The notes under the pieces: generated by a model | What the model was told of the DNA's origin: nothing | Seen by the model: the letters and a program-made list of their open reading frames with translations, nothing else | The model's database searches: none | Assembly (NCBI RefSeq): GCF_037975245.1 | Contig: NC_092561.1 | Span: forward strand, 1,154,501-1,218,500 | From: Apostichopus japonicus | Taxonomy: Eukaryota; Echinodermata; Holothuroidea; Aspidochirotida; Stichopodidae | Length of the DNA: 64,000 bases | Direction: 5' to 3' | Part shown: positions 1 to 64,000 of the stretch, in pieces | How the letters are laid out: each line of letters opens with the position of its first letter | Numbering within the stretch: the stretch's first letter is position 1 | Program-made: the position numbers and the translations under genes

Positions 1-591
1 CTGTGAATCCTGCAAAATTATCACGAATAGATTTTTTTGTGATTATTAAAACGTAAGCGGAAACCGGGAGCCTGTTTCACCTACATAATTGCCCTCTTTG
101 CAAAGTACACAGTAGAAAATGTAAATAACATTAATAGAATCACAAGAGAGGGAAGGGGGTCTTAGACTAAAGTCAACATTGGGAATCTTGACCACGGTGC
201 CTGGGGTAATATGGGGGCATATTTGGCATCGAGGTTTACCGCAAGGTTAATTGCCTGCGGAGGTGGAAACTGAATGGGGGAGTCTGGAGGAAGTGAGTAG
301 AAATTTAAGGTTGGGGGGTTGACGAAATGCTAGCGATATCGATCGGAGTCTGAGTTATTTCGGGTATAATGGGAGGATTACACTACTTTAGGCGGTTACG
401 CATACAATGGAAGTTATATTATTATACAAAACAAAACCTATCAAACCTAACCCCTAAAACACTGATCCATCCTACCGACTGTAACCACGACTTCAAGTTT
501 CCTTAATATTCGGTTCGTATCCCGTAATGTTAACAATTCCCGAACGTTTCCTTATAAATTGAACAATATTGAAGTATAATATTTAATCAAT
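1..591. other. Intergenic, no gene recognised
   Basis: AT-rich sequence without a convincing exon on either strand. The first exon (signal peptide) of the IgGFc-binding-like gene that follows was looked for here and not found. By comparison with the inverted copy, whose first intron is about 1.55 kb, it probably lies upstream of the window. Confidence 0.4.
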
Positions 592-725
592 GTTGGTCGA
601 AATGACCAGCAAGGTTGGGCGAAATGACCATACTGGTTGGGCAAAATGACCAATGAGGGTTGGGCGAACTGGTAATGTTAGACGAAATGGCAGTTGGGCG
701 AAATGGTTGTTGGGCGAAGTGACCA
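592..725. repeat. Degenerate short tandem repeat
   Basis: About six imperfect copies of a ~20-25 bp word close to GGTTGGGCGAAATGACCA. Spacing and ends vary between copies. It lies just upstream of the tRNA-like gene. No coding meaning is seen. Confidence 0.6.
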
Positions 726-757
726 GCTTCCGTTTCGAACCTCTGGACATACAATCA

Positions 758-829
758 GCGTCCATAGCATAGTGGGTAGGGTGTCCGCATATAAAGCGGG
801 AGGCCCGGGTTCGAATCCCGGTGGAGGCT
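758..829 (+). tRNA. tRNA-like gene, anticodon loop ATATAAA (formal anticodon ATA)
   Basis: A 72-nt cloverleaf can be drawn. The acceptor arms GCGTCCA and TGGAGGC pair at six of seven positions. The anticodon stem is TCCGC/GCGGG around a 7-nt loop, and the T arm CCGGG-TTCGAAT-CCCGG is perfect and contains a consensus B box. An A-box-like stretch (TAGCATAGTGGGTAGG) precedes it, and a run of six T follows at 834-839, as a Pol III terminator should. The D stem is weak. The formal anticodon ATA would be a tyrosine isoacceptor, which is unusual because animals use GTA with an intron. It may therefore be a tRNA pseudogene or a tRNA-derived SINE head rather than a working tRNA. Confidence 0.6.
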
Positions 830-877
830 GGAAGTTTTTTCACTGTTCTGGATTTTCCAACTCATTACGTTTTCAAT

Positions 878-894
878 TATATATATATAGATAT

Positions 895-932
<38 letters not shown>
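878..932. repeat. (AT)n microsatellite followed by (ATTG)n
   Basis: Nearly uninterrupted AT dinucleotides, then three or four ATTG units and GT-rich simple sequence up to about 985. Confidence 0.9.
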
Positions 933-934
<2 letters not shown>

Positions 935-1052
935 ATTGATTGATTTATTTATTTATGTGTGTGTATGTGTGTGTGTGGGTGTGTGTACTTAATGAGTAAG
1001 TAGTTACTTTGATGCTCATGAACAAACAATCAAATCACAACATTGTTTTCAG

Positions 1053-4017
1053 GTGATGGGTCAGTTTGCTACATGCGTACCAGTGATGTTTCAGACGCAG
1101 ACACCAGTCTAACATCTATAATTACCAAAGTTAATTGCGAGGTATCAAATGACTCGAACCATGTCATTCGATTTGATACCGAAGTCGATGTCTCCCTCTC
1201 TGGTAAGCGAATATTTATTGAAATGTGTCAGAACGTTTTTCTTTTTCAAAGAAAAAATAATCAGCTTTTTTTTATAACGATTACAACATTGATAACAATT
1301 TGAAAAGCACTGATCCAGCTCCGTCAGCATTCATCATCATCAGCCTTAGCAACCAGCCACAAAATCCCATTTGAAAATTTAGGTCATAACTTACACGCTA
1401 GTATATAAAGACCCCCCCCCCCCGGCCCCACCCATACCCAATTAGAATTCAGTCTGGCAACTAGGTCACGTCACTAAAGGATTTGCGATTTGGATATACA
1501 CAACGCCTTTGTTCTTTCCTCACACACCAAATATAGAGTTGTTAAAGATGTTTGATCCTTCAAATGATAACACCATCGTACCAACCGGGGATGTCATCGG
1601 TTCTACCCAAACCGCCATCAAGTCTACCAATGACGTCATCGATACTACACAGAAAGTTTTACAATCTACATCCCAGGAGGATTCCACAACACCAATCAAC
1701 CAGTAGTGTGTATTACAAGACAATGAAACAACACAAGGTAGGCCTATATCATGCTTAGGATTATGTATACTGCTTGCAGCACGAGAAATTACAACTTTTA
1801 AGGTCTGCTGTATAGACCCCAACTATAGCACGCTATCATGGAAAAAGTTTCTGGAGAGAACGTAAACGACCTGCCTTGGTCGTAAAATGACCTCTTTTTA
1901 CCAATTAGTCTGCAGTGCCTGCCACATATGTTTTCTTGTATGAGGGTCTTTGTGTGAACGCTGTATGATTAACTACACTGTAGACATGAACATATATCCA
2001 CACAGTGTTTACACAAGGAGCCATTATAATGGTGTTAAATTAAGTAGCTATGCAGGCTAATTGTGGATCCCGAGGTCGATTTACGACCGTGGCACCTTGA
2101 TTACGTAATCAGAAAACTTTCCTAGCTATAGGGTGCTATAATTGGAGCCACTAAAGCAGATCTTTAATGGCATCTTGTTGCTCTGTTTATAGCTCCATAC
2201 TCAAATGAAGGAACACAACAGCTCTTATTCCGAAACGATTAGCCTACAGCTAAAGATATTTGTGATCCAGGCTATATATGTGAGTCAAAGATAGTTATGC
2301 TCTTGTATGAGTGTTTCCACTGGCTAAGGTTATGCGTGCTATAAATTTGCTATTTCAAGCAGTTCACTGTTGGTACAAAGCGTATACAATTCTCACAGAA
2401 ATATCTCGGGAGTCGTGTAGGAATTAAAAAATAAAGAAAAAAGAAGTACCATGATGCTTAGATTATAGACCATAACACCAAAAATAAATTGACCTGAACT
2501 TTTCTTTCCAAAAGGACAAATTGTAGCATATGTTGCATGTTCGTCATGATCAGCTGTTCAATGTTAGAGAATCCGGAAAGAAAATTGTGTTAGTTACATA
2601 TTCACGACTCAATGGTCTCACATTGTTAAAATTAATCAAAACTGGCCAAAAATCTTAGCATATTTTGATGTATGATTATGACTGTTTCCAGTATCCCTTC
2701 ACTGGTTTACGTCAATTCGATTGCTTTATCTTTATCCAATCAAAGAATTCCAAACATCTCTTGTATAAATGACGGATATGATTTATCCCCCCTTCTAAAC
2801 AACATTGTTCGCTCATTTTCACAGTTGGTCTTCATACACATGTGTTTACATTTCTACCGCTCGAGTGCGAAGCGGATTCATATAGTCCACACATTTTCAT
2901 TGGAACCATTGCGAAGAACGTGACCTCAGGACGGATTTGTTACTCAGAAGTCAATGTTCCCGACATCTCTTTTCAACTTAATCCTAACGATGGCAACTTC
3001 TTTCTACTTCCTTCACAAGTTATTCCCGATCAAAATGTTTACAACTCTAGAAGATTTTCGACAGTTATAATTACATCCAATGAGAAGATTGAAGTGTACG
3101 GATATCAGGAATGCAAGTCCCGCCCAAACACTGCCTCTGCTTTCCGTGTTAACGAAGTAGCATATCTCGGGACCGAGTACCGGGTAAATATTTATTGGAA
3201 AAAGGGGATCAGTCAATTTGGGGTAGTAGCAACAAGTAGCGGAATAACGTCGATAATCGTACATCATAGTGCAATCGGTTCATTGGAAGTCACATTAAGG
3301 CAATATGAGGCTTATTATTACGGTGCTAACTTAGATATTACTGGCACACACATAATTTCTGATCAGATTATTTTCGTTATAGCAGGAAACACTCAAGAGG
3401 CAGTAGTCGAAACATTACTTTATGGTACAGATGGATTCTGCGAGTCTCTAGACCCAATGCCAAACTGGGGAACTAACTTCTCGTTTGTCGCTTTCCCCGA
3501 GGAAGATACGAACTATCAGATACGTGTTCTGTCGCATTACAATGACACAGAGGTAAGAATTACCAGCCGGGCGAATGAAAGCGTCTCGATGATGCAAGGT
3601 GGAGAATATCTGATCAGGCTATACAATAACGCGTCATCCATTATTCACTCTATTAAGTCATCTCATCCAATTTCTGTATCGGAGTTCTTCGGACGAGTGG
3701 CCATGACCAACGTCCCTTCTCTGCCAGAGCAGGGTTCGTCCATGTTGTTGTTACCTGTCTTCGTGCTCGAACGATTTGGAAGAAAATACTTCATCACGAT
3801 TTGGGTCAGTCCGACCGGTATCGGAAATCCTCTCTATTTGGATGACTCAATCATAACACCGGATGTTTTGGGCACCGATAGTTTTGGAAATGCAATATTA
3901 CAAATACCATGTACTGCAGGCTTGCATATTCTCGTCTCTAATATTACGGTTATTAAGATGGCAACAGTTTCCGGTTTTACGGATCGTCAGTCTTACTCTT
4001 ACGTCATACATTCATAA
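1053..4017 (+). pseudogene. IgGFc-binding protein N-terminal-domain gene, copy A (partial, in-frame stop in exon 3)
   Basis: Three exons are visible: 1053-1202, 1537-1737 and 2825-4017, all joined in phase 1 with AG acceptors and GT donors. The signal-peptide exon is probably outside the window. The last exon encodes about 397 residues that I recognise as the IgGFc-binding protein N-terminal domain, a beta-rich region found in secreted mucin-like proteins. It has several N-glycosylation sites (for example NDT, NAS, NIT) and paired Cys. The VWD/TIL modules of vertebrate FCGBP are absent, so the product would be a small secreted protein. The inverted copy at 31-35 kb has the same exon plan. Exon 3 carries an in-frame TAG at 1704-1706, where the inverted copy stays open. 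This means a pseudogene, a null allele or a sequence error, because the large exon itself is fully open. Domain call good, gene state uncertain. Confidence 0.7.
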
Positions 4018-4402
4018 TTTCTATGTTGTATATTACTTTTATTAGGCCATTGCATGTCTAACAATGTTGTGTCAATTAATCTAACAACCAAGTTTACATT
4101 TTGTATATATTTACTTCAGAGTGAGCATGCTGCCGTCATGAGAATACATATTTTGTCTCAATGTTAGGCCCTCAATTACATGATACGGTATAGGCAGTTT
4201 AAACTTACAATGGCTTCTGTTATCTGCTATAGACAGATAGGCGTTCGGCAGATCCAGTCGTTAACTCTTACTCTCAGATTTACAATTTTTAAGCTTTAGC
4301 CTAGAGGAAGCCTTAGTGTTTGTTCAAACACAGGAACTGTGATCGTGCTTTTGGTAAGTGATTCTATTTAAAAAAATATATATATATATTGCTGTACTTG
4401 CT

Positions 4403-4408
4403 AATAAA
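4403..4408 (+). terminator. Candidate polyadenylation signal AATAAA
   Basis: A canonical AATAAA hexamer about 390 bp after the stop codon of the IgGFc-like copy A. Position and strand fit a 3' UTR end, but there is no transcript evidence. Confidence 0.3.
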
Positions 4409-5249
4409 AGTGAGTCGTTGTTTTCACCTTCCCTTTCAATCTCGTTTTCAAAGCGTTGTGTCTTGCCAAAGTGTTCATAGTATGGAAGAAAACGCTAATG
4501 ACATGGATAACTGACCTACAAAACCTGTCAATCTGATGTTTGCAATCGAAAGGTTTCATCCTGCATTTTAATTTCAACTGATAATCTTATGGTCCTAGCT
4601 CAATCGTTGTATATCCATCTCACTGAACACATCCATGGTCATATTTAGAGCAGGATCTTCTTCAAAGGCTACCCGAGACGAAAATAGATCATAAAGAGTA
4701 CATTAAAGAGAGACACATGAACAGAAAGCTTAACTGGGTCATGAAACAATGGATAAAACTTACACAGAACAAATGTCATTGAGAAATGTAAGGAGGCAGG
4801 AGATGGAGGTGCTATAGTACCGAAGATGAAAAGTCATTAGGTTATCAAATCTGCAAAGGGGTATAGCGATTAGTCAGCTTGTAATAGAGGTGAAGGACTG
4901 AATTGAATAAAAAATTGAAATAATGAGAAAGCACGTAGGTGTGGATTGACACGCTATGTGATGAACGGAGGCGAGAGGGTGAGTTAAAATAAAGGAGGAG
5001 TCTGATCACTCTCTCATTGGATGTTAAGACCATGAGGTGAATGTTGCAAAGGGGTTGCATTCACAATCGTTCCCTGCTTAGGCGAACTGTTTAATGAATT
5101 TTAAACGTTTTCTGAGAGTTGTTTTCAAAGGATTAAGTGTTCATAGCTACAATGTATTGTCATGTTTGATGTTTGTTACATGTTTGCTCACAAAGTGGTT
5201 ATGTAGTGTTATTGGAATTGATAAAGTGGCTATTCTGTATCAATCGGCG
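4409..5249. other. Intergenic, no gene recognised
   Basis: Short open stretches only, none with recognisable domain content or splice context. Confidence 0.4.
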
Positions 5250-6065
5250 CCCCATACTTGTTATACATGCTTTGTCGCCATTTAGTTTAAATCACTTGTT
5301 TGAGGTCTTTCGTGCCCTTTTCGCTTGCCAAGCTACGTATTAGGCTAAATACATTTGTAAGCAGTTTGGGGAGAAATCTCTTTGGATCACATTTTAGTGT
5401 CACGTAAAGCTGACATTGTAACTTAGGCGTTATTTCAAGCAATTCTTGTAATGGAACAAAACTAGCGTGGTTGGCATGGTGATGAGCAAATCACTAGTAT
5501 GAGTTCTGTAACAAGTACCGGTACGTACATTGGATAATACCAATGTTCATGTCATATGTTTATGAAACGATTGAAGAAAGTTAAAGATAAATCATTATAG
5601 TTCGAGTTTCTTGACGAATCAGTTAAGTAGTTGTGCATAGGGAGTTTACAGTATGGTCAGTCAAACAAATAAGGTGACCAGCTATGAGATTGGGCCCGTT
5701 GATGTCCACTGTAGTCTATATAGTATGAGCCTGTTGTATGTATGCATTAACAGTTATGGGAGACACGAATATGACGTTAAGTTACCGCCGTGAGTTGATA
5801 CAGTATTAATAATAGTATAGACGCGGAGAATTACAATGGGAATGTGAAGCTAATAGCAACCTATAGTAGAGTAATCTTCACTACTGCAGGGTATCCAATA
5901 GATCAGGGTACAAAATGTATTCAAGCTAATTCCACGGCAGTATTCAATCTTTTGTAAATATTTAAGAAAGAAATTCAGTAATTCATTACTATTACTTTCC
6001 TTGCAGTTAAAGAGTCATCTTGTTTATCGTGTGAAATATTATTAAAAGTATTGTTGTTGTTGAGA
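5250..6065. repeat. Left arm of a diverged inverted duplication
   Basis: Reads as the reverse complement of about 28720-29340 with many substitutions and small indels. Shared words include TTTGTCGCCATTT, TTGTTTGAGGTCTTTC, ATCTCTTTGGATCAC, AACTCGAACTATAATGATTT (in the other orientation) and CTTTCCTTGCAG. No open reading frame is conserved between the arms. With the IgGFc-like exons on both sides, it shows that a multi-kilobase block was duplicated in inverse orientation. Confidence 0.75.
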
Positions 6066-7063
6066 TGAACCCCTTTTTTGTTTGCTTCAGTTTATTTTCA
6101 GTCTAGATATTAAACATATATACATGAAAACATAACAGAAATAGTGTAATGAAACAATGTAAATGGAGAATGATAAACGAATATACTTAGCGATAGTTTC
6201 TTATATACTATCAGTCAGACCTTTTGCAATATCTTTTAATTTATTGTACATATGGAAACTGTGGTTATTAAATGTCATATGTGTTTCGAAACTCAACACT
6301 AAGGGATAAAATCTACAGCGCTTTTTAAATGAGCGCGGCTGGGATTGATCTCCTATAAATTTGACATTTGTATATGAAATATTTAGCATAAAATAAGCAA
6401 AACATTAGATATCTGCCATGCCTGTCAAGTCTGAAGTAGAATATTGGACACAGATATTGAAAGTGAAAAACAAATATAGCATGTCAATGTTGACCTATGA
6501 GATTACATATTCTTCTTTTCAGTTCACTTTTGTTAACAAATCAATAAGAGATTACTCGTATAATACAAAAATACAATACATGGAAGACCTTAGCAACTTA
6601 GCCGAGAAATCAATAACACTCGTAACCAAAGAAAGATATTTTATATTTGCCCAGGTCTTTTGGTGTATATATAATATAATACAACGAGCAGAATATTTGA
6701 TTCCGGTCAAAATAAAAAAAAATAAAAAAAAAATCAATAAAAAAATCAATGCATCGTCACAGACCTTCAAAGACCATTGTCGGTGAAAATATATGATCAA
6801 GGAGATTCAGAATCGCAATATTCACATCACTGTCTTTATTTAATCTATAGTTGCTTTTTATTTCAGAATTTGACCAAAGACCAAAAAAAAAAAAAGACAA
6901 AAAAGTTTGCTTCATCTTGAAAACGTCATATAGATATTGTGTATAATAGGTTCCTTAGACTGATGCATGGCGACAATTTAACGATCGTAGTTCAAGTATT
7001 CAAACAGTTTGATGATACTCAAAACATGGTTGTCCAGATTCGTAGCATACTTCCCATCATAAC
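6066..7063. other. Intergenic, A-rich, no gene recognised
   Basis: Contains several A-rich runs (near 6715-6750 and 6880-6900). A 122-codon open stretch at 6418-6786 has low-complexity lysine/asparagine composition and no domain, so it is not called. Confidence 0.4.
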
Positions 7064-7456
7064 TCACAAATCATACGTTACTTTGAAGCCGGATACCGTA
7101 ATGTTAAAATTGTTTTTGGTGCCGAGTGCATACAGTGCACATATAATATGATGTACTGGAGTGAACAAGAGGCGACGCGTCGAGCGCGCTGTAAATATAT
7201 ATAACCTGACCTGAGATTCCCCACCTTGCTTTCATGAAGACGCTTACATTCCCCCACTGGTTTATTCGTACCCCTGTGTTAATGTAATGGGGCAGGAATA
7301 CGAATCTGGTATTTAAAATCTTCCTTAGGAAAAGGAGTAAACGAAAACTCGGTCCCCCCCCCCCCCCCCCAATTTGACATTGGAGTTAGAGACTCGCATA
7401 CTCCAACAAGACCATTTAGGGATGCTTCTATTAATGGTGTTTCTTGAATGGTTCAT
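7064..7456 (-). pseudogene. IgGFc-binding N-terminal-domain fragment, copy B
   Basis: Read on the minus strand, 7456 downward gives residues matching copy A around its CESLDP motif (here CESLTPMSNWG). A second block after a poly-C/G tract matches the N-x-T, methionine-rich stretch, and a last block ends NITVSGF...stop, like the C-terminus of copy A. The blocks are separated by frameshifts and by a deletion of most of the region between the arginine-leucine-tyrosine stretch and the C-terminus. No upstream exons were found beyond 7456. This is a dead fragment of a third family member, and it also aligns with the 3' part of copy C at 31.2-31.6 kb. Confidence 0.65.
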
Positions 7457-10400
7457 ATACTACAACACATAAACAAGTTAACGGTTACCATCTTTCCAGT
7501 AGATACTTATAAGGCCGTACTCGTTCCTGCGTACGACGCACCACCTATATCAAACACAGCTGAGAATATTAATTAACTACGGGAAAAATTTGGACACAAA
7601 AGCACGTTAGAAGTTCAATAATTATTCAACTCGCCATGTAGGCTACTGCAATAACTCACAGGAAAGGCAAAATACCAAACACGAACATAACCTGGCTCCT
7701 TTTACCACAATGATTTTGTCAGTGTTGTATAATATGAAAGATGGATGATTTTTTTTGTGGTTACTTCAGCAAGAACTAAACATGGTAGTCCAATACGTAA
7801 TGATAGACCACTGACCACTTGTAATTAAATTGATAAAGTCTGATAATTAGATTTGCCTCGTTTTAAGGAACATATCTGAGCGGAACTGCAAAATATAAAT
7901 CCTCTGTTACATCACCATAGCAATGAAACAAAACCGGTTAATTTTTAGAAAACAACTGTTGTTACTGCATTCAAAGATAATGTGAAAGTTACAAAATCTA
8001 TCTAATAATGTAATAGATCTAGTTAGATTCAGTCATGTGCGACACAGCGGTTTCCTTAATCACCCCATTGTCGACCGTTTCATTTCAGACGGTTTCATTT
8101 CAGACGGTTTTATTTCAAACTAAGTTTGTGTGCTTCATTTTTCAAAATAGCAAGTATAGTTCTTAAATGAGACTCAATGCAATTAATTTGATCTGATGCA
8201 TGACGTCACTACTAGGTCCATTTATTCTTAATTTTTTCGAACTAGAAATGCTAACAAAAGTTTCCAAGTCCTTAAGTCCTTACGTCGATACAGTTCATAT
8301 ATATTACTGACAAGCCGTACACCTTGATATAGAACTTTGTGTGGCAGCAATTTAGTCAAACAAGCTGGGACATTCTCGACGTCTAGAAAAAGAACAAACA
8401 ACTCGGCTATACAACCTAGGTCATGGGGTTGACCAAACTTCTTTTGAAGTCATGCAACATGAATGGAATTACTGGAAAAGTCCCTTACATCTCTAGCAAG
8501 AAATATCCTTACAAAACTGTGACGTCATCTTGGTGGACCGTACAATCCGAGTTATTTTACAACCCGAAACGGTTTCATTTCGTTCGCAGTGTTTCTTCTT
8601 CTTGAGTATTAATTCCATTCACATTTGTAATCGGATTAAGATAATCCAGGGCCTAGGGGTCAATAATAGCTAAGGAAGTAATAGCACACACATTAATCAA
8701 ACTAATATTTTGGGTAAAAAAACGAAGAAACTCCAGATTCATACTAAAGCAATTCAAATAAAACTCTTCCATAAAACTACATTTTCGGAATTCCCGGGTC
8801 GAGATCTTTCAGGTAATTATAAAATCCCCGCCCTGCCCCCCAAAAAACATGATTGAAATTTATTTCGTATACCAGGCAAAATTTGATATATAGAAACACT
8901 TTCAATATCATGTGCGAATTAGTCTATTGTAGGGGCTTTAGCTTTATTAGCGAATGGGATAATCCGACCCTGTTCATAGTCTATTGTATGGGCTTGCTTT
9001 ATTAGCGCATGGGATAATCCGGACCATATTTATAATATCTTCAGCTCACTTTTTACCACTCTCGAAGAAATAAAAGAACAACAAAGTAAACATTTTATTT
9101 ATATATGTATCTATATATTTCTCATTACGTTCTGTTCTCAAACATCTAATCTGAATTAATCATCTTGTGGTATAAAAAATTCAAATATTAGTAACTTTTG
9201 TCAGTGGCTTGTTGGGGGAGGTGGTTGGGGGGGGGCATTGGGACATGGTTCCATCACCTCCATCGATCAGTCGAGGAAGCATTAAACCAACACTTATGTT
9301 TAAACCTCATTAATAGTCTAAACATTCCTCAGAATAAATTATGTGACATCTGCACTTTTAACTCCATTTTCCTGGTGAGGGTGTGGGTGGGGGGGGGGTG
9401 GTGGTGGGAGCCCTTGACCACACTGCCTCCTTGGTCACCAGCTGAGATAAAAACTTTGCTGTTTTTCTAGTGTCCTTCATATGTCAACCTTCCTTCTGTA
9501 ATGTTAGTTTTGTATTGATCTTGTACAAGCATATGAGAAATAAATTTGAAATTGAAATTAATCAAATCCTGGATCTGCTTCTGTCAGTTAAATAAATCAA
9601 GGGACATTAAAAATTGCCCACCCCCCCCTAACCGTTTAAATCCTGGGAACCTAATTGTTTTGTTTTTCATGTAAAAGGGATAATAAAGAGACAGTGACTT
9701 AAGAGTAATCTTAACTTAAGTGACTTAAGAGTAATCTTAAGAGTAATCTTAACATTTGACCAGACCCTCCTTCCTACCCTCATGCCACCGGTCCCCCCGC
9801 ACCTAAGTTCACAGAGATGGAAGTTTACATACATATGTGAAGAGACATTGAAAACTAACCATCCCTTGCGATGAATACTGATGATTACAATCAACCTTTG
9901 TTGATCTTTGGATACCAAAATAAAAGTTATTAACTTGACTTGCCACATTTCATTTCTAATAAATGAGGACAACTTAATTAATGTATTGAACTGTAGATTT
10001 GAAATTGGAATCATCTTTCAATTTTGTTTACTCAAGTTGTAAAAACTCCTATTACCCCCAACCCAGAATATCTCACAACTAGATGGTTATATATGTCATT
10101 AAATTCATGATATCAGTAGAATAAATAGCAAGTCATTCAAATTCCCAATAATGATATTTAAGCCATATCATCCCTAATGATGTTAAGTTGCATCCTCACT
10201 TTCTTGTCAATCAAACCTTGAAAACTAAAGAGGAGAAAATGCAAGAGGGAAATAGTTAACCAGAGGTCACATGAGTGTAAACAAGAGCATCTACCATTTC
10301 TAATCCATCGTTTATACTCCTCTGATGTACAGAACTATCATGCATGTAAAAAGAAAGTTGAGGGAAAATTTTACTTCCGCTTTTGAAAAAAAAAGGAACA

Positions 10401-12428
10401 GATACGTCTACGATTATTTCATTTGTTCTGCACCGCCCGAGCATTACAAACAGCTCTTGGCTTATCTTTTCAGAGATCTGAGTCGGCTCCTTGGCTAGTT
10501 ACATTCAGCCCCGGGCATTGGCTTACCTTCACCCATCTTCTAGTGACACAATGTAAACACAACTTGAACAACATGACAACCCGCTGACAGAAATTTTCAG
10601 ACTTTTCACCAAAAAAAAAAATCAAAAATCAATGTTCCCTTTGCTGTTCAGGAACTTTCTTCATATCACAATCAACCCTGTCCCATCACCTACTGATGAA
10701 AAATCTGATCTCATTTGGGAGATATCACAGACTTAATTGTTCACTCACACATCACCTTGTAGACTTGAGCAAGTACATAAATATGACATCATGGACCAGT
10801 TATTTTCATATTTTCAATTACAATATGTTTGTCCTGTCATAGACATGAGTTAGGAAGATGCTGAAGAGGACCTGTTTGAAGTTCTTTGACATGTCTGTAT
10901 AGTGGCACTGATTTCAGTGGTAACACTTTGTACATTCATCTGGAAAATACCAAGATTCTAAACTTCCCATCTCTGGCTGAAAGTCAGGAATTTTCCTTTG
11001 TCGTTCGCATTTAGTTTACGGCAACACTGATGCTCTTCGGGATTTCTAACCTCCGTGCAAACAACCAGCTGATTGTACGCCACGCAAACCCAAGACTACA
11101 CACACATGCTGTACAAATGAAACCGGCAGACACTGAATGAACCCGACGCCCCCCACCAGAGATCGGGATTGTTCGGGATCATTTTTACTAAGGGCTATTT
11201 CAAATGATGCGTGACACAATGACAAAATGAGCAGCCGGCTGACATATGTCTTACAAATATTGATATCTCTCAAATGGTGCAAGATTTCCCTAATATATTT
11301 GGGGGTATTGGTCATCCACAAGGAACTCTTATCACAAGAACCTGCAGATGCTGGTTAGGTTAACTTCTCCACTATATATATGAAATGATTCAAGCAAAAA
11401 GTACTAATCATGTCAGCTATCTAAACGACTGGAAAATTAAGAATAATCCTCACGTATGACAACATATGTATACCAGGATACAGACCCAGAAACTTATAAT
11501 GCAAGTCAGCCAGGGATTGGTAAATGAAGTCAGCCAGGGATTGGTAAATGAAGAAGCACACATATTGGATGGTTCTCATATCGAAAAAAAATTTCACTAC
11601 ATAGAAATGAGAGCGGAACGTTGAAGATAAAAACCGTCCACTCCCTTGATGGATGACTCATCTTACTTTGGCAGTGCTTATAAAAAAAAAATTATAAAAA
11701 AAAATAGTCTTTAGATAAATAAGTTACCTTCATTTTCAAGGTGAAAATTGAGAATAATAAAAAAAGGTATACTTTTTGAAATGGGGTTTCATGAATATTT
11801 AAAAACACCAGTTTCATCATTTATTTATAGTAGTTACTAACTAAACAAACTAGGATACCCAGGTATTTAGTAGTCGTAATATCTCAAGGCATTGGAACCG
11901 ACAGTTACAAAGGTAACCAGCTCTCTCTCTCTCTCTTGCTTTCCTCTTCAAATTGACTATACGGTAGCAGTTTGTATAGTGTTGCAGTAAGTAGCCCAGC
12001 ACCTACGTAATGTTAGCAGAAATAATTTGCAACTTTGTGCACTGACTTTAACTAGCACACATTACCATAGCTGCTTCACGAAATGTCCTGAATGTAAGTA
12101 CAAAAAGCTCAGCACTGAGTGCAAGCGGACCTCTCAGTTAAATGGACATTTGTTACTCACTTTTGAGTTTTTGGAGTGGCAGACTTCTTAATGATAGGCG
12201 CTTCCTTTATGCTTTTTCAAAGGAACTATTTTCCTGAATGTCCAACTACACAATGATAGAGAAAAAAGGGTCTGTGGAGTTAAGATTTCTTCCAACAAAA
12301 TAAAAGATGACCCCATCCACCTCACAGACAGTCCTGTTAGGGAATTGATCGGCTCGACATCTACATCTCAACAAGTGGTGAGATGTCAACCGATTTGATT
12401 GTCAGGTTATACACGACCCAATACAACG
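7457..12428. other. Intergenic / RABL2 3' flank, no gene recognised
   Basis: Contains a ~58-bp direct duplication at about 8925-9030 (TTTATTAGCG-ATGGGATAATCC), G-rich runs at 9215-9235 and 9385-9410, AATCTTA-rich short repeats at 9690-9755 and a 24-bp duplication at 11505-11553. The part next to 12429 is expected to hold the 3' UTR of the - strand RABL2 gene. A - strand AATAAA occurs at about 11820-11825. No supported coding exon. Confidence 0.4.
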
Positions 12429-15400
12429 TCATGAAGTACCCGAAGCGCCCTCGCTTTCTTCATCGGCATTGTTATTGCGATCACCATCCTTGCCTTCGGA
12501 GTCCGGAGCTGTATCGAGTCCACTGTCTGGCGATAACTTCAGGTCACCCATACCCTACAGATGTAAACACATACCGCAATGACGGATTACAGAGCAAATC
12601 ATCAGCACGTCAATTTTAAGTATCCTATCGTTGCAAAAAAGTACTATTCAAATTGACCTGCTTGGAGGTCCTGACCATCAAAGTTATTCTGAGACATTGA
12701 CAAGTTCAACCAGATTATAATTAAATCTCTCAGATAGGAACAAACAACCCTTAAGGGTGGTTCTAAAAGCATGCCTCCAAAATGCATCACTGGTACGACA
12801 ATATGGCCACAAAATGCATTCGAAAAGGCAACATATTAAATTGCAACAAATGCTTTGATGGTGACATAAATTACATAGCATACAAAAATACAATTACAGG
12901 TACTTTTAAGCAAAGTTCCTGTACTACAGGGATCAATTTTAAATAGTCTGTCGCACCAAGGCTTTTGCTCAAGAAAATGACTAATCAAAGCCAGAAAATG
13001 TTAAGATCAGGGTTGTGCTGGTGTTATAATTAACACTAGGATTGTTCTGGTGTTTTAATTAGCACCAGACAATATCACTAAAATGAATTTTCCCTTCTGA
13101 AAGTGACATTGTGAGAATCTGAAAATCCTATGCAATCACCAAAAATAAACACTGAAAAATTTGAAAGCATGACTCTGGCTTTTTCATGGGTTGACTAGTA
13201 CAGTATCTGCTGAGGGTCTTTTGAAACAGGGGTGAGGGGTGAATCCCTCATCGGCCCAGTGTACATTGAAATATCAACCAATTCCATTAAAAGAAAAGAA
13301 GAAAAATGAGAACAAACCTCTAGTTCTTGTAAGACTTCATCCATGAAATCAGTAGGGTTGGCTTTATAGCTATGAGCCATATTTATTGCTTCCCTGAATA
13401 ACTGCAAAATAAAACCAAACAAGAGAGACTTGCTTGAATCATGAGCAAGACCTACAGTAGTTAAGGTACAAAACAAACTTAAGTCTTGGCTCATGGGTGG
13501 GGGGTGGGTAGGCCTCTGAAAAACCCCTGGTGTAACTATGTAGTCAGTGAATGATATTCATGGAGCACTTTGCCTATTTCCGGAATAAGGGCACTCAGTC
13601 TATGGTAGTCAAGTAGCCTAGTCTAGGGAATAGATGACTGCACACAATCTCATGCTCTACCCATTACTATCAGTCTATGGTAGTCAAGTAGCCTAGTCTG
13701 GGGAATTGATGACTGCACACAATCTCATGCTCTACCCATTACTATCAGTCTATGGTAGTCAAGTAGCCTAGTCTAGGGAATAGATGACTGCACACAATCT
13801 CATGCTCTACCCATTACTATCAGTCTATGGTAGTCAAGTAGCCTAGTCTGGGAAATAGATGACTGCACACAATCTCATGCTCTACCCATTACTATCAGTC
13901 TATGGTAGTCAAGTAGCCTAGTCTAGGGAATAGATGACTGCACACAATCTCATGCTCTACCCATTACTATCAGTCTATGGTAGTCAAGTAGCCTAGTCTG
14001 GGGAATAGATGACTGCACACAATCTCATGCTCTACCCATTACTATCAGTCTATGGTAGTCAAGTAGCCTAGTCTAGGGAATAGATGACTGCACACAATCT
14101 CATGCTCTACCCATTACTATCAGTCTATGGTAGTCAAGTAGCCTAGTCTGGGGAATTGATGACTGCACACAATCTCATGCTCTACCCATTACTATCAGTC
14201 TATGGTAGTCAAGTAGCCTAGTCTAGGGAATAGATGACTGCACACAATCTCATGCTCTACCCATTACTATCAGTCTATGGTAGTCAAGTAGCCTAGTCTG
14301 GGGAATTGATGACTGCACACAATCTCATGCTCTACCCATTACTACCAGTCTATGGTAGTCAAGTAGCCTAGTCTAGGGAATAGATGACTGCACACAATCT
14401 CATGCTCTACCCATTACTATCAGTCTATGGTAGTCAAGTAGCCTAGTCTGGGGAATTGATGACTGCACACAATCTCATGCTCTACCCATTACTATCAGTC
14501 TATGGTAGTCAAGTAGCCTAGTCTAGGGAATTGATGACTGCACTGTCACGAACGACTTTATTCATTGTACGTGTATTCAGTATATGCTGGTCAGGGTGAT
14601 AAGTAGGTCACTCGCCGTGACTGACAACTTGTGCGTTTTTTTCTGGAAGCTACGAGAAATGATGGCGCTATTCGGTATTAGCGAGTGCAAATTTCCAGAA
14701 CATACGGGAAGTAATTTTTAGCAGGTGACCGGATATCGTCGACCAATGAACGATGCACTATCAGTCGTATCTTCGAGACATGGATGATTCTCGATGTTTT
14801 TCCGTCAGGATTCCTGGAAAAGAACTTTCGGGAGATTAAACCCGGCTATATATAAGAAGAGATATTTTCGGTGAGGAGGAGTTCAGAATTTTCCGATCTA
14901 TTGTATAAAGAAATTCATCTGAGATAAAAGATTAATCGAGGGGACGGACGGAGGAACCGGTGGACTGTTTGTTTATAAGATTGGTGCGTCGTTTAACCGG
15001 GACAGGCGTGACTTCGGCAGAGTTTTTCGGAGTTCACCCAGGAGGAAGCCATCCTTGGGATACAAACGTTGAGTCGAATTGGACCAGCGGGGAACGGTTT
15101 TGCTCCTGACCAAGTCACGGGATACCAGCCTACGAGGGAGAATCCCGACATCATTGTTGGTGACGCAAGGAGGTCAGAACAGCTACGAAAGGAACCGAGA
15201 GCCGGCACGCGCCGCGTAAGATAAGTTAAGTAATCTTTTAAAAATTTAACGGCCGTATAATATTGTAAAATCTGTCTGTAATATTCCAAATTTCTAGTAC
15301 CAATAATCCTTGTACAAATCAGTAGAGATCGTATCATTGTAAATATATCGATTTTGTTAACTTTCAGAAACCTCTCAGTAGTCTTTTGGTCCTTTGAGTT

Positions 15401-18400
15401 CACTTCCCTGAATCTATCTAAAATTTTATTTTTATCGGCTTTGAAGGCCAAAGGAAAAACCCGGGGTCGCAACAGAGGGGGCGCTAGAGGGTGCCATTTT
15501 GTATTATCCCACGGAAGTTGTGACATGCACACAATCTCATGCTCACCCATTACTATCAGTCTATGGTAGTCAAGTAGCCTAGTCTAGGGAATAGATGACT
15601 GCACACAATCTCATGCTCTACCCATTACTATCAGTCTATGGTAGTCAAGTAGCCTAGTCTGGGGAATTGATGACTGCACACAATCTCATGCTCTACCCAT
15701 TACTATCAGTCTATGGTAGTCAAGTAGCCTAGTCTAGGGAATAGATGACTGCACACAATCTCATGCTCTACCCATTACTATCAGTCTATGGTAGTCAAGT
15801 AGCCTAGTCTGGGGAATTGATGACTGCACACAATCTCATGCTCTACCCATTACTATCAGTCTATGGTAGTCAAGTAGCCTAGTCTAGGGAATAGATGACT
15901 GCACACAATCTCATGCTCTACCCATTACTATCAGTCTATGGTAGTCAAGTAGCCTAGTCTGGGGAATAGATGACTGCACACAATCTCGTGCTCTACCCAT
16001 TACTATCAGTCTATGGTAGTCAAGTAGCCTAGTCTAGGGAACAGATGACTGCACACAATCTCATGCTCTACCCATTACTATCAGTCTATGGTAGTCAAGT
16101 AGCCTAGTCTGGGGAATTGATGACTGCACACAATCTCATGCTCTACCCATTACTATCAGTCTATGGTAGTCAAGTAGCCTAGTCTAGGGAATAGATGACT
16201 GCACACAATCTCATGCTCTACCCATTACTATCAGTCTATGGTAGTCAAGTAGCCTAGTCTGGGGAATTGATGACTGCACACAATCTCATGCTCTACCCAT
16301 TACTACCAGTCTATGGTAGTCAAGTAGCCTAGTCTAGGGAATAGATGACTGCACACAATCTCATGCTCTACCCATTACTATCAGTCTATGGTAGTCAAGT
16401 AGCCTAGTCTGGGGAATTGATGACTGCACACAATCTCATGCTCTACCCATTACTATCAGTCTATGGTAGTCAAGTAGCCTAGTCTAGGGAATAGATGACT
16501 GCACACAATCTCATGCTCTACCCATTACTATCAGTCTATGGTAGTCAAGTAGCCTAGTCTGGGGAATTGATGACTGCACACAATCTCATGCTCTACCCAT
16601 TACTACCAGTCTATGGTAGTCAAGTAGCCTAGTCTAGGGAATAGATGACTGCACACAATCTCATGCTCTACCCATTACTATCAGTCTATGGTAGTCAAGT
16701 AGCCTAGTCTGGGGAATTGATGACTGCACACAATCTCATGCTCTACCCATTACTATCAGTCTATGGTAGTCAAGTAGCCTAGTCTAGGGAATTGATGACT
16801 GCACACAATCTCATGCTCACCCATTACTATCAGTCTATGGTAGTCAAGTAGCCTAGTCTAGGGAATAGATGACTGCACACAATCTCATGCTCTACCCATT
16901 ACTATCAGTCTATGGTAGTCAAGTAGCCTAGTCTGGGGAATAGATGACTGCACACAATCTCATGCTCTACCCATTACTATCAGTCTATGGTAGTCAAGTA
17001 GCCTAGTCTAGGGAATAGATGACTGCACACAATCTCATGCTCTACCCATTACTATCAGTCTATGGTAGTCAAGTAGCCTAGTCTAGGGAATTGATGACTG
17101 CACACAATCTCATGCTCTACCCATTACTATCAGTCTATGGTAGTCAAGTAGCCTAGTCTAGGGAATAGATGACTGCACACAATCTCATGCTCTACCCATT
17201 ACTATCAGTCTATGGTAGTCAAGTAGCCTAGTCTGGGGAATTGATGACTGCACACAATCTCATGCTCTACCCATTACTATCAGTCTATGGTAGTCATGTA
17301 TCCTAGTCTATGACTACTGTTGATGTGTAGTCTCTTTTTCTAACCATTTATATATTGGTCTATGCTTCTCCAGCAGAATTTAAGTTATTGTGACATTCGA
17401 ATGGCACTCATTCCCTTCCCCACCCTTCCCTCAACCATCCCAGTGATGAAATGCTAATAGAGGTAACCACAAACTTACAGTTAAGTTAAGGTGGTAGAGA
17501 ATAGGTTCACATAATTTCCCTTAAGTCAGTCACATTCATTAAGTATCTATTTCAAGTTGACGACATGTAAAACAATTCACCCGCTGTCAAACCAGTTTTC
17601 AGTTATGCATGAAAGTGTCCAATAAGCACAGTGTTGGATGGAACTGCCGATTACAAAGTTTGCCAGAGTCGACAGACTATCATCATAAATAAACTCATAA
17701 ATACAAATTTGTTGTGTAAATATTTTGGACGTTATCTTAGACACAGTCTGGAATCAAACTCGGTTAATTCCTTGCAAATTTCGTTTAATGAAATATCACA
17801 AAAGGTGAGGTTCATTTGCTTGAGAATTCAATTAGCATAACGAAAAAATTAAACAAAAGGAAAAAGGCCCCAAATTTATATTTTAGGAATTCTGAGTTTT
17901 TTTTGTGTGTTCCATGCTTCATTAGTCTAGCTTACTTTGGAGGACATTACAATATCAATGTGAGGAAAGCAAAAGAGAAACAACAACATAAACAAAGTCA
18001 CTTTACCTTGACTACGTTAGTACCATCGGCGGCTGAGACAAAGTAGAATGGCATGTTGTATTTCTTTCCAAAATGAAAAGTTTTCTGTGTTACCTTATAA
18101 TCAACTGAAATGAAAAGATATGAAAATGATATATAATTACTGCAGGACCTTTGGATGCAAACAATCACCCAATATAACACAGGCTCCTCAAGTACCTGAC
18201 CAACTCCCACCCTTCCCCCCCCCATCCCCTCCCACTTCTTGCTACTAGCCTCCACCACAACAGGGTTCTGGCAGCAAACATTTTATGTTGGGTATATTTT
18301 GTTGCTAAGTACATTTATTCGGAGGGGAAGGGGCAGAAGTGGGAGGGGGGTAAATGGAATTTTGTACACCATCTGTGGGCTGCAATACTTAAGGATGTGC

Positions 18401-21400
18401 CTACTCTTGTGACCCAACAAATGGAAATACTAAATCATATGGGAAATAATGGATCAGAAAATTTTATATTCATGTCCATTATCGATTTCCTATGTTGATA
18501 TATATCCTATCACAAGCTATTTTATTCCCAGATTAACATAATATCACCATCACATTTATCTGTAACTGTAAAATGTTTGTTTACCTCATAATATGGGAGT
18601 CAAGAATCAACAGTCTTACTGCCATCACATAGCCTCTTTCATAACAGGCTGATTGCCCCTCCCCTTCTCTAGTAGGTATTTACCATAACACTTTAATTCC
18701 TCTTTCTTTTACCATCAAGCTATTCTTACCCCCTCTCATTACAGGCCGACCCCCCCTGCCCCTTCCCTCTTACAACATACTGTAGCTCTATAGTAGGTCT
18801 TCTCCATAACACTTTAAATCCTATTTCTTTTACCAAAATCAAGCTATTCTTACCCCCTCTCATTACAGGCTGACTCCCCTCCCCTGCCCCTTTCCTCTTA
18901 CAACATACTGTAGCTCTCTAGTAGGTATTTACCATAACACTTTAATTCCTCTTTCTTTTACCAAAATCAAACTATTCTTACCCCCCTCATTACAGGCTGA
19001 CCCCCCCCCCTGGCCACTTCCCTCTTACAACATACTGTTGCTCCCTAGTAGGTCCTCTCCATCACACTTCCAATTCTCTTTCTTTTACCAAAATCAAGCT
19101 ATTCTTACCCCCTCTCATTACAGGCTGACCCCCCCCCCCCCCCCGGCTACTTCCCTCTTACAACACACTGTTGCTCCCTAGTAGGTCCTCTCCGTCACAC
19201 TTCAAATTCTCTTTCTTTTACCAAAATCAAGCTATTCTTACCCCCTCTCATTACAGGCTGACCCCCCCCCCCAAACACCTCTTCCCTCTTACAACATACT
19301 GTTGCCCCATAATAGTTCTTCTCTATAACACTTCAAAATCTCTTTCTTTTACCAAAATCAAGCTATTCTTACCCCCTCTCATTACAGGCTGACCCCCCCC
19401 CCCCAACACCTCTTCCTTCTTACAACATACTGTTGCCCCATAATAGTTCTTCTCTATAACACTTCAAATTCTCTTTCGTTTACCAAAATCAAGCTATTCT
19501 AACCCCCTCTCATTACAGGCTGACCCCCCCCCCCCCCCAACACCTCTTCCTTCTTACAACATACTGTTGCCCCATAATAGTTCTTCTCTATAACACTTCA
19601 AATTCTCTTTCTTTTACCAAAATCAAGCTATTCTAACCCCCTCTCATTACAGGCTGACCCCCCCTCCCCTGACCCTTCCCTCTTACAACATGCTGTTGCT
19701 CTCTAGTAGGTCTTCTCCATAACACTTTAATTCCTCTTTCTTTTTACCAGAATCAAGCTATTCTTACCGTCTATTTTATTTGCAGCTAGTAAACAAGGGA
19801 TTTCTGGTCTGTACTCTCTGAGTTCTTTGTACCATGTTGGTAAATTCTTGTAAGTTATCTTTCTAGTGACATCAAAAACCTAGCACAGAAAACAAACAAA
19901 AAATGAAGAAATTTAAGAAATGAATTTGCGGTTAGTTTAAAGACATACTGTATTAGAATACATGACATTAGATCAAAAAATTTACAGGACAGGTTCTCCA
20001 TGTCACAAATTAATGTTTCATTTCAGCAAAAATTCTGCAACGAGACCATCGCTGTCAAAAGAAAAGAAATTCCAGGAGGACAAAGCAACCTTTGGGTTTT
20101 AGATAACCGGTTAACTGCTCAAATAATTGACCAGTTAACTGATTTACAATGGAAGAAATTAATTGGTTAAACTATCAAATGTGACCAATTAACAGTATTT
20201 CAATGAAAGAGCAGTTTGGTTTTTTTTTCTTACTACTTGACTGTCCAGGATGGAGTGGGTAAGTCCCACCCCCTCTCCCCCCCCCTCTCCCCCAACCCAA
20301 CCTGCAGATTCCCATGAAAGAGATCCAGTATAATTGGCAATATGACGTGCACATTGTTGACATACACTTTTTCATTTGGAGATGAGAATTCTCACCAATG
20401 GGGGGTGGGGGGAGGGTATAAGGTATGTGAGGTTAATACAGCCCCTCATCTGGGACCCAGCCATCTCATACTGACCAATTTACTCTAAACAACATATAAA
20501 CCTACATTAATACTCACCAATATACAAGCATGTGCTTTATGATAGTATGAAGGATGTAAACTGCTAAACCTCTCTTGTCCTGCAGTGTCCCAAAAAGCTG
20601 TATAATCAGAAACAGATAGCGAATAGTCTTACAACATACTTATACGATATTATCCATTGCATCCATCACATCATTTTCTTTTCTCATTTTGTCTGTAAAC
20701 GTACAAGGTGAACCACAATCGTACAAACATGGCTACTTACTGTGCTGTAACTCGACATGACACAAACATGGATACTGTGAAAAGTAGACACACACACACA
20801 CTTATACTGTACTATACACACACAGACACGTGCACAACATCAGTAAGCTTAGGCTTACTGTACATACAGTATGTGAAAGAAACAACAACAAGAAAGTATC
20901 AAAATAATGCAGCAAAGAATTTATTGTTTCAGTCTTGTGCATCCCATCTAAAAGGAACGTTGGTTGACCAGAGCAAATGCTACTTAAGTCAACCATGCAC
21001 TCCCCCTCACCCCCCCCCCCACTTCCACCCACACACGCCACTTCCATTGACTTGATTTACACCTATCCTCTGCTACTTGGTATACTATCTAACATACACT
21101 TCACATCTATTCTACATCACACCACCCCTTTCCCCTCCATTTCTCCTACTCCACACATCCCTACCAATGCATACAGTATGTATAGATATGTTGGAACAAG
21201 ATTACATCACCTAATGTGGTTTGCCTACTGTTGAGCTAACTGTACCTACAGATATTTAAATACTCACCAACAGTCACAGCTTCACTGTTTACTTTGGTTT
21301 CATACCTAAAGAGAGTAAGGGCATATGTTGAAAGCTGCTGAGGTCGACTGAAACAAAGGTTAAAGGTTAAGGAAACACAAAGGTACCGATTAGTCGCCGG

Positions 21401-21892
21401 CCACATCATCATGCAATGCTACGTTGTGGTAAATAACAAGTGTAACATCTAACATCCACCAACTTAGAGTTACTGTATATTAATCTAGAGTAGATTGATG
21501 AGAAACTTCGAGCCATGTCTCCATCTATAATATCATGCAATGCTTGGTTACGGTAAATATTAAACTGTGTAAGATCCAACAAGTGGTATACTGTATATCA
21601 AACAAGATACTGCCAAACCTGATATGAACTATGTACACATTGCATGCATGAATGTGTAATGTGTATCTTTATATACTTTGAGTCTGAAATTTTAATATTA
21701 AACAAAAGTCTTTGGATCACTGAAGGCTACATATGCACTACTGTACATATGTCCATGATATGTCAAATTAGTTATCTCATCTGTACATGACTTATCCCTA
21801 GCGTAACTTCTACCGAATTTTAGCACCATATTTATAGTACATTATGTTAGATAAAAGGATACTATCCATCCATCAAAAATCGCTCCACTAAT
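12429..21892 (-). CDS. RABL2: RABL2-type small GTPase (5' exons missing)
   Basis: RABL2 is a Rab-like GTPase that works with the intraflagellar transport system in ciliary assembly. Exons on the minus strand, 5' to 3': 21892-21863, 21347-21268, 20597-20518, 19879-19768, 18104-18007, 13401-13318, 12554-12429. All junctions are GT-AG with matching phases. Diagnostic stretches are LVERFLMDGY, RPQQLSTYALTLF, FWDTAGQERF (switch II, G3), SYYHKAHACIL, VFDVTRK, EIPCLLAANKID (G4, NKID), YFVSAADGTNVVK (G5, SAA) and NPTDFMDEVLQELE, an order and sequence typical of RABL2 rather than other Rabs. The C-terminus is an acidic, Ser-rich tail ending SGTS without prenylation cysteines, as in RABL2. The exon(s) with the start codon and P-loop were not found up to 30 kb. 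The 22.4-26.3 kb transposon lies in the expected intron or upstream region. Exon 21863-21892 is only 30 nt. Confidence 0.92.
13596..14543. repeat. 75-bp minisatellite, left block
   Basis: Tandem 75-bp units starting CAGTCTATGGTAGTCAAGTA, about 12.6 copies and nearly identical. Units alternate between a TCTAGGGAATAGAT form and a TCTGGGGAATTGAT form, so much of the array repeats as a 150-bp dimer. It lies in the RABL2 intron between exons 18007-18104 and 13318-13401. The array continues after a solo LTR. Confidence 0.97.
14544..15525. mobile_element. Solo LTR inserted in the minisatellite
   Basis: A 982-bp segment that starts TGTCAC and ends GTGACA (TG...CA rule with a short inverted repeat) and is flanked by the 5-bp direct repeat TGCAC at 14539-14543 and 15526-15530. 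Removing it rejoins the 75-bp array in register. It contains a TATA-like motif at 14846-14856. No gag, protease, reverse transcriptase or primer-binding-site sequence is present, so only one LTR remains after recombination. A 185-codon open stretch on the minus strand inside it has no retroelement domain. The 5-bp duplication fits Ty3/Gypsy- or Bel-type elements. Confidence 0.85.
15526..17310. repeat. 75-bp minisatellite, right block
   Basis: About 24 more copies of the same unit as the left block, again alternating in the TCTAGGG/TCTGGGG and AATAGAT/AATTGAT variants. An ACTACC variant recurs at 16303 and 16603, exactly 300 bp apart (and once in the left block), and a 2-bp deletion variant (GCTCACCC) occurs at the LTR edge and near 16815. 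These shared variants suggest expansion by multi-unit blocks. The array ends in a degraded unit near 17300. Confidence 0.97.
18640..19758. repeat. ~130-bp tandem array carrying copies of the RABL2 5' splice site
   Basis: Eight imperfect units of 124-134 bp, each with a C-rich run, a TTACAACATACTGTTGC-like block, CTTTCTTTTACC and then CAAGCTATTCTTACC. The last word is the reverse complement of the donor region of RABL2 exon 19768-19879 (GGTAAGAATAGCTTG). It starts at about 18716, 18840, 18968, 19095, 19228, 19359, 19490 and 19624, with the real donor at 19754. Two units next to the exon read CTATTCTAACC instead. The array is intronic and immediately downstream of the real donor in the direction of transcription. 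Confidence 0.9.
21348..21862 (-). other. Intron with U12-type (minor spliceosome) signals in RABL2
   Basis: On the minus strand the intron starts GTATCCTTTT, a match to the U12 donor consensus, and has TTCCTTAAC, the U12 branch-site consensus, shortly before its TTTCAG acceptor. The splice joins TA to T and produces tyrosine in MDGYRPQQLSTY, which keeps the RABL2 reading frame. There is no long polypyrimidine tract apart from the CTTT repeats around the branch site. Confidence 0.75.
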
Positions 21893-22954
21893 CTGAAAAA
21901 GAAAGAGAGAATTGAAATTTAAGAACAAAACTGACGTCAGATCATAATTTGTTGGCAGTAGATCATTCCCTAGATGTGTATGATGTTCTTCGGGAAGTAC
22001 AGTATGTCACCTGACCCAGCAAGTGAACGGTTTCACCACTTAGGTCTTTAATACCAAGGTCTCTGAGATCAACCCAAATACACTCCTGACCTTATTATCA
22101 ATGTATGGATAACAAATTTGCTAAGTACTGCCAGTTTCTTGGCACAAGTAGTCAGGCTTGGCAAAACTTATTACAGTACAGCAAGCTTAGATGGTGTCCA
22201 AATTCTATTTCTTGTGCTTTGTACAGTAAAGAGACAATTACTGTAGGTCTTGAGCAAAAAATGGAAAGTAAACAGGAAGGCATCACAGGAAGGCATTTAT
22301 GGTAGGTTCACTGTAGGCCTATATGCACTGTTTATTGTTTTGCTTCACACTACCTACTGTATAGTAGTGTTTACACGGGTCCAAAAATCGGGAACCGGGT
22401 ACCCGAGGGCCGTTACCCGTCGGGTATCCAGGTACCCGGAAAAAATTTGTTTACCCTCGTGTATCCCGATTTTCAAGAAATTACATATTGGATGCTGTAA
22501 TAAATGCATTATATTCTCTACTGACAATGTTTTCATGTTCAAATACGTAGGTGTAAGATAAGGTATAAAACCTCCCTCAATAAATTTTATTTGCTTCTGT
22601 TTCTTTCATTAACTTGTTAATAAATTAATTATTTAATTATAATTAGCATTACTACTAACATCGCACTGCCGCCGCTGCTTATGCTAGCTCGTGCACGTCT
22701 ATTGGATCAAACCATATAAATATCCAATTTAGCTCTTAAACAGTTTTTAATACTACTACTATCTATTATGCAGGCCCAGGGTTCGCATTAGCAGCGCGAT
22801 TCGCGCAATTTGATCGCATTTGGAATAAACGATTAGTAAAAGGCCACTTGCGATTACTATTTTTAGTTATCCCGTCTATAATCCATAAACATCGCGTAAA
22901 ATTCCTTGTCAGCCTTTCCTTCTTTGAAATCAACGAATGAATAAATAATAATTT

Positions 22955-23450
22955 CTTCCACATGGTAGCCTAACACCACACTAAGTCAATGAGAAATCTA
23001 GCTAAGCCTAATCATCTGTTTATTTGCTGGAGTTGTGACGCAGTTATAAGACATCCATGGAATTCTTTCGTTATTGCTGTTACGTTCGACCACATGGTTG
23101 CCTAACACCACACTAAGTCAATCGGAGTAGTCTAGCCTAGCCATCTGTTTATTAGCTGAAATTGTGACGCAGTTATAAGATGTCTATGGAAAGCTTTCGT
23201 TATTGCTGTTATCTTCGAACACATGGTAGCCTAACAACACACTTAGTCAATGGGAAATCGGCCTAACCATCGGTTTGCAATTTTTTTTTTAAACAATGAC
23301 ACTTTGCGTATGATTCGGGTAATAAATTAAGACCGGGTAGTATCGCGTCGAGCGGGCCCCTTCGTTATTGCTGTTATCTTCGACCACATTGTCGCCTAAC
23401 ACCACACTAAGTCAATGGGAAATCTGCCTAACCGTCGGTTTGCCATTTTT
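22955..23450. repeat. ~130-165 bp tandem repeat inside the hAT-like element
   Basis: Four partial units share CACATGGT(A/T)GCCTAACACCACACTAAGTCAAT, split here as CACATGG, GCCTAACACCAC and ACTAAGTCAAT, followed by CATCTGTTTATT and TTCGTTATTGCTGTTA blocks. Later units have T-rich insertions. Confidence 0.8.
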
Positions 23451-23639
23451 TTTTTAAATCACACTTTGCTTAGGATTCGGGTAATAAATTAGGAACCGGG
23501 TAGTATCACGTCGGGCGGGTACCCGGGTACCCGGATAACCCGGTACAATTATAGAATACAGGGCCATTCATTAACTCTTCCCAGCATCCGGATGCGCGGT
23601 GTGTCTGGACTCTGTACATGTCCGTACACGTATGACGCC

Positions 23640-23990
23640 CTCTAAAATTCCATCACGTATTTCATTTTGACTCCGCATCCGCGCATCCGCGCATCCACCC
23701 CGGGAGTACTAGGAAAGGACTTATATAATTTTCGAAAGTTTCCCCATATACGACCATATACGATTTACCATCACGTGTTTCATTTTGACTCCGCGTGTTT
23801 CATTTTGACTCCGCATCCGCGCATCCACCCCGGGAGTACTAGGAAAGGACTTAGATAATTTTCGAAAGTTTCCCCATATACGACCATATACGATATACCA
23901 TCACCTATTTCATTTTGACTCCGCATCCGCGCATCCGCGCATCCACCCCGGGAGTACTAGGAATGGACTTAAATAAATTTCGAAAAGTTT
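23640..23990. repeat. ~115-120 bp tandem repeat, three units
   Basis: Each unit has ATTTCATTTTGACTCCGC, one or more CGCATC direct repeats, CACCCCGGGAGTACTAGGAA and GACTTA-TAATTTTCGAAAG. It lies between the CCGGGTACC-rich part and the foldback. An open stretch at 23667-23858 is produced by the repeat and is not a gene. Confidence 0.85.
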
Positions 23991-24135
23991 CGACATACCA
24001 TCACGTATTTCCAATACTGAAAGTCCCGTATGTACAGTACGAAGATATTCCACATCAATAGTGTGTCGTTCTTAAAAGGCATCCGTACATGTGACGTGTG
24101 ACGCCCTCTAAAATTCCACCACAGAAGTAGTGAGA

Positions 24136-26271
24136 CTGAGCATCCGCGCATCCGGTATGGCGGGCCATCAGTCTCAAATCAAGGGAGAGCGACTTATACC
24201 GATTTAAATCGACATATACCAGTTTCCTTCGACTTATACCAGTTTCATTCTACATATCATCGATTTAAATCGACATATACCAGTTTACTTCGACATATCA
24301 TCGATTTATTTTACATATCATCGATTTAAATCGACATATACCAGTTTCATTCTACATATCATCGATTTAAATCGACATATACCAGTTTCATTCTACATAT
24401 CATCGATTTATTTTACTTATCATCGATTTAAATCGATGATAAGTAAAATAAATCGATGATATGTCGAAGGAAACTGGTATATGTCGATTTAAATCGATGA
24501 TAAGTAAAATAAATCGATGATATGTCGAAGTAAACTGGTATATGTCGATTTAAATCGATGATATGTCGAAGTAAACTGGTATATGTCGATTTAAATCGAC
24601 ATATCATCGATTTATTCTACATATCATCGATTTATTTTACTTATCATCGATTTAAATCGATGATAAGTAAAATAAATCGATGATATGTCCATTTAAATCG
24701 ACATCTACCAGTTTAAATCGATGATATGTCGAATTAAATCGGTAGAAGTCAATTTCCGTGGACTTATACCAGTTTCTAGCGTCTCAAATTGACATATACC
24801 TATTTAAATCGACATATCATCGATTTAGCTCATTAACATATTCCAAATCCCGATTTCGGTGATGATTGACATGTGGAGATACATCACGTGTAGTCACCTG
24901 ACAAGGCGGACGAGTAATTTAATAGTTCCAAAATTACGAAGCTAGCAAGGGTGTTCATCATGGTTATATGTCAATGGTAATTATGAACAATTACTTGCAA
25001 AAAGATTTCGGTGTAACAATAAGGCTGAAATAACTGATATGTCAATGACGTGCAATTATCTCAATGCAAACTGGGCTTGTCTACTCGAACACGTGGCGCT
25101 ATAGTATAGGAATACACAGAGCCGTATATTCATACGGCTCTGGGAATACACATGCAACTGAATAGGCCCACAGTACGTACACAGATGCAATTACCTACTC
25201 CAGTTACACCATAAACAAAGATGATATTGTTCTGCAGTGAGGCCTACTGTAAGCTTACGTTTTTAATGTAGCTAAGTATATACCCATGGGGTTTAACAGT
25301 TACAGTATTCAAGCTCAAAACATGCATTCCACTGTACTCGTGTTTATTTTCAATTATTCGCCCGCCTTGTCAGGTGACTTCACGTGACGTATCTTCACAT
25401 GTCAATCATCACCGAAATCGGGATTTGGAATATGTTAATGAGCTAAATCGATGATATGTCGATTTAAATAGGTATATGTCGATTTGAGACGCTAGAAACT
25501 GGTATAAGTCCACGGAAATTGGCTTCTACCGATTTAATTCGACATATCATCGATTTAAACTGGTAGATGTCGATTTAAATGGACATATCATCGATTTATT
25601 TTACATATCATCGATTTAAATCGATGATAAGTAAAATAAATCGATGATATGTAGAATAAATCGATGATATGTCGATTTAAATTGACATATACCAGTTTCA
25701 TTCTACATATCATCGATTTAAATCGACATATACCAGTTTACTTCGACATATCTTCGATTTATTTTACTTATCATCGATTTAAATCGATGATAAGTAAAAT
25801 AAATCGATGATATGTAGAATAAATCGATGATATGTCGATTTAAATTGACATATACCAGTTTCATTCTACATATCATCGATTTAAATCGACATATACCAGT
25901 TTCCCTCGACATATCATCGATTTATTTTACTTATCATCGATTTAAATCGACATATACCAGTTTCCTTCGACATATCATCGATTTATTTTACTTATCATCG
26001 ATTTAAAGCGACATATACCAGTTTCCTTCGACATATCATCGATTTATTTTACATATCATCGATTTAAATCGATGATAAGTAAAATAAATCGATGATATGT
26101 AGAATGAAACTGGTATATGTCGATTTAAATCGATGATATGTAGAATGAAACTGGTATAAGTCGAAGGAAACTGGTATATGTCGAAGGAAACTGGTATATG
26201 TCGATTTAAATCGGTATCAGTCGATCTCCCATGATTTGAGACTGATGGCCCGCCATAATCCGGATGCTCAG
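24136..26271. repeat. Foldback: long inverted repeat built of palindromic words
   Basis: The arms (about 24136-24915 and 25355-26271) are inverted copies that begin CTGAGCATCCG and GGCGGGCCATCAGTCTCAAATC. Each arm is largely composed of reshuffled short words: ATCGATTTAAATCGAT (itself a perfect palindrome), GACATATACCAGTTT, ATCATCGATTTATTTTAC and their complements. The loop of about 440 bp is non-repetitive and contains a perfect 11-bp hairpin at 25117-25142 (stem CAGAGCCGTAT, loop ATTC). No protein is encoded, and several open stretches here are repeat artefacts. Confidence 0.9.
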
Positions 26272-26338
26272 ATAGTATCATCGAGTGGCCCTGTATTCTA
26301 TAATTACTCCGATAACCCGTGCAAACACTACTGTATAG

Positions 26339-28719
26339 GCCCGCAAAATCGTTCATTTAATTAGAAAATAGTAAACAATCAACCTAAAATTATCTTGACT
26401 TTATTCATCGAACTATTATATATTTGAAGACATTGTATTGACTCAAGAATACGAAATTACAATTAAAACTATTCAATCAACATGTACATTAAGACTGTAT
26501 TTCTATTCCCCAATCTTGTCTTAACTACAATTCAGTCTATCCAGCGAACTGTCACATTTCAAGACGGTGTACCTACAGTATCCTTTCACGGGAATCAAGA
26601 AAGTTTCACCGATACATTCCTGTGTAATATCCATTTCTAAACTGTACCTTTCCACCTTAGGTTTCAATCCTTTCCGCCATTGCAGAAAGGATTGAAACCT
26701 AGGCCTATGGCATAAAGGTATCTAGGCTACCTAGGCTATGGCGGAATGGCACTGAAACCTTGTTATAGGCCAAGGCTCGGTATCAATGATTTTCTTTGTT
26801 GGTAATGGCAAGAATATTTCTTCCTGAATGAATGAGATTGGTAACAAATGACATTGTCGGTTAGGATTATTCAATTCACTTGCATTCCTGTACCTATCCT
26901 GCAACGGTAGGCTTCCATGCAAATTTCAATACTGACCAAGGTATCGTAAATCTAGCCTAATGTTATCTTTAACTGTGTACTACATGTTATAGCCTAAGGA
27001 CGCTTTTCCGTCGTTAACGAACAATTGTCGAGAGAACCTTTATTTTATCCATTGAAGAAAGGATTAAAACCCCCGAATACGACACAATTTCCATTGCACA
27101 TTTCTTACTTTGACTTTCCGACCGCGGAATCACCCAAACAAATAATTTTTAGGTCATTCTCGGTTGACTTGTCCTCTATAGTCGGAATTTTCGCACTACC
27201 GTCCATGGTTCGCAGAAAATATGCAGTAAGTGAAATGGATTATGGGAAAATCGGGTTCACTTACAGGTAGCATACTCCATATAAATGCCCCATTGACTTG
27301 CACAATAAACAATAAAAGTAATGCGTCTCTAAGTCCCTATAACAGAAGTTCTCACTAGCTAAAACGTTACCAATCATTGGATAGCTGACACCTTGGCCAT
27401 CCATGGCACTTTTAATTTTCGATGTCACGACCATGTAGATCTTTTGGAGACCCCGAAGTTTTCATAACTTGCTGTTAAACGAGGCTCTTATTTATAATTA
27501 ATATACTGTTCGCAACTAAGCTCTTGGAAGTATTTTAAGTTTCTCCGTGAACCAAAAATGAAATAAAACGGTCAAAGGAAAGTGCAGACAAGCGAAAGAC
27601 AGCCAATTAAAGACAACCAAGTTAAGGATCCATTGTAAATGATAAACTTGAAATAGATCTAAGTTTCCGGGGAGCGCTCGAATTAACGATAGAATGGCAC
27701 TATGAAGATGTGCTTTTCAAATGAGATCCAGAAGATACCAACTTCAATCATATGTCTGTGGCATACTCACATGTTATATGTATATAAATTTATTTTCCTC
27801 ATCATAATAGCTAACTTAATTGTGGATGGGAAGGTCATTACAAAATGCGAAGTTTGAAAATGTAAGCGGAATAATGTTTTAAACATGTCAATTTCCTCTC
27901 TTAAATAACGTGTAATTTACTTGGTGAATGAAACAGGAAAATGTTAAAATCCTTTGGACAGATCAGATGCAGGTTGCATCATTGTTCACCTGTGGATTAA
28001 CAATCCACTAGGAGAAATCAACGTCCATTAATAGGCCTACTTTTGCAACTTGATATGTTTGAAACGTGACCCAAAGATATTAAAATGTATATTCTATAAT
28101 TTAAGCTAGTATTTCTTGTTGTTGACTTCGTGAAAGAAAGAAACAATGACGGCGTTTTGTGCTTCAATACAAGCCATTTTTATCAGATTTAATTGTCACC
28201 TTTAAGGCGCTTATTGCAGCGCACGGTTATAGTTGGAGAAGTTAAACTCAATGCAAGTTTTGGTCAAACTTTGTCAAACTTGGAAACATGTAATAGTGGA
28301 TGAAACTAACAATTCAACATGATATGTGAAATCAGGTCAGGCCAATGACGACATATAATTTTGTTGCCCCCGTCCAGTCGGTCAGTCCGGTATCGATCAT
28401 CGCATACATGGATCAGGCTCGTCCCGTCTGTACCCGCCGCCGTCAGTAGCTACCGTTAGTATAGCCGTCGTGTGTAGCTTCCAGCTATATCCGCTGTCAG
28501 TAGCCACAGCCAGTAGCCGGTGTCCCTCAGTGTGTGTGCTGGGGGGGGGGGGGGTCTCCTAGCCCAGGTTCACTCGGCACTGGGACAGAGCTGAAAACCT
28601 CTAGGTAGGGGCTTGACGTGACAAGTGAAAAAGGCAATAAAGACCTCACACATGGGTTTTAATTAAAGTGTGTCAAAATGGCGACAAATCAAGTTCAATG
28701 TTTATCACAACAACAATGA
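26339..28719. other. Intergenic, no gene recognised
   Basis: A short inverted repeat at about 26655-26705 (AGGTTTCAATCCTTTC and its complement) and a G run near 28538 are the only structures noticed. The 5' exons of RABL2 should lie at or beyond this region but were not recognised. Confidence 0.35.
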
Positions 28720-29340
28720 ATCTATATGTTTATCCCTACAACAACAGCAACACTTTTTTATATTATTTCACAGTAAACAACATGACTCTGCAAGGAAAGT
28801 AATAATAATGAATTACTGAATTTCTTATATATTTACAAAAGATAAACGTCACATATCCGTGTCTCCCATAACTTAGAATGCATACATACAGCAGGCCTAC
28901 ACTATATATGACTACAGTGGATATCAACCCCAATCTCATATATAGCTGGTCACCTTATCCCGAATTGACTGACCATACTGTAAGCTCCCAATGCCCAACA
29001 ACATAACTGATTCGTCAAGAAACTCGAACTATAATGATTTATCTTTAACTTCCTTGAATCGTTTCATAAACACAGATATACTTGAACATTGGTATCCAAT
29101 GTCCGTATCGGTACTTGTTACAGAACCCATACTAGTGATTTGCTCCTAATCATTATCACCATGCCAACCACTCTAGGTTTGTTCCATTACAAGACATGCT
29201 TGAAATAACGGCCAAGTTAGGATGTCAGCTATACGTGACATCAAAGTGTGATCCAAAGAGATTCCTCCCAAAATTGGCAAGCGAAAAGGCAGGAAAGACC
29301 TCAAACAATGTTTTAAGATAAATGGCGACAAAGCATGTTA
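28720..29340. repeat. Right arm of the diverged inverted duplication
   Basis: Reverse complement matches 5250-6065 throughout, including the edges (CTTTCCTTGCAG side and ATGCTTTGTCGCCATTT side). A second, shorter and more degraded copy of part of the same sequence (AAAGACCTCA...AAATGGCGACAAA) is present at about 28620-28690. Confidence 0.75.
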
Positions 29341-31149
29341 ATTTTGTTTATGGGGAGCCGATTTATACACTGTTAGGGCGCTTAATCTTTAATGGAGCGG
29401 CTAGCTTCCCAGGCAGAGCTACGTGCGGCAGATATCTATATAAATTGCCAAAACTTGCATTTCCCACATCCTACATTATCAGGTGCTCAAACCAAAATAT
29501 TTTCACACTCTCGGTCCGCGATTACTTACGTTTGGTGAATTTTGCAATGTTGTTAAGAACTTCCGTCCAAAAATGTAATAGATGTCTATCAGCATGTCCA
29601 ACTATTGTGCACACTCTCTACCTTTAGAAAGGCACAAGAGAAGCACATCATATTTAGTTTGGAAGGTTATTCTGTTTGTAACGAAGGTTTCGTCAACCAT
29701 TTTTGTATCCTTATTCGTACGTTACTCCTGCATTTCAAATGGCATAGTGTAGAAACTTATGTAATACTACATACTTGCACCATGGAGGTCTGTTTTTACC
29801 TCCATGCTTGCATCATGGGGTTGTTAAGAATTCGTGCTTGGAACCTTGTACTCGTAGGCCTACACGTAAACACACCAAGGCTGATGCAACATGTACTTGT
29901 GTTCATGCGATGCGTAGCTATGTGACATGTCATATCCAACAGCACCGTCCCCCGTGAAGGCGAATCCCATTGTGTCAAACCAAACACCGAACTGTGATAT
30001 TGATACATACAGTTTAGATTAGTTACATATATTTCACAAGTGAAGCAATTATTATTACCATGCTCCCCGTGTGACACTTAAAACATCATGTAGGCTAAAG
30101 TACTTCCAAAATGGTTTAAATTTTTAAAACAAATGAAAAAAAAACATCACACTAAACAACAACTTGAGTCAATGAGAACTTTACCCTTGTTAACTTAATT
30201 CGTTACTTGAGTAAAATAAACTAGCGAGGTTGTAATGTCTTAAATTTCAACAAGCAAATTGCTAAAGCATCACGCACCAACATACTTTAATGCTTTCAGT
30301 GTTATCGTCTGACATTGTGTTATGAAATAGACAACTGGAGTAGTTTACTATACCAAACTGCTGCTAGGACACCGTATCGTTTATAGTTTACGATGACCTC
30401 ATCAAGGCTTTGCCACGTATTAAAGCAGTTTTACGACTTTATTTGTTGTCGTTGTTGTTCTTGTTTGCTTAATGATGTATTCTACTTAACTTCACGAAGC
30501 TCATTAGTTTGGCTATGGCCAAATTTCCATTGTAAGAAACGCAGTAAAAGTCCGAAAATTTAAATAATTTCCAAAAAGGTGTTCGCCATGCTACTGTGGA
30601 AAGTGTATGAAAGGTAATAGGTTAAGATTTGAATGCAGTTCTTTAATTAATTTGATATAGAAGGAGAAAACTAAATCAACATAAATCAACTTGAGCATTT
30701 ATTCTTTTTAAGTTGAAATGCACACTACATTACACCATGAAACAGGTTATGTTTTAACATTAACAATTAGCGATATTAATGGGAAATGCAAAGAAGAGGG
30801 AATAACAACATTTTAAGCGAAAAATATTACCACATTGACCCATGGAAATATATAGTTTATCATTAATTTAATTTGCTTGAACTTCATCTTTCGTTCCTCA
30901 CACTGACCCTTCCGTTTGGTATTTCGATTCACTTTTAAGTTTAAGTTGTGGGGAAAAAATTGTGATGTAAGTTTTGAACTGTTTACTATAAAGTAGCTAT
31001 GACTATTACTATGATGTCTCTTTTTCCGATGTGTCTGAAATGTACAAGTTTCAATAATGACCCTTTGCACAGTATTGATAGGCTTGTAATTATCTGATAG
31101 AAGAATTGTTAAGATATGACGTAAGCGTAACATTGAAAATCCGTCCTAC
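29341..31149. other. Intergenic, no gene recognised
   Basis: Two ~100-codon open stretches on the + strand (29322-29627 and 29605-29925) and one on the - strand (30813-31133) lack domains, splice context or coding-like composition. They are not called. Confidence 0.35.
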
Positions 31150-33145
31150 GGATTTACTACTGTCATGATCGCTCGTGAACTCTTGTTCATGAAGACAGGA
31201 AACTATAATTTGGACGAATTCTGCTCTGACTGGGTAGCAACGTTGATCAACGCTACTCTTTCGGATAACTTTGCCACATAAATCGGATGGGACGACGTAT
31301 TAATGTGAAGGAGAGATGACTATTATTGCGATATAACCTGACGAGTGTATTGTCCACGTTGAATCATGATGACGCTGTCACTCATTGTATTGTTTATTCG
31401 TACCTCCGGTGTCATTGTACTGGAAATTAGTAAAAGGGCGGTAGTTGGAATCATCGTATGTAAAAGGGGTTATCAATAAGTATGTTACGCCCCTTTTTGA
31501 TATATGGTCTCGAAACTTGCAGAACCCAACTAGACCACTTAGGGATTCGTCAGTGTTTCCTTCTACAACAAAAGAAATCTGATAAGAAACAAAGTCTGTG
31601 ACAATAATATCTAATTTCCCGCCTTAAAAACTAGCGTGGTATTGCTACTGTGCTTCAGGATGATCGATGTTGATTCAGTACTGTTTGGGACGAATTCAAG
31701 TTGACTGGTGCCTGGTGTCCAATCAATAGCTAATTGGTACTTGAGGTCTGCGCCGTTTAGTGATTTCAACAATATAGGAGCAGGGTCAGTCGCATTGCAC
31801 TTCTCCAGTAGGTCAACCCGAATCCCCACATCCGATGTGATTACCAATGTTGAAAGTCTTCTGGAGTTGTAGTAAACATTTTCGTCAGGAACATTTTGTG
31901 AGGGAATTTGAAAGAAGCTCTTCATACTGCTAACTTCTACATTAATGTTGGAAATATTTTGATCAGTGAAACAGATCTGCCCCATCGCGTTCTGCGAAAT
32001 CTCTCGAATCTTGATTTCCATATTTGGTTCTTGGCAAGTACGAGTGAAGAAAGTATACACACCTGTGAAAAAGAAGACGACCAAGAAATGTACAGGGTTT
32101 TAGAAAGCAACAAATAAAATATGACAACCAATCAGCTAAATATTGGAAATAAAAGATCACTTGTTACCCAAGCTTCAAAACATTTGGTCAACGTTGATGA
32201 CCTTTAACCGATCGTTCAGCAGGTTATCCAATATTATCCTCATTCTCGGTCGAGATTTTCATTCGCACGAGCTGGTCTGGTTTAAATATTGACAAGTATA
32301 AGTATGATTCCCATCTAGGTATGTATATAAGGACTATAAGGTGTGTGTTCAGTTGTGCTGTGTTTATAAACTCAAAACTGTACATGCAACATCAAAATTA
32401 CGTAGAATAGCTGCAGAAAAGTTGAGATACATGGCCAATAAATATAACGACTATAGTGAGAGTAATGGTAAACTTAGCACACCTACAACCTAGTCAGTTG
32501 AAACCATCACAAACAGCACATCATTCCTGGACGTACAGAACATATACATTCTTCACAGCTCGATACGTTTCATTTTATTCGTTTCTTCTTCATTTTAACA
32601 AGAATGTGTCTCTAAGATGAGATTCCACAAACAGTATAAATTATACCCTAAACTATATACCTTTATTTGCTTCATCGTCCGTTAACGGGCACTTCATGTT
32701 GATGTCTGCAGTCGTTGAATCCTCAGTTGATGCAAATTGAAGGACATTCTGTGTAGTGGTGATGACGTCTGAGCGGGCAGAATCGAAAACTTCTCTGGTG
32801 GAACTAATGAAGGCCCCGTTAACATTGATCCCGTCCCCTGTGGGACCCATGATGGGGTCGTTTGAAGGATCAAACATCTTTAACAACTCTGTGTATGGTA
32901 CATGAGAGAAAATAAAGTACAGATACAAGTACAGTGTAAATGCATCAAGTTAAAGATGTAATTAACACGTCCTTCAGCGGTCTGGCTTTGCAGAACCGAC
33001 TTCAGTTGTGTATCAAAGGGTTCAATTAGGTTATTTGCAACTAGATGTTTAACTACAAAACGTATAATTACCGCCAATACAGGTCAAAAGTGGCTAGATT
33101 CCCACTCTTGTTTAGGCTGATGAACTTAATCAGTGCTTCCCTCGC

Positions 33146-33286
<141 letters not shown>

Positions 33287-33716
33287 TGTCACAGATATTT
33301 ATATGCATTATAAAAATGTTCGCAAGTGGCTGCTTCCTGAAACATTTCGACAGTTTTTATCAAAGAGCCCATGAGCTATGCAGACTATTATGGTGTTCAC
33401 GAAGTGGGAGCGGGGTGGAGAGAGGGATAAGAAAAACGAGGTGTTAACTGGATCTCTTACCTGTGATGGAGACATCTTCTTCGGAATCAAAACGCGCCAT
33501 ACTTCTTGAATCGTCTTGGGTGTTGCATACTACTTTGGTGATGATGGATGTTATGCTGGCCTGTGCGTCTGAGTCACTACGTTTACGCTCATAGCAAACT
33601 GGTCCAACAGCTGAAAAATAAACCAATGTCATATACCTTCGTTAGCTATCATTATACCTACTCCTCTAGCATCGAAAAATTAACGCCATGAAAACGTCAA
33701 ATAGGTCTATCGATTT

Positions 33717-34334
33717 ATCCATCCATCCATCCATCCATCCATCCATCCATCCATCCATCCATCCATCCATCCATCCATCCATCCATCCATCCATCCATCC
33801 ATCCATCCATCCATCCATCCATCCATCCATCCATCCATCCATCCATCCATCCATCCATCCATCCATCCATCCATCCATCCATCCATCCATCCATCCATCC
33901 ATCCATCCATCCATCCATCCATCCATCCATCCATCCATCCATCCATCCATCCATCCATCCATCCATCCATCCATCCATCCATCCATCCATCCATCCATCC
34001 ATCCATCCATCCATCCATCCATCCATCCATCCATCCATCCATCCATCCATCCATCCATCCATCCATCCATCCATCCATCCATCCATCCATCCATCCATCC
34101 ATCCATCCATCCATCCATCCATCCATCCATCCATCCATCCATCCATCCATCCATCCATCCATCCATCCATCCATCCATCCATCCATCCATCCATCCATCC
34201 ATCCATCCATCCATCCATCCATCCATCCATCCATCCATCCATCCATCCATCCATCCATCCATCCATCCATCCATCCATCCATCCATCCATCCATCCATCC
34301 ATCCATCCATCCATCCATCCATCCATCCATCCAT
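33717..34334. repeat. Giant (ATCC)n microsatellite
   Basis: About 154 perfect ATCC units without a single interruption over 618 bp, then degraded units to about 34373. It lies in intron 1 of the IgGFc-like copy C. Because four is not a multiple of three, every frame stays open on both strands (Ser-Ile-His-Pro or Met-Asp-Gly-Trp repeats). These are not genes. Confidence 0.97.
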
Positions 34335-35746
34335 CAATCCATCGATCCATCCAAGCATCATTCCATCCATCAATCACGTATGTCAAAACTCGATAGAATG
34401 ACGGCTGATTTACCAAACGAATATATCCAAGATTAAATAGTATTCTGACCGTTTTGGAATATCTTCGAAAATACACGTATTTTAACGTAGTTTGTATTGG
34501 CTCTCTAGTTAAACTATAACATATCAAATCAAACCCAAAACATTTGGAACACTAAATCAATAATAATGAATACAGATGGCAACCAAATTTGTCACTTTTG
34601 TGTTTCAGAAATGGCTATAGTTAATAAATTTAAAGTTACAAACGGTGAAGTATAGTTCTCAATTTTGAGACTGCAGCATACTTTCGAATATAACAATTAC
34701 ATTGAAGATTCAACTCTATATTGTTTTGTTAGAATGGAGATAAAAAGTGGAACTAAATGAAAGAAACTTTCCGTAAAATCGTTTCTCTCAAACTTCGTCG
34801 ACGCATTCTTACTTTTCGTAGCTTTATAGAACAATGATAAAAAAATCCACCTTAAACACTACAATATGATTTTACGAATATTTGCTAGTAGGGTTTTGAA
34901 TACATATAAATAATGTTTCAGCCGCTACTCTGTGGTGAGTAGCACATCTTTCAACATCAGAACCCAGAAGGTGGCCAAACGGTACAATATTGCAATGAAT
35001 CAACAACATTAAAGAAACAGCAACTTGAACATCATCAAATTTCGCTAAAGCATTGTTGGCTCAAGCATGGAATACGATGCTCCAGCCATCAAAACATGAG
35101 AACATCGGCTGGAAAGCTGTGATAAATAGTATATAGCTATTCAATTAGTTTTAAACTTACCAAGTACTTCAATGAAGCCACTGCATATGCAAAGTATATG
35201 TAGAATACCAACCATATCAAGAACCAGCTGGCGCATTTTGTCAAAGTGATACTGTTCAAAAATATAAAGTTTAAAATATGGAACTTTCGTTATACTTTGT
35301 ACCACCGTGGCAGTCCAATCCGTTATGATGTACCACAGACCGTGACAAATTATTAATATTGTAAGCAACATGATTTAAATCGGTCATTTCGAATGACGGA
35401 AAACAAAACTATCGTCTCCTGTCACATCACAATAACTATGAAAAACCTTTCATCGTAAGAAAGAAATGCTTTTAAGGCACGCAGATAGTAAATCGATACA
35501 GAGATATAGTTAAAATAATGTTTTGCAATCCATATCGCCGAATAGATACCATCAGATGGAAATCAATTCAGCACAATGGTCACTTCAATGGTTTCATTTC
35601 AATTCAGACTTTAATTAAAAACTTTTCCATCGCTGGGGAAATTATAGTTAGTTACCGTATATTATTTTGATGCATAACGTCAATATAAGGGCTTCGAAAC
35701 AAAAATGAAAATAAATTTCCATGTCCATCATAATATACGTACATAT

Positions 35747-35748
35747 AC

Positions 35749-35833
<85 letters not shown>

Positions 35834-36000
35834 AACATATATATATGTATATATATATGTATATATATATATATAATATATAAGTATATATATATGTATA
35901 TGTATACGTGTATATATATATATATATATTTATATATATACATATATATTTATATATATATATACACACATATATAAATATATATATAATATAATATAAG

Positions 36001-36042
<42 letters not shown>

Positions 36043-36165
36043 TATGTATATGTATATATATATACACACACATATATAAATATATGTATATATATATATA
36101 TATATACACGTATACATATACATATATATATATTTATATATACACTTATATTATATTATATAAAC
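35747..36165. repeat. Compound (AT)n / (AC)n-rich microsatellite
   Basis: Long AT-rich simple sequence with ACAC, GTAT and AATATA interruptions. It lies upstream of the copy C start codon on the minus strand. All open frames in it are Tyr-Ile artefacts. Confidence 0.95.
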
Positions 36166-40307
<4,142 letters not shown>

Positions 40308-43300
40308 ATGGCTATGACTATGGCACAAAGAAGGGCGTTAGGCATGACCTTAGAGAGCCTGTCTGGGGAACTGGATGTTACCCATGTAGTTCGTTATCTC
40401 AGAAGTAAAGACATTCTTACAGAACCTGACGAGGACACCATCAACGCAAAAGGCACGGATGCAAAGAGAGTCACAGAGTTTGTCCAAATTATCAAAAAGA
40501 GAGGGAAAAGAGCGTATTCAGTTTTCAAAGAGTACTTGGAGGAATGTCAAGGATCGGGAAAACTTGCAAGAGAACTGGAAGATAATTTAAACACTTCCGA
40601 GGTACGTAAAAGTAATATAAGCTTACTTGCATCATCAAGCCAACAATATTTATTAGTTGTGTATCTGAATTATGTTAAACCGTTGGAAATATGCGAGGCA
40701 GCTTCCGATATACTTCATGCAATGTTGTCTACTAATTGGTCTTCCGGTTAAGAGGAACAAACCCATCCTGATAAACTGTACGCGATGAAACATGATGCAA
40801 TAGTAGCTAAAAATTATTGAGAAATCAAGCACATCAGTCAAAAGCAGGAGCAAAGCTAGAATACATGGTTCTTGGGAAATTGTAAACAAACTTATTGAAC
40901 AAGTAGGCGATTGCAATGCAGGAATTGATAGGGAAGTATGTTCACCCTCTTTGTACAACAATACAGACATAAATGTGACAAGTATAATTAGATAACTGCA
41001 AACACAAACCAGGCGATTCTAGACAGGAGCAGAGTTTCCCAGCAGACGTCACGTCACAGGACTGACGGAACATACATCACTGATTACATGGGTAGCACAT
41101 GTTGTTGGTGACAATGTTTAATATGACGAAATCGAAATCGAAAAATATGATTGCCATCGTCATCTCGCCGTGTTATAGGCAAAAGCTTCTAAAGAAAAAC
41201 AGAAAACCTTTCACTAGATAATAGGATTACATTAAGCATGTCTTCGTTAACTTGACATTGGTATTCTGCCAAGTCGGTGCGGCAATCGCCATTGTAAAAT
41301 CATCCAGCGGTTAGACTTCGTGAGTTTTTTTTGTATTTAAAATTCATTCCAAACTCTTTGTTTTTGTAGATACAAAGTGAAAAGGGGAAACAGATAGAAA
41401 GATGGAATACTTTTGACGAGAAATCCCCTTTTTTCAAATGTCAGCACAAGCGCATTTGTCATTATGAGGATATTCCTGGCGAGATTAATATTCTTTTAAT
41501 CGGGAAAACTGGATCTGGCAAGAGCGCCACCGGAAATACAATCATCGGGAAACCTTACTTCAGAACTAGTGGAGCAAGTGGTTCGGTAACACGAACAATA
41601 GACGTAGAGAATACCAAAGAGGCTCGATTTAACATCACAGTCATTGACACTCCTGGACTTTTTAACACCGACGAAAGTTTTGAAAATGGCATTTCGATGG
41701 CTGAAATCATGAAAAAGACGTTACGTCTCAAACAGGGAATTCACCTCTTTCTCCTGTTGATTAACTCCGTTCGATTCACAGAGGAAGACGAACAAACCAT
41801 TGATGTGTTGGAGGTATGTCTGACTTGATGTCTTGAACAAAACTATGATATTTCATGACAGGCCCATATTATTTTAAGATATATTTAATGTACCTTTCAT
41901 TGCAGCATACAGGGTTTGGTATGTTAGCAACCTATCAAGTGTCGGGTTAGCTTTTTCGTTTCATATCAGTGTGGACATAAGCACAATGGCAATTCAGTAA
42001 CTCATCACGTTTATCAACACGAACCGACACAAAACCCCATTCGAAAATCTTTCTTTAGGAAGGAATCTCGTGTCCTCCCCACACTTTCAAAATCAGTATA
42101 GGGAGGAAATAAAGACAATGGTAAGACAGTAACTCATCACATTTATCAACAGGAACCGGCACAAAACCTCATTCGAAAATCTTCAGTTAAGAAGGATTGC
42201 GTAATCTCGTGTTGGGGCAACATGAGTTCACATTGTTACTACATGTTCATTAATGCACCCAGTGGCATCAAAACACATTTACACACGACATGACTTGCAA
42301 TTACAAAATGCTGCTTTCGCTTTTGTGTTACTTCAACAGAAAGTCCTCACTGAAGATGTTTTCAGCAAGTGCGTGGTGGTTATTTCCAACGCACGCGCCA
42401 AATTTGGTGGGAAGGCAATGCAATCCTTGAAAGACACTATCAGTGGCGGATCCAGGATTTCGCCGAAGGGGGGGCCCAGATGGGAAATGCCTAATCGTCC
42501 TGGGTCAGGGGTCTAATGGGAGTGGGTGCCCCCCTCCCCTTTGGGAAATTTCACAAAATATGGAGGTCCTCGGTGCAATCTGGTGCTACTTTTCGTGAAA
42601 GTTTGGAGTAAAATTTATTTCCAATAAATCATGTATTCATGGTTTGCCGGGCATATATTTGCAATTTCGAGCAATGAGCTGAGATTTACGTCTTTGAGGA
42701 GTAAGTGGTGATGCAAACTACTTTTTACCACGCTACTCCAGGCCATTTCATCTTGGATGCCCCCTTCCAGATGGAGACTATTGATGCAGTCAGAGTGCCC
42801 CTCTCACCTTCACTTTATCAGAATGATGGTGTACTCTTTTTGCAAATTTATTTTACAAAAAATACACGTGGGATATCATTAAGGTGCAATAATTTCATGT
42901 TCTTAAAAGTAGCCTCGTGAGGTCACGCGATACTAGGGTAAGTTGCAATGAAAAACTACCATTCTTACATGGATCACTAGCCACTGGATGACTATGTTCA
43001 TGTCATGTGGGTATCTCGATCGAACAGATGACGGAATAAACCTCGAACTATCTCATGACTCCATTCGATGGTGGTCCACAGAACACATAATTAATAGAGT
43101 TTATCCCCCATAAGGAACTTTCTGAGCAGCGATACATAAATTTCTAACAGCTATATCTAGAATCAATGATTCGAGCATAATAAATAGTCATTTTGAATAC
43201 TTTTAATAATGATAGCAACAATAACAGATAAACAGAATAGCTCAAATTTAGAAAGGGCAGTCTGTATCCAGAGGAAGTTATCCAATCTCAGTCTACGGGC

Positions 43301-46300
43301 AGCAAAACCGTTAAAACATGGAAGTCATGACATCATGGTACTGATAATAGTCAACTCTGAAATGTTGTCATCATCAAAATAACCCCTTGCCATAGGGACC
43401 AAAAGAGTGTGGACTGTCAATACTCATACAAAGAAAGGCACAGCTATATTATCTCAGAATGTTCCTGAATAATGGAGGAGATTGTCAGTCTGCAAGTGGG
43501 TTGCAAAGCATCATTCGTCTGGTATTCCTCCTTGCATACATGTCAATTATAATGTCGTAGTCAAGCTTTATTGACTTGTGTACGTATAACAACACCAGAG
43601 CATTCAGCCGTTCGTTCTCCATTGTTGACCTTAGTTTGTTCTTGATTAACTTCAATGCCGAGTGGCTTCTTTCTACAGATGCAGATGACACTGGTAACAT
43701 TAGCAGGAGCCTCAAGATTTGAGTGATGTTGGGGTAGAATGATTTATTCATACGGTTCAGAGTTTCCTCTATATCCTTTGGCCTGTCTTCGATGGTACTA
43801 CGCCATTCTCTCTTCCACAGGTTGATCTCATGGGTGAAGGTATTTGGAGAGGGCATGTCTGCAGCATAGAACTGGTGAATATCGGACATCTCCTCATCAT
43901 TAAGATTGTGTATGTGTGCGGGTAGTAGGCTGAGAGATCTAGTTGCCACTTTACTGGCATGCGTGAATCTGGAGTTGAATTCTGAGATTAAGTGGTCTAG
44001 GTATGTTATGAAAATAGCTTTCCTCCAGTAATCTTCAGGAGAGTTGGCTTCGATATTGGAGCGCATGGTTTGCTGACCACATCTCCTAGGCATAGATAGT
44101 TCAACTTGAACATATTCCTTCCCCGCTAGAGTTTGTGCGTTTTGCCAGACCTCTCTGAATTTATCCTCGGATGTTGCTCTAACATCCTTAAACTCATCGA
44201 GCACAAGTTTGACTTTCTCGTGCGCTGTTATTATGTCCTGCGTCGGACCCTGTAGAAGTAGGCTCAGTGATTTTAGGTATCCTGAAAAATGAAGGTTTAC
44301 TTTGAACGCTACGATTAACTTGGGACTTGTCAAATGGATGAGCAGTCCATTAGCCTCCGTCACTGATTTGGTGTCCCAGTTGCCATCCCCAGATGAAATT
44401 GATGCCAAACAATCAATCACAGCCTCGAACATGTCATCTAGGTCTTGGAGTGCAGTATGGCGTTCCACCCAGCGTGTCTCACACAACATCTTCACCTTGC
44501 GCTTGTTTATCAAGCCTGCTCCCTGATCAGGTACTGCTGATGATTCTCGACGTTCACGGTTTATTTTGTCAATTGAGGCCTCCAGACACGTTTGCTTCTT
44601 TGGGGAATATCTAAAAAACAAGCCGACCTGTTTGACCGCGTCAAGCATTACTTGCATCTCTGGCAAATTACACGACTTTGATACAGCAAGGTTCAAGTCG
44701 TGGCTCATGCAGTAGTAGTACACAGCTTTGGGGTGCAAGTTCGAAATTCTGGAGGCACATCCACGCCTCAAACCAGCCATGTTTCCGGCACCATCATAAG
44801 ACTGCGAGCGGCATTCATTCATGCTCAGGCCGATTCCGTCAATCTTATCAAGAATCTGTTTAGCAAGGGCCAATCCTGTGATATTCTCACACTCGATAAA
44901 TTCAACAATTCGCTCAACAGGCTTGTCATTGACTAGGTAACGTAAGACTAACCCAAGCTGTTCTTTATTACTGACATCTGTTACCTCATCTGCCTGAATA
45001 CCGAACAAGGGGCCATGGTGTTGCGCGTTGATTTCTTTGATGATATGCTGCTGAATGAATTCCTTAATGCAGTTCAATAATTCATTTTGGGTGGTTTTTG
45101 AAGAATACGTAGCACTCCTCGCGCACGTTTCAAAATGTGCTTCTAGTGTTTTGTCTCCTGATTCGATACAAAGCCGAAGGAGGCCATTGAAATTTCCACT
45201 ATATCCAAATGCATCCTCCCCGGCATGACCTCGCATAGCAATACCATGACGACCACAGTATTCCACGCACCGTAGAATAGATCTGAGAACATCTCTGTTC
45301 TTTGCAATTTGTTCCATTTTACGTGCATTCAGCATCAGGTCAACACGACTGGCCTCGTTTTGAGTTGTGCGAACGAAACTCTCCATCAGTGCTGCTGAGG
45401 TTTTGTGATATTCACACACCGAATGTTTCTTCAAATCAGCTAGTGCATCCTTCCAGTTGGTATAAGATTTGTTGATGAGGAACTGGGCACGGCAACTGGT
45501 ACGATTTTCAACAGGGAACAGGACACATGCCAGACAGTAGAGACCACTTTCTTTCAACGAATAAGTGATGTATTCAAACTGTGTAAACCATTTGTGTTGG
45601 CACGACCGTTTCCTCACTCCGGATTTCTTTGCTTTATCTGGATACTCTTTACATGGGAATATATAGGATGCGGGAGGAATTCTGTCCTTAATTAGCTTGT
45701 ACTTGCTATCGTCATTAATTCTCTTTCCCACACATTGGCTAACGTCGTACATGGACGAACGGACACCAACATCTGGGTCTTCTCGATCCTCATCAGCTGT
45801 ATTACTGTCATGTTGGCTGGGTTCCATGTTGTCAGTAGGATCTGCCATTCCCTCTGCATCAGATTCTTCTAATGCTGAAGAAACCAAGAAAATACAAGAT
45901 TACACAGTGACACAGTTATTCAGACTGGATTATAAATTTTGACCCCCGTGCCAGATACTGAAATGTGTAGAGGACAATCTAATGGGTGTTGGGGGGGTTG
46001 TTCTGTGTAACTACTATGGAAAATATTTGCGTATGCGTGCGGTGACGTATTTGCATATTGTACTGCTCGTTTTGTTAGCTGGGTTGCAGCGGGCTAGTAG
46101 GGTTAGGCCAAAACACGCTAGCTAGTAGGCCTTCAGAAGAGACATAATGCATGCAACTTTTAGTCTTACTTGGTCTACTTCGTTTCGGAGGTGATTGACT
46201 ACCATCACTTTCATCGGAGGTTTGGTTTTCTCCCAAGACGCTATCTTCCTCCGAGGATAGCCCCTCCTCATTGCGGCTACCTGGTGTTGAATTAGCTGAT

Positions 46301-49300
46301 ACTGGTGAGTTGTGTTGTCTCATGGGATGGTCTTCAGCATCTCTCCTGTCAGGAGACTGTATCAAGCTGAAAACATGAGAATAAAATTATTAAAGTAAAT
46401 GTTACTGTTATTACACATCATGTTTGGATGGGTTGAATGTGTGTGTGTGTGTGGGGGGGGGGGGTTAGAGGGGGTCATATTGGATTTTAGTCAGCATAAA
46501 CTACATAAGTATAACGGTTTTTCTTGTTGATTCTATGATTTGTTCATCTCCTTCCCAACACGAAAGGGGCGGCAACACCGGACGCCGCGCCGCATGCATA
46601 TTTTTTCCCAGAGACGAATTGCGAATAAGGGCAATTCCCATTAAGAATAAAATGAGACAACACCCACTGTCCCAAAAACACTTTCTGGACCTTTTTTTGT
46701 GATTCTGACGTCAGAATATAAAAGAACATGCTTCATTCCCCCTGAGCTGATGAGTATTTTCGTCGCCCGAAACAAATTTGTGAATTCCTGAAGAACCCTT
46801 ATCCGTCATGGGGAATAAAAATATGCGCGCCGGACCGCGCCGAAACCCGCTTCAAAATGAAGTTGAAAATATGCTAGCTTTCACGGTGCCGTGCAGCGCC
46901 GACAATTCCAACAGCCAATTACAGGCACTGATTTGCTGACTCTAAAACAAATGACATAAATCTTTGTGGAAACGGTGTTGGGAAGGAATCCGGTAATATA
47001 TTGAAATAATCTGTACCGTTGCCAAGTTTAGTGCAGTGCGGCGCAGCGCCATGCCCGTAGTCAAGGAGGGGGCAGGGGGAAGGTGAGGTGGGCAGGAAGG
47101 CGGCACCCCTTGAAAAAATCTAGAAAACATAACAAAATATGCATTTCGCCCCCCTGGAAAAATCTTCGCCCCCTGGACATTTTTCACCCCCCTCCCTCGT
47201 GAACATGGTCTGGCTACGTGCCTGCGAAGCGCCTCAATGCTAGTATAAACTCAATTGGAAATATGCAGAACATATCAGGAAAGGCATGTTTGCCTTTGTA
47301 GCCTCAAAAAAGGAGTTTACCTTCTGGAAATTCCAGTTGGGGTTATCTCGAAACATGCCGTAGTTTGGTTGAGAGACTTGGCTAGATCCTTGGTGTAGGA
47401 AACAGCTGCTTCCAAAGATTCAATTTTCATGATAACAGCTCTACCACTGGGACTACTCTCTCCAGATAAATTACGAGAGTGTGAATCGAAGCACAGAAAT
47501 GTACCATTACCCTTGTAATAGAAAGCGCTGGTGTATCCTGGTGAGCTGCCAATAGTCACAAATAAATATTGGCTACGTTCCACAGCATTTGCAAGCGCCT
47601 CCGGCAAAGCATAAACCAGTGAATCGTTGTTGGATTCGGTGGCCTCAAGTGTTCCTGAGTATGGCTGGTGCTTTGTTATATCCAGACGCTCATTGTCCAC
47701 AGTGATGACATCGGGGATTTCTTCAACTAATAAATACTGGACATCCCTCTCCTCTGCTATTTGTCTATATAGTTGATCACCGCTGTAGAGTACGTGATCA
47801 ACATCCTCTGTCGTGAAACTGACATCATCGATAACACCGAGACAACGATCCACGAGAAATCGTAGAGACATGCCCACACATTGTTTTCCACCGTCCGCGA
47901 AATCACCTTGATGTGAAGAACCACTAGCAAGACAGCGTCGACCAGTCCTAAAAGTAGGAATGAAGGGAAAAAAACTGAGACACATCCACACAATGTGATT
48001 AGATACTCATCTACAACATTTTGTAGCACTTGGTTAGCTGCGAAAATACAAAATTCTGAAAATTGTGGACAGAGCATCAGAGTTAATATAAAAAAAGGGG
48101 CCAACAATTAGTATGATATTGTTGAAATTTTCCTGTTGGGAAAGGGCAGAACTGTAGCCAGAGTGGCCCTGGCAGGAGGCATAGCAAAGCCCCAGGAACT
48201 TTGTCATCCTCCCCACCCAGAGACTTTCACCCTTCTATTGTTTCGCATCTCCTAACTGTCAAATTTAATTACCGTCGGGCCTATACAGGAAGATTGAGTA
48301 GATAATGCTGAGGACCCCCAGCCTATTCTCCTCAAAGTATCATAATTGATTGAAATATAATTGTATATACCTCTTCCCCCTCTGGAATGCTTGGAAAATA
48401 TCCTGCTGCCCACGTTGTTTTCCTCTCGTTCTCTTTCCCATGCTGCTTACTATATAGGACTCAATCTGAAATGGAGATATATAATACAGTTACGAATCAG
48501 AATCAGGCAATGAAAGCATTGCATTAATGACAAGATTTGTGATATCGGCTGAGGTTTGTGGTGACTTCCTGCAGTGACCACTCAGCCTACCTAGGCCGAG
48601 AGAGCCCCAGGCTGGAGGTAGGAGCCGGGGGGCACTGGGGGCACGTGCCCCCACTTCCCCCAATACAGCAATTGCGCCCCATTGAAATGTAAAATATGCC
48701 CCTCCTATATGAATAGGCCGAATGTTTTTTTTTCGCTCCCAAACAATATTAAAATATAAATAATAATGGAATGTTTTCAGTGGCAGCGGCGGGGGGCAGA
48801 ATTTCAGGAGGGGAGGGGGAGTGGGGAAAATAACACTTAATAGGGCTCAAATTTCCACAAGTTGCCCCTGGAAAGTGGGGACAGCTGGGGTGAGCAAGAC
48901 CATTTGTTCTGTGGGGGGGAGTTGCCCCTCATGCCCCCCCCCCCATAGCGCCGACACTGATTATTCTGTATTGTTGGTACGACGAGTGGGAATTGTGTAA
49001 TGGGAAAGTGCCCCTCTGATGTTGTGCTGCCCACACCCCCCACTTTTTGGAAGCCTCCTGCCCCCCCCCCCGACCCCAGGCTACGCCAACATTTACATGC
49101 ATCAAAATCCCTCCCTGTGCTAAATCCCAGGCTAGGCTGGTCCTTGCACGGTTGCACCATTCCCTCGTGTATGGTTGGCTGCCCGAACCTCCAACGGAGG
49201 TTATTGCCAAAAGGTAGGCCTACAGTGCCTATGCGACCAGACGGCCACAAATTTCCGACTAGTCCCATATTCCCAAAAAGCGAAATTTTCGCACTAAACT

Positions 49301-50817
49301 ATTGTGCTAAATCGATATATTCTTGCTGTATTATTATTCTTGCTAAGTTCGAGAGTGACACAACAGGGGCGTAGCCACTGATCGCAAGTCCCCCTTCCCC
49401 CCAAAAAATCGCTTGCCTTAAGCATTAATAGCCTAGCATATGGAGCCTGGAACCTCCAGGCCCCCGAGATGATTGCCAGTCCCCCTCACCCCCCAAAAAA
49501 ATCTATCCTGGCTACGCCCCTGCCAGACAATCAAAATTGTGTTCCAAGTTCCCACAGTACAGAAGAGTGTGTAGTAATTTCATAACATTAGGCCACACAC
49601 TGTAGATATGGTACCGCAGTGATGGTATTGTTAGGGAAAACAGGCTATCATGTGTGGATAGCCTAGGCTTAGATTGAGTCTGTCGTGCGATCGTACCACA
49701 CTCGTTTTCTCACATTTTTTAAACTAATAATTTCATACACACACTGTGCGTGCTTATATGTAGCATGTAGCATGTATTGCTTTCGTCATATACTCACGTC
49801 TAGTTGCGAGTCGTTTCCCTCTCTGCTAGCTTCGTGCTTACTGGATCCGGACTGCCGCGAACGTACGTTCAAAGTGCATCGTGCTCAGTGCTTCCACACT
49901 CAAAATTTGTTTTTCCCGAAATGGAATCCAAATTTCCCGAATCGGCTCGGTATTTCCTGAAATTTCCAAAGTGCCGTACGGCTCACCCTACCCAACACCT
50001 ACATTTATTTACAAATAATTTTCACACTTCGAGACTCCATATGATTTTTTTTCTTTTAATTTTTTCATCACGCATGGGGCCCTTTCCCTCGAACGCGGTA
50101 AAAAAAAAAAAAAAAAAAAAAAATCAGGATTTTCAAAAAGGGGGGGCCCGGGCCCCCCGGGCCCCCCCCCTGGATCCGCCCCTGACTATCGCAGAAGTGA
50201 AAGAACACGGAGGAAAATTTGTAAACCTGCTGGAGCGAGTTCAAGATAGAATAGTAGCTGTCGAAAACTGCTTTGACGACAATTCTACGAAAGAAATCCA
50301 ACGCCAGAAACTTCTTTGTTGTCTTGCCCAAGTCATATCTGATAACAAGGGATCAACATACAATTCTTTTGAATGGACAAATAGCAAATTGAGACACTTT
50401 AAGTGCGGACGACAAAAGAAATTCATCGTTGTGATCAAAGAATTGTACAAAATGAGAGAGCTACTTAATCATTATTTTGAAGAGGATTTTCTTCCCAGTT
50501 CATCGGTAGGCGATATGGACAATTTATTACAAATTTCCAGAAACAATGTAAAACGCATAATGGCAAAATCCGGTGTAAAGGGGATTCCGAACATCACTAA
50601 AGAAGATGTTCTTGAGCACATTGAATACTTCATCCAGGACAAACAACAACTTATTGCAGAGATGAAATGCTCGAAAGTTGAAGTGCTCGAGCAACGACGA
50701 AAAGAATGCCACAAAGTAAAAGGACAGATTAATAATGAGACAAAGACTGAACGTTTGCAAAGTAATAAAGTTTTGCCTGGTGTACCATATAAGCACGGTA
50801 ATACAAGCAACAGTTAG
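40308..50817 (+). CDS. CARD-AIG1 (GIMAP-like) GTPase gene A, interrupted by a hAT element
   Basis: Exon 1, 40308-40601, 98 codons: a CARD-like death fold (LRSKDILTEPD..., IIKKRGKRAYSVFKEYL). Exon 2, 41370-41813, 148 codons: AIG1 GTPase with P-loop GKTGSGKS, conserved box and G3 motif DTPGLF. Exon 3 starts at 42340 (KVLTEDVFSKCVVVISNARAKFGG), is cut at 42440 by the transposon, and resumes at 50190 after the target duplication. The two parts give 101+628 = 729 nt, an exact codon multiple, and end at a stop at 50815-50817. Without the element the protein would be about 488 residues: CARD, GTPase and a short helical tail, with no Hint domain. All introns are phase 0. The homologous gene B follows on the same strand. 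As assembled, the allele would read into the transposon after DTI and should be non-functional unless the element is spliced out. AIG1/GIMAP proteins are immune- and survival-related GTPases, and CARDs mediate homotypic signalling. Confidence 0.85.
41994..42215. repeat. Intronic tandem duplication (~132-bp period, two copies)
   Basis: AGTAACTCATCAC, TTTATCAACA and ATTCGAAAATCTT blocks occur at about 41996 and again at 42128 with about 85 percent identity. They lie in intron 2 of gene A. Confidence 0.7.
43485..48441 (-). CDS. hAT transposase fused to a C76-like cysteine peptidase domain
   Basis: Four minus-strand exons: 48441-48371, 47947-47321, 46366-46170 and 45874-43485. All are GT-AG with consistent phases (2, 2, 1) and give 3285 nt, i.e. 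1094 residues, with no stop. N-terminus: MGKRTRGKQRGQQDIFQAF, basic. Residues ~30-230: cysteine peptidase-like domain with GKQCVGMSL (Cys47), SGDQLY and CFDSHSRN (Asp178-x-His180), in the arrangement of the C76 (herpesvirus tegument deubiquitinase-like) family, which also occurs in some eukaryotic mobile-element proteins. Residues 235-340: acidic, Ser-rich linker. Then a TTF/zinc-finger-like Cys/His region (CLACVLFP...), a DUF4371-type RNase-H-like catalytic core with DEVTD (Asp ~594), SYDGAGNM (Asp ~659), CMSHDLNL and ETRWVERH, and a C-terminal hAT dimerisation domain with SSASVERSHS (Glu ~1033). It looks intact, so recent activity is plausible. Confidence 0.88.
49364..49522. mobile_element. 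Small MITE-like element nested in the hAT element
   Basis: 159 bp bounded by CAGGGGCGTAGCCA and TGGCTACGCCCCTG, a perfect 14-bp inverted repeat. No open frame. The flanking 8-mers TGACACAA and CCAGACAA match at only five of eight positions, so the target duplication is degraded or the ends are slightly different. Confidence 0.7.
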
Positions 50818-53800
50818 CAAACAAAATACCTCCAGGTAGTGAAAACTACCAATTATTAAAGAGTGATATTATTGAATTTAAACATTTTGCTCAATGAGGT
50901 AGTTTATAGATGATGGCGTAATATCAAAATAAGCTACTATAGGTTCTAGTCTTGACTTATCGATGTTCTTCCTGTTCCTTCGTGATTTAATTTTTGCAAA
51001 ATAAGAATCCGAAGAAACTTTCACTTTCCAGATTACGAAATACACTTTGGCTGCTGGAATGTTTAATAGGACTTGACTCGACGTTGTTTTCGCAAATGAA
51101 GTTATGATACATTAGATATTTTTATTTTTGGTTCCTTGCTATAGCAAAAGAACATATGCAGTCATCGTGGCGTGGGCGTGCGTGTGTGTGTGTGTAACAC
51201 TTGCTTGGGTACACTGTAACTCGACAACTAAAGGTTGAACCACACTCAAACTTGGATCCACCATAGTGAGAAGGTGTGCCCTATTGACTGTAAAGAACAC
51301 CAAAGGTCAGTTAAGGTCCAAAAACCCAAATAATAAACAAAGCAATAACTCCCAATGACAGGGTACGAATTGTTTGTTATTTTGGAACTAGTTGTAAATG
51401 GGGGTAGGGATCGTTTTCAAACATAACAAGCGTGTGATCCAAGGTCAACAATGGTCAATTAGGGGTCAAAAACTAGTTTTTTTCCTATAACTTGAGAACA
51501 CAATGTCCGTCAAGGTTGGAAGTTACGCTATTGTAAGTCCATTAGTCGACCCGAATCTATGTGACTTTTGACCTTAGGTTGACCTATGGTGACCTGTATT
51601 AGGTTCATCGGTTATTGGAATTTTGTGGCCATATTCAGACCTCAAATGGTCTTCCGATCAAAATTGTCCATGGGTTGACCCCTGTGCGACCTTCGGGTGC
51701 AAAGTTATCAGAGGTTAAGGTTTTTTTTATAAGTATGCTCATTTTAGGAGATACAGGGCAGAGAAAAATGTTTGTCAATATTTTTTCTATATAATAGAGC
51801 TCTGTGTGCTCTATAGACGACCAAACTCCCGCTTCGATCGGACACCTGGTTCTTAAGTTATGAGGTGCCAATTAAAGGTTCGATTTGATACCTTGTTAGC
51901 ATTAACATTGTGTATGTACATTGGAGTGAATAACAATTTTAGGATGGAGTGCACATCATTGAGGGGAGCATTTTTTATAAAAACCGTCATGTTATCCAAG
52001 ATCATTCAAGGTCGCTTTTGGGCAAAACATATGCCCACTTATGTTAATTTTTGCATCAACTTCCAATGACGAAGTCTAAATGGCTGATATATTGGGACCA
52101 GTTGTGAATGAAGTAGATGCACGTTTTGCTAAATAACTGTTATGTAATCCAAGGTCACCAAAGGTCAATTATGGGTCAAAAATTCAATCTCCAAACTGAT
52201 CAAAGTTGTCCATGGTTGACCCCTGTGAGACCTTCATGCACAAAGTAATCAGAGGTCAAGGTTTGGTTTGGTTTTGAGGGGTGGACTTCTGTTGACCTCA
52301 AATGACCTTGGAATAGCGCCTCCAGATTTCATTTTTTTAAGTTGAATATTTGAATTTTTGTGGCCATATTTTAATTGTCAATCGGTTGACTCCTGTGCAA
52401 CCAAAGTTATAAGGTACAGTTAGGGTGATTCTGCAAGTTCTTATCAAGAAATCTAACAAAAGTCAACAGATTATCAAATGGACCAATCATTGATTTGTGA
52501 TATTTATGGCAATTTGTGTGTGTACATTAAACCCGTAAATAACAATTTTAGGATAGTCCGTATAAGCAAGGAACCATAGTGCCATTGGGCGTTTGTTTGT
52601 TAATGTATGTATCAATGTATGTATCAAGTTAAATATGACCTGTGTACAGTGCTGTCCTATCACCGCCAACATATGTAACATATTTCTCCAGGCATAGCAT
52701 GTGTTAATAACAATTTCATTCTATTTTTGTAAATATTTTGGGTAGGAAACAACTATTCATTAGAATTGACGGCAGTGGGTACATCGTATTAATTGTTACA
52801 GGGTCGGTCATCAATGTTATGGAATCCATTCATGCAGGGTAAGTTGGGTAAGCTTTTGTGCGATGTCAGTGATATTGAGGAAAATGTTTATCGGATGGAG
52901 ACAGATTTCACGATTTGATCACATATGATAGCTATGGTCACAAATGGGTGTTTTTTTTTTTTTTTTTACTATCTGTTTGGCTGGTTCATTACCGTAACAA
53001 TAGAATACTAAAAATATTTATATATAAGATGTTTTGTGGCTCACTGTTAATGTCTTTTTATTCACAGTAGGCCTAAATTGCTGTCCCCCACCCCCTTTCT
53101 TATATTTGAACGATTGACGAGAAGGAAAATTCAGTTGAGTCTTATGAATTTGTGAGATGATATAATGAAAGAATATGTAGGTAATTGATCATTACGTACA
53201 AATTGTTATGAAGATAGTTCCCATATTTATTGCAACCCTGGGAATGTGTCTTCTCGTCTGTTTCCAGGCTCAAATATAAAGTCAGAGTTAACAAGTTTTT
53301 TTTTTCTAATGACTTTTTGAATCTCGAACAATGAGATTTTAGTATGCAGGTGTTCATGTCTATACGGCACAAATTGTAGGCATTGCTTGGAAAATTGTTG
53401 AAAATTATGCATTTATGATTGGCTTTTTGGAGCAATCTACTAATCGATATTAACATTTTTGGAGTCGAGTTGTTGTTCAACCATTCAACAGTTAGCGTTT
53501 AAATATGTCCCATCACAGTACTCTTACCTGTATGATACGCAGAGTCTAAATCTGGATAAGCTTTGGAATCAGAAGGGTCTAGTAATAATTATTTCATTGC
53601 CGACGATTTAATGTCTTCATGTGATTCAACTTACTTTTCCATATATTGAGCTTCATAATTTCTTTCATAGTAAATACTCACATTTGTTTGAGAGGAGAGA
53701 ATAAATTAATAGAAAATCAACTGAAACTTACCCGTTTTATTAAGAGTGATTGACTGCTTGTGTAATATCTAGGATTTCGTAGCCTCAACATTGTTCAACA

Positions 53801-54610
53801 CACATGCCAAGACCTGCTAAGCATACCCTTTACTCGAAGCTACCGCGAGCCAAGTTGGTTAACACGTCAATACTCTATCGGTCGGACACACGTCACTTCC
53901 TGTGAAATTGCATACGTCACGTGACTGGAGTGAAAACACTGTACAGTGTGGAATGACTTACGTACATGAATGTATGCGAATGGCTCAACAAGTTTACAAG
54001 ACGATCGGGACTTTCTTTCATTCAATATTCAAACTTTGGGTATATGGTTTGATATTAGTCCAACATTTACACCACGCGCCACCTAATCGTTGAATTCTCG
54101 ATATTCGAACAAAGCAACTTGGGAAATCGAAAAATGTTCTCACTATTTCTGGCGTTTTTATGCCTAGAAAGTCTATGTGTAGATCATTTGTCCATTTTAA
54201 GCGGTCAGAAAGGGAAGACTATAGTTATAGTTATAAAATATCTATATATATATATATATAAATATAAATGAGAAATGTGGAGGGGCGGAAGTATCATGCC
54301 GCCCCCCCCCCCCCCGCTTCGCAAGTCAGAAAACCCCTTTTTCATTTCCAAATGAGAAAAAAATCTCATTTGGAGCACCAAATTGCATCTAAGGCCAGGT
54401 GAAAATGCAAAATTATATACAAAATGGATTGAGTGGGTTGAAGTATGCTATATTGCACCAAATTGCATCTGAGGCCACCTGGAAATGCAAAAAAAAATCC
54501 AAAGGGGAGGGGTGTCCCCCTTCCCTTTGGATTTTTTTTAAGACCCCTCTCCCAGGCCGGCCATCAGTCTTCAGCCCCCCCCCTACTCAAAAGTTCCTTC
54601 CTACGCCACT

Positions 54611-54709
<99 letters not shown>

Positions 54710-54837
54710 CAGTCAAAGTCGATTGATATATGTTGCCTACCTCGCACCTTTAAGTTGTTTGAAAGAAGTGTTTCCAGTCAACATGCAACTTCTATTTGTC
54801 TTTCTTTCGAAAAGGTCTCTCTGAGTATCATTTGAAG
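50818..54837. other. Intergenic between the two CARD-GTPase genes, no gene recognised
   Basis: From about 51220 to 52440 it is rich in GGTCAA/TGACCT words (AAGGTCA, GGTTGACC) in both orientations, in a pattern of loosely repeated sentences rather than a clean tandem array. Similar words recur near 56925-56950 in an intron of gene B. At 54290-54610 there is transposon-like debris with C runs and a hairpin (ATCCAAAGGGGAGGG with its near complement) ending CCTACGCCACTG, followed by the (AT)n tract. No supported exon. Confidence 0.4.
54614..54706. repeat. (AT)n microsatellite
   Basis: Perfect AT dinucleotides just upstream of exon 1 of CARD-GTPase gene B. Confidence 0.95.
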
Positions 54838-57800
54838 ATGGCTATGACTAAATTACAAAGGGAGACCTTAGCTAAGACATCGGAGGTGCTAACTGAAGAC
54901 CTAGATGTGAGTCCGGCAATAATTCACTTAATAAGCAAAGGGATCCTTAACGAAAATGACCGGGAAAACATCATCGCCAAAGTTACAGAGAGAGAAAAAG
55001 TCATGGAATTTCTGAAAATCATCAAAAAGAGGGGAACGAAAGCTTACTCTACATTTTATGAGTACTTGAAAAACTGTCGAGGATCAGAACATCTGGCCGA
55101 AGAACTGGACAAAAAGTTAAAAGAGGTAATTGAATTTGTAGCTAGTGTAATTTGGCATTGTCAAATTGATGTATTATGCTAACCTTGACGTTTTAAATGG
55201 GATGGTTAACTAAAATCTCTTTTTGCTGCATTGTCTCGCTTGTGCATGCTATTTACAGGATTGAATATTCCATTCAAACTAAGCAATAAAATGCGCAAGG
55301 TACAACACTGCCGAATAACAAATTTATTGAATATGTAGCCTCCAGTTTCGGATACGAGACTCTTTGTTATAATTTTTACATGCATATTAATATTCTTGTG
55401 GCAGGCAATGTCAGAATTTTATCAAGGAGAAAAAAAATTATTACAGTGCTCTGAAAACCCCATCTCAATATCTTGCCCCTAACTCGAGATACGGTTGATT
55501 GAATGTAACCTACAGTTTGTTGACTATAGCTAAACCATATTCCTGCCAGGAAATCCCAGTTGGTGGTCTGTGATCTCTTCAGGACAAATGTTCTTCAAAG
55601 GCTAATATAATCTTGTTGATTTATCCTTGGAAATTGATACATTTGTAATGCTTCCTTTGCTCTCATTGTTCTCTTTAGAACTTCATCAAATGCAATTTTT
55701 TTTTAGAAATATTGTTTTCTTCTGTGGATTAATGATTGGAATATAAAGAAACCAAAAAACAACTTCATCTGAACTGCCCTTAGATGACATTCACGCATTC
55801 TGCTGTTGTCAGATGCATTTACAAAATATCACCAAACAAAATGCTCAAAGAGAATTTGTTTTTGACCTAAACATGCAGAAAATCTTCAACAGTGTTGCTA
55901 ATCAATATATTTTTTAAATTCCCCTTGAGACATCACTAATGAGGAGGCATGCTGCAGACACATAGTAACATGGTAGGAGAAAAAAAAATATCCCCTACAA
56001 GTATTAAACAGTTTAGGAAACCCAGGGATGTACTTAAACAGTCGTGGATGATTATATAGATCTCCAATCATGTATTTTCTCCTGACCTTTTATTGCAGCT
56101 GGAAACAGAAGCTACGAAACAGATAGATAGATGGAAAGGATTTGAAGATAAATTCCATTACTTTAAGTGTACCCATGAAACCATTTCCTCTTATCAGGGT
56201 ATCCCTAAAAAGATTAACATACTTTTGATTGGTAAAACTGGATCCGGCAAGAGCGCCACCGGAAACACAATAACTGGAAGTTATTGTTTCAAAGCACTTG
56301 GTAGCACCGAGTCGGTAACTAAAACAATAGAAATTAAGGCTACCACAGAGGAAAGGATTAACATCACAGTCATTGACACCCCTGGACTCTTTGACACCGC
56401 CAAGTGTAATGAAAACGAGACTATTCAAAACGAAGACTTGATGCTTGAAATAGCAAAAACTATGATAAGTTTTAATACAGGTATCCACCTGTTCCTGTTG
56501 GTATGTAGCTCTACGGTAAGATTCACAAAGGAAGAACAGGAAACCATTAAAGTGATAGAGGTAAGTAAAAAAGTCTTTCTCGACCAGAAGAAGGGATTAA
56601 AAGGTAGAATCGTTTACATACTCCAGTACCGATGTATTTAAATGCTTGTTGGTCTGTTAACAAACAGATGATGGGATAATAAACTCCCAATATCTGTCCA
56701 TAAATTGGACCATTTGATTTCAATCCCGCATCTTTGAACTCCTTCAGTAGCCACAACAATTTCATAATCAGGGTGATGGTGGAAACGGCGGCGAAACTTT
56801 GAACCAAACAAAGGGATTAGGAGGGCAGGGTGGGGATTCCATGCAAGGAAATTGATGGACAGTATGCTTTGTATATAGATAAAACATATTGAAGTGATAA
56901 AAGCCTGTTTTTGGTGGTCAAATGGGTTTCGAGGTCAACAGAGGTCAAATTTAAAGAAAAATAACACCTTTTCTAAAACGGAAATTTGGATTTCCAACTT
57001 ATTTTAACATTTCAACCCTGTGGCAACTCAGATCACATGCGACGTCCATCAAAAAACTAATAAGCTTCTTGTAATCATTGTGATATAAATGTGAGATATT
57101 TTCAAGCTTCACTTCTTAAGACAGGCCTATCGTTTTTACAATGTTTTTATGATTTCACATCTACTGACATCAGATTTGCTTCCATGTCCCCTAATAATAA
57201 TGTATCTTTACTTAAATTAATATGCCTTCAAACATACTTCATTTCTCATATTTGTTTAAATTTCGAACCTTTCAGAAAATTCTAGGCAAAGATATCTACA
57301 GCAATTGCGTAGTGATTCTGACAAACGCACGTGCTCAATTCGGTGGTAACAAGATGGAACCATTGAAAGATTACGTTAAAAGAGAAATCGAAACTGGAGG
57401 GAAGTTTGCCGAACTTCTTGCTCAAGTTAAAGGAAATATAATAGCTGTCGAAAATTGCTTTGACGACGATTTCTTAGAAAAAAGACATCGCGAGAAATTT
57501 CTTTGTTTTCTTGCTCAAGTAATAGAAGCTAACAAAGGGTCTGTGTATTCCAACATATTATTTGAAGCTGCTCACAAGAGAGTAGAACAGCAAGAGATAG
57601 AGCGAAAGAAGAGAGTTACGAAAGGAAATGAAATGACAGCAATGAAGAGCTTGCTACGTAATTTCCTCATTAAGAAATATCTCAACACTTTATCAGAGCA
57701 GCAGCTCGATAGCATATACCTAGTCGTATCGAAAGATATAGAACACATAATGCATCAATCAGGGGTGTTGACACTTGAGTCAATCACGAAAGACGATGTA

Positions 57801-59630
57801 CAGGAATATGTGAGTTGTTTCATTCAAGAGAACATAATTTTAATATCGAAATTAAAGGAAATGAAACTTCAAGAATCAAATCAACGAAAAGAGCTCGAGA
57901 AGATGGAGGCGATTAGTCAAATGCAGCTCCTGATCTTGTCATTCGCTGGTAATTATTTGAGAAATCAATCAAGGGAGGATCTAGAAATACTAATGAAAAA
58001 CAGAGAAGTGCCTAGGGATGCAATAGATCATTTTGAAAACGGTTTAAAAACATCCAAAGTTAATGTTACAACAGAAGACATCCAGGAATATGTCATGAAA
58101 CTTTTTTTTGAAATTCCATCGGAGATCCAACGGTACTTAGATGACAAAAACTTAGAACGCGAGTTGGAAAACAAGTTAAAACAAGTCGAAAGAGCCAACG
58201 CAATCCAGGTTGCAATGAATAAGCTGCGAGAAGAACTTCCTGATGCTTTAGAACGTTATACAGACGATGAATTAAGACAATTAATCAGTGAGTTGAAATC
58301 TAAGGAGATTTCTGGTGAATCTAACTGGAAATCATTGGTTCGTGAGCTTCTGAGGGATACTGTTCCTTTTGACGAATTTTTACAATTGTGTTCCGAGCAA
58401 AGTAGTAACAGTCTTCAGGGTATTTTGGAAACTTTTCTCGAAAAACGAGAAAAAACACAGGAGGCAACAGAAAAGCAAGAACAGGAACATTTACTAAATA
58501 CTTCATTTAGTCAAATCTCAATTGCAATCAAAGGAAACCTGAAGCCGTTTCTTACAAGTAAAACTGTAAGTGATTTAGAAAAGTTAGAAGTGCAGATAAA
58601 GCAAGGCAAGGTTCCTGCAGAAATTATCACTCAAGTATCGAACAATCTATCAACAGAACAGAAAGAATTGTTAGGTGAAGATGCAATAGAGAGAGAAATA
58701 GTAAAGCAACTTACGGAGCAAAGTCAGCTTATAGAGGAATGTAGGGAAAGTGCAAAAAAGTGTTTTGCGGGATCAACAAAGGTGAGCATCAAATTGAGAG
58801 GTAACGCTAAAATATCTAATGTGAAAGTAGGTGACGAAATTCTCGTCTACGACGAGAATGGCCATTTATTCTATGATAAGGTTTATCTTTTTTCTCATGC
58901 AATAGAAGATGAAAGTATTACATTCATCCGGTTGAAAACATCTTCTGGTAAAGAACTGTTTATTTCTCCGGGACATTTGTTGCCTGCTGGAAGCCTTTGC
59001 AGGAACGTCTCCGCAACAGACATATCGATTGGTGACATCATATTTACATTGCAGAACAGTGAAATGACTTCCGACACCGTCACCTCGATAACATATGAAC
59101 TATGTCGAGGAGCGTATTGCCCGATGACAATGCATGGGACTATTGTTGTCAATGACGTAGCAGCATCTTGTTATACAACGTTCTTCCCAGCTCGTCTTGC
59201 ACACGTTTTGCTCTCTCCCAACAGATTCCTCTTCGGTTATTTACCTTCGCGTCTCTTTCATGGGTTATTTCCTTATGATGCTGAGGAAGGAATGCCTATC
59301 CTGCTCCTAAGATGTCGTAACATGATCACTACATGGCGTTCTCTTGTAAGAATGTATAACCCTTGGGCATATCAAAGGAAAAAGTTTGGAATCATAAAGA
59401 AACATATAGATCATCGGAAAGACTTTTTTACAAGCTTGGGGACACGGCCAACCACAAACACTTGCTTTTTAATTCCAATAGGCCTAATTATTATATTCCT
59501 GGGAAGTGCCCAGTTCAACACACCACTCAGCAGTCTTGCAATCTATTTCTACGCAAATAGTTACATCAATTTTGTCAATATTTTCATGCTAAGTTTTTTT
59601 TCTTCAAAATATCGAATATTTGGTTCTTGA
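54838..59630 (+). CDS. CARD-AIG1 GTPase-helical-Hint (Hog-type) fusion protein, gene B
   Basis: Exons 54838-55125 (96 codons), 56099-56560 (154) and 57276-59630 (785 with stop), all phase 0 with GT-AG borders, give 1034 residues. The start is the ATG of MAMTKLQRE, matching MAMTMAQRR of gene A. Residues 1-96: CARD (ISKGILNEND, IIKKRGTKAYSTFYEYL). Residues ~134-340: AIG1/GIMAP GTPase with GKTGSGKS (141-148) and DTPGLFDT (189-196). The usual G4 position has LTNARAQFGG. Residues ~340-745: charged helical region with about four divergent repeats. Residues 746-~900: Hint domain beginning CFAGSTKV (Cys746), with VGDEILVYD, SPGHLL (His817) and VVNDVAASCYT (Cys882). The C-terminal tail is hydrophobic, with a possible membrane segment around 980-997. 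In Hedgehog proteins Hint cleaves before its Cys and passes the acyl group to a nucleophile. By inference, this protein could self-cleave and release the CARD-GTPase part. The architecture is intact, and its function is unknown. Confidence 0.9.
58761..59240 (+). other. Hog/Hint autoprocessing domain region of gene B
   Basis: Starts at the TGT codon of Cys746 (58761-58763). The order of blocks follows Hedgehog C-terminal domains: CF-x-G-S/T start, KVGDEILVYDENG, FIRLKTSSGKELFISPGHLL, GDIIFT, MHGTIVVNDVAASCYTTF, then AHVLLSPNRF. The Thr-x-x-His motif of Hedgehog appears as Ser-x-x-His. The residue before the nucleophilic Cys is Lys instead of the Gly of Hedgehogs. A CF start and an SCY block favour Hog over bacterial inteins. 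There is no C-extein junction (His-Asn followed by Cys/Ser/Thr), so a splicing intein is unlikely. Confidence 0.88.
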
Positions 59631-62600
59631 AGAGGTTATGCACATAATTGTTCTTATATAGAGAGTTTTGCAAGTTTGTATTAATTGTCTTATGTCATTT
59701 ATAAACTAGTATAATGAGTAAAGAGCATCAGCACGATTATCCCTTTCAATCTTAAATTAGTCACCATTTCTTTTGCAACTTCGGTTGTATTGATACGTAC
59801 ATAGTTCTTCCCGGTTTTTATCGAGTTATGCTTGTATAAGTTAATTGTTTATTTGTAAAGCAGATGACAAGTTATGTATTGTCACGATAAACGTAATATT
59901 ACATTTTAAATGAATGTATATTATGTGTGTTAATTTTTTGTATATAATGTAGCAAGCAAAAGAGTCTCTCAATGTATCATAATCATCATAGATAGTGCGT
60001 AAGGAAATTCGCTTCATTTAATTTAACAAACCGGAGCATAGCCTATACAGGACAGTATAGGTTCACTGTAAAATGTCGTGCTGATGTAATATGCGTTTTT
60101 CTAATATTTTTAAAATTCAGCTCTGCTAAACTTTTTGTGTTATTAGGCAACAAAATACTATAAATATAGCAGTATCTTAGATTGGGTAGTTAAGTTAACT
60201 TTCCATATGGTCAAAGGTCGTGTCAGTGAATTTCCAATTTGCTTTTGAGAGTAGCTACTACAAATATCACATAAAGTCCAATTACTCTCTGCTCTTATTT
60301 CATTGTAGTTTGATCAATATCAACTTTAGTGTCAACAATTTCAAATAGTAACCTTGGGCCATATTTGTTGAAGTTGGCCCATCAAAACTGAAAATACCAG
60401 TAAGCAAGTGTTTTATGTCATCCATGTTGTATTGTAAAATGTATCCTTATGTGGTTGTTCTATAATGAGTGTTTGCCTCTTTTTGCATTATATGCTAATG
60501 TTCTAATAATTATTTGTAGAGTAGCTGGAAGTTACGTTTCTCAGTTCCTGCGGATATTATCCTCTCTGTTTGTTGCAACAGTCATTGCAGCTTCATTACC
60601 TACTAACATCTAAATATATTAAACTTTACAAACTGACTACTGTGGCAAGGTCTGTACCTTTTCAAATTCAACGTTCATGTAAAAACAAGTGTAAGATATT
60701 TTAATGTAAAAAGTCAGAAAAATAAATCAGTTGTGGTCTTTATATGTTTCCATCTATATGAAACTTATATTACGTCTGATTAAGCTTTTTATATTGATTT
60801 AGATTACTTTCGATGTTTTATATTACTAAAATACCACAATAATCTAACTCTTAGGCTTGACTCATCAAATTTCATTTTACAATAATGGAAAAACGCAGTA
60901 ACTTGTACAAGTTTACTAATTTCCTTTTGGCATTCGGTTATGATACTGATGTAAAAAGTACTTTGGCGACAAAACTGTTGAGAATTGGAATTAATTTCAT
61001 GAAATGATTCGATAATTAATATTTACTTGGGAATTGAAGACCTTTATTCATCCATTTATCCATTCATTCATTCGGTTTATCACCTGCAATCGTAGATCGA
61101 GCAATTTCAAAGTTAATTTATTAACAAAGTTGCAAAAAGCTACAATAACGCAAATAATCAGAGTGACATAAAATTCTGAATGACAGTCAAATATGACATT
61201 TTTTTTAATATTATATCTTTTATAGCACGATACAAATCCTTTCCTTAACAATAATTGCTTCAATCAGCTGTACATATCAAGACATTATACGAATATTTAA
61301 CACGGGATCTCACAACAACGTCACAGGAAATGCATGTGCATTAAGAGTCGACCGGATTTTAGTTTTAGTTTTGAAACCTGTCATGAATCTCAGTTTGTAT
61401 TCTCTGAAACTAATAAACCAGTTAAGCTCACCTTACTCGGTCTGTTTGGTTTATTTGTATTCTGTTCACCTGATTCATACAACATACCTTACCAGACCAG
61501 TGCATGATTGTCTATTGACAAAATATTCCATGTGGACATTCAATGCTGCGTCTCGTTCTATATTCCGAAAAAAAACATTATTGTCTCGACGTTTTATTCA
61601 CCTATAGCAGGCAGCCTTAGACAATTAATTTTTATGTAAAGATACTATTAAGATGTTTAAAGTGAAGAAGTTTGCAGAGAAGGCATATCATTAGAGTCAT
61701 CACTCAAAGTAAACTTGGTAGCACGTTGAATGAGTGTATGTTTACATGAACAGGAGATACCACATCCACAACACTGTTGTTCAATTCAGTATTTTTCCGG
61801 TTACACTTTTGTGATTGAATCAATTCTGTGTAAACGCAAACCCGTCCAGTTTGACGAGTCTTTACTTAATTAAAAAATGCAATTGTGGGTCTTTTGACGG
61901 AACTGGACCCCATATATAATATGTCGATAATGTAACTTATTACATACGGATATATAGGTTACTTTCATGCATATTAATATAAGGTTTATAATGGAATGGG
62001 CAGATAGATTCACCCTCGTGATTAATGTATGTATCAATGGAACTCTCTTTCCCAAACCAACCACGCACCATTGAATCGCATTTGACGAAAGGCATTGACT
62101 TCCAGGACATCATTGATGACTTTCCAAAGTTGAAATCCAGAAAAATATTAATTTGATGAATATGTCCTCGGTAACAGGGGAATAGTGTCCCCCCCCCCCC
62201 TAACAATTGCGACCTATGCCTCGGTATTGTGATAATACGTGCCTGATTACAAGCTATCTTAGACTTATATCGCTTTGGATCATCAGCTTGTAGTGCAGAT
62301 TAGTATTTAGCGACAACTTTTTACACTTGGCTCATATCTTGCCCATGATATTTCAATATATAAATAGTTGCAATAACATCAAATAACTACAATCTACAGT
62401 CATGAACGTAATTATAGTTATTTTGTTTAGGTTGTGTACTTAAAGGCCAACCCATATCAAAGCAAAGTACACACTCAGTGGGAGTATACTATCCCTTCAA
62501 ATATACCGCTCAACCCCCCCCCCCCCCACCACAAACTTTTTATTTAGACCTAATTATATACCGAATTTATAAGTATGATAATTTATAAGTATGCTATTCT

Positions 62601-63564
62601 GTATGATTTGGTTTCTTATCATGGGGACAACCCAGACTGTCTAACATGGGGGGGGGGGCGGCATCAACGCCCGGTTCACAGTCTCACGCCCTCTCCTTTA
62701 TAGGATCCTGAATCCGCCCTTAATGTAGAAGAAATTGACTGTCGGGCTGGTATCAAGTATATACACAATGTATTCATCGTCCTTCTTGCATATATTACAC
62801 AGTAAATAAATAAGATTTGAAACAATGGCACATTTAAATATACAGTTTTGTAAAGTTTAGATTAAAAATAACTTTCTAAAATATTTACATAATTTATTAC
62901 ATTTTATGATTATATTAAAACGAAGCCAATGTGACAATGTTGACTTACATGTTGCAATTAGATAACTAGGACCGCTCGACGTGACCTCATTAACCTTTCT
63001 TGTAGAGGTACTCGTGATGAACAGCTCCCAACTACCAGCAAAATATTTTCAACATTCATGAAGGATAAACCAACCATCTTTATTAATCTTTGTGATATAT
63101 GGGACCTGCCATGACCTCTCACAAACCCAACCCTACATCCACCACCCTCCCATCTTCCAACAGCCATCAGAAGTAAAACTAGACCATCACCAATGGCCCT
63201 TGTAGTAGGGACCACTATGATGAACATTTCTTTCACAAGAATTGTCCTTTTCATATCAGAAGATACACAGCTTTTGTGTACTATACTATAAACGACTTAA
63301 GCAAGTCGACCCAAACTAGACCACCAGCTCTAGTTCACCATTCACTTTGCAGTGTTCTAAAAAAAAATTCTAAACGTACTCAGATATACCATCCTAAATG
63401 TTCCTTCTTTTCAGCAATTTTCGCTATTTTCCATAGCCTCATGTCCCTTACCGGCTGCCACTCAAGTTAATCAGTATTTTCGTGAGGATTGTTCTTAGAT
63501 CGCTAATAGTAATCAGATTTACCTTCCTAGATGTTCTATATCTGCAGGTCTGTTCGCAAGTTTA
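59631..63564. other. Intergenic, no gene recognised
   Basis: 3' flank of gene B. There are several AATAAA-like words (for example near 60720), C runs at about 62188 and 62515, a G run at about 62650, and a degraded transposon end (GGATCCTGAATCCGCCCTTA) near 62703 resembling the ends of the 7.7-kb hAT element. No exon could be supported on either strand. Confidence 0.35.
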
Positions 63565-63725
63565 CATAGCCTAACGCGCCAAAGACACTCAAAGTGTTAC
63601 ACAGCCTCATGTCCCAAATGGGACACACCTAATTTAACATAGCCTCATGCCCGGAAAGGCATACTTTGTGTTAGGTATCCTCATGCACCAAGAGGTCATT
63701 TCGTGTTGCACAGTAATATGACACC
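63565..63725. repeat. Degenerate ~36-bp tandem repeat
   Basis: Units start at about 63565, 63600, 63638, 63674 and 63709 with CA(T/C)AGCCTCATG-like words. Two of them contain a small inverted repeat (TGTCCCAAATGGGACA; TGCCCGGAAAGGCA). A further related word is at 63434. Confidence 0.65.
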
Positions 63726-64000
63726 AAGGAAACAAATTTAAACTAAAGCATGTGAGTATAAAATATTTGCATCTTCAAGAATAACACTCTACATATTGCA
63801 ATAGATGGTAAATTTTAGTAGTAATTAAACCCCTATAAAACTTAGGATTATATGTTAGTTCTATATGTTATGTAACATCAGATCCAACACATACAGCAAC
63901 ACATGTCACCTGATCAGGGCAACAGTAATAATCAGAGCATTTGACAGGACAAGGCAACTGTTACTGATAATGTTCATACTCAATGGGTACCTGCCCTTGG

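Follow-up and report, generated by a model that had tools for sequence, protein, structure and literature searches.

A Sea-Cucumber Gene Combining CARD, AIG1 and Hedgehog-Type Hint Domains, with Histidine at the Asp303 Position

Gene Structure and N-Terminal Domains

The window analysed here is a stretch of 64,000 nucleotides of the Apostichopus japonicus contig NC_092561.1 (positions 1,154,501 to 1,218,500, forward strand), and all coordinates refer to it. It contains a predicted gene of three exons that encodes 1034 residues, and upstream of this a tandem copy that is interrupted by a transposon. The features are listed below, with residue numbers of the 1034-residue protein.

40308..42440, + strand: first part of the upstream tandem copy (CARD exon 40308-40601, AIG1 exon 41370-41813, start of exon 3 at 42340), from the sequence; the NCBI model joins this copy to the main gene
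42441..50184, no strand: hAT-type transposon inside exon 3 of the upstream copy, from its inverted ends (42440-42456 and 50169-50185) and its DUF4371 and hAT dimerisation domains
50185..50817, + strand: remainder of exon 3 of the upstream copy, to the stop and without Hint, from the sequence
54838..55125, + strand: exon 1, with the CARD at residues 9-91 (54862-55110), from Pfam and from CED-3, Apaf-1 and RAIDD in the PDB
56099..56560, + strand: exon 2, residues 97-250, with AIG1 from residue 136 (56216), P-loop and DTPG, from splicing, Pfam and alignment
57276..59630, + strand: exon 3, residues 251-1034 and stop, a single unbroken frame with the end of AIG1 (to 57590), helical stalk, Hint and tail, from the reading frame and Pfam
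57591..58760, + strand: helical stalk, residues 356-745, helical in the model of the paralogue P0006
58761..59231, + strand: Hint domain, residues 746-902 (Pfam match 743-902), from Pfam and Hedgehog alignments
58761..58763, + strand: Cys746, the start of Hint, aligned with the Hedgehog nucleophile Cys258; the preceding residue 745 is Lys
58896..58898, + strand: His791, at the position of Hedgehog Asp303 (general base for cholesterol), aligned to 1at0 and 6tyy
58965..58976, + strand: Ser814-Pro-Gly-His817, corresponding to the Hedgehog TXXH (Thr326, His329)
59169..59171, + strand: Cys882, corresponding to Hedgehog Cys400 (SCYA motif), from alignment
59190..59240, + strand: stretch resembling SRR helix 1, residues about 889-905, aligned with fly and human Hedgehog; a helix in low-confidence models
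59346..59627, + strand: tail confined to the main gene, residues 941-1034, hydrophobic peak near 975-1000, from hydropathy and shuffles

The exon borders have GT/AG splice sites and are in phase 0 throughout, and the C-terminal 1034 residues of the NCBI gene prediction P0001 (1322 residues) are identical to the predicted open reading frame. The reading of the three in-phase exons as one protein, made in a first-pass annotation, is thereby confirmed, and all three Pfam profiles (CARD, AIG1/GIMAP and Hint) score above their cut-offs in this one gene and frame. The domains, their order and the exon phases are thus directly established. That two genes have been joined by mistake in the gene model is very improbable. 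The gene is known from genomic predictions only, but the end of AIG1, the stalk and the Hint domain share one uninterrupted exon of 784 codons, all three domains recur among the scanned homologues, and the same combination is in print for amphioxus (see below).

The extra 288 residues of P0001 derive from the transposon-broken tandem copy, and as we read the sequence, the NCBI model probably splices 42442 to 54815. It was therefore considered whether the 1322-residue form, which carries an additional CARD and a truncated AIG1 half at its N-terminus, is the real protein, as P0001 predicts exactly that. We find this unlikely: the extra exons belong to the interrupted copy, the join appears to use a GT within the first bases of the transposon, and the ATG at 54838 sits in a Kozak-like context.

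The CARD gives 49.7 bits with the Pfam profile (E 3.7e-13, cut-off 23.9), and its matches among PDB sequences are the CARDs of CED-3, RAIDD and Apaf-1, at about 1e-5. The six-helix death fold is likewise predicted by the model of P0006, which was compared with the Apaf-1 CARD. For AIG1 (residues 136-355) the corresponding values are 138.4 bits, E 2.8e-40 and a cut-off of 27, with GIMAP7 as the PDB sequence match (5.3e-21). Both the P-loop (GKTGSGKS) and DTPG are present, and the earlier assignment of a GIMAP-type domain with these motifs stands. The acidic residue of the G4 stretch serves guanine recognition. It is absent in all ten aligned rows, the stretch being TNARAQF in the main gene and RKDD and RKEE in the compared GIMAP4 and GIMAP7, respectively, and the GTP specificity of the domain is for this reason in doubt. 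The protein thus shares with the human GIMAPs an AIG1 domain with P-loop and DTPG, but it differs from them in the missing acidic G4 residue and in the added CARD and Hint domains.

The region between AIG1 and Hint had been described as some 400 residues of helical repeats. Its helical nature is supported by the P0006 model, in which long helices alternate with groups of short helices over residues 354-770, most blocks having a pLDDT of 75-90. Repeat likeness, however, was found in only one of six segment pairs in the profile comparison: mutual recognition reaches 83.8% for the first two segments (376-466 and 467-563) and stays below 8% for the other pairs.

The Hint Domain

The Hint profile search, a check set by the first-pass annotation, gave a significant match (107.4 bits, E 9.9e-31, cut-off 29.7), and fly Hedgehog matches among the PDB sequences at 3.2e-13. 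The residues for the first step, the N-S acyl shift, are Cys746, Ser814, His817 and Cys882, and these Hedgehog-Hint landmarks are kept and invariant in all 11 aligned sequences. Together with the profile, the Cys, the T/S-x-x-H and the Cys(400) residues place the domain in the Hog class. What is new is that the active site is intact, yet the position of the Hedgehog-specific Asp303 is occupied by His in 11 of 11 sequences; both the conservation and the Asp-to-His swap are direct observations.

It could be argued that the Hint is a non-cleaving folded cap or docking domain, as its activity is deduced from sequence alone and the residue in front of the catalytic Cys varies. We regard this as doubtful, because the Cys, the two His, the Ser and the second Cys are invariant although the two most distant Hint sequences are only 46-47% identical to that of the main gene. 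Across the 11 sequences the preceding residue is K, K, E, G, I, T, E, K, K, K and E, that is, the fixed Gly is absent, with Gly in one sequence (P0004) and Lys in the main gene. Judged from the sequence, the first SRR helix is probably present, with His893, Pro898 and Arg900 invariant in 11 of 11. The HWY motif of the second SRR helix was not found after SC(Y/F) in any of the 11 sequences. The structure model of the Hint domain itself is poor (pLDDT 46.8).

The Pfam scan of the 1034-residue frame gave no match to a Hedge domain, and by hydropathy only, no signal peptide or hydrophobic N-terminus was seen before residue 975. Compared with Hedgehog, the protein thus shares the Hint fold, the Cys/His/Cys active site and, as it appears from the sequence, the first SRR helix, but differs in lacking the Hedge domain, the hydrophobic N-terminus and HWY, in having His for Asp303, and in its variable -1 residue. 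The missing conserved Gly, HWY motif and hydrophobic N-terminus count against a simple Hedgehog chemistry.

The domain was also compared with protein-splicing inteins. Such inteins have a C-terminal His-Asn and a +1 nucleophile, features that the Hint here, which ends in VAASCYT, does not show.

Homologues and Published Relatives

CARD, AIG1 and Hint occur together in six of the ten other homologues scanned. The first-pass annotation knew of no described protein of this kind. This does not hold, since CARD+AIG1+HINT proteins of amphioxus were published in 2025, where the relevant passages call them "unique to amphioxus among animals" and state that the most recurrent architectures of lancelet GIMAPs involve CARD, AIG1 and HINT (PMC12373286). 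The present protein has the domains of this named class in the same order. According to the published domain description, an N-terminal CARD, AIG1 and a C-terminal HINT are shared, the difference being that the sea cucumber belongs to another phylum (PMC12373286).

AIG1 with a C-terminal Hint has also been described for the coral Acropora millepora (PMC3723955) and the snail Biomphalaria glabrata (PMC7053062), in both cases with no CARD named on the Hint-bearing proteins in the relevant passages. The fungal GmGIN1 of Glomus mosseae combines an AIG1-like GTPase with a Hog domain and has, like the present protein, no signal peptide, but no CARD is mentioned in the passages concerned (PMC2362128).

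With the sea-cucumber gene, the full architecture is now also known from echinoderms. The gene revises the statement that CARD and HINT architectures are unique to amphioxus among animals (as worded in the relevant part of PMC12373286), and also the statement that AIG1 genes are missing from echinoderms, for which a single sea urchin stood as representative (a passage of PMC3723955, repeated in PMC7053062). Among the matches listed from open-licence PMC, none dealt with a GIMAP-Hint protein of a sea cucumber. A profile search (3 matches, only 7999 candidates scored, these probably taken up largely by coiled coils) and a second region search (5 matches among 544) returned only homologues already found; as the published amphioxus and coral members were not returned either, these searches are uninformative on other phyla.

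Proposed Mechanism

We now turn to what the Hint domain may do. Self-cleavage of AIG1-Hint proteins has been proposed before from the domain alone, in passages of PMC3723955, PMC7053062, PMC12373286 and PMC2362128. Our preferred explanation, to which we give an even chance, is a cytosolic precursor that cleaves itself at Cys746 and thereby frees or lipid-tags its CARD-GTPase. The signalling part would consist of the CARD and the AIG1 NTPase, followed by the helical stalk, with the Hedgehog-type Hint and the SRR-like helix as C-terminus. The Hint would form a thioester at Lys745-Cys746 by an N-S acyl shift, and His791, replacing Asp303, would assist the attack of a nucleophile on it. Where the SRR-like helix supplies a membrane sterol, this could be the nucleophile; otherwise water or a cell thiol could take the role. 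In either case the CARD-GTPase would come free of the Hint, its C-terminus carrying a sterol or not. We infer here the cleavage and its timing, the nucleophile, the cytosolic location and the gating of CARD or caspase signalling. If this is correct, irreversible self-cleavage would be tied to death-fold signalling through the Hint that a cytosolic GTPase of immune type carries.

In fly Hedgehog, the engineered D303H variant keeps cholesterol transfer with a widened choice of sterol, according to the relevant part of a review (PMC9163320). The chemistry is directly testable because the invariant His is the exact swap characterised there. In the same protein, cleavage by DTT is more efficient with the substitutions D303A, D303N, D303R and D303E, and the change at 303 could therefore mean thiol release and not sterol transfer. 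Deletion of either SRR helix of human SHH abolishes the cell-associated product, as stated in a passage of PMC7242414.

A narrower form of the preferred explanation is that the Hint acts as a built-in remover of the C-terminus, which cleaves through hydrolysis or by means of cytosolic thiols without attaching anything. The non-conserved -1 Gly and the missing HWY motif are in line with this, as is the fact that a Hint lacking SRR is able to cleave, though not with cholesterol (PMC4695875). As the stretch resembling SRR helix 1 is conserved, however, and His at 303 works as a base in fly Hedgehog, we consider the cutting-only form a real possibility that falls short of even.

Returning to the self-cleaving precursor as a whole, the position of Thr326 is occupied by Ser, which counts against it, as do the variable -1 residue, the missing HWY motif (in view of the human SHH result), the missing G4 acid and the poor Hint model. 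Sea cucumbers contain little cholesterol and have unusual bent sterols (delta-7, delta-9(11)). It is conceivable, if rather unlikely, that the domain is a natural His-based Hog that in the cytosol esterifies the CARD-GTPase with such a non-cholesterol sterol. If true, sterol ligation would serve immunity in addition to Hedgehog, and the base swap engineered as D303H would have a counterpart in a natural protein.

Finally, the hydrophobic tail was considered, which had been suggested to anchor the Hint in the membrane so that cleavage frees the CARD-GTPase. The tail is indeed present in the main gene (and in P0001, which is the same gene), with one strong stretch at 975-1000. Of 1000 dinucleotide shuffles, only 24 reach its peak KD of 2.06, and the tail is therefore somewhat more hydrophobic than composition alone would give. 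However, no 19-residue window reaches KD 1.6 in the other homologues P0002-P0011, P0002 being uninformative as its model ends before the place of the tail. A membrane tail is accordingly rejected as a family feature but could exist in the main gene alone. This weakens the suggested membrane-associated C-terminus; what the family keeps is the SRR-helix-1-like stretch. When the 3' flank is read as protein with stops dropped, 61 of 106 windows also reach KD 1.6, and we consider the anchoring role improbable. The tail may have arisen through loss of the family's stop codon.

Results and Discussion

The three in-phase exons of the CARD-AIG1-Hint gene join at GT/AG sites, in phase 0 throughout, to a spliced ORF of 1034 aa. 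The three domains that the first-pass annotation had proposed, the Hint domain among them, are all recovered in this one protein, with Pfam scores far above the respective cut-offs.

Exons and domains of the CARD-AIG1-Hint gene
54838-55125, plus strand, exon 1
56099-56560, plus strand, exon 2
57276-59630, plus strand, exon 3
residues 9-91, CARD (Pfam, 3.7e-13)
residues 136-355, AIG1 (Pfam, 2.8e-40)
residues 743-902, Hint (Pfam, 9.9e-31)

Sequence matches in the PDB are consistent with Pfam (GIMAPs; fly and human Hedgehog; the CARDs of CED-3, RAIDD and Apaf-1), and the C-terminal 1034 residues of P0001, NCBI's 1322-aa model from Apostichopus japonicus, equal the predicted ORF with zero differences. 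The gene is real and is kept within its family.

The 288 additional residues of P0001 come from a tandem copy located 12 to 15 kb upstream.

The upstream copy
40308-40601, plus strand, CARD exon
41370-41813, plus strand, AIG1 exon
42340, plus strand, start of exon 3
about 42441-50184, hAT-type transposon splitting exon 3 (inverted ends, transposase-like ORF)
50185 to the stop at 50817, plus strand, remainder of exon 3

The Hint domain is absent from this copy (remainder of exon 3, 50185-50817), which as a whole (40308-50817) is a CARD-AIG1 gene split by the transposon, adjoining in tandem one that has Hint. The transposon has 17-nt inverted ends, 94% complementary, and a transposase-like minus-strand ORF (43485-45899) with DUF4371 and a hAT dimerisation domain; no clear target-site duplication was found around 42441-50184. 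A second minus-strand ORF in it (47317-48006) matches Herpes_teg_N with 35.3 bits (cut-off 25). By our own reading of the sequence, the join in the 1322-aa model uses a GT inside the first bases of the transposon, and the start at 54838 (1034 aa) is therefore favoured over the longer form.

When residues 725-1034 were used as query for homologues, 11 of 1910 candidates were retrieved, P0001 being one of them. The architecture, which it had been suggested to look for elsewhere, is complete in 6 of the 10 other homologues scanned (P0002, P0003, P0004, P0006, P0007 and P0008), with two AIG1 stretches in P0003, P0004, P0007 and P0008. P0005 is without CARD, and P0009 and P0010 start within AIG1. 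P0011 lacks the CARD; its residues 25-86 instead match the death effector domain, though weakly (20.9 bits, cut-off 35.9), which suggests that the N-terminal death fold may be swappable. The Hint of P0002 is 98% identical to that of the present gene; P0002, P0004 and P0005, on other contigs, may be alleles or other-assembly copies, and P0001, P0003, P0006, P0007 and P0008, whose contigs are all 21,652,200 long, are probably on one chromosome.

An alignment of 11 sequences (this window's and P0002-P0011) shows no variation at Cys746, where Hint starts, His791, Ser814, His817 or Cys882. Three further residues, His893, Pro898 and Arg900, are likewise invariant, in a stretch resembling the first SRR helix of Hedgehog. 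With 45 of 137 Hint columns invariant, the chance that five random columns all are is 0.003. His791 aligns with Hedgehog Asp303. According to a review (PMC9163320), D303A permits DTT cleavage and not full cholesterol transfer, several D303 mutants show more efficient DTT cleavage, and D303H retains structure, pKa and cholesterolysis, its activity on coprostanol being up more than 200-fold. Against the family profile, the crystal chain of D303H reaches 69.2 bits and the wild type 63.7; an additional residue in the D303H chain accounts for part of this gap. The invariant residues, together with the His at the 303 position, indicate a site that would be able to form the thioester and that offers a plausible base for the step after it.

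The family nevertheless departs from Hedgehog. The last N-part residue there is Gly (PMC9163320), whereas no Gly is fixed here, the residue preceding Cys746 being K, K, E, G, I, T, E, K, K, K and E across the 11 sequences. Thr326 is replaced by Ser, the HWY motif (PMC7242414, PMC9163320) is absent in 11/11 sequences, and hydropathy windows gave no hydrophobic stretch upstream of residue 975 of this protein. Judged at the sequence level, these differences would count against plain Hedgehog chemistry. In the AIG1 domain, none of the 10 alignment rows has an acidic residue in the G4 stretch.

The proposed hydrophobic C-terminal tail is present in this gene, but as a family feature it does not hold, as it was found in no other homologue (P0002-P0011; the P0002 model ends earlier). 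Among 1000 shuffles, 24 attain its hydropathy peak; in the 3' flank, the 1.6 level is reached in 61 of 106 windows. We infer that the tail results from a lost stop codon.

The engineered His base in Hedgehog prefers sterols with a bent A-ring. Holothuroid free sterols are described as chiefly delta-7 and delta-9(11), L-shaped relative to cholesterol, and cholesterol synthesis may be lost in A. japonicus, in agreement with the very low cholesterol of sea cucumbers (review PMC6627624). The two are compatible, as a parallel only, and one weakened by the His that P0010 and P0011 also have at the 303 position.

The initial view that no such protein had been described does not stand. CARD+AIG1+HINT has been published for amphioxus, termed 'unique to amphioxus among animals', with the combination elsewhere just in a few multicellular fungi (PMC12373286); AIG1+Hint is reported in coral (PMC3723955), snail (PMC7053062) and, without signal peptide, fungal GmGIN1 (PMC2362128). 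The sea-cucumber gene therefore belongs to a known kind and its architecture is not new. Sea urchin is stated to be without AIG1 (PMC3723955, PMC7053062), and the available text of PMC12373286, PMC3723955, PMC7053062 and PMC2362128 reports no tests of cleavage for AIG1-Hint proteins. Two things are added here, an echinoderm member of this kind and the His base that does not vary, and the gene poses a sharp, testable chemical question.

Elsewhere in the window, ARAGORN calls a tRNA-Tyr at 757-830 with the unusual anticodon ATA, perhaps a pseudogene or false match. ORF 2782-4017 has an IgGFc_binding domain (77 bits), which ORF 31611-32099 (minus strand; no Pfam match) resembles by eye. A long tandem array at 33666-34551 has several open reading frames on each strand and reads as WMDG or IHPS repeats.
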